Shown: positions 1 to 31,141 of the stretch, piece by piece
Position numbering within the stretch: position 1 is the first letter of the stretch
Layout: each line of letters opens with the position of its first letter
Program-made: the position numbers and the translations under genes
Source: a virus
DNA: 31,141 nt
Virus record (IMG/VR): IMGVR_UViG_3300025840_000156
Location: 1-31,141 of that record
Strand: one strand, 5' to 3'
Notes under the pieces: model-generated
The model's database searches: none
Seen by the model: only the letters and a program-made list of their open reading frames with translations
Told to the model about the DNA's origin: nothing

Positions 1-2
1 TG

Positions 3-3000
3 TTAAAAGAATACGGTATGAAACCGGGTACTTCTACACCTGTAGGAAATCAACAAACAGGTTCTATAGTAAATAAAACATCATCATCACCTACCATACA
101 AGGTAACAAAGCAAAACCAAAACCTATTACGGTTAACAAAGTAGAAAAAGATAAATTCATTTCAGACCCACAAGGAAAACAATTAGGTAAAATAGTATCT
201 CCTGTAGGCGACAAACCAGTACCAGATGCTGTAGTGGTGCAGGACGAAAAAGGTGAATACAGTGTAGTGCAAGGTGATGAAAAAGTTATTGTTGATACTG
301 AAATGGAAGAAGGCAAATTAAAAAAATTAGCCAAAAAGAAAGGTAAAAAACTTCAAATTAAAAAAATAGGAAGTAAACTTAAAAAATTAGCAAGAAAACG
401 ATTAAAAGAAGCAGATCCAAAACTTTTTGAAATAAATTTTAATAGAAAAGAAATTGCATCAGAAGCCTTAGACATGCCAGTAAAGTGTGGTTTTGAAGCA
501 GAAACATTTTTTTATGCTGTAGAAAGTTCAAGTTCTTCTAAAGTTGAAGATATGAGCATCAGTGACATTGAATACGAATATGGTGACTTACCAGACCAAG
601 TATACGAAGACTTTGAATCTTGGTTATATGATAAAGGGCAAGACGAATACTTGTCCGACTTAGTAAGTGACAAAGTCCAAGAAGTCAAAGAAGATGAAGA
701 ATGGTTAGACGACTTTATAGACAGTTATGATGGCCCAAGTTCAGAAGCAATAGAACAGTACAAAAAAGATTTTGAAGAAAACGATCCAAAAGAATACGAA
801 AACCGTGAGGAAGATGGTTGGGAATACATGAACTGGGTCAGAGAATATGTAGAAGAAGAATACCAAGACGAATATTTGGCTTGGCTTGAGGATGCAGTCA
901 GAGAAGAATACGGCTTTGATGATGACGCCAAAGAAGCCGCAAGAAATGACTACAGTATGGAAGACTGGATATATGACACATACAGTTATATGAGCAGTTT
1001 CCTTGATGATTATGGATATGATTATAGTAGTGGTAGTGGCGATGTTGAAGGTGTTGCAGATGAATTACACAACTGGATAAAGGATAACAGTGAATTTGAT
1101 AGTTATCCGGAATCAGGAGATTACGATGATACTTACACTACAACTAGTTGGGCAGTAGAAAAAGACAGCAGTATTGACCCTGATGAAGGTACAGGAGCAG
1201 AACTTATATCACCTGTATTTGACAGTCCAAGAAAAATGCTTGAAGAAATGAGAAGTTTATTTCAATGGAGTGAAGATAACTTTGGCACTAATAATACCAC
1301 AGGTTTACATGTTACAATGAGTTGGCAAGGCGAGACCGAAAGGCTAGGTATGGAGAAGGCAGAACCAAACAAATTAAAAATGGCATTGTTATTGGGTGAC
1401 GAATACTTATTAGCACAATGGGGAAGACTTAGAAACAGTTATACAAAAAGCCAATATCAAAATTTATTAAGACATGCAGAAGATATGAAACGTGGTAATA
1501 AAGACAGTTTATTAATGTTACAAAATGAATTAAAAAAAGGCATTAGCAGAGAAAAGTTTTCAAGTATTAATTTTAAAAACCAAAAAGATAATGATAGTGA
1601 AAATGAATTAATAGAATTTAGAATAATGGGCGGTGCTGATTACCAGACAATGTATAAAAAAGTTGTTAAAACAGTTGTAAGATATGCAACCATTATGAAG
1701 GCAGGTTATGATAAAGATGCCTTCAGAAAAGATTATATAAATGCTTTGTTTAGGTTAATCCGCAAGAGCCAAGAGATAGATCCTGAAAAATTAAAAGACC
1801 TAGAAGTTCATAATCATCCTGTGATAGATTCTGCAAAAGAAATAGTTGGTAAAAAAGATTATTTTGATGTTATAAGATTTTTAAACAATTCTGTTAATTA
1901 CTTTAACGAATATGAAGAATTAATCGATTCAGAAGCAGATAAAAAATGGAAACAGAGTGTCAAAGATTATGAGAAAGGCACAGGCAGTAAAATGGATGTT
2001 GTTGAAGTTGAAGAGGGAGAGCCAATCAGAGGATATATTCAACCAGAAGCAATAGCACCCAGCAAAAGAGCACCAGCAGTATTAAAAAAATCTCAGGAAA
2101 TGTTTGGTAGGGCAGTAACACTTCTTGCAAGAGATATTGCTGACGGTAAGGCCAGAGGAATGCCTAATGCAAAAAGTATAAGAATATTCAGAGAATATGC
2201 TAACAAAATAAAATTAAACAGTAAAACTTTAGAAAAAATTGCCATCCAAAGTATGGACGACTTGAACTTTAATGGTACTGACAAAGAGAATATAGTAAGA
2301 TTAGAAAAAGGTGTACAAAGTTTATTTAGACAAGACATTATAAATAAACCAACCTTCCTAACGCCACAAGAAGTAGATGCCATACTTAAAAAGTCCTGGC
2401 AGTTTGCAATGTCTGATGATAAAAAAGATAATATTAAATTAAATAAATTTACAGAATTATTAGTAAAAGTATCTCCCTACAAAGATACAGATCAAGTACA
2501 AGATGATTTAAGACAAGTATTTAAATCAAGGCAGGAAAACGAATTTGCTAGATATATGAAAAGTGGAACATACGGAAGTAGTGGTTTATTGAAGGCAGGA
2601 AAAATTACAACTCCTGGTGCTGTTAAAGAATTACTATCCTTCCTGGAACCATATAGTGGGTATGAACATCCTACAAGTCCAGATCATCATATCAATATAA
2701 GAAGTGATGACAACTATGAAAATGTCGCACAGATGAGAATGATACAGCGAATGAGAGATCGTATGGATCATTTGCAAGATTTACAAACTGAGGACAAAGA
2801 AAAATATCAAAGCATAGTAAAGCAATTAGGATCAATTGGACAAGACTTTATAACTGCATTGAAGCCGGTAGACTTTGAAAAAGAACTTGGATTAAAAGAC
2901 AATGATGAAGATGGTAGAAATTTCCTAGGATTATCACACATGGGCGGCAGACACAGTGACCGACTCAATAAATGGAACAACACCTTAGATTCCATAGTAA

Positions 3001-6000
3001 AGATGTCTGAACCTGATCAGGACACGTGGAATTTTACAAAATCATACGATGACATAGTCTTTAGCCAGATTAATTTACCTGAATATTATAAAGCAAAAAA
3101 TCAAGATCCTGGTAATTATGAATCGTCAGAAATAAAAGCATTACTCAAGGAAAGATTTGCGGCGATTAAAAAATTCTTAACAGGATTTGATAAAATTTTC
3201 CAAAAGGAAGGTTTCCTAGATTTAAAATCCGAAATTAAAAATAAAAATCAACTGGACAAACGCAACAAAGATTTTGAAAAGAATATCAGAGGCTCTGAAA
3301 AAACTAAATTTAACATACCAGCACACAGTTGGGTATATATAGATAAAGAATTTTTAGATACTATCACAGATGAAGACTACAGTGACAGAGAGGCATACCT
3401 AGAAAATCATTTAGAACATTTTAATGAAGAACTAAACACAGGCAAGGTTTATGTAATTGCCGCAAGTCATTTTGGTGATGCCGAAGATGCCACAAACGGT
3501 TTAGAACTTATTGATACATTTGAAAAAAATAAAAACTATTATCATTCTTGGAGAAGAACTGGTTATAACAAAGTACTCAGCAAATTTAAACAAACGTATG
3601 GAATATCCTGGAGAGAATTAACTGGTGAAAGAGTAGCAGATAAAACATTAATACAGGGTGACGGTGATGTATATCAAAAATTAAAAGAAATTGGCATTGC
3701 AGTCACACACAAAGGCGACAGTAGAAAAGGTATGGACGGTGTACAAGATTTAGTTCCAGATAATGAAACAGAAAATCCAAGAAGTGGCGAACCACTTAAC
3801 AGAAGTAGCAGTATGAGTTGGGAAAGCATCAATGATGATGCTGAAGAAAAACGTTTTAACGCATTTGATTGGAGTGTATATCCTGAACAAATGAAAGGGT
3901 TAGTTGCCAAAGAAATGAAAGACAAAATAAGTAGTTTTGGCAGTTTCCAAGTAGCATTAGATAACATACTTAAAAGAGTATTAGACGGTGATACAGGTAT
4001 TGAAATAGGCCCTAACAAAAATACCATAATAAAAGCGGCTGGTGTAGAAGGCTACACAAAAGAAAATTCATTAAAAATAGGTTTTGAAACTGATTGGATA
4101 AATCTAGCAGATCATTTAGGTATAGAACTTGGTGTTAATAACCAAGGTGCAGAACTGTTAAAGAAAACATATAACATGTATGATGAAAACACCCAAGGTA
4201 ACTTTGCCGCAGATGGTGTCGGTATAGAAAGGTGGTTAGATGCTGTACAAAAATCCAAAGAATATATACAAAAAAATTATACTGTAAGTGGTGGAAATTA
4301 TTTTAGAGACAATGATTATGTTGGTGGCAGATTAGGCGGACCTGATAGTGCAGAAAAAACAATATCAACCCCACCAGAAAAAGAATTTAATTCAGATTAC
4401 GATTTAGCAAGAAACCGTTGGCCTAAGTTTGATGAAATGATGCGAAATGGTATGCAGAATTATTTGGCAAGAGGGCATGTAAATGACCTAGTAGGATTTT
4501 TAAATAATGCAAGTAATGACAGACGTTTTCAAAATGCAGTATTAGATACACTTGCAAATACACCAGATAGTGGTATGGGTGCTTTCGATGACTTTCAATC
4601 TGTATTAGCATCAGCAAGGATGAATATGTCAAGACAAGGACAACAAGAAAGCATGATAAATAGTAATATGTCCAGTATATTTGAAAAATTTGAAACTCTA
4701 TCTTTAGAAAAACAATTAGAAGTTTTATCTAAGATTGATACTAAAAAGATAGATGAGGCATATAAAAAAATAAAAACAGTTAGAGCCTCTGATCCTAAAC
4801 CTAAACTAAGTAAACCTACAACTGGTAGAGAACAACCTCATCCTTATACTGGCATGTTAGTTGGCAGTAAGAACAACAACGTAGGAGAAAGTGTACCTGA
4901 TAATACAAAGATAAGAATGTTAAATCATTTACTATCAGATAAAATGCCTGCAAATGATATTAAAAAACAAATGGATGCCTTTTTTGCTTTACCTGACCCT
5001 AAAATGATTAAAGCCTTTAGAGACAGACGTGCTACGGGCGGAGACGATGCATGTTTAAGACCTATATTAAGAAGTTTTATAAAAAGACAAATGGCTGATA
5101 CACAGCAAAAGTTTATTAATTTAAATGAATCTAAACTTAACGAATTGAAACCAACATCCGGATATACTAATACTCCGGAGCCTGACGATAATAAATTTAT
5201 AATTATAGATAAACAGGGTAAAGAAGTAAAAATAGGTTCTAATATAGGTAATGCAAAAATTATAGGCATAGTACCTCCAAGCAGTAATAATCCTGCCGTA
5301 ATAATAACAACAAAAGGAAACCTACCAGTCCCTAATAAATTTGGACTAACAATAGTGCATAGGTCATATAAACAACAAGAACTACCTTTACCTAAGCCAG
5401 AACCTACCCAATTGGAATTACCTGGTATGAATATAAAGCAGGAAGAATCCTTAAAAGAATATGAAGATCTAGAAGCAGAAAAAGAAAAGATACAAGATAT
5501 AGTAAGTAAATTAGATATAGAGGACGAAAAAGACAGAGAACTCATAGATCAAATCTGGAGAATACTTAACGCAGATCATATACAATCTGTAATTGGTAAA
5601 CTAGTTGTTAAGCCTATTGCTGATGAAACAGCAATGAATAAAGAAGCGGCAACTAAGGTATTAACACAGGTAATATACCAAATAGAAAGCAGTTACGATA
5701 AAATTAAAGAGTTTTTAGATGACTTAGAAAAAACAGGCTCTGCTTATGATGTTGATGCATTAAAGCAACCCATAAATAGTTTATCCAATATATTTAAATC
5801 CGATGTAGGATACACAGTATTCAAAACACTATTACCTTATGGAGTAGGTTCAAACAAAAAAGGACCTGGAGAATTTGCTTTAGCAATGTTAAGTGATAGG
5901 GTACAATTAAGTGACACTACAGGAGATGTTGTTATAGACGGAGAACTAGTTGAAGTTAAAGCAAGTAAAAGTGAAACTAGCTCAGGCGGCGGTAGACTAG

Positions 6001-6503
6001 GAATGGGAGGCATGCCGCAACTAAAAGCAAGAGATATTTTGTTAAGATATAGAGATACTATACCCACAGTTGCTTCTCATTTAGAGGATGAAGGAAATAA
6101 AACATTAGGTATAAGTAAATTTGTATCACACTTAAATCAAGATCTTCCTGTAGGAGATAAAAGAAGATATGAAATCACAAAGGAATTCTATAAAGATCTT
6201 TTTATACCAGCATCAGTGGAAAAAATTGCAAAAGCATTTCAAAATTCAGACAGTGATTTAGAAATTGCATTGCAATATGCAGGAGCCAACTATGTTGACT
6301 ATTTAACAAAAGGAAAATTTGAAGCATTATTGGCCATAGATATGTATACAGGTAAAACAGCATATCTATCAAACGAAGAAGAGTTTATGGATTTCCAAAA
6401 GGGACCACATTCTGGCGCAATGGGTATCAGTGTAGTACCTTCAAATTCTGGACCAACAGAATCTTTTGTACAGATGACATTTATAAAAAAGGGGAAAATA
6501 TGA
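3..6503 (+). CDS. Giant phage protein: amidoligase-like N-terminal region and PD-(D/E)XK-like C-terminal region (5' partial)
   Basis: The reading frame is open back to the window edge, so the start is probably outside; the first ATG inside is at 18 and has no clear ribosome binding site. About 2160 residues are visible (numbered from that ATG). Residues 101-131 are a Lys/Arg-rich stretch. The segments CGFEAETFF (157-165), GAELISP (393-399), GLHVTMSW (429-436) and IEFRIMGG (532-539) follow the order of the amidoligase_2 fold (glutamine-synthetase-like ATP-dependent ligases: GxEiE, E.isPv, GlHVh, iEfR). A very acidic Asp/Glu/Tyr-rich insertion of about 200 residues separates the first two. Near the C-terminus, E1952, D1970 and E1979-V-K1981 fit a PD-(D/E)XK nuclease core. 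The roughly 1400 residues between are unrecognised. It overlaps the next gene by 4 nt (ATGA). The size suggests a virion or injected protein; both domain calls are motif-level only. Confidence 0.75.
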   Translation, partial: LKEYGMKPGTSTPVGNQQTGSIVNKTSSSPTIQGNKAKPKPITVNKVEKDKFISDPQGKQLGKIVSPVGDKPVPDAVVVQDEKGEYSVVQGDEKVIVDTEMEEGKLKKLAKKKGKKLQIKKIGSKLKKLARKRLKEADPKLFEINFNRKEIASEALDMPVKCGFEAETFFYAVESSSSSKVEDMSISDIEYEYGDLPDQVYEDFESWLYDKGQDEYLSDLVSDKVQEVKEDEEWLDDFIDSYDGPSSEAIEQYKKDFEENDPKEYENREEDGWEYMNWVREYVEEEYQDEYLAWLEDAVREEYGFDDDAKEAARNDYSMEDWIYDTYSYMSSFLDDYGYDYSSGSGDVEGVADELHNWIKDNSEFDSYPESGDYDDTYTTTSWAVEKDSSIDPDEGTGAELISPVFDSPRKMLEEMRSLFQWSEDNFGTNNTTGLHVTMSWQGETERLGMEKAEPNKLKMALLLGDEYLLAQWGRLRNSYTKSQYQNLLRHAEDMKRGNKDSLLMLQNELKKGISREKFSSINFKNQKDNDSENELIEFRIMGGADYQTMYKKVVKTVVRYATIMKAGYDKDAFRKDYINALFRLIRKSQEIDPEKLKDLEVHNHPVIDSAKEIVGKKDYFDVIRFLNNSVNYFNEYEELIDSEADKKWKQSVKDYEKGTGSKMDVVEVEEGEPIRGYIQPEAIAPSKRAPAVLKKSQEMFGRAVTLLARDIADGKARGMPNAKSIRIFREYANKIKLNSKTLEKIAIQSMDDLNFNGTDKENIVRLEKGVQSLFRQDIINKPTFLTPQEVDAILKKSWQFAMSDDKKDNIKLNKFTELLVKVSPYKDTDQVQDDLRQVFKSRQENEFARYMKSGTYGSSGLLKAGKITTPGAVKELLSFLEPYSGYEHPTSPDHHINIRSDDNYENVAQMRMIQRMRDRMDHLQDLQTEDKEKYQSIVKQLGSIGQDFITALKPVDFEKELGLKDNDEDGRNFLGLSHMGGRHSDRLNKWNNTLDSIVKMSEPDQDTWNFTKSYDDIVFSQINLPEYYKAKNQDPGNYESSEIKALLKERFAAIKKFLTGFDKIFQKEGFLDLKSEIKNKNQLDKRNKDFEKNIRGSEKTKFNIPAHSWVYIDKEFLDTITDEDYSDREAYLENHLEHFNEELNTGKVYVIAASHFGDAEDATNGLELIDTFEKNKNYYHSWRRTGYNKVLSKFKQTYGISWRELTGERVADKTLIQGDGDVYQKLKEIGIAVTHKGDSRKGMDGVQDLVPDNETENPRSGEPLNRSSSMSWESINDDAEEKRFNAFDWSVYPEQMKGLVAKEMKDKISSFGSFQVALDNILKRVLDGDTGIEIGPNKNTIIKAAGVEGYTKENSLKIGFETDWINLADHLGIELGVNNQGAELLKKTYNMYDENTQGNFAADGVGIERWLDAVQKSKEYIQKNYTVSGGNYFRDNDYVGGRLGGPDSAEKTISTPPEKEFNSDYDLARNRWPKFDEMMRNGMQNYLARGHVNDLVGFLNNASNDRRFQNAVLDTLANTPDSGMGAFDDFQSVLASARMNMSRQGQQESMINSNMSSIFEKFETLSLEKQLEVLSKIDTKKIDEAYKKIKTVRASDPKPKLSKPTTGREQPHPYTGMLVGSKNNNVGESVPDNTKIRMLNHLLSDKMPANDIKKQMDAFFALPDPKMIKAFRDRRATGGDDACLRPILRSFIKRQMADTQQKFINLNESKLNELKPTSGYTNTPEPDDNKFIIIDKQGKEVKIGSNIGNAKIIGIVPPSSNNPAVIITTKGNLPVPNKFGLTIVHRSYKQQELPLPKPEPTQLELPGMNIKQEESLKEYEDLEAEKEKIQDIVSKLDIEDEKDRELIDQIWRILNADHIQSVIGKLVVKPIADETAMNKEAATKVLTQVIYQIESSYDKIKEFLDDLEKTGSAYDVDALKQPINSLSNIFKSDVGYTVFKTLLPYGVGSNKKGPGEFALAMLSDRVQLSDTTGDVVIDGELVEVKASKSETSSGGGRLGMGGMPQLKARDILLRYRDTIPTVASHLEDEGNKTLGISKFVSHLNQDLPVGDKRRYEITKEFYKDLFIPASVEKIAKAFQNSDSDLEIALQYAGANYVDYLTKGKFEALLAIDMYTGKTAYLSNEEEFMDFQKGPHSGAMGISVVPSNSGPTESFVQMTFIKKGKI

Positions 6504-7336
6504 AAATAAATGATTTAAAAGAAAATTATACCCTCCCCGGTTTATCATATGACAAATATGGTATGCCTGACTATAACCCTTATTTAGAAATAATATCAAA
6601 GGCTTTTAAGGAAAAGTCTTTTGGAAAAGTACAAATACAAAGATTTTTAGAAGATAAATTAGGAATAAGAGCAAGACTTGCCAGAGAACTTATACAAAAA
6701 TGGGAAAAAGTAAATAAAGAAAAAATACCTATGAAACTAAATGCAGAAGCCGGAGGCGGTGGTGGCGGTGCCGGAGGCGGTGGTGCTGGTGGCGGTGGAG
6801 CCGCAGGTGGCACAGGCGGAGCAACTGGTGGAGCAACAGGTGGAACAAGTTCAGGTGGAGACGGAGGGTCTGCAGATAGTGGTAGCACCGGAGATAGTGA
6901 TACTACATCCTCCGATTCCACTCCTAGTGATGCACCTACTATGGATGCCCCTAGAGGTTATGCTTTTTTAGGTAGTATGATGCCTACAAAAAAGAAAAAG
7001 AAAAAGAAGAAAAAGAAATCTAAAATAAAATTTGGTGATGGTATCTACGAAAACGTAGAACAAATGGAAGATAAGTTATTTGATTTAAAATATGCTTTAC
7101 AATCAGCAAGAGCAGAAACTAAAAATATAAAATATGCAGATATGCATATGGATATAATTAGTAAAGTTTCTAATATTGCAGAGGAAAACGGCATTAACCT
7201 AGATCAATATAATATAAATCAAGTTTATAGAGCAAAAAATAATTTAGAAAGTGCTATCTATCAATTAGAAGAAGACTTTGAAGAAGCAATTAGAGAATTG
7301 CAAAACGCAATAGATATGTACGATGAGGATAAGTAA
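6500..7336 (+). CDS. Hypothetical phage protein with Gly-rich linker and poly-Lys tract
   Basis: A 278-aa protein not recognised as a known family. Residues 1-80 are a folded-looking, charged domain. They are followed by about 50 residues of almost pure Gly/Ala/Thr/Ser, then an acidic Ser/Asp/Thr stretch, then the segment GYAFLGSMMP followed by ten consecutive lysines, and finally a helical, coiled-coil-like C-terminal domain rich in Glu, Asn and Ala. The Gly tract is much more GC-rich than its surroundings. The start overlaps the upstream stop as ATGA, so translation is probably coupled. The 3' end overlaps the superoxide dismutase gene by 14 nt. Two domains joined by a flexible linker and a basic patch could suit a virion, DNA-binding or scaffold-type protein, but this is inference. 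Confidence 0.8.
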   Translation: MKINDLKENYTLPGLSYDKYGMPDYNPYLEIISKAFKEKSFGKVQIQRFLEDKLGIRARLARELIQKWEKVNKEKIPMKLNAEAGGGGGGAGGGGAGGGGAAGGTGGATGGATGGTSSGGDGGSADSGSTGDSDTTSSDSTPSDAPTMDAPRGYAFLGSMMPTKKKKKKKKKKSKIKFGDGIYENVEQMEDKLFDLKYALQSARAETKNIKYADMHMDIISKVSNIAEENGINLDQYNINQVYRAKNNLESAIYQLEEDFEEAIRELQNAIDMYDEDK

Positions 7337-8705
7337 AATTGTAGAGCAAGCCATGCCTTGCCCAAAAACAAAGTCTAGAGGTTGCCAATGTGATAGAATT
7401 AATACTATCAAAGAAGCAGAAGAAGTTATAAAAGCAATAGTACAACTAGAGCACACTATAGGTGATGTTCAAGGTGCTGTAAAGTTTAAACAAAAACCCG
7501 GCCAACCCACAATAATAAAAGGTATAGTAAAAGGTCTAACACCAGGCAAACATGGCTTTCACATACACGAGTTTGGTGATTTAAGTAAAGGCTGTGAATC
7601 AGCAGGTGCCCATTACAATCCAGACGGTGTAGAACATGGCAGTTTAGAGCAAGGGCATGTAGGTGACTTAGGAAATATCGTAGCAGATCAATCTGGAACT
7701 GCAAGATTTCAAATAAAGGCAGAAAGGGTAGAACTTTCAGACGTAGTAGGTAGAGCAATAGTTATCCACGCAAACGAAGATGATTTAGGCAAAGGTGGTG
7801 ACGAAGAAAGTTTAAAAACAGGTAATGCTGGTGACAGAGTAGGCTGTGGTGTTATAAGGTTGAGAGAAGTTGTAGAGGAAGATTATCAAAGAGGTGTAAG
7901 TGATAAACATTTTGATAGAAATCAATTACCACAGATAAGAAGAGATCATATTAAAAAATCTAAATTCAAACATAAAGAAGGCAAAATAAGTATAGATAAA
8001 ATCAAACCCGTTCAATCTCAACGTGTAAAAGGATTAAGTAAAAAAGCAGAAGACGTGTTTTTAAACAATGAGGATAGGCCATTTATTGTAGACAGAAAAG
8101 GATATTTAATAAATGGACATCATAGATATGATGCGGCTTATATGTTAGGTATAAAACGTGCCCCTGCAATAATGATAGATGCAGATATAGAAGATGTGAT
8201 GAAACATTTTTCTCATACAAGTAGTGATGTAGAAATAATGGACGAAAATTATTTTAAAAAATTACTACAAGAAAAAATGGATAATGTTATATATAAGAAC
8301 TTTGGACGTGATCAATCAATTGAAAAACAAATAAATCCAAAAGAGCCACAAGAAGCCTGGGACGCCTATACCGGAGATTATCTTCCATTTTATTTTAGCA
8401 ATGGTATGAAACTAAACTTAATGGACGAAGATTACGATCCTAATTATGATGTTTGGGTATTTACTGATTTGAATGGTAATGAAACAAAAGGCGAAAAAGC
8501 AAAAGATCTTTACAACTTGTTGCAAGATATGACGCAGATACCTATAGAAGAAGCAACAAGTTCTCCAGGCAGAGTAAAACGTGCAGGTGCCAGTTGCAAA
8601 GGTTCAGTCACAGACTTACGAGCTAAAGCAAAAAAATACAGCGGTGAAAAGGGCAAAATGTATCACTGGTGTGCCAACATGAAGTCTGGTAAGAAAAAAT
8701 CCTAA
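7323..8705 (+). CDS. Cu/Zn superoxide dismutase fused to a ParB-like domain
   Basis: A 460-aa protein. Residues 38-180 are a complete Cu/Zn superoxide dismutase (2 superoxide + 2 H+ to H2O2 + O2). Copper and zinc ligands align with the SOD1 family: H80 and H82 (GFHIHEFGD), H97, H105, H112, D115 and H149. The disulphide pair is C91/C175 and the active-site Arg is R172. There is no signal peptide, unlike most bacterial SodC. Residues about 220-290 match a ParB/sulfiredoxin-like fold with GHHRYDAA at 265-272. The last 48 residues (413-460) form a basic Cys-containing module (RVKRAGASC ... MYHWCANMK), which I recall at the C-termini of other marine T4-like phage proteins. It overlaps the upstream gene by 14 nt. 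An alternative start is M11. The SOD call is firm; the job of the fusion is unknown. It could protect incoming DNA or virions from oxidative damage. Confidence 0.9.
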   Translation: MRISKIVEQAMPCPKTKSRGCQCDRINTIKEAEEVIKAIVQLEHTIGDVQGAVKFKQKPGQPTIIKGIVKGLTPGKHGFHIHEFGDLSKGCESAGAHYNPDGVEHGSLEQGHVGDLGNIVADQSGTARFQIKAERVELSDVVGRAIVIHANEDDLGKGGDEESLKTGNAGDRVGCGVIRLREVVEEDYQRGVSDKHFDRNQLPQIRRDHIKKSKFKHKEGKISIDKIKPVQSQRVKGLSKKAEDVFLNNEDRPFIVDRKGYLINGHHRYDAAYMLGIKRAPAIMIDADIEDVMKHFSHTSSDVEIMDENYFKKLLQEKMDNVIYKNFGRDQSIEKQINPKEPQEAWDAYTGDYLPFYFSNGMKLNLMDEDYDPNYDVWVFTDLNGNETKGEKAKDLYNLLQDMTQIPIEEATSSPGRVKRAGASCKGSVTDLRAKAKKYSGEKGKMYHWCANMKSGKKKS

Positions 8706-8712
8706 ATAAATA
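8705..8712 (+). promoter_or_regulatory. T4-type late promoter (AATAAATA), leaderless geometry
   Basis: AATAAATA overlaps the last base of the upstream stop codon and is followed by exactly 5 nt (gtcgt) and the ATG at 8718. No Shine-Dalgarno sequence is present. With the T4 convention (octamer at -13 to -6) the start site falls on the A of the ATG. Confidence 0.65.
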
Positions 8713-8717
8713 GTCGT

Positions 8718-9740
8718 ATGTCGGACGAAGAAAAAATTTATATAGATGACGCTTTAGACTATACAGGGCAATCTTGGGTAGACAAAGTATTATTACATCA
8801 AACAGGTAAATTAGAAAACAAAGAAGAACACCCTGATGATACTCTACAGAAAATATTTCAAACAATCACATTAAATCATCTACAAAATGTAGGTGCTGAT
8901 AAACCAGTAAAATTATCTCAATATTCTGATTATTCAAATCAATATAAATGGTATCCTTCTGATACTGAAGATCAATTTAAAAAACATTGGGACGACCCTG
9001 ATACTAGAGGTATACTTTATAAATATGGCTGGGCAGATAAAAACGGAAAACCAACACCTGTATATTATGAATTGAACGAGTTCGGATTTAGATGTAAAAA
9101 TTTTAGTGATAAAGATGGTATTTTATTTTTAGGTTGTAGTTTAACATTTGGTGTAGGAGTAAGACGAGAAGATACTTGGACACAATTAGTTGCAGATCAT
9201 TTTGAATTAGAGAATTGGAACTTAGGAATGCCAGGAAGAGGGTTAGATACTATTGCATTATATTGTAGATTATTTTTAAAAAATTTAATACCTAATATAA
9301 AAGCAATTTGTATTTATATGCCACCTCCAGGTAGAAAAAGTATTTTTATGGATACTAAATTAAAAGGACCAAGTGAAAAAAATACAGCACCGCTAGAACT
9401 CGCACATCTCAACGGTATGGAATGGAAAAATGATGTCTATTGGGATAAACCTTTACCTAGGCCTATACATAAAGATTTTTTAAGAAATATTGTATCCGAA
9501 AAAGATATATTTTTAAATTGGTTGTGGAAAAGAGAAAATACCTTTTATAACGAACTGTCATCAGTTGCATTAATAAAAACAATAGCAGACGAAAGAAAAA
9601 TACCTTTAGTAATTTTAAATAAATTTGATGATATTTTTCAAGACCATAAAGATTTAGGAAGAGATTTACTACACCCTGGAATTAATAATCATAAAGCACT
9701 TAGTGAAAAATTTATACTAAACTTAGATCTTGATAAATAA
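8718..9740 (+). CDS. SGNH/GDSL-type hydrolase (copy 1)
   Basis: A 340-aa protein with an SGNH-hydrolase core after a roughly 130-residue N-terminal extension. Block I is FLGCSLTFGVGV with nucleophile S141 (GCS in place of the usual GDS). Block II is WNLGMPGRG with G170. Block V is RDLLHPG with D316 and H319, the Asp-His of the catalytic triad. Such enzymes hydrolyse esters, often acetyl groups on sugars or lipids; the substrate here is unknown. No signal peptide or membrane helix is seen. It is paralogous to the gene at 9887: both share the block I context, the NLG block and the C-terminal LDK ending. It has its own late promoter 5 nt before the ATG and no ribosome binding site. It probably acts in late infection, on virion or host-surface glycans (inference). 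Confidence 0.8.
   Translation: MSDEEKIYIDDALDYTGQSWVDKVLLHQTGKLENKEEHPDDTLQKIFQTITLNHLQNVGADKPVKLSQYSDYSNQYKWYPSDTEDQFKKHWDDPDTRGILYKYGWADKNGKPTPVYYELNEFGFRCKNFSDKDGILFLGCSLTFGVGVRREDTWTQLVADHFELENWNLGMPGRGLDTIALYCRLFLKNLIPNIKAICIYMPPPGRKSIFMDTKLKGPSEKNTAPLELAHLNGMEWKNDVYWDKPLPRPIHKDFLRNIVSEKDIFLNWLWKRENTFYNELSSVALIKTIADERKIPLVILNKFDDIFQDHKDLGRDLLHPGINNHKALSEKFILNLDLDK
9732..9739 (+). promoter_or_regulatory. T4-type late promoter (GATAAATA), leaderless geometry
   Basis: The octamer lies inside the last codons (Asp-Lys-stop) of the SGNH hydrolase gene. It is followed by 5 nt (atagt) and the ATG at 9745, with no Shine-Dalgarno sequence. Confidence 0.6.
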
Positions 9741-9744
9741 TAGT

Positions 9745-9900
9745 ATGCTTATTAAAGATATTATTAATGAAACTACTGCAGGTGCTATAGCATCTGTGGC
9801 GGTACCTATGGGTAGTATGATTAAGCGGCCTAATCCTAGTGTTTTTTCTAAATCTAAATTAAAGAAAAAGAAAAAGAAAAAACAAAGTGAATCAGTATAA
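9745..9900 (+). CDS. Tiny Lys-rich protein, 51 aa
   Basis: A 51-residue ORF between the two SGNH genes. The N-terminal half reads MLIKDIINETTAGAIASVAV and the C-terminal half is basic with seven consecutive lysines. The combination of a Gly-Ser-Met segment and a poly-Lys run recalls the protein at 6500-7336 (GSMMP plus poly-Lys), and similar short proteins occur in marine myoviruses as far as I recall. It starts 5 nt after a late-promoter octamer. Its 3' end overlaps the GTG start of the next gene by 14 nt, which supports a real, translationally coupled gene. Function unknown; nucleic-acid or capsid binding would suit the charge. Confidence 0.6.
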   Translation: MLIKDIINETTAGAIASVAVPMGSMIKRPNPSVFSKSKLKKKKKKKQSESV

Positions 9901-10705
9901 ACCAAATTTAACATTAGAAAAACTATATAGTGCTATTTCAAACAGGCACAATGTATGGGAATCAATTATAAACTCTGGTTATACACATTATAAGTTTATA
10001 TCTCCTGATGATCAAGATACCTTTAAATATAATTTAGAAAAAAAATCAAAAATATTACTTGATAATAATTGGCTAGATTCTAATAATAATATAGTTGATA
10101 TAGATTATAGAATTAATAAACAAGGATTCAGATGTAATCACTTTAGCAATGAAGAAGGAATCTTATTTTTAGGATGTAGTTATACATTTGGAGTAGGGTT
10201 ACATGAACATCAAACATGGGCATACAAAGTTGCAGAAAAATATAATACAAATTGTTGGAACCTAGGTATTCCTGGACACGGAATAGATATTCATTCTTAT
10301 TTTGTAAATTGTCATTTAAAGGAAGAGTTGCCTAATGTCAAAGCAATATGCATATTACAGACTCCCCCGGACAGAATTAGTTTATTACAGGATTTGGGTG
10401 ACGAAATATGCTTACAGGATTATTTTACAATATTACAAGCAAATGAAGATAAGGCCCATACAATTATGTATAAAGATTTTACACAATCTTTAGAACTTAC
10501 ATATAAAATGAATTATTATAAAAATAAAACAAGTATAGAGAATTATTGTAAATTGCATAATATTCCTTTCGTTCATATAGATCAAAAATCTGCACTATCC
10601 GATTTTAATTTGAGATCATCATTAGCAAGAGATTGCCAACATCACGGTGAATCGGAAAACATTCATATAGCAAGTAAAGTGATAGAAAGACTTGATAAAT
10701 ACTAG
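9887..10705 (+). CDS. SGNH/GDSL-type hydrolase (copy 2)
   Basis: A 272-aa paralogue of the gene at 8718, with a shorter N-terminal region. Block I is FLGCSYTFGVGL with S98, block II is WNLGIPGHG, and block V is RDCQHHG with D249 and H252, so all visible triad positions are kept. The start is GTG at 9887, overlapping the 51-aa gene by 14 nt. No signal peptide is present. The two copies differ strongly outside the motifs, so this is an old duplication or two separate acquisitions, perhaps with different ester substrates. The last codons (Asp-Lys-Tyr-stop) also encode the late promoter of the next gene. Confidence 0.8.
   Translation: MNQYKPNLTLEKLYSAISNRHNVWESIINSGYTHYKFISPDDQDTFKYNLEKKSKILLDNNWLDSNNNIVDIDYRINKQGFRCNHFSNEEGILFLGCSYTFGVGLHEHQTWAYKVAEKYNTNCWNLGIPGHGIDIHSYFVNCHLKEELPNVKAICILQTPPDRISLLQDLGDEICLQDYFTILQANEDKAHTIMYKDFTQSLELTYKMNYYKNKTSIENYCKLHNIPFVHIDQKSALSDFNLRSSLARDCQHHGESENIHIASKVIERLDKY
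10694..10701 (+). promoter_or_regulatory. T4-type late promoter (GATAAATA), leaderless geometry
   Basis: GATAAATA is embedded in the 3' end of the SGNH copy 2 gene. It is followed by ctagt and the ATG at 10707, the same 5-nt spacing as at 8705, 9732 and 20896, and no ribosome binding site is seen. Confidence 0.6.
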
Positions 10706-10706
10706 T

Positions 10707-10928
10707 ATGAGAGCAGTCAAAGGTAAAAACAATTTTTTAAGTTTTATAAACAATCCAGAAACAGCATTATTCAATAAATGCGATATGGAAAGGTTTGTAG
10801 ACGTAAATACATTAAGTGAAAGAGAATTACATCTGGCAGAAGAACTGTATAAAAGAGATGTACTTAACAAAGTTAGAAAAGGTGATAAAATTGGCTACAA
10901 AACATATACACAGAAGAAAAAAATATAA
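10707..10928 (+). CDS. Hypothetical small phage protein, 73 aa
   Basis: A 73-residue charged protein, not recognised. It has a C-terminal basic helix ending in lysines. I chose ATG 10707, one base after the upstream stop and 5 nt after a late-promoter octamer, over the in-frame TTG at 10692, which would lie inside the SGNH gene. The 3' end overlaps the next gene if that starts at 10891. Confidence 0.6.
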   Translation: MRAVKGKNNFLSFINNPETALFNKCDMERFVDVNTLSERELHLAEELYKRDVLNKVRKGDKIGYKTYTQKKKI

Positions 10929-11304
10929 TAAACCTCATCTTGCAAATAAGTTGGATAAACTTGCAAATAATATTGCTAAAAGAGGTGTTTTTATAACTGT
11001 AAAAACTGATCCCGGCTTCAATGTAATTAATTACATAACTAAAGAAACAGTATTAGAAAATGTGCCCTTCAGTAGTGTTGCTAATGACATAATTAAAAAA
11101 TTAAATAAATCTAAAGAAAAAATATCTTTAATCGGTTATCAAAAACATATAGACAGATATTACAAACATTTAAATGACGTATATTTTTATAAACATACTA
11201 TAAGAACCAGTAAAGATTTTACAAAGGTATTTTCAGCAGGTTGTAGAATGCAAGATTCTATTCACATGATGAAGACTGCTAGAACATACATACAAAGTTT
11301 TTAA
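10891..11304 (+). CDS. Hypothetical basic phage protein, about 137 aa
   Basis: Not recognised. A Lys/His-rich protein of 137 aa from TTG 10891. The frame is open further upstream to an ATG at 10816, but that start would lie deep in the 73-aa gene. TTG 10891 has an AGGTG-like ribosome binding site about 8 nt upstream, so it is preferred. The N-terminus is strongly basic (HIHRRKKYNKPH). The centre has FITVKTDPGFNVINYITKE, which looks like a short beta segment. The gene closes this cluster; a new late promoter follows. Confidence 0.6.
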   Translation: MATKHIHRRKKYNKPHLANKLDKLANNIAKRGVFITVKTDPGFNVINYITKETVLENVPFSSVANDIIKKLNKSKEKISLIGYQKHIDRYYKHLNDVYFYKHTIRTSKDFTKVFSAGCRMQDSIHMMKTARTYIQSF

Positions 11305-11321
11305 AAAAATTACAAACAAAT

Positions 11322-11329
11322 GATAAATA
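11322..11329 (+). promoter_or_regulatory. T4-type late promoter (GATAAATA)
   Basis: The octamer lies in the 59-nt gap before the gene at 11364. The predicted leader is about 29 nt and carries an AGGA ribosome binding site close to the ATG. Confidence 0.65.
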
Positions 11330-11363
11330 AGACTATATAACAAATATAGTTTAGGATATTATC

Positions 11364-12785
11364 ATGCAAATAAAAGATTTCAACTTACAAGGTGCAACAA
11401 AGATTCAAAAGATCAACTCTGTACTAAAAGAAGAATTTGGTATGAGCATTTCAACAGGTTTCCCTAAAAAAGAAAAATTGGAAGCCATTAAAGAAATGTC
11501 TGAAATGGCCATTATCAAATTAAAAGACACTACAAAACACTTTCAATTAGAACCTGAGTACGCAAAGTTCTTGGGTGTTAAAGACGTTATTGAAACAATG
11601 CTTGCCGAAGGACAATATGCAGAGTCACCTGCATACGAAGGAATGAAGCAGGAACTTTATGCAAGTGTTAGAAAACTCATGGATAGTGGTTGTACTAATG
11701 AAGAAACAGTAGCACAAACAATGAATGAGTTTAGAAAGAACCCTAAGTATTGTTATGATGATAACCACATCAAACCTCTAGTTATCAAGATGGTAAAAGA
11801 GTATATGGGTGAAGGTGAAGTCGGTACATTAGCAGGTGGTTATGCAGGTTATAAAGCAGGAACGGCCCTTGGTTCAAAAATAGGCGGTAGTATTGCTGGA
11901 ATACCAGGAGCGGCTATAGGCGGAGCACTTGGAGCCATAGGAGGCGGAATCATAGGTGACAAACTTACTGATTCTGTATTAAGAGGACTTTCAGAAGAAA
12001 TTGGTATACCAGTAGAAGATTTAGAAAGTTATGATGCAATAGAAGAAAAACTGGACTTATTTGCAGAAGTATCAGGTAAAAGCAGAGATTCAGTTATAGG
12101 CTTCCTAAACGGCCTAGAAGAAGATGCTTTACCACAAGGCATCCAAATGTTCGGTAGAAAAATTGCAGAGAAAAAACTAAACGACAGCATTCAATACATG
12201 TACAAACTACAAAAAGATGGTAAGAGTGTTGAGGAAATTGCAAAAGAACTTGATATGAAACCAGAAGAAGTTAAAAATGCAATGAGTAAAACGGCAGAAT
12301 CCGTAGAGGAAAACAAAATGAATATGTTTGATGACATTATAGCAGACTTGCTTTCAGAGGAAGTAAAAGTCGAAGAAGCAGAAGTTGTAATGGCTGTTAG
12401 AGCATTAGCAGATGACATACAAGACCAAATAGAAAGAATAGGTAGAATGGTTAATGAAGACATTCCAGCGATTGCAGACCAGATGAGTTCCGAAATGGGT
12501 GCTCAACAGGCGGCACAATTTAAAGACAGCATGGAAGGAGTTTTATCAGGACACTTAGAGGCAACTAAGGCAAGTAAAGATAGTATAGACTCTATTGTTG
12601 GCGGTCTTACAGGAGAGGGTAGTGTTGGATCATTAGGTGATCTAGCAGAACCATCAGTAGATGATATGCCAAGCGATTTAGCACCTGAAGAGCCAAGTAT
12701 AGATGATTTAGCAGTAGATGATAATATACCAGCGGCATCAGGCCCAGCAGAAGAGCCATTAGGTAGAGCACCTATAGAGTCCTAA
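11364..12785 (+). CDS. Putative virion/core protein with glycine zipper
   Basis: A 473-aa protein of unrecognised family. Residues 1-150 look helical. Residues 154-198 form a Gly/Ala-rich glycine zipper, with small residues every three to four positions (for example AAIGGALGAIGGGIIGD), the type of segment that packs or inserts into membranes. Residues 205-310 contain helical repeats, including a helix-turn-helix-like segment around VEEIAKELDMKPEEVKNAM. Residues 310-400 are helical and acidic, and the last 60 residues are a low-complexity Pro/Asp/Glu/Ser tail. It is the first gene behind a late promoter, and the next gene begins directly after its stop. The late timing and context suggest a virion or internal core protein. 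An injected, membrane-interacting protein is possible but is inference. Confidence 0.75.
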   Translation: MQIKDFNLQGATKIQKINSVLKEEFGMSISTGFPKKEKLEAIKEMSEMAIIKLKDTTKHFQLEPEYAKFLGVKDVIETMLAEGQYAESPAYEGMKQELYASVRKLMDSGCTNEETVAQTMNEFRKNPKYCYDDNHIKPLVIKMVKEYMGEGEVGTLAGGYAGYKAGTALGSKIGGSIAGIPGAAIGGALGAIGGGIIGDKLTDSVLRGLSEEIGIPVEDLESYDAIEEKLDLFAEVSGKSRDSVIGFLNGLEEDALPQGIQMFGRKIAEKKLNDSIQYMYKLQKDGKSVEEIAKELDMKPEEVKNAMSKTAESVEENKMNMFDDIIADLLSEEVKVEEAEVVMAVRALADDIQDQIERIGRMVNEDIPAIADQMSSEMGAQQAAQFKDSMEGVLSGHLEATKASKDSIDSIVGGLTGEGSVGSLGDLAEPSVDDMPSDLAPEEPSIDDLAVDDNIPAASGPAEEPLGRAPIES

Positions 12786-13112
12786 ATGCGATTACATGAA
12801 TTTATTAGTGAATCCTATGACGATGAATTAATTTCAGCAGTCAGTGATCTTATATCTATTGCAATAACAAATGGTATAAAAAAGATTTCCACTAAAAAAT
12901 TCTCAGAAGTTTTAGCAAAACAAGGATTTCCTGCAAGTGAAGAAGAGATTATACAAGCAGTTGATAAAAGCGGATTTGCTTCATCGGTAAATAAAGCAGA
13001 AATAATACCTAATACAGAATTAGGTTTGGAAAAAGACGAAGAAGAACCATCAGTTGATGTTGGTAGCATGGCAGGCAATCAAGCAATGAGTGATATAAAA
13101 TCGGAGTTATAA
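12786..13112 (+). CDS. Hypothetical late phage protein, 108 aa
   Basis: The ATG directly follows the stop of the upstream gene. The N-terminus MRLHEFISES is a type of opening I recall from small structural or scaffold-associated proteins of marine myoviruses. The rest is helical with an acidic tail (EKDEEEPSVDVG), similar in style to the tail of the preceding protein. The stop overlaps the next start as TAATG. It is probably co-translated with its neighbours in the late structural set; exact role unknown. Confidence 0.7.
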   Translation: MRLHEFISESYDDELISAVSDLISIAITNGIKKISTKKFSEVLAKQGFPASEEEIIQAVDKSGFASSVNKAEIIPNTELGLEKDEEEPSVDVGSMAGNQAMSDIKSEL

Positions 13113-13432
13113 TGGCAAACATTTTTACAAATGCAACTCAGGCAAGAAAAGATACTAGAAATAATGTTACTGTTCATGGTGAAGTGACCAGTTTAGAAAG
13201 TAAAGTACTTGCTAATATAGATGCTGGTGTTTTATATGCAAATATTTCTGCTAATACTACAATGACCACCAGTAATGCATATTACAATGCATTTAACGGA
13301 ATCACTACAGATCCTACAAAACTAGATCAAATAAATTATGTTAAAAAACACTTTGTGGACTTAGGCTATGGTGTAAGCATAACAACAAATACAGAATCCA
13401 ATAATACTATCGTTTGGAATATATCCTGGTAA
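13112..13432 (+). CDS. Conserved small marine-myovirus-type protein, 106 aa
   Basis: A 106-aa protein opening with MANIFTNATQARKDTRNN, a signature I recall from small conserved proteins in T4-like marine phages. It continues with a beta-rich, Thr/Asn-rich body ending in WNISW. The start overlaps the upstream stop by one base. There is no membrane helix. It is probably a structural or assembly protein by context; no enzymatic motif is visible. Confidence 0.75.
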   Translation: MANIFTNATQARKDTRNNVTVHGEVTSLESKVLANIDAGVLYANISANTTMTTSNAYYNAFNGITTDPTKLDQINYVKKHFVDLGYGVSITTNTESNNTIVWNISW

Positions 13433-13461
13433 ATATCTTTACTTAATACAGTAAAAGATAA

Positions 13462-14130
13462 ATGTTAAAAAACAAATACGAATACCCAAATCTAAAAAGA
13501 ATACAAACAAAACAAGGCAGACGATATGTAGGTGAGGATGAAAAACCTGTACCTAGTGTTACAACTATTCTTGGAGATACTGGTGACAAAACTGCTCTTA
13601 TAGCCTGGCGTAAACGTGTAGGTGAAGCAGAAGCAACTCGCATAAGCACAGAGTCAGCAGGACTTGGTACCAAAGTTCATAATGCATTAGAAAAATTTAT
13701 ACTACAGGAAGATTACGAAATTAAAGGCAATAATCATATCAGTATTATGGCTAAAAACATGGTTACCGAAATGATAGATAAAGGGTTATCTAAAGTAGAT
13801 GAATTATATGGTGTTGAAGTAGGACTTATTGCAGAAGGTTTATATGCCGGAACTGCAGATGGCATAGGAATGTGGCAAGGCGAAGAAGCAATTATAGATT
13901 TTAAAACTGCTAAAAAGATTAAAAAAAGAGAGTGGATTGAAGATTATTTTTTACAAGGTTGTGCTTATGCATTAGCACATAATGAAATGTTTGGTAGTAA
14001 TATACAAACAGTAGCAATACTTATGATAGATCGAGAAGGCAAATATGCTGACTTTGTTATAGAAGGTGAGGAATTCAACGAGTATTGTGATAAGTGGTCA
14101 TCTAGACTAGCAGACTATTATTCCAAGTAA
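13462..14130 (+). CDS. PD-(D/E)XK exonuclease (RecB/Cas4-like)
   Basis: A 222-aa nuclease of the PD-(D/E)XK superfamily. The order is GTKVHNALE (the conserved His of motif I), Glu in YGVEVGL, D133 in GTADGIG, D146 and K148 in IIDFKTAKK, and a Gln/Tyr motif in FLQGCAYA. These are the metal-binding and catalytic positions of RecB/Cas4-like and phage exonucleases. It is likely a DNA exonuclease in recombination, replication or host DNA degradation. No cysteine cluster of the Cas4 type is seen. It is unusual in sitting between late virion-type genes. No strong ribosome binding site or complete late octamer precedes it; GATAAAT runs directly into the ATG. Confidence 0.85.
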   Translation: MLKNKYEYPNLKRIQTKQGRRYVGEDEKPVPSVTTILGDTGDKTALIAWRKRVGEAEATRISTESAGLGTKVHNALEKFILQEDYEIKGNNHISIMAKNMVTEMIDKGLSKVDELYGVEVGLIAEGLYAGTADGIGMWQGEEAIIDFKTAKKIKKREWIEDYFLQGCAYALAHNEMFGSNIQTVAILMIDREGKYADFVIEGEEFNEYCDKWSSRLADYYSK

Positions 14131-14141
14131 TACCATAAGAT

Positions 14142-14149
14142 GATAAATA
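14142..14149 (+). promoter_or_regulatory. T4-type late promoter (GATAAATA)
   Basis: The 15-mer tgataaatactacta at 14141-14155 is repeated exactly at 27452-27466. The predicted leader is about 18 nt and contains TAGGAG before the ATG at 14173. Confidence 0.75.
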
Positions 14150-14172
14150 CTACTAGTTAGGAGACTTTTAGT

Positions 14173-16671
14173 ATGGCAACATCAAACAATAATGTAATTG
14201 TTTCAAGAATACAAAACAGGCGAGGTTTAAAACAGGACCTTCCGAATCCATTACGACCTGGAGAATTAGGATTAGCAACTGATAGTAAACAACTTTACAT
14301 TGGTGCTGATACTGATGTACAAGCAGGTGCATATAACAAAATATTGTCTTTAGAGAATACCACAGGTGCTGAGGATTCTATTAAAAGTATTGCTAATAAC
14401 CAAGTTATTTCTTTTACAGTACCACATATAAGATATCCTTCAGGCAGTTTTAGTGGTACAGAAAAACAAATTAGTTATACTCCTAGCACAAGTAAAACAT
14501 ATTCATTACCTAATTCAGGTAGTGATACTAGAACAACTTTTAAAGCATCGGTTACAGATGGTAATATTATAAATTTAGAAACTAATTTGGCCTTTACGGC
14601 AAACACAATCACAGTTGTAAAAAATGGAGAAGTTTTAAGCGGTTCAGATACTGCCACAGTTGCAAACTTAGTAAGTCATGATTACATATTTTCATCTAAT
14701 ACTGCTTTAGCAAATACACATACAGCAACTTTTAGAAATCTACTTACATCAACAGATGAAGTAGCAATTACATATTATGGTAATAGTGCGGTCATACAAG
14801 CATTAGATGGATTTAGTTCATCTAATACACAAATTAGTTATTATAGTGAAGAACTAAACTTTTACGATTCTTACTCTATACCAGATTATAGAAAGATAGA
14901 CGAAAAATTTATTAGAGTATCTCCTACTACAGGAGTTGGATACATTGGATTAGAATATAAACACATATCAATTGTTGCTGATAGTTCTGCTAACGTAACA
15001 GTTTCAGGTCTTGGTAATTTAAGAACCAGTAACACATCTGATATACAGAATAGTATTACATTTACGCCAACAGGCGCTTCTGATGTAGTAATAACATTAG
15101 ATAACAGTGGTGAAACTTTTAACGCAAGTAGTTATTATAATCATGTATTTTGCGAAAACTTAGCAAACAGTTGGGTAAATAATAAAACTATACCTTTAAC
15201 AGCAAGTAATTCAACAAGTATATCATTTACTTTACCTTCAGGAAATGCTTGGCAAACAGCAAGATCATGTACTGCCGCAGAATCATCAGGTAATACTACA
15301 ACTATTACTGGTAATGTTGATGGCCTTACTGCAAATGATTATGTTAAATTTATAGGTTCTAATGCAACACAATTTAATGATACAAATAAAATATATCAAG
15401 TACAAGGTGTTAGTACGGGTTCGTTTACAGTTACTGAAGACAATGTAAGTTCAGCAATTACAAGTGATTTAGATTATATAAATTATGGTTCTGATAATAG
15501 TGGAGCCAATGTACAGATTTTTTCACCTTTACATGGTGTACCAGTTGGAGCAGATTTTAAACTTGCAGGAAGCACATCAACTGGGCAGGTAGCAAATGGA
15601 AATGCTACACTTATAGGAACAGCAACAGATAATACATTCTTTATAGTGGCGGCAGGCGCAGGAACATCAAATGTTACAGGTACAGCAGATGTTGTATTTG
15701 GTACTGATACGTCAGGAAGTATTACCAATGTTAGAAGTACTGATTTAAGTTCTGCTACAACATTATCAGAAGCGGTGGCAATAGTAAACAATTTATCAGA
15801 TGCAGATGCATGGGAAAGTTTGCAACTTGATCCTAATAATAATAATAGAATATATTTTACAAGTAAACAATCTAAATCTTCAACACCTTTTAATTTTAGA
15901 CTACATAATGATAGTGCTGGTACATTAGATATATTACAATTAATAGATAGTGATTATGTATATGGTAGCAAATTATATAATAGAGACACCACAGTTAAAG
16001 CAAAATTGGAACAATGGTTAAATGCTAGATTGAACTCAACAGAAATAAATTTATTTGAATCTGTAGCAACAAATCAAATATACGCAAGTTCTGGAACAGG
16101 CGATATAGAATCTTTTCCAATAGATATAGATAACGAATTTTCAGAAATGACGTTTACAAGCAATGAAGAAGCAGAAAATTTTGCATATATTATTAACAAT
16201 ATGTATTTTGCTAAATCAGATGCTGATGTAAAAGGTTTGCTTACAACAAAATTAAATATAGAAATTTTAACTTCTTTAGGACAGTCAGCAGGACAGAAAA
16301 CAACTTCTTTTGATGTTACGAATACAGCAACAATTAGTAGTGGAAATGTAATTGCAAGTTCAGATTTACCTATTAGTACATCAAATTACGATTCTCATGT
16401 TTTGGAATATACAGTTAAGTATGATGGAACAACAGACGGAAACTATAGAAGAACAGGAAAAATATATCTTAGTACTTTTGAAAATAGTGTAACAGGGAAT
16501 TCAGATGTTGTGGTGCAGGATATTGCAAGTGATGTAAGCGACACTTTGTCAGGTAATGTTTCATTTGGTGCAACTTTTAATTCTGTAACTAATGAGATTA
16601 CTTTAACTGCTGAAAATACTACTAATAAAAATCTAGTTATGAATTGGATACAAAGGCGTTGGAGTTCCTAG
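14173..16671 (+). CDS. Fibre-like virion structural protein
   Basis: An 832-aa, Ser/Thr/Asn-rich, beta-rich protein. The first 50 residues (VIVSRIQNRRGLKQDLPNPL, then RPGELGLATDSKQLYIGAD) match the short N-terminal module common to phage tail fibres and tropism determinants, which anchors the fibre to the virion. The remainder lacks cysteine-rich or enzymatic motifs and looks like consecutive beta-domains with sequences such as VSTGSFTVTEDNVSS. It is the only gene in this window with a typical fibre build. It has its own late promoter and a good ribosome binding site. It is likely a tail fibre or other surface appendage contacting the host; which appendage is not determinable. Confidence 0.8.
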   Translation: MATSNNNVIVSRIQNRRGLKQDLPNPLRPGELGLATDSKQLYIGADTDVQAGAYNKILSLENTTGAEDSIKSIANNQVISFTVPHIRYPSGSFSGTEKQISYTPSTSKTYSLPNSGSDTRTTFKASVTDGNIINLETNLAFTANTITVVKNGEVLSGSDTATVANLVSHDYIFSSNTALANTHTATFRNLLTSTDEVAITYYGNSAVIQALDGFSSSNTQISYYSEELNFYDSYSIPDYRKIDEKFIRVSPTTGVGYIGLEYKHISIVADSSANVTVSGLGNLRTSNTSDIQNSITFTPTGASDVVITLDNSGETFNASSYYNHVFCENLANSWVNNKTIPLTASNSTSISFTLPSGNAWQTARSCTAAESSGNTTTITGNVDGLTANDYVKFIGSNATQFNDTNKIYQVQGVSTGSFTVTEDNVSSAITSDLDYINYGSDNSGANVQIFSPLHGVPVGADFKLAGSTSTGQVANGNATLIGTATDNTFFIVAAGAGTSNVTGTADVVFGTDTSGSITNVRSTDLSSATTLSEAVAIVNNLSDADAWESLQLDPNNNNRIYFTSKQSKSSTPFNFRLHNDSAGTLDILQLIDSDYVYGSKLYNRDTTVKAKLEQWLNARLNSTEINLFESVATNQIYASSGTGDIESFPIDIDNEFSEMTFTSNEEAENFAYIINNMYFAKSDADVKGLLTTKLNIEILTSLGQSAGQKTTSFDVTNTATISSGNVIASSDLPISTSNYDSHVLEYTVKYDGTTDGNYRRTGKIYLSTFENSVTGNSDVVVQDIASDVSDTLSGNVSFGATFNSVTNEITLTAENTTNKNLVMNWIQRRWSS

Positions 16672-16678
16672 TTGAATA

Positions 16679-17101
16679 ATGTTTTCTAAAAACACAACAG
16701 GTTCTGAACGATTAAGTATTTGGCGTAACATAAGAAAAAAAGACCATAAAAATATTTTAGAAGTATTAGAAGATTTCTCTAATATAGAACCCTTACCTAG
16801 ATACTTAGACTATTATACTCCTAGTAGTTGGCCGAGTGCTTTTGAAATAGTAAACGATGGGTATTTTTGCCAAAGCGGAATCACCCTAGTTTTATTGTCT
16901 ACATTAATTAATAAAGGATTCATAACTGAAGATAAAATACAATTACCTGTGATAAGTAATAACACTACAGGGACAACAGGGTTAGTTATATACGATAGAG
17001 ATTTTGTGTATAATTTTACACCTGGAGAAATAGTTTCTTGGGAACATGTGAAAAAGAACGCAACTGTATTCCAAATTCATAATCAGTTTGAATTAGCATA
17101 G
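16679..17101 (+). CDS. Hypothetical phage protein, 140 aa
   Basis: Not recognised. A 140-aa protein starting 8 nt after the fibre-like gene without a clear ribosome binding site, so possibly translated by re-initiation. The N-terminus is basic and helical, the centre has PSSWPSAFEIVNDGYFCQSG, and the C-terminal half is beta-rich (GLVIYDRDFVYNFTPGE). There is no signal peptide or membrane helix. By position it could be a fibre accessory or chaperone protein (inference). The nrd promoters begin right after its stop. Confidence 0.65.
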   Translation: MFSKNTTGSERLSIWRNIRKKDHKNILEVLEDFSNIEPLPRYLDYYTPSSWPSAFEIVNDGYFCQSGITLVLLSTLINKGFITEDKIQLPVISNNTTGTTGLVIYDRDFVYNFTPGEIVSWEHVKKNATVFQIHNQFELA

Positions 17102-17108
17102 AAACTAT

Positions 17109-17137
17109 TTGACATTTATATAGTTTTATATTACAAT
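17109..17137 (+). promoter_or_regulatory. Sigma70-type promoter for the nrd operon
   Basis: TTGACA (17109-17114), a 17-nt spacer, and TACAAT (17132-17137): a near-consensus host sigma70 promoter. It suggests transcription of nrdA by unmodified host RNA polymerase early in infection. Confidence 0.75.
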
Positions 17138-17145
17138 GACATAGA

Positions 17146-17153
17146 AATAAATA
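17146..17153 (+). promoter_or_regulatory. T4-type late promoter (AATAAATA) for the nrd operon
   Basis: The octamer lies 16 nt downstream of the sigma70-type promoter elements. The predicted leader is about 23 nt and contains GAGGA before the nrdA ATG. Together with the upstream promoter it would allow both early and late expression. Confidence 0.5.
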
Positions 17154-17181
17154 TATCGTATAAAACATACTGAGGACACAC

Positions 17182-19470
17182 ATGCAGGTAAAAAAGCGAG
17201 ACGGCACACTAGAAGATTTAAACATAGACAAACTACACAAAGTTGTTATGTATGCTTGTGAAGACATCTCAGGTGTGAGTGCATCAGAAGTAGAAATACA
17301 TTCTCAAATACAATTTTTCGACTCAATAGCAACAGAAGATATTCAAGAAACACTTATTAAAAGTGCGGCAGATTTAATATCAGAAGAAACACCAAACTAT
17401 CAATATGTAGCAGGTAGATTAATCAACTATCATTTGCGTAAGCAAGTGTATGGAGTATTTGAGCCACCTTGTTTGTGCGATATTATTCAAAAAAATATTG
17501 ATAAAGGTTTTTATGATGCAGAATTTACAGAGTTATACACAAAAGATCAAATCAATGAACTAAATGATCATATCAAACATGACCGAGATGAAGTATTAAC
17601 TTATGCGGCTATGGAACAATTTCGTGGTAAGTATCTAGTACAGAATAGAACAACAGGGGAAATATTTGAAACTCCACAAGTTGCATATATGATGATTGCG
17701 GCAACATTGTTTGCCAAATACCCAGAAGAAACAAGATTACAATATGTAAAAGCATATTATGATGCTATCAGCACATTTAAAATTTCCCTACCTACACCAG
17801 TTATGGCAGGTGTTAGAACACCACAAAGACAATTCAGCAGTTGCGTATTGATTGAAACTGATGACAGTTTGGACAGCATTAATGCCACTAGTGCCAGTAT
17901 TGTAAAATATGTAAGTCAGAAAGCAGGTATAGGTATTGGAGCAGGTAGTATTAGAGCAGTAGGGTCAGCCATTAGAAACGGTGATGCAACTCACACAGGA
18001 GTTATCCCTTTTTATAAAATGTTCCAGTCAGCAGTTAAGAGTTGTAGTCAAGGTGGTGTAAGAGGCGGAGCCGCCACACTATACTATCCTATTTGGCATT
18101 TAGAAGTTGAGGACTTACTAGTATTAAAGAATAATAAGGGCACAGAGGATAACAGAGTACGTCATATGGACTATGGTGTACAGTTTAACAAACTTATGTA
18201 TGAAAGGCTCATCAGCGGTGGTAACATCACATTGTTCTCGCCTAAGGATGTACCTGGTTTATATGATGCCTTTTTTGCAGACCAAGACAAGTTCAAAGAA
18301 TTATATGAAGCGGCAGAACGTAAAACCAGTATTAGGAAAAAGACTATTCCTGCTATTGAATTGTTCAGTTCTTTTGTAACAGAAAGAAAGGATACAGGTA
18401 GAATTTACTTAATGAACGTTGATCATGCTAACACACATGGAGCATTTATAGAAGAGGTAGCACCAATAAAACAAAGTAATTTATGTTGTGAAATTGACCT
18501 ACCTACAAAACCATTAAATGATGCAAAAGACGAAGAAGGTGAAATTAGTTTATGCACTCTAAGTGCAATCAATTGGGGTGTAATTAAAGATTTATCTGAG
18601 ATGGATAAAATTTGTAATTTAGCAGTCAGAGGGTTGGACGAATTATTAGATTATCAGGAGTACCCTGTTATAGCGGCAGAGCTCAGCACAATGAAAAGGC
18701 GCCCATTGGGTATCGGTATTATTAATTTTGCATATTGGTTAGTTAAAAATGATACTAATTATCAAAATCCTAATTTGGAACTTGTAGATGAATGGGCTGA
18801 AGCATGGAGTTATTATTTGATCAAAGCCAGTGCAGATTTGGCTATTGAAAAAGGTACTATATCAGGAAATGCAGAAACAAAATATGGTAAAGGCATAACG
18901 CCTAATCAAACATACAAGAAAGACGTTGATGAATTAGTCAAGCATAAAGAAAGACAAGACTGGAAAGGTTTGCGTAAGCAACTTAAAGAAACAGGCATTC
19001 GTAACTCAACACTAATGGCACTTATGCCTGCTGAAACATCAGCACAAATTAGTAACAGCACAAACGGTATTGAGCCACCACGTAGTTATGTTAGCATCAA
19101 GCAAAGTAAACATGGTGTGTTAAAACAAGTGGTACCAGGCTTTCCATATTATAAAAAGAAATATGATTTACTATGGGAGCAGAAGTCCCCACAAGGGTAT
19201 TTAAAGATAATGGCGGTCCTACAAAAATACATAGATCAGGGAATTTCGGTAAATACATCTTACAATCCAGAACATTACGAAGATGAAAAAGTTCCAATGA
19301 GTGTACTTATACAAGACATCTTAATGTTCTATAAATATGGCGGCAAACAATTATACTATAATAACACTTATGACGGACAGGGTGAAATAGATGTACATAA
19401 AGAGGATAACCAAGAACAATTAGCAATAACAGAAATAGATGATGAAGATTGCGAGAGTTGTAAAATATAA
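17182..19470 (+). CDS. nrdA: Ribonucleoside-diphosphate reductase, class Ia large subunit
   Basis: A 762-aa protein closely resembling E. coli NrdA along its length (761 aa). It reduces NDPs to dNDPs for phage DNA synthesis together with NrdB. It has an N-terminal ATP-cone (from VKKRDGTLEDLNIDKLHKV), the redox pair C221 (RQFSSC) and C458 (ISLCTLS), the radical cysteine C435 with N433 and E437 (NLCCE), and the radical-transfer pair Y725-Y726. The C-terminal swinging arm ends in DCESCKI, a CxxC instead of the CxxxxC of E. coli, which may affect which reductant recharges it. Its stop overlaps nrdB by one base. The ATG follows GAGGACACAC, a good ribosome binding site. No intron or homing endonuclease interrupts the gene. 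Confidence 0.97.
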   Translation: MQVKKRDGTLEDLNIDKLHKVVMYACEDISGVSASEVEIHSQIQFFDSIATEDIQETLIKSAADLISEETPNYQYVAGRLINYHLRKQVYGVFEPPCLCDIIQKNIDKGFYDAEFTELYTKDQINELNDHIKHDRDEVLTYAAMEQFRGKYLVQNRTTGEIFETPQVAYMMIAATLFAKYPEETRLQYVKAYYDAISTFKISLPTPVMAGVRTPQRQFSSCVLIETDDSLDSINATSASIVKYVSQKAGIGIGAGSIRAVGSAIRNGDATHTGVIPFYKMFQSAVKSCSQGGVRGGAATLYYPIWHLEVEDLLVLKNNKGTEDNRVRHMDYGVQFNKLMYERLISGGNITLFSPKDVPGLYDAFFADQDKFKELYEAAERKTSIRKKTIPAIELFSSFVTERKDTGRIYLMNVDHANTHGAFIEEVAPIKQSNLCCEIDLPTKPLNDAKDEEGEISLCTLSAINWGVIKDLSEMDKICNLAVRGLDELLDYQEYPVIAAELSTMKRRPLGIGIINFAYWLVKNDTNYQNPNLELVDEWAEAWSYYLIKASADLAIEKGTISGNAETKYGKGITPNQTYKKDVDELVKHKERQDWKGLRKQLKETGIRNSTLMALMPAETSAQISNSTNGIEPPRSYVSIKQSKHGVLKQVVPGFPYYKKKYDLLWEQKSPQGYLKIMAVLQKYIDQGISVNTSYNPEHYEDEKVPMSVLIQDILMFYKYGGKQLYYNNTYDGQGEIDVHKEDNQEQLAITEIDDEDCESCKI

Positions 19471-20567
19471 TGACAGTTTTAAATACAAAAAATAGAGTAG
19501 ACCATACTAAAGTAAAAATGTTCTTAGACCCAACAGGAGGTCCTGTAGTACAACGATATGATACTCTTAAATACAAACAGTTTGATAAACTAACAGACAA
19601 ACAGTTAGGTTTCTTTTGGCGTCCAGAAGAAGTTGACATATTAAAAGATGCAACAGACTTTAAAAATTTATCAGAACACGAACAACATATCTTTACCTCC
19701 AACTTAAAGAGGCAAATACTATTGGATAGTGTACAGGGTCGCTCTCCCAATATTGCTTTTCTGCCTGTAGTGAGTCTACCAGAATTAGAAACCTGGATAG
19801 AGACTTGGGCATTTAGTGAAACTATACATAGTAGAAGTTACACACATATTATTAGAAATGTATATGCAAATCCTAGTAAAGTATTTGATGAGATGTTAGA
19901 TGTCAAAGAAATATGTGATTGTGCAGATAGTATCACAGAAAACTATGATAAACTTATAGAATATAATCTACTCAGAGATATAGGTAGTAAGAAATATGAC
20001 TTATATGAACATAAGAAACGTATATGGAAATGTTTGATGAGTGTAAACATATTAGAAGGCGTACGTTTTTATGTATCCTTTGCTTGTAGTTGGGCATTTG
20101 CTGAACTTAAAAGAATGGAAGGAAATGCAAAAATTATTAAACTTATTGCCAGAGACGAGAACGTTCACTTGGCTAGTACACAACAAATGCTAAAACTCTT
20201 ACCACTAGAGGATAATGACTTTGCTAAGATTAAAAAAGAAACAGCAGAAGAATGTAAGCAGATGTTTATAGATGCGGTAGAGCAAGAAAAAACATGGGCA
20301 GAATATTTATTTAAAGACGGAAGTATTATTGGTCTAAATGCTGAACTATTAAAACAATATGTTGAGTTTATTGCGGCCAAACGAATGCATGCCGTTGGGT
20401 TAGAAAAGATATATAATAGTGGTACAAACCCATTACCGTGGACTCAACAATGGATTACAGGTAGTTCAGTACAGGTTGCACCACAAGAGACAGAAATATC
20501 ATCTTACGTCATAGGTGGAACGAAACAAGACGTAGATGGAAACACATTTAAAGGCTTTAATTTATGA
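19470..20567 (+). CDS. nrdB: Ribonucleoside-diphosphate reductase, class Ia small subunit
   Basis: A 365-aa beta subunit very similar to E. coli NrdB. It holds the diiron centre and tyrosyl radical that start catalysis in NrdA. Visible ligands are D86 (LLDSVQGRS), E117 and H120 (SETIH), E196 (VNILEG), E230 and H233 (ARDENVH). The radical tyrosine is Y124 (HSRSYTHI). Because this Tyr is present, it is a class Ia/b-type radical enzyme and not the class Ic or metal-free type. The C-terminal tail contains APQETEISSYVIGG, as in the E. coli protein, and probably docks on NrdA. It is translationally coupled with nrdA (TAATG) and with the LSm-like gene downstream (ATGA). Confidence 0.97.
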   Translation: MTVLNTKNRVDHTKVKMFLDPTGGPVVQRYDTLKYKQFDKLTDKQLGFFWRPEEVDILKDATDFKNLSEHEQHIFTSNLKRQILLDSVQGRSPNIAFLPVVSLPELETWIETWAFSETIHSRSYTHIIRNVYANPSKVFDEMLDVKEICDCADSITENYDKLIEYNLLRDIGSKKYDLYEHKKRIWKCLMSVNILEGVRFYVSFACSWAFAELKRMEGNAKIIKLIARDENVHLASTQQMLKLLPLEDNDFAKIKKETAEECKQMFIDAVEQEKTWAEYLFKDGSIIGLNAELLKQYVEFIAAKRMHAVGLEKIYNSGTNPLPWTQQWITGSSVQVAPQETEISSYVIGGTKQDVDGNTFKGFNL

Positions 20568-20884
20568 TAATAGAACTAAAAGAATTACTTGGTAAAGTAG
20601 TTACAATTAAAACACTAACAGGTTTAGAAATGATAGGTACATTGATATCTACTAATGACGAAAATAACTTAATTGTACTAACACATCCTAGAATGGTAGT
20701 ATTAGGAAACGGTGGAGAAGTTACAGATAGTTCTATCGCTGTGGTACCATTTACATTTACTTCTAAGACAGAACAAATTTCTTTTACTACTGATAAAGTA
20801 TTATCTGTAAGTGAAACTATAAAAGAAAGTGCTGAAGACTATTTAAAAATAGTAGAAGTAAAGACTGAAAAAGAAGAAAAATAA
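20564..20884 (+). CDS. Sm/LSm-like small protein
   Basis: A 106-aa protein. The first half, LLGKVVTIKTLTGLEMIGTL followed by ISTNDENNLIVLTHP, has the beta-strand pattern of the Sm1 motif (a strand, G-x-x-v-x-G-xL, then a N/D-rich turn) found in Sm, LSm and Hfq-like RNA-binding proteins. The second half is a beta strand plus a charged helix. It overlaps nrdB by 4 nt and so belongs to the nrd operon. A role in RNA binding or as an oligomeric adaptor is inferred from the fold only. Conserved small proteins of this type occur in T4-like marine phages. Confidence 0.6.
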   Translation: MIIELKELLGKVVTIKTLTGLEMIGTLISTNDENNLIVLTHPRMVVLGNGGEVTDSSIAVVPFTFTSKTEQISFTTDKVLSVSETIKESAEDYLKIVEVKTEKEEK

Positions 20885-20895
20885 TACAAAAAACT

Positions 20896-20903
20896 GATAA
20901 ATA
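20896..20903 (+). promoter_or_regulatory. T4-type late promoter (GATAAATA), leaderless geometry
   Basis: The octamer is followed by tatgt and the ATG at 20909. It lies in the only gap (24 nt) between the nrd operon and the PAAR gene. There is no Shine-Dalgarno sequence. Confidence 0.65.
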
Positions 20904-20908
20904 TATGT

Positions 20909-21181
20909 ATGCCTAATACATGTCCAGTTTTTGCCAGTGGTACAGTAAGTGCCATTATTATCAATACAGGTGCTCCCTCAGTACTTGTAGAAGGCAAGCC
21001 TATTAGTTTAGTAGGAGACCAAGTTGCTCCTCATGGCGAGCCCCCTCACAGTTCCTCTTTCGTAGTGAATGGTTCAGCATCAGTATTTGCTGAAGGACGA
21101 CCTATTACTCTTGTAGGCAGTGGTACTACATGTGGACACCCTATTACCTTTGGTTCAGCAACAGTATTTGCAGGTTTCTAA
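20909..21181 (+). CDS. PAAR-motif spike-tip protein
   Basis: A 90-aa PAAR protein. It has repeated segments of the type VSAIIINTGAPSVLVEGKPI and SASVFAEGRPITLVG, with candidate zinc ligands H42 (APHG), H47 (PPHSS), C75 and H77 (TTCGHPI). PAAR proteins form a cone that sharpens the tip of the membrane-piercing spike of contractile tails (T4 gp5.4 and type VI secretion tips). It is thus a virion protein of the baseplate. The stop overlaps the start of the radical SAM gene (TAATG), an unusual partner. The late promoter 5 nt before the ATG implies late, possibly leaderless expression. Confidence 0.9.
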   Translation: MPNTCPVFASGTVSAIIINTGAPSVLVEGKPISLVGDQVAPHGEPPHSSSFVVNGSASVFAEGRPITLVGSGTTCGHPITFGSATVFAGF

Positions 21182-22194
21182 TGCCTAATCTGGTTTCGGT
21201 CAAAGGCCCTCATGCCAGAAATGACAACGATTTTATAAGAATACAATGGAATATGGGTAACTCATGTAATTACGAATGTGAGTATTGTCCTACTCAATTA
21301 CATGATGGAACTAAACCCTGGCTTAGTAAAGATCAATATATAGATGCAATAAATAAATTTTCTAAATATTATAATAGTCTAGGCAAACGTATAGACTACG
21401 AATTAATAGGAGGAGAGGTTACTGTAATACCTGGATTTGAGGATATTATAAGAACTATAAGCGAATACAACACAACTAGTACAGTATATACAAATGCCAG
21501 TAGAACAGTTAATTGGTGGTCTAAGGCTAAGTATTATATGAATGCAGTTGTATTAACATATCATCCCCTATCACAAGAAAAACAACATTTTATAGATGTT
21601 ATAAATGAAATTAAAGAGCATGTTTTTATAGATATAAACATAGCAGGTATAGGCGGACAAGTAGAAGACTTAGGAAATTTTGTAGAAGAACTAAGAAATC
21701 TATTTATAGATTGTGAACACAACAATTATAATCATGTTAGTATATGTGTAAAAACTATGTATAAGAAGCTCTTAGGCCGTCATAGTAAGCAACAAACATA
21801 CTGGGAATATACAGATCAGGAAAAAGAAGTATTAGAAAGGCCAGGAATAAAGCAACAAGAAATTAGAAGAGAGTCAAATGTAGAGGATGATTTTCCTGTA
21901 CCAGATCCAAATGCATTTATGACAGAATTTTTATACGATGATGGAACAGCAGAATATGTACAGGGTCATCAAATAATAGATAAAGGACTTAATGCATTTA
22001 GAGGACTTAGATGCCATCTAGGTTTTGAAAGTTTAAATATAGATGCAAGTGGAGAGATTTACAGTAGTTGGTGCGGTGCGAAAAACTTTGGTAATATATC
22101 TAATAATTTTTGGGAGTTGCCTGAAACTAAAACTGTTTGCCCTTTTGATTTTTGTAACAATATATCTGATATCTCTATAACAAAGACTTTATAG
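21181..22194 (+). CDS. Radical SAM enzyme with SPASM/twitch-like C-terminal cysteines
   Basis: A 337-aa radical SAM protein. C29-x3-C33-x2-C36 (CNYECEYCP) binds the catalytic [4Fe-4S] cluster that cleaves S-adenosylmethionine. IDYELIGGEVTVIPGFEDII is the GGE motif that binds SAM. C-terminal cysteines (RCHLGFESLNIDASGEIYS, then WCGAKN, then VCPFDFCNN) resemble a SPASM or twitch domain holding an auxiliary cluster, typical of peptide- and protein-modifying enzymes. I chose the ATG at 21181, which overlaps the PAAR stop, over the earlier ATG at 21130, which would sit inside the PAAR gene. The 3' end overlaps the minus-strand gene by 20 nt. Substrate unknown; the coupled PAAR protein or a virion peptide are candidates (inference). 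Confidence 0.88.
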   Translation: MPNLVSVKGPHARNDNDFIRIQWNMGNSCNYECEYCPTQLHDGTKPWLSKDQYIDAINKFSKYYNSLGKRIDYELIGGEVTVIPGFEDIIRTISEYNTTSTVYTNASRTVNWWSKAKYYMNAVVLTYHPLSQEKQHFIDVINEIKEHVFIDINIAGIGGQVEDLGNFVEELRNLFIDCEHNNYNHVSICVKTMYKKLLGRHSKQQTYWEYTDQEKEVLERPGIKQQEIRRESNVEDDFPVPDPNAFMTEFLYDDGTAEYVQGHQIIDKGLNAFRGLRCHLGFESLNIDASGEIYSSWCGAKNFGNISNNFWELPETKTVCPFDFCNNISDISITKTL

Positions 22195-23161
22195 ATAATT
22201 TTTCACTGTTAGAAAATTCAGATAAAATTTCAAATATATTTTTTTGATAAGAGTCTCTTGTATTAAATTTTTGAATAGTCCAATCAGGAATATATGCATT
22301 AGTTACTACAGTGAAGGATTCTATATTATCAAAAATATGTCCTTTGTAAGAAATACATTTAATTTTTTTAAAAGATTTATTACTTTGTATATTAGGTAAT
22401 GAAGCATCCAAAATACTTATGCCGGTATCCTTGACATAATTTTTAAGCAGGTGCCAGCCCTCATTTGTTTGAGATAACTTATAGTTGGTTTGTTTGAAAC
22501 TATTAAATATTTTTTTTAAATTTTTAAATTCTGTAAAAGGTTTATAAAAAATATCTAAATCATATTCGTCTACTCCTTTTATATCATACAACCATTTACC
22601 TTGTTGGTCTATTACATGGTTTAGATTATTATAAACACATACACCAGGATGTATTTCCAATGTAAACTTTTTTTCTTCACACAATCTTATAATATGTTTT
22701 ACATCACAAAGATTATGATCATACAACATGTATTGTATTTTAGGTTTTATTTTAAAATCTAAATTTAAATTCTTAAATAATGTTTTATCTGCATTTGGAA
22801 CAATTATATCTAATGTGTTTTTATAGCCGTAGATTTTAAAACAGTATTCTATATCATATCCTAATGTATCTTTAATCTTTTTGCTGAAACCATTGCAGTT
22901 TATATTTACAACTATATCTGAACGTTTACAAAAGAATAGCAAATCCAATATTCTAGAGTATTCCATTGGATCTCCTAAAATACTATATAATGTAATTTGT
23001 TTTGGGGATTCTTTTTTAAGATATTTTTTTAAAAGGTTAAAATCTAATTCTTCGTTATCTATACGTCTTTTACCAAATCTATGGAATAACCAAGAACCTT
23101 GGTCTTCAACACAAATAAATTGATTATTTTTTGATGTAAGATCTATAAAGATATGTTCCAT
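22175..23161 (-). CDS. Radical-SAM-fold-like protein lacking the cluster cysteines
   Basis: A 328-aa protein on the opposite strand, convergent with the radical SAM gene and overlapping its 3' end by 20 nt. The segment ITLYSILGDPMEYSRILDLL followed by DIVVNINCNG imitates the radical SAM beta-strand pattern (G-x-P with a following TNG-like strand). No CxxxCxxC is present, so it is unlikely to bind the catalytic cluster. It could be a partner or recognition subunit of the neighbouring enzyme, or an unrelated TIM-barrel protein. A perfect TATAAATA octamer sits 5 nt before its ATG, so it is probably expressed late as a leaderless message. The body is Lys/Asn/Ile-rich, like the host phage. Confidence 0.65.
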   Translation of the reverse strand: MEHIFIDLTSKNNQFICVEDQGSWLFHRFGKRRIDNEELDFNLLKKYLKKESPKQITLYSILGDPMEYSRILDLLFFCKRSDIVVNINCNGFSKKIKDTLGYDIEYCFKIYGYKNTLDIIVPNADKTLFKNLNLDFKIKPKIQYMLYDHNLCDVKHIIRLCEEKKFTLEIHPGVCVYNNLNHVIDQQGKWLYDIKGVDEYDLDIFYKPFTEFKNLKKIFNSFKQTNYKLSQTNEGWHLLKNYVKDTGISILDASLPNIQSNKSFKKIKCISYKGHIFDNIESFTVVTNAYIPDWTIQKFNTRDSYQKNIFEILSEFSNSEKLSIKSLL

Positions 23162-23166
23162 ATCTC

Positions 23167-23174
23167 TATTTATA
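23167..23174 (-). promoter_or_regulatory. T4-type late promoter (TATAAATA), minus strand, leaderless geometry
   Basis: Read on the minus strand: TATAAATA, gagat, ATG (at 23161). The octamer matches the T4 consensus exactly and has the same 5-nt spacing as four plus-strand genes. No ribosome binding site is seen. Confidence 0.7.
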
Positions 23175-23194
23175 GATCTTTAAAATAATTAAAA

Positions 23195-24724
23195 TTATTC
23201 TTTGGTAGATGTAAAGTTTACAACTTGGTCGAAACTTGCACCGTCCCAATAAAATTCAGCAGATGCATCTAAATCTGTTTCTGCTCCACCTGCCGCGTAA
23301 ATACCTATAGTATATTCTTCAACTTTAGTTACGCCGCCTATTGTTCCTTTTACTGCAAAGTGATATTTACCTGGAACTGTAACACCTGTCATATTAGAAG
23401 TAGTATCAACATCTATTACACCTGTACTTGTATTAAAAGTAGCAAACGGTGGTACTGGACTAAAAGTTAAAACACTAACGTTAGAAGCACTTGCATTTAA
23501 ACCTACATTAACATTACCTGTTTGACCGTTAGCAAGTGAGATAACCATTCCTGATGGTAATGTGGATAGATTTACTTCTCCTACCTGAGGACTAACACCA
23601 ATGGACTTTGATAAAAGTTCTACATTTGCACCTGTTGATGTTATGAGTCCATCTATAAATGTAAGTGATCTTCCTCTCCCTGATACTTTTCCTTCATTTA
23701 CTATAAATGATTTAGTTTGTGATGAAGTTGCTGTGGGAGTTTGTTGAATATATTGTGCTGATAAACCTGCGATAATGGCAGTTGATATACTGGTACCATA
23801 TGCTGATTGGTAGTTAGATACATTACTGTGATCGGCAATACTAACATTAGAACCTATTGCGTAGATATCAACTTCTTCCCCTAGGTTACTTCCAGTTGAA
23901 GTACCAGTCCAAGTAGCATCGGCACCAAACCCACCTACATTATAACTAGAGTTATACGCACCCACAGTCATTACTTGATCTAAACCAGCAGGTGAGTAGT
24001 TATCTACATCTGATGCATTATTACCTGCTGAACAAATAACCATTAGATTGTGTGATTCTAATTCTTCTAATTTAGCATCTATAAGACTGTTTTTAGCAGT
24101 AGTCCATGGTATACATACTGTTTTAACTTTATTTGGTGTATTTGCTTGATGGTGTACTAGAACTTGGTTAAAAGCACCAATCATATCACCTACACTTAAA
24201 GCAACATTAGAACTATTCATTACCTTAACATTATGGACTTTTGCATCAGGTGAAACACCTATATTTTCTCCGTTGATAACACTACACATCGCAGTACCGT
24301 GTCCTGTGGAATCTGCATAATCCGGACTTCCATCAACAGTATATAAACTATGTAAATTATTAATAGTGGCATTTGCAAATTCTACGTGACTTGTGTTAAT
24401 ACCAGTATCTAATAGATAAACTTCAGAACCTGTTCCTGTATATAGAGGATTATATGCAGTTGCTAAACTATTAGATACATTGTTGCATAAATGTTTTAAG
24501 TGATCTGTTGAATACTGCGATGATAAATTTTCAGTTGCACTATCCAAAGAACTATGTAAAACACCTGCTATCGCGGCAAGTTGATCCGCTGTACATTCAA
24601 TTTTATAAGTTAAGTTAAAAGAATACGTTTCCGTAATCGTTGCTCCTGCGCCTGTAATAGCACTTTGAGCCGCTGTTGCGTCAGCATGTGTTCCGCTATC
24701 TAATGCTACAATATATGCCGCCAT
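23195..24724 (-). CDS. Subtilisin-type serine protease (S8) with C-terminal beta domain
   Basis: A 509-aa subtilase. Residues 1-55 (YIVALDSGTHADATAAQSAI ...) look like an I9-type propeptide or inhibitor fold. The catalytic triad is complete: D106 (LLDTGIN), H142 (STGHGTAMCS) and S312 (GTSISTA), with oxyanion Asn N235 (CSAGNN). After residue about 370, a Ser/Thr/Val-rich segment (LPSGMVISLANGQTG ...) resembles an Ig/cadherin-like domain, and the end (EFYWDGASFDQVVNF) resembles a short virion-attachment module. There is no signal peptide. Such proteases in phages may mature virion or other proteins; a role in the modification cluster is inference. Reverse orientation with a minus-strand late promoter 47 nt upstream and a GGAG ribosome binding site. 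Confidence 0.88.
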   Translation of the reverse strand: MAAYIVALDSGTHADATAAQSAITGAGATITETYSFNLTYKIECTADQLAAIAGVLHSSLDSATENLSSQYSTDHLKHLCNNVSNSLATAYNPLYTGTGSEVYLLDTGINTSHVEFANATINNLHSLYTVDGSPDYADSTGHGTAMCSVINGENIGVSPDAKVHNVKVMNSSNVALSVGDMIGAFNQVLVHHQANTPNKVKTVCIPWTTAKNSLIDAKLEELESHNLMVICSAGNNASDVDNYSPAGLDQVMTVGAYNSSYNVGGFGADATWTGTSTGSNLGEEVDIYAIGSNVSIADHSNVSNYQSAYGTSISTAIIAGLSAQYIQQTPTATSSQTKSFIVNEGKVSGRGRSLTFIDGLITSTGANVELLSKSIGVSPQVGEVNLSTLPSGMVISLANGQTGNVNVGLNASASNVSVLTFSPVPPFATFNTSTGVIDVDTTSNMTGVTVPGKYHFAVKGTIGGVTKVEEYTIGIYAAGGAETDLDASAEFYWDGASFDQVVNFTSTKE

Positions 24725-24770
24725 TATGAATCTCCATACGTTTAAGTTTATGATAACTAATTACTATATG

Positions 24771-24778
24771 TATTTATC
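24771..24778 (-). promoter_or_regulatory. T4-type late promoter (GATAAATA), minus strand
   Basis: The reverse complement of tatttatc in the 79-nt divergent region. It gives a leader of about 41 nt with GGAG before the subtilase ATG. The same region must also hold the plus-strand start signals for 24804, but no octamer or ribosome binding site was seen for that gene. Confidence 0.65.
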
Positions 24779-24803
24779 AAATTAACAGTATTTTTATTTT
24801 TTT

Positions 24804-25895
24804 ATGGAAACTAATATACAATTAGGAAAAGACCCAGGATTAGAAATAGATATTTCTCCTGCATTTTATGTAAAGTTCTTTGCAACAAAGACTGACAAAT
24901 CTGTAATTGCATGTGCTGATGAATTACTTAAAGATATGGATAAACTTAATTTATCTTTAAGTGGTGGATTAGACAGTCAATTTAGTTTAGCATTAGCAAA
25001 ACACTTAGGTAAAGATGTAACAGCATATACATATAGATCTATTTGGAACGGTACATTTTGTAATGTAGAAGATGTTTACATGGCACAACATATGGCTGAT
25101 ATAAATGATGTAAAATTAAATATTATAGATATAGATCTAAATAAATTTTTTAGTGAAAGAAAACATTTAAGTTACGGTAAAGATTTTGCTAATCATAGTC
25201 CACAATTAGCAGTACATCTATATTGGTTAGATTTATTACATTCTAAATATAAAATAAAAAATATTTTAATGGGGGGAGACCCGCCTTTATTTAAGTATGC
25301 ATCTGAAGAAACTGGTACTGGTAAAATTAGAATGAATGATGCTTTTTATCATGATATACTTGCGCCTTATTATCTATTTTGTAAATCTAAAGGAATACTT
25401 TGTCTTAGAGATATATACTACCATAACCCTGAAATAGTATATGCAGGTTTCAAAAACAATATAGATGTAGTTAATAAACAAAAAATTTATATAGAGAATG
25501 ATAGCAGAATGGTAAAAACACCTGACACTCAAGAGTACATCTCTACAAGTCCCTATTTAACTGACAATTATATTTTTAAATATCAATGGTATAACAATAT
25601 TATAGATGGGTTGATACCTCAAAAATCAGAAATAACAGGTTTTGAAACACTAAAGAAAATATTAGCATCAGAAAGCGGAATTTATAATAGATTCGATCAA
25701 TTATACAGATTGCCTATGCAGGATATTGCAGTAGACTCAGTTAAAATGATGTTAAAAACAAAAAATCGGAATATAAGAAGAAGAGGTCGTAATGTAATTA
25801 TGCCAGAAACTTTAAATAAATTATTTTTAGAATATCAAAAACAAGTAATAAACACAGAAGCAACTCCAGTTAACCGATACAGTTTCGATTTTTAA
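24804..25895 (+). CDS. PP-loop ATPase, asparagine-synthase-like
   Basis: A 363-aa protein of the adenine-nucleotide alpha hydrolase/PP-loop fold. LSLSGGLDSQFSLALAK (SGGLDS at 53-58) is the pyrophosphate-binding loop, and ILMGGDPPLFKYA resembles the second asparagine-synthase motif (GxxaDExf). There is no N-terminal glutaminase (class II amidotransferase) domain, so any amide donor would be free ammonia or a partner. Phage homologues of asparagine synthase can amidate or adenylate small molecules or proteins. It could also be a QueC/TilS-like modifier; the SGG-type loop does not decide. It starts 80 nt from the divergent subtilase gene and may be the last member of the modification cluster. 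No ribosome binding site or promoter is obvious. Confidence 0.75.
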   Translation: METNIQLGKDPGLEIDISPAFYVKFFATKTDKSVIACADELLKDMDKLNLSLSGGLDSQFSLALAKHLGKDVTAYTYRSIWNGTFCNVEDVYMAQHMADINDVKLNIIDIDLNKFFSERKHLSYGKDFANHSPQLAVHLYWLDLLHSKYKIKNILMGGDPPLFKYASEETGTGKIRMNDAFYHDILAPYYLFCKSKGILCLRDIYYHNPEIVYAGFKNNIDVVNKQKIYIENDSRMVKTPDTQEYISTSPYLTDNYIFKYQWYNNIIDGLIPQKSEITGFETLKKILASESGIYNRFDQLYRLPMQDIAVDSVKMMLKTKNRNIRRRGRNVIMPETLNKLFLEYQKQVINTEATPVNRYSFDF

Positions 25896-25918
25896 AATAC
25901 ACAAAAATACCAAATAAT

Positions 25919-25928
25919 CCAAATTTGG
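25919..25928. promoter_or_regulatory. Perfect 10-bp palindrome next to a TATAAT box
   Basis: CCAAATTTGG ends 2 nt before TATAAT (25931-25936). No good -35 hexamer lies 16-18 nt upstream of this box. It could be an operator or an atypical promoter in the 116-nt gap between 25895 and 26012; weak call. Confidence 0.25.
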
Positions 25929-25958
25929 CCTATAATCTAGGTATTTCAAATGCGTATG

Positions 25959-25966
25959 TATAAATA
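25959..25966 (+). promoter_or_regulatory. T4-type late promoter (TATAAATA) inside an imperfect inverted repeat
   Basis: A perfect octamer. It lies within atgcgtat ... ataccgcat (25950-25972), which can form an 8-bp stem with one bulged base. It would serve the run of tiny ORFs from 26012. Confidence 0.5.
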
Positions 25967-26011
25967 CCGCATATAACATATTATAAACTAAAATTATATC
26001 AACCTCCCATC

Positions 26012-26152
26012 ATGATAAGAAGTTTATTCACAATATGGTTGTCAATGTCTATCCAGACATCCGACAACTTATACGGTGCATTGCGAAGTGTAAGGGAGAT
26101 TGTTGACTGGAGCATTAGCAATGAGCAAGAGAAAAATGAACAAGTTTCGTGA
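26012..26152 (+). CDS. Tiny membrane-type protein, 46 aa
   Basis: Starts with the hydrophobic MIRSLFTIWLSMSI, a likely single membrane anchor, followed by a charged helix. The start is preceded by AACCTCCC, not a standard ribosome binding site. It overlaps the next ORF by 32 nt in another frame. Unrecognised; supported mainly by the tight packing of neighbouring tiny ORFs. Confidence 0.4.
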   Translation: MIRSLFTIWLSMSIQTSDNLYGALRSVREIVDWSISNEQEKNEQVS

Positions 26153-26222
26153 ACACGCAGAATTATTAACCTTGATAACCATTTTTGTGTCAAGTGTATT
26201 TGCAATCGCTCCAATTTCATAA
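26121..26222 (+). CDS. Tiny membrane-type protein, 33 aa
   Basis: A basic N-terminus (MSKRKMNKFREHAE) followed by one hydrophobic helix (LLTLITIFVSSVFAIAPIS): a positive-inside membrane anchor. It could also begin at the in-frame ATG 26136. Function unknown; small single-span proteins near phage gene clusters are sometimes holin-like or inhibitor proteins. Confidence 0.4.
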   Translation: MSKRKMNKFREHAELLTLITIFVSSVFAIAPIS

Positions 26223-26244
26223 ACAGACTGAGAACAGAAAGGAA

Positions 26245-26373
26245 ATGAGAACGATAGCACTAACGATTATAGATAAATCCGGCATATTTAAAAAGGTCCA
26301 CCAAAAAGCAGAAGTACTTTGTTACGCAATGCTTTGGGGATCTTGGTTTTTATGCTTGTCAATATTATTCTAA
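26245..26373 (+). CDS. Tiny membrane-type protein, 42 aa
   Basis: An ATG preceded by AAAGGAA, a good ribosome binding site. A charged N-terminus (KSGIFKKVHQKAE) is followed by one hydrophobic helix with Trp and Cys (AMLWGSWFLCLSILF). Single-span topology; function unknown. Confidence 0.5.
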   Translation: MRTIALTIIDKSGIFKKVHQKAEVLCYAMLWGSWFLCLSILF

Positions 26374-26422
26374 ATCATATGAAAAATTTAAAAGAGATAA
26401 TCTTAAAATACTGGATATTACC

Positions 26423-26611
26423 ATGGGCACCAATAATTCCAAAGTAAGAGAAGCCACACCTGAAGAACAAGCAGAGTGGTTTGAAAAAGACTTTTTTATG
26501 AAAGGAGACTTTGATGTACTACAAATGTTTGTAGTTATACCAGCAGTGATCCAAGTAGTAGTATTTGGCTTAATGTTAGCCGTAATGTATTTAAATACAT
26601 TTCTCTTTTGA
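26423..26611 (+). CDS. Small membrane protein, 62 aa
   Basis: A soluble acidic N-terminus (REATPEEQAEWFEKDFFM) followed by a strong membrane helix (VVIPAVIQVVVFGLMLAVMY). It starts inside the tail of a 22-codon ORF of doubtful status and overlaps the next ORF's TTG start by 4 nt (TTGA-type coupling). Orientation and size resemble phage membrane proteins; function unknown. Confidence 0.55.
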   Translation: MGTNNSKVREATPEEQAEWFEKDFFMKGDFDVLQMFVVIPAVIQVVVFGLMLAVMYLNTFLF

Positions 26612-26769
26612 TCAAAGAAGCATTACAGGCCGTTATTGGTGTAGGCAAAAATAACAGCCAAATAAAAACCACACCATTGCGAATAATTCTATTTGCATTT
26701 TTAGTAGCAGGAATATTTTTAGGCACAATTACATTATTGCTTATCCTTGCTAGTATTGTAATACAATAG
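26608..26769 (+). CDS. Small membrane protein, 53 aa (TTG start)
   Basis: TTG overlaps the TGA stop of the upstream ORF, so coupled translation is likely. A soluble N-terminus (MIKEALQAVIGVGKNN) is followed by a long hydrophobic stretch (LRIILFAFLVAGIFLG onward). It ends immediately before the ferredoxin promoter. Function unknown. Confidence 0.5.
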   Translation: MIKEALQAVIGVGKNNSQIKTTPLRIILFAFLVAGIFLGTITLLLILASIVIQ

Positions 26770-26797
26770 TTGACTTTACTAGAAAATTGTGTATAAT
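26770..26797 (+). promoter_or_regulatory. Sigma70-type promoter for the ferredoxin gene
   Basis: TTGACT (26770-26775), a 16-nt spacer, and TATAAT (26792-26797), directly after the stop of the 53-aa ORF. One mismatch to the -35 consensus and a perfect -10. It points to early transcription by the host polymerase. Confidence 0.75.
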
Positions 26798-26820
26798 TAT
26801 ATTTTTAGATAAGTAGAGTT

Positions 26821-27159
26821 ATGAGTTTTATAGTAGGTAGTCCCTGTGTTGGATGTAAAGACACGAAATGCGTAGAGGTATGTCCTGTAGATTGTTTCTA
26901 TGAAGGACCTGATATGCTGGTAATCAATCCTGATGAGTGTATTGATTGTGCATTATGTGAACCAGAATGTCCTGTAGAAGCAATTTGGAGTGATGATGAG
27001 CTACCAGCAGAACAAATACCATTTATAGAAATAAATGATGCAATGAGCCAAGTGTGGCCAAACATCACAGAAACTAAAGAACCAATGGCACACGAAAGTC
27101 CATATAGTACAGAAGAAGCAGTAGCAATAGGTGAGAAACATGTCGAAGAAAACGGATAA
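26821..27159 (+). CDS. fdxA: 7Fe ferredoxin (FdxA-like)
   Basis: A 112-aa ferredoxin very like bacterial FdxA/Azotobacter FdI over its length. Cysteines C9, C12, C17, C21, C25, C40, C43, C46 and C50 keep the FdI order. By that alignment C9, C17 and C50 hold the [3Fe-4S] cluster, C21, C40, C43 and C46 hold the [4Fe-4S] cluster, and C12 and C25 are the non-ligand cysteines. [19 protein letters not shown] and EVWPNITE-type segments are preserved. It transfers low-potential electrons; possible clients are the radical SAM enzyme or other phage or host redox enzymes (inference). A sigma70-type promoter just upstream suggests early expression. It overlaps the next ORF by 20 nt. It is probably a host-derived gene. 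Confidence 0.93.
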
Positions 27160-27280
27160 ACCAAAAACAAGATCGCACTTGCAGTTGTTTACTCATGACT
27201 CTCCTTTCGGACACAAAGTACAAAAGGATAAAACAAAAACTATACCTCGTAAAGAGAAGTATAAGGAAGAGAAAAAATAA
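27140..27280 (+). CDS. Tiny basic protein, 46 aa
   Basis: A Lys-rich 46-aa ORF ([20 protein letters not shown] ...) that overlaps the end of the ferredoxin gene by 20 nt. Its stop overlaps the ATG of the next ORF (TAATG). A GGTGAGAAAC-type sequence precedes the start. Unrecognised; the overlaps on both sides are the main support. Confidence 0.5.
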
Positions 27281-27450
27281 TGGACGGAGTATTACTGGCG
27301 GCAGGTATAATAGCAAGTTTAATTGCTATTGTGCATTTATTAATCACCGAAGGCGGTGGCACAAAAGGTATTGAAGAAGAGCCTTACTATGGTCGCAAGA
27401 CTGGACAAATACACACAGCCAAGAAGGAAAGGGTCGATTATATCGTATAA
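27280..27450 (+). CDS. Small membrane protein, 56 aa
   Basis: An N-terminal hydrophobic helix ([20 protein letters not shown]) followed by a soluble, charged tail (GRKTGQIHTAKKERVDYIV). It is likely one membrane span with the tail in the cytoplasm or periplasm. Translation coupling with the 46-aa ORF is by TAATG. Function unknown. Confidence 0.55.
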   Translation: MDGVLLAAGIIASLIAIVHLLITEGGGTKGIEEEPYYGRKTGQIHTAKKERVDYIV

Positions 27451-27452
27451 CT

Positions 27453-27460
27453 GATAAATA
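27453..27460 (+). promoter_or_regulatory. T4-type late promoter (GATAAATA)
   Basis: Part of the exact 15-mer repeat tgataaatactacta also seen at 14141-14155. The predicted leader of about 29 nt has AAGGAG before the lipase ATG. Confidence 0.8.
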
Positions 27461-27494
27461 CTACTATAATAATTTTATTATTAAGGAGTAACAA

Positions 27495-28301
27495 ATGTCA
27501 GTAAAAGATATGACTTACCGCGATCGCGGTTTATTGTTGAGTATGTATGCTCATCAATGCTATCAATCACCAGAAGAATTATTAGAAGCACGACCAGGCA
27601 TCAAAGACTTGGCACCTCTTAAAAAGTTTTTAAACAAACCATTACCACCAACATTTATAGATGTAGAAGGAGCTCAGGCTTATGTAATGAGTGATAAGGA
27701 TGATGTATTAATAGCATGTAGAGGTACGGAACCCACACAGATAAATGATATTTTAGCAGATTTAAAAATGTTTCCTGTTAAACATCATATATCAGGAAGA
27801 GTACACAGGGGATTTTATGCAGAGTATAACAAAGTTATTCCTGGTATCAAAGAAGCATTAACAAAACATAACAAAAAAGGTGACAAAACTGTATGGGTCA
27901 CAGGACATAGTTTAGGTGGAGCAATGGCTGTGCTTGTTGCGGCCGAGTTAAGACCAAATGGTGGCTTACATACATTTGGGCAACCTAGAGTTGGTAATGC
28001 AGAATTTCTTAAAGCATTGGAGGGTATCAAATATTACAGATACAGAAATAATAATGATGCTGTTACGGCTGTACCGCCTTCATTCTTACTGTTTAGACAC
28101 GGCGGGGTATTAAGGTATATTAATACATATGGTAATATAAGACCTGCAACATGGCTTCAACGTTTTAAAGACAAATGTAGAGGACATTGGATGGCACTTA
28201 AATCTTTTAATTTAATAGATGGTTTTGCTGATCACAGTATGGGTTTATATCATGAGTACTTATACAACATGGACGACAACGGCGAACAATTACCTAAATA
28301 A
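27495..28301 (+). CDS. Class 3 lipase (alpha/beta hydrolase)
   Basis: A 268-aa lipase_3-type hydrolase. The nucleophile elbow is GHSLGG at 137-142 with S139. D188 (RNNNDAVTAVPP) and H247 (ADHSMGLY) complete the triad. Other family features present are RGTEPTQINDILADL, HRGFYAEY and TFGQPRVGN. It cleaves ester bonds of acylglycerols or phospholipids. There is no signal peptide, so if it attacks the host membrane it needs another route or lysis of the cell. It has a late promoter with a strong ribosome binding site, and a small membrane/coiled-coil gene starts 10 nt after its stop. A lysis-related or virion-release job is possible but not shown. Confidence 0.92.
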   Translation: MSVKDMTYRDRGLLLSMYAHQCYQSPEELLEARPGIKDLAPLKKFLNKPLPPTFIDVEGAQAYVMSDKDDVLIACRGTEPTQINDILADLKMFPVKHHISGRVHRGFYAEYNKVIPGIKEALTKHNKKGDKTVWVTGHSLGGAMAVLVAAELRPNGGLHTFGQPRVGNAEFLKALEGIKYYRYRNNNDAVTAVPPSFLLFRHGGVLRYINTYGNIRPATWLQRFKDKCRGHWMALKSFNLIDGFADHSMGLYHEYLYNMDDNGEQLPK

Positions 28302-28311
28302 GGAAATATAA

Positions 28312-28566
28312 ATGAATTGGTTAATAATACTAGCACTAAAAAGCATACTATCAAGTATAATTGGTAGTAGTTTTTATCAGTGGTTTAAAAACACCAAAAT
28401 GGGTGTATGGTTTCAAGTAAAAATGGATAACACAATGGAGTGGATAGCAAAGAGATATGATTTAGAAATTGCTAGTCGCGAAGAAAAATGGTTAAAGCAA
28501 TATCCTTTACTTGGACAACGTATTGTAGAGTTAGAAAAAGAAGTAGCAAAATTAAAAAAGAAATAA
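28312..28566 (+). CDS. Small membrane-anchored coiled-coil protein, 84 aa
   Basis: The N-terminal hydrophobic segment (NWLIILALKSILSSIIGSSF) is a probable membrane anchor. The rest is a helix ending in a Glu/Lys-rich coiled coil (VELEKEVAKLKKK). It starts after AAGGAAATATAA, a ribosome binding site, 10 nt behind the lipase gene, so they are co-transcribed. The build is reminiscent of spanin-like or membrane-attached accessory proteins; not proven. Confidence 0.65.
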   Translation: MNWLIILALKSILSSIIGSSFYQWFKNTKMGVWFQVKMDNTMEWIAKRYDLEIASREEKWLKQYPLLGQRIVELEKEVAKLKKK

Positions 28567-28602
28567 TTTCAATACACAGTTTTAATTATAACTTAAATGT
28601 TT

Positions 28603-28610
28603 GATAAATA
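28603..28610 (+). promoter_or_regulatory. T4-type late promoter (GATAAATA)
   Basis: In the 77-nt gap before the 56-aa gene. The predicted leader is about 28 nt with AAAGGA near the ATG. Confidence 0.7.
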
Positions 28611-28643
28611 TAAACATAATAACATAGGTTAAAGGATTAAAAC

Positions 28644-28814
28644 ATGTCTAACAAAACACCATACGAGATACGTTTGGATTTAGTAAGAGAGGCAAAAGAA
28701 ATTCTTCAGGCGAAGGCAAAAAATCCTGAAGACATGCCTACCACAGAAGAAGTACTAAAAGAAGCAGAACGATTAAACGAGTTTGTTTCTAAAAAGCCAT
28801 TCTCAGATAAATAA
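28644..28814 (+). CDS. Conserved small T4-like marine phage protein, 56 aa
   Basis: Opens with MSNKTPYEIRLDLVREAKEI, a signature I recall from a short conserved protein of T4-like marine phages. It is followed by a charged helix with TTEEVLKEAERLNEFVSKK. It has its own late promoter and ribosome binding site, and a strong terminator directly downstream. It is therefore a single-gene transcription unit. Function unknown. Confidence 0.8.
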   Translation: MSNKTPYEIRLDLVREAKEILQAKAKNPEDMPTTEEVLKEAERLNEFVSKKPFSDK

Positions 28815-28825
28815 TTTCTATTAAT

Positions 28826-28855
28826 AAAAGAGCACATTTATTGTGCTCTTTTTTT
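28826..28855 (+). terminator. Rho-independent terminator
   Basis: Perfect 8-bp stem agagcaca/tgtgctct with a 5-nt loop, extended by three A-T pairs and followed by a run of Ts. It closes the transcription unit of the 56-aa gene and separates it from the tRNA region. Confidence 0.92.
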
Positions 28856-28877
28856 CTGACTTACATTTCTTATATAC

Positions 28878-28885
28878 TATAAATA
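28878..28885 (+). promoter_or_regulatory. T4-type late promoter (TATAAATA) before the tRNA region
   Basis: A perfect octamer 16 nt before tRNA-Thr and just after the terminator. A weak sigma70-like alternative (CTGACT at 28856, 16 nt, TATAAA at 28878) overlaps it. Confidence 0.5.
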
Positions 28886-28901
28886 ATTGTCGTAATAACA
28901 G

Positions 28902-28977
28902 GCTGGTATAGCTCAGTAGGTAGAGCAACTGATTTGTAATCAGTAGGTCGTCAGTTCGAACCCGACTACCAGCACCA
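28902..28977 (+). tRNA. tRNA-Thr (anticodon TGT)
   Basis: Acceptor stem GCTGGTA/TACCAGC, D-arm GCTC...GAGC, anticodon stem ACTGA/TCAGT with loop TTTGTAA (anticodon 28935-28937), T-arm with TTCGAA, discriminator A, and encoded CCA. It reads ACA codons, common in this AT-rich genome. Confidence 0.96.
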
Positions 28978-29019
28978 TTACTTTAATGATAACGTTGCAA
29001 TACGCAACAGGACAATAAA

Positions 29020-29268
29020 ATGGTAAAAGCAAAAGCAACCAAAAAAACAGTAGCAAAAAAAGTTACTAAAAAAGCAACAACTAAGAAAGATAAAATCGTA
29101 GCAATTGATTTTGATTTTTCTAAAGTTGGTGAAAACGTTCAAAAGAACGCAGAGCAAATCAGCAAGAACATAATGAAGAATGCTGAAACAATCGGTAACA
29201 ATGTCGCAAGAAACTCTCAAAGAGTAGGTGACAGAATGAAAGCATACTTAAATAGAAACTTAGGTTAA
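29020..29268 (+). CDS. Small Lys/Ala-rich protein between tRNA genes, 82 aa
   Basis: An 82-aa protein. The first 27 residues are Lys/Ala/Thr-rich and histone-H1-like (VKAKATKKTVAKKVTKK). The rest is a helical repeat-like segment (KNAEQISKNIMKNAETIGNN). The ATG follows CAGGACAATAAA, a fair ribosome binding site. No known family recognised. A nucleic-acid-binding role fits the basic N-terminus but is inference. It lies between tRNA-Thr and tRNA-Ala and ends 10 nt before the latter, so mRNA and tRNA processing must be coordinated here. Confidence 0.75.
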   Translation: MVKAKATKKTVAKKVTKKATTKKDKIVAIDFDFSKVGENVQKNAEQISKNIMKNAETIGNNVARNSQRVGDRMKAYLNRNLG

Positions 29269-29278
29269 TATTCATACA

Positions 29279-29354
29279 GGGGCCATAGCTCAGCAGGGAG
29301 AGCGCCTGGTTTGCAACCAGGAGGTCGGGAGTTCGATCCTCCCTGGCTCCACCA
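29279..29354 (+). tRNA. tRNA-Ala (anticodon TGC)
   Basis: Acceptor GGGGCCA/TGGCTCC with one G-U pair, anticodon stem CCTGG/CCAGG and loop TTTGCAA (anticodon 29312-29314), T-arm with GTTCGATC, discriminator A and encoded CCA. Confidence 0.96.
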
Positions 29355-29355
29355 C

Positions 29356-29381
29356 TTGACAAAGTAATAAAACTTTGTTAA
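29356..29381 (+). other. Stem-loop between tRNA-Ala and tRNA-Asp
   Basis: TTGACAAAGT and ACTTTGTTAA form a 10-bp stem (one G-U pair) around the 6-nt loop AATAAA. No T-run follows, so it is not a standard terminator. The left arm starts with TTGACA, which with TAAACT at 29379-29384 (17-nt spacer) gives a mediocre sigma70-type promoter as an alternative reading. Confidence 0.4.
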
Positions 29382-29394
29382 ACTAATACAAATT

Positions 29395-29471
29395 GGTCCA
29401 GTAGTTCAATTGGTTAGAGCACCGCCCTGTCACGGCGGAAGTTGAGAGTTCGAGTCTCTTCTGGATCGCCA
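29395..29471 (+). tRNA. tRNA-Asp (anticodon GTC)
   Basis: Acceptor GGTCCAG/CTGGATC with one G-U pair, anticodon stem CCGCC/GGCGG and loop CTGTCAC (anticodon 29429-29431), T-arm with GTTCGAGT, discriminator G and encoded CCA. Only one base separates it from tRNA-Gly. Confidence 0.96.
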
Positions 29472-29472
29472 G

Positions 29473-29547
29473 GCGGATGTAGTATAACGGCTATTATGAG
29501 ACCTTGCCAAGGTTTAGATCCGAGTTCGATTCTCGGCATCCGCTCCA
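29473..29547 (+). tRNA. tRNA-Gly (anticodon GCC)
   Basis: Acceptor GCGGATG/CATCCGC, anticodon stem AGACC/GGTTT (one G-U) and loop TTGCCAA (anticodon 29506-29508), T-arm with GTTCGATT, discriminator T and encoded CCA. Confidence 0.95.
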
Positions 29548-29556
29548 CTTAAAGGT

Positions 29557-29564
29557 TGTAAATA
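29557..29564 (+). promoter_or_regulatory. Variant late promoter (TGTAAATA), leaderless geometry
   Basis: One mismatch to NATAAATA, followed by gagat and the ATG at 29570. The 5-nt tail is identical to that of the minus-strand gene at 23161. Confidence 0.4.
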
Positions 29565-29569
29565 GAGAT

Positions 29570-30706
29570 ATGAAATTAAACACATTAGACCCTAGATGGG
29601 ATAACCAATTAATAGATCACGATCATGAAAAGTATAATTGGCGGCAGTATTTTATAGATGCTGTTCAAGAAAAGTATCCTCAAGTAAAAGAATTAGAAAA
29701 ACTACACGAAGTAATGGCGCCTAACGAAATAAATGATTTTGTTTGGGACGTACAACGTATCTGTAAAACAGAAGAGTTTGCTAAAAAGTTAGATGACTTT
29801 ATGGACGATGTTGCAAGGCCTCGTCTAGATGGTGCAGACTTTATGGTACAAGATGTTGTAGGTGTAAGGGTAGTTATACCTAATCAAGCCAAACATGGTA
29901 GAACATTAAACTTTCACCAAGGTATTTGGTTTGGACATGGCCCGGGTATGTTTAGCATTTGGAGTCCAATCACAGAAGCATGGGATTCTAATACTATGCA
30001 GATTTTACCATGGGAAGAAAGCAGAATGATAACTCAAAAGGCATACGATGAGCAGTTAAGTTATCAGGAAATACAAAAACTATGCTTAGAGCATAGTATT
30101 CCTTGTAATGCTTCTCCTGGGCAAAGTTGGTTATTTCAACAAGGGCACTTACATGGTAATATTAATAACGAAACTGATATTACCCGTTGGAGTTTTGATA
30201 CCAGAGTATTAGTAAAAGGTGGTAACTATGGCAGACGTAGACCAGGTGGATACTTTAGACTACACAGAACATATAGACAACCTTTAACAAATATAGATAC
30301 AAATAAAACTTGGATTAATTATATTGATATGAATAGTAGGTTTTGTGAAACAACTCCTTTCTTTGTAACAAGTATGATTATGCAACAGTTTTGTAAAGAC
30401 GTTGGTATTGAGCCAGCAGACTATCCATTAGAACTAAGTTTTTGTCATTGGGAACCTATGTTAGAAGACTTTATACGTGATCCAAATATTGAAGGTATAA
30501 TATTTCCAAGTATTCTAGGAATGACATACGATAAAAAACGCAGAGACGAACTTATAGATCTTGCATTTGAAAACAATACCGATCTTTTGTTTGTTGACGA
30601 AAGAATATTGTTAAATAACGACAAGGAAAGAGTATATTTAGATAATATATTTGAATATATAAATGACGAAGAAGACCCCGATTTATTATTAGGACACACA
30701 AGGTAA
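29570..30706 (+). CDS. Two-domain carbohydrate-cluster protein: StrG/2OG-oxygenase-like plus LIC12192-like
   Basis: A 378-aa protein from ATG 29570; a longer in-frame start at 29504 would lie inside tRNA-Gly. The N-terminal domain (about 1-235) resembles the 2OG-Fe(II) oxygenase-like proteins of sporadic carbohydrate clusters and StrG-type proteins: NFHQGIWFGHGPGM with H116, and QGHLHGNINNETDITRW with H193 or H195. The first iron motif reads H116-Q-G118, without the usual Asp. The C-terminal domain (about 250-370, INYIDMNSRFCETTPFFVTS ...) resembles the LIC12192 family of the same clusters. The two are usually separate genes as far as I recall, so this may be a fusion. The next gene is a glycosyltransferase, which supports a role in sugar synthesis or modification. 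Family names are from memory of motifs. Confidence 0.65.
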   Translation: MKLNTLDPRWDNQLIDHDHEKYNWRQYFIDAVQEKYPQVKELEKLHEVMAPNEINDFVWDVQRICKTEEFAKKLDDFMDDVARPRLDGADFMVQDVVGVRVVIPNQAKHGRTLNFHQGIWFGHGPGMFSIWSPITEAWDSNTMQILPWEESRMITQKAYDEQLSYQEIQKLCLEHSIPCNASPGQSWLFQQGHLHGNINNETDITRWSFDTRVLVKGGNYGRRRPGGYFRLHRTYRQPLTNIDTNKTWINYIDMNSRFCETTPFFVTSMIMQQFCKDVGIEPADYPLELSFCHWEPMLEDFIRDPNIEGIIFPSILGMTYDKKRRDELIDLAFENNTDLLFVDERILLNNDKERVYLDNIFEYINDEEDPDLLLGHTR

Positions 30707-30709
30707 AAA

Positions 30710-31141
30710 ATGGCAAAGAGAAAAACAAAGAAGGCTGAAAAGCCTGAAGTACAAACTAATGACAGTGATGTCATGTACAGACTATTAGATGAAAAAATTG
30801 AAGTACCTTTAGGATTACTTAGGCAAAAACATATCTTTATAGCAACACCTTGTTATGGGGGACAACTAGGAGAACCATACTTTAGAAGTATGATGAGACT
30901 AGCAATACTATTTAATAAATATAATATTCAATATACTATTAGCACTCTTGCTAACGAAAGTTTAGTTACCAGAGGCAGAAATACACTAACGAGTTTCTTC
31001 ATGGAAAATAAAGCGGCAACACACCTGTTCTTTATTGATGCTGATATTGAATTCAATCCAGAAGATCTATTACGCATGGTTGCATACGATAAGCCGATTA
31101 TTTGTGGAGCGTATCCCAAGAAAGCTGTCAATTGGGACAGT
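30710..31141 (+). CDS. Glycosyltransferase, GT-A type (3' partial)
   Basis: The first 144 residues are visible; the gene runs off the window. After a basic N-terminus (MAKRKTKKAEKPE), IFIATPCYGG is the nucleotide-binding first strand, ESLVTRGRNTLTSFF follows, and LFFIDADIEFNPEDLLRM holds the DxD metal motif (D110-x-D112). IICGAYPKK continues the GT-A fold. It transfers a sugar from a nucleotide-sugar to an unknown acceptor, such as a virion protein, DNA base or host glycan. It starts 3 nt after the upstream stop with AAGG as ribosome binding site, so it is in an operon with the carbohydrate-cluster gene. Confidence 0.85.
   Translation, partial: MAKRKTKKAEKPEVQTNDSDVMYRLLDEKIEVPLGLLRQKHIFIATPCYGGQLGEPYFRSMMRLAILFNKYNIQYTISTLANESLVTRGRNTLTSFFMENKAATHLFFIDADIEFNPEDLLRMVAYDKPIICGAYPKKAVNWDS

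Follow-up and report, generated by a model that had tools for sequence, protein, structure and literature searches.

The window analysed here, a viral DNA stretch of 31,141 nucleotides, encodes a 460-residue protein in which an intact and probably active Cu/Zn superoxide dismutase (SOD) is fused to a ParB-like domain and a basic tail, and our favoured explanation, which we consider probable, is that this protein is a multidomain cargo which a jumbo phage of the T4 superfamily packs into its head, where the prohead protease would release the mature SOD (residues 32–185) from it; we infer packaging, cleavage, ejection and a protective role. The N-terminal peptide would carry the precursor into the prohead core, as capsid-targeting sequences do in T4, where such a targeting peptide on head proteins has a precedent (PMC9026906). 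A gp21-type (S77) prohead protease would then cut after glutamates at the module junctions (E31↓A, ~E185 and E410↓A, the arrow marking the candidate cut); these cuts would take off the Cys leader and leave a free eukaryote-type SOD of 154 residues, alongside which the ParB-like domain and the basic tail would be packaged as further cargo. The enzyme would travel in the head, where it could shield the packaged DNA from superoxide; more probably, it would enter the host with the genome and blunt the host's early oxidative response.

The fusion protein and its SOD domain

Positions 7323 to 8705 form a single frame with an ATG start and no internal stops, at the coordinates given in an earlier, sequence-only reading of this DNA; the fusion ORF has the following parts:

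7323 to 8705, plus strand: SOD/ParB-like/tail fusion ORF, 460 aa (ORF list, Pfam, full-length copies with 90% identity in L001 and L002)
7323 to 7415, plus strand: leader, residues 1–31; an MRISKIVE-type N-terminal peptide, then C13-P-K-T-K...C21-x-C23, ending in I29-K-E31↓A32 (candidate prohead-protease site)
7416 to 7877, plus strand: Cu/Zn SOD core, residues 32–185; predicted mature chain, 16.3 kDa (Sod_Cu 9e-45, SOD1 structure matches, invariant ligands)
7875 to 7877, plus strand: E185, candidate protease site after the SOD (REVVE↓E; junction motif counts against shuffles)
7899 to 8228, plus strand: ParB/sulfiredoxin-fold domain, residues 193–302, with the motif NGHHRYDAA (profile and model searches)
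8250 to 8552, plus strand: acidic, mostly disordered middle segment (310–410), ending in the candidate site PIEE410↓A; occurs as a module in other ORFs
8559 to 8699, plus strand: basic tail, residues 413–459, RVKRAGASCKGSVT..HWCANMKSGKKK; predicted helical hairpin, a module in 54 ORFs

The same domain order, which the earlier reading proposed to seek in other viral genomes, is present in L001 and L002 (90% identical over the full length), and neither of the outcomes that would have told against the fusion, a join of two genes or a lack of homologues, holds: full-length homologues with identical module order rule out an assembly or frameshift join. The proposed layout of SOD, ParB-like domain and basic Cys-containing tail stands, and to it have to be added two elements that had been left out, a conserved Cys leader (residues 13–23) and a long, mostly disordered stretch (308–422, mostly pLDDT <50 in AlphaFold) between the ParB-like domain and the tail. 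The full-length AlphaFold model is confident for the SOD (36–180) and the ParB-like domain (193–302), disordered over 1–21 and most of 308–422, and forms the tail as a small helical hairpin.

The Pfam profile Sod_Cu covers residues 49–178 (E=9e-45, all 133 profile positions), and the domain is of the eukaryotic SOD1 type, with 45–51% identity and a TM of ~0.9 to solved SOD1 structures. The sequence and fold features of such an enzyme are present, namely the seven ligands, the disulphide pair, the active-site Arg and the SOD fold. In an alignment of 72 viral SOD modules, some of which are as little as 31% identical in the core, the metal ligands H80, H82, H97, H105, H112, D115 and H149 are invariant (72/72) and the disulphide cysteines C91 and C175 as well as the active-site R172 are kept in 71; ligand conservation over such divergence argues for selection on enzyme activity. 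The alignment thus confirms the residues that the earlier reading had listed, and its expectation of an active enzyme is supported in so far as the sequence is that of an intact, probably active SOD. If the candidate sites are cut, the predicted product (residues 32–185, 154 aa, 16.3 kDa) has the size of an ordinary SOD1. As the same reading noted, no signal peptide is visible in the ORF; secretion-type leaders occur on most of the cellular homologues inspected and none on 7323–8705, which rules out a periplasmic SodC or a borrowed signal peptide.

The Cys leader and candidate prohead-protease sites

Upstream of the SOD core, 68 of the 72 viral SODs carry the motif C-P-[RK]-T-K-x3/4-C-x-C (here C13, C21 and C23). 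This leader is found on none of 76 cellular SodC homologues, in keeping with the initial impression of an unusual SodC architecture, and is present in four phage-like contigs binned into marine MAGs. These contigs (L125–L128) were assigned to Pelagibacter, Betaproteobacteria and Rickettsiales MAGs, a binning that is likely contamination and possibly a hint at hosts.

All 71 aligned sequences have [ILVM]29 and E31 at the end of the leader, followed mainly by A or S at P1', and E31 is the sole standout invariant residue of the leader (1–31) outside the Cys motif. Among 36 sequences non-redundant at 85% the pattern at E31 is unchanged while the flanking positions vary, and three relatives in which a poly-Lys segment replaces the Cys leader retain the site as GVYE↓A. 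The strict form of the motif also follows the SOD in 13 of 19 fusions (3.3 expected from shuffles) and precedes the tail in 12 of 13 (2.3 expected), counts to be read with the facts that acidic linkers can yield hxE by composition, for which the shuffles allow, and that the window's own site after the SOD, VVE↓E (VVEED), lies outside the strict motif. Which T4 glutamates are cut is established. In the sequences of the T4 record NC_000866 the sites of IPI (TITE↓A), IPIII (MKTYQEFIAE↓A) and gp23 (FLTE↓A) are of the same type as that at E31. Judged by its sequence, the leader end is a match to T4 prohead-protease sites and a candidate for cleavage, and the SOD leader as a whole has the sequence pattern of a T4-type capsid-targeting sequence, an N-terminal peptide ending in a prohead-protease-like site.

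The copper chaperone CCS combines a SOD-like domain with a C-terminal domain III bearing CxC and an N-terminal MxCxxC metal-binding domain. The viral protein is not such a chaperone, as its CxC is N-terminal and all SOD copper ligands are kept; the Cys leader recalls the CxC of CCS, but its position and context differ, which makes the resemblance a lead rather than membership. One further suggestion, tentative and on balance doubtful, is that the Cys leader is a metal-loading or redox-locking propeptide (for copper delivery or to hold the enzyme inactive in the host cytoplasm) which the prohead protease removes at head maturation, the head thus being loaded with mature, chaperone-independent SOD that is co-ejected with the DNA; such a capsid-borne antioxidant, activated by a protease, would be one exchangeable cargo of a general marine-phage system of modular proteins packaged in the head.

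The N-terminal peptide and the structural neighbourhood

The virus from which the window derives is a marine relative of the PA5oct-type jumbo myoviruses, and the window covers part of its genome. Positions 11364–20567 are collinear with PA5oct EST35_0237–0244, and the terminase of a syntenic contig (G018) is 57% identical to that of PA5oct-type jumbo phages. The SOD lies upstream of this collinear block. The label 'structural protein, ESI-MS/MS' is attached to much of EST35_0237–0244 and to the genes immediately preceding it. Three neighbours of the fusion ORF are of concern here:

9745 to 9900, plus strand: small protein MLIKDIINE↓TTAGAIASVA...KKKKKKK; a Thr-Ala-Gly variant comparable to the MKINEV..E↓QATAGATSAGN proteins
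11364 to 12785, plus strand: homologue of the PA5oct virion structural protein EST35_0237
12786 to 13112, plus strand: MRLHEFISE↓S protein; homologue (blastp 4e-6) of PA5oct EST35_0238, an MS-detected virion protein (VKIKDILVE↓S)

Between the SOD and the structural block the window also encodes two related proteins (8718–9740 and 9887–10705; ILFLGCSxTFGVG, SGNH-hydrolase-like, weak DUF6473 matches), and further downstream a short ferredoxin-like ORF (26821–27159, ...PDECIDCAL), similar to one in L088.

The MRISKIVE peptide of the SOD leader is similar to the capsid-targeting sequences of T4, and peptides of its kind also begin neighbouring genes that are unrelated. Of the SOD ORFs, 55% start in the form M[KR]xx[EDK][hydrophobic]; so do 69 of the 439 further ORFs that lie on the same strand within 5 kb, compared with 36 of 996 ORFs elsewhere and none of 165 nearby on the opposite strand, the loci being homologous and not independent, so that the p-value exaggerates the contrast. 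The SOD N-terminus is less regular than the E31 site, with several starts lacking an E near position 8 and some SODs lying inside longer ORFs. A simple N-terminal regex per genome gave weak enrichment, and tests based on distance and on PA5oct proteomics were used instead. Within PA5oct, M[KR]xx[ED][FILVM] starts occur on 11 annotated proteins, 7 of them MS-detected versus 93 of ~445 overall (Fisher p=0.002, or p=0.004 if one alternative start counts as a miss), a comparison that covers 11 proteins counted by eye from annotation tables, with the pattern narrowed from [EDK] to [ED] beforehand, and in which the MS-detected set includes non-structural enzymes (RNR, thymidylate synthase), so that detection does not equal presence in the head, and head and tail are not separated. 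Among these proteins are EST35_0150 (MKINDIITE↓G), whose gene lies between those of portal and protease, EST35_0238, and the pair EST35_0380/0381, far from the principal structural blocks.

In many of the loci retrieved, the SOD or tail gene is followed at a distance of a few kb by one for a small protein such as MKINEVIxRE↓QATAGATSAGNIA, and the small proteins of SOD loci (MKINE..E↓QATAGATSAGN) have sequence in common with the predicted major-capsid maturation site of G001 (KKYLSE↓QATAGATSAGNVATLN; in PA5oct the predicted site is RFLVE↓NASAGATQAGNIATIN). The G001 contig holds SOD, tail, S77 protease and gp23 together, and PA5oct, which is SOD-less, encodes its S77 protease between the portal and capsid genes; S77 protease and gp23 were undetected in the window and the closest contigs, all of which are fragments. 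Action in the virion, which the sequence-only reading had mentioned as one option, is thereby suggested by independent evidence in the form of the protease-like sites, the shared N-terminal peptide and the location of the gene next to MS-verified virion genes. The leader, the [ILV]xE↓ junctions and the MKIxEIxxE start would together give a sequence rule predicting head cargo among unannotated marine T4-superfamily and jumbo phage proteins, and this rule agreed with the deposited PA5oct MS calls.

It is this evidence that bears on an explanation which we regard as unlikely, though not negligible, according to which the protein is an AMG-like SOD that modifies the host and is produced in its cytoplasm during infection, with the fusion and tail serving to scaffold or localise it, no packaging or cutting, and hxE being a linker habit. 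The SOD is catalytically complete and is often a stand-alone ORF of ~182 aa, RNR and other metabolic genes lie nearby, and other phage SODs (Gifsy-2, Fels-1, Acinetobacter phage MD-2021a) are recorded either as ordinary enzymes or as proteins without a name, all of which would suit such an enzyme; however, the invariance of E31, the retention of the site after the leader swap, the N-terminal peptide common with proteins bearing an MCP-like cleavage sequence, and the placement beside MS-verified virion genes would be left unexplained.

The ParB-like domain, module exchange and known systems

The call of a ParB-like domain in the sequence-only reading is borne out by several searches. The Pfam match to ParBc_2 (residues 231–311) is sub-threshold, PHROG ParB-like families match at 1e-6 to 3e-7, a PDB search with the family profile picks up pNOB8 ParB-N (3e-5) as well as free serine kinase (2e-3), and Foldseek with the AlphaFold model of the domain returns ParB-N, sulfiredoxin and Noc folds. 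All 25 domains carry the motif N80-G-H-H-R84 (domain numbering), and fold and G-x-x-R type motif (here NGHHR) together place the domain in the ParB/sulfiredoxin fold superfamily. A canonical ParB partition protein is ruled out, as the ORF has no central HTH or dimer domain (Pfam) and no ParA match was found among the window proteins scanned. Sulfiredoxin has its catalytic Cys within the motif F-G-G-C-H-R; His replaces it in all 25 domains (NGHHR), which rules out this assignment too. A second ParB-like domain with the motif DGFHR directly precedes the tail in some fusions (L073, L061, L003), and L078 has a GGNTR version of it. As far as family knowledge goes, the ParB-like domain may bind NTP or nick, roles discussed for such domains in polyvalent proteins (PMC5512222), and the tail is possibly DNA- or metal-binding.

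If the fusion were an intact polyvalent effector, its SOD, ParB-like NTPase or nuclease, and tail would act jointly on DNA after ejection, with the ParB-like domain holding the SOD on phage DNA. ParB-like domains are known in injected polyvalent proteins (PMC5512222), the ParB fold binds CTP, ATP or GTP in diverse fusions (PMC12704722), and the ParB-like module is often fused to SOD, yet we think this improbable: the modules are frequently on separate ORFs or permuted, candidate cleavage sites lie between them, and Pfam detects neither an HTH nor another domain that reads DNA in 7323–8705. The ideas that the protein guards phage DNA, or that its ParB-like domain couples the SOD to DNA or nucleotide binding, are not established; separate or permuted modules with protease-like sites between them make a fixed mechanical coupling of SOD and ParB unlikely, and co-packaging of independent cargoes fits better.

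In IMG/VR at least 595 stretches encode a relative of the protein, and the ORFs of 80 loci kept from these were annotated for modules by profiles. Among the loci kept, the SOD is fused to the ParB-like domain and/or the tail in ~20 viral contigs and in several orders, and 45 ORFs are leader-SODs without the other modules used here (stand-alone ORFs often being ~182 aa). The arrangements seen are LEADER-SOD-PARB-(MID)-TAIL, POLYK-LEADER-SOD-PARB, PARB-POLYK-SOD-TAIL and a 2394-aa ORF ending in SOD-PARB. SOD and tail are fused in 18 loci and on separate ORFs at most ~3.4 kb apart in 18, a biased count because the query held both modules, for which reason their co-occurrence is not used as proof of function. 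The basic tail, with its two Cys, recurs in 54 ORFs among the relatives listed, one tail-bearing ORF per genome or fragment examined, and the same tail module stands behind other enzymes, namely an FMN reductase (G001), an NT5C-type nucleotidase (G002) and a zeta-toxin-like kinase (L078). Together with the varied arrangements, this indicates that SOD is one cargo of an exchangeable set. That the shuffling is functionally neutral, at a recombination-prone structural locus where SOD is a selfish or passively kept passenger, is very improbable, for although the variety of architectures and the exchange of cargo at a single locus (FMN reductase, nucleotidase or kinase with the same tail) would suit it, the metal ligands of the SOD are kept in all 72 modules, even at 31% core identity, which it would not account for.

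Other modules of the locus are exchanged as well, among them one encoded directly upstream:

6500 to 7336, plus strand: upstream ORF, 278 aa, MKINDLKE start, Gly-rich with poly-Lys; overlaps the SOD ORF by 14 nt

The poly-Lys module of this ORF is joined directly to SOD in L006, L007, L010 and L015. Gly-rich proteins with a terminal run of ~9–12 Lys followed by KFGxGxYE are encoded in the window (6500–7336), L006, L052, L061 and L064, the poly-Lys module being shuffled among SOD/ParB-like fusions. A giant protein of ~2,100–2,400 residues lies upstream of the SOD in the window (3–6503, 2161 aa), L092 (2167 aa) and L099 (2170 aa) and is fused to SOD-ParB in L019; its cultured-phage match is confined to a 10% stretch (Atu_ph07), and amidoligase-like and PD-(D/E)xK-like stretches seen by eye in the 2161-aa protein had no Pfam match and are not claimed. 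Further short basic two-Cys C-terminal motifs near the SOD (CWKGYK..NCV, RHNC.NPGPKTKARYWSCRKW and INCSNPKGFSQKAHCQGRKK; L109:2639-3067, L114:9812-10300, L109:3975-4355, L114:12517-13335) look like a mini-module family parallel to the HWCANM tail. OAR motif matches on the tail (E ~0.003) were discarded as short, below cut-off and biologically unlikely.

A fused or leader-bearing SOD has no match in a collection of 50,697 phage records, where the best matches are SODs at ~36% and the ParB-SOD fusion was likewise not found, which suggests that cultured phages, as sampled to date, lack the system. The tail module was not found in cultured phages by tblastn with a 52-aa query, in which low-complexity masking may hide matches.

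The closest kinds to the fusion protein are the polyvalent proteins and the T4 internal proteins. Like the T4 internal head proteins (IPI, IPII, IPIII and Alt, with a CTS cut by gp21) it has a similar short N-terminal peptide, an [IL]-x-E↓A site, basic parts and a structural-gene context, with an S77 protease in related genomes; unlike them its cargo is a metalloenzyme, it has several modules with internal sites, and we infer its packaging and claim no sequence homology to the T4 proteins. Polyvalent proteins (Iyer et al. 2017, PMC5512222), a class predicted to enter the host with the DNA, are likewise multidomain phage proteins that mix unrelated activities and include a ParB/Srx-superfamily domain, and the fusion has at least two domains of disparate activity in one phage polypeptide; in contrast to that class, no metallopeptidase or ART domain was found in 7323–8705, and its ParB domain is not assigned to the DdrB type. 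Neither a superoxide dismutase nor a ParB-SOD fusion is mentioned in the main text of that survey or of the 2025 ParB-fold survey (PMC12704722).

The sodC morons of Gifsy-2 and Fels-1 are also phage-borne Cu/Zn SODs, but identity to them is ~32–37% over the matched part and the leader, ParB-like domain and tail are unmatched. The PA5oct/Wroclawvirus cluster EST35_0226–0245 shares the collinear block and homologous neighbours; it has no annotated SOD and, in a comparable place, the Lys-rich-tailed, MS-detected EST35_0235. Finally, the Cu/Zn SODs of large eukaryotic viruses (PBCV-1 A245R, Megavirus, entomopoxvirus) are encoded by large dsDNA viruses too, and that of PBCV-1 is late and packaged in the virion, PBCV-1-infected cells having less superoxide than cells infected by a virus without the gene (PMC7019647); the present protein differs in belonging to a bacteriophage and in its Cys leader, its fusion to a ParB-like domain and tail, and its candidate protease processing. 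If head packaging is true, marine phages would bring with them, ready-made, proteins that act on the superoxide arising from host stress or sunlight, and a bacteriophage particle would carry an antioxidant enzyme for delivery at the moment of infection, as the particle of the alga virus PBCV-1 carries one.
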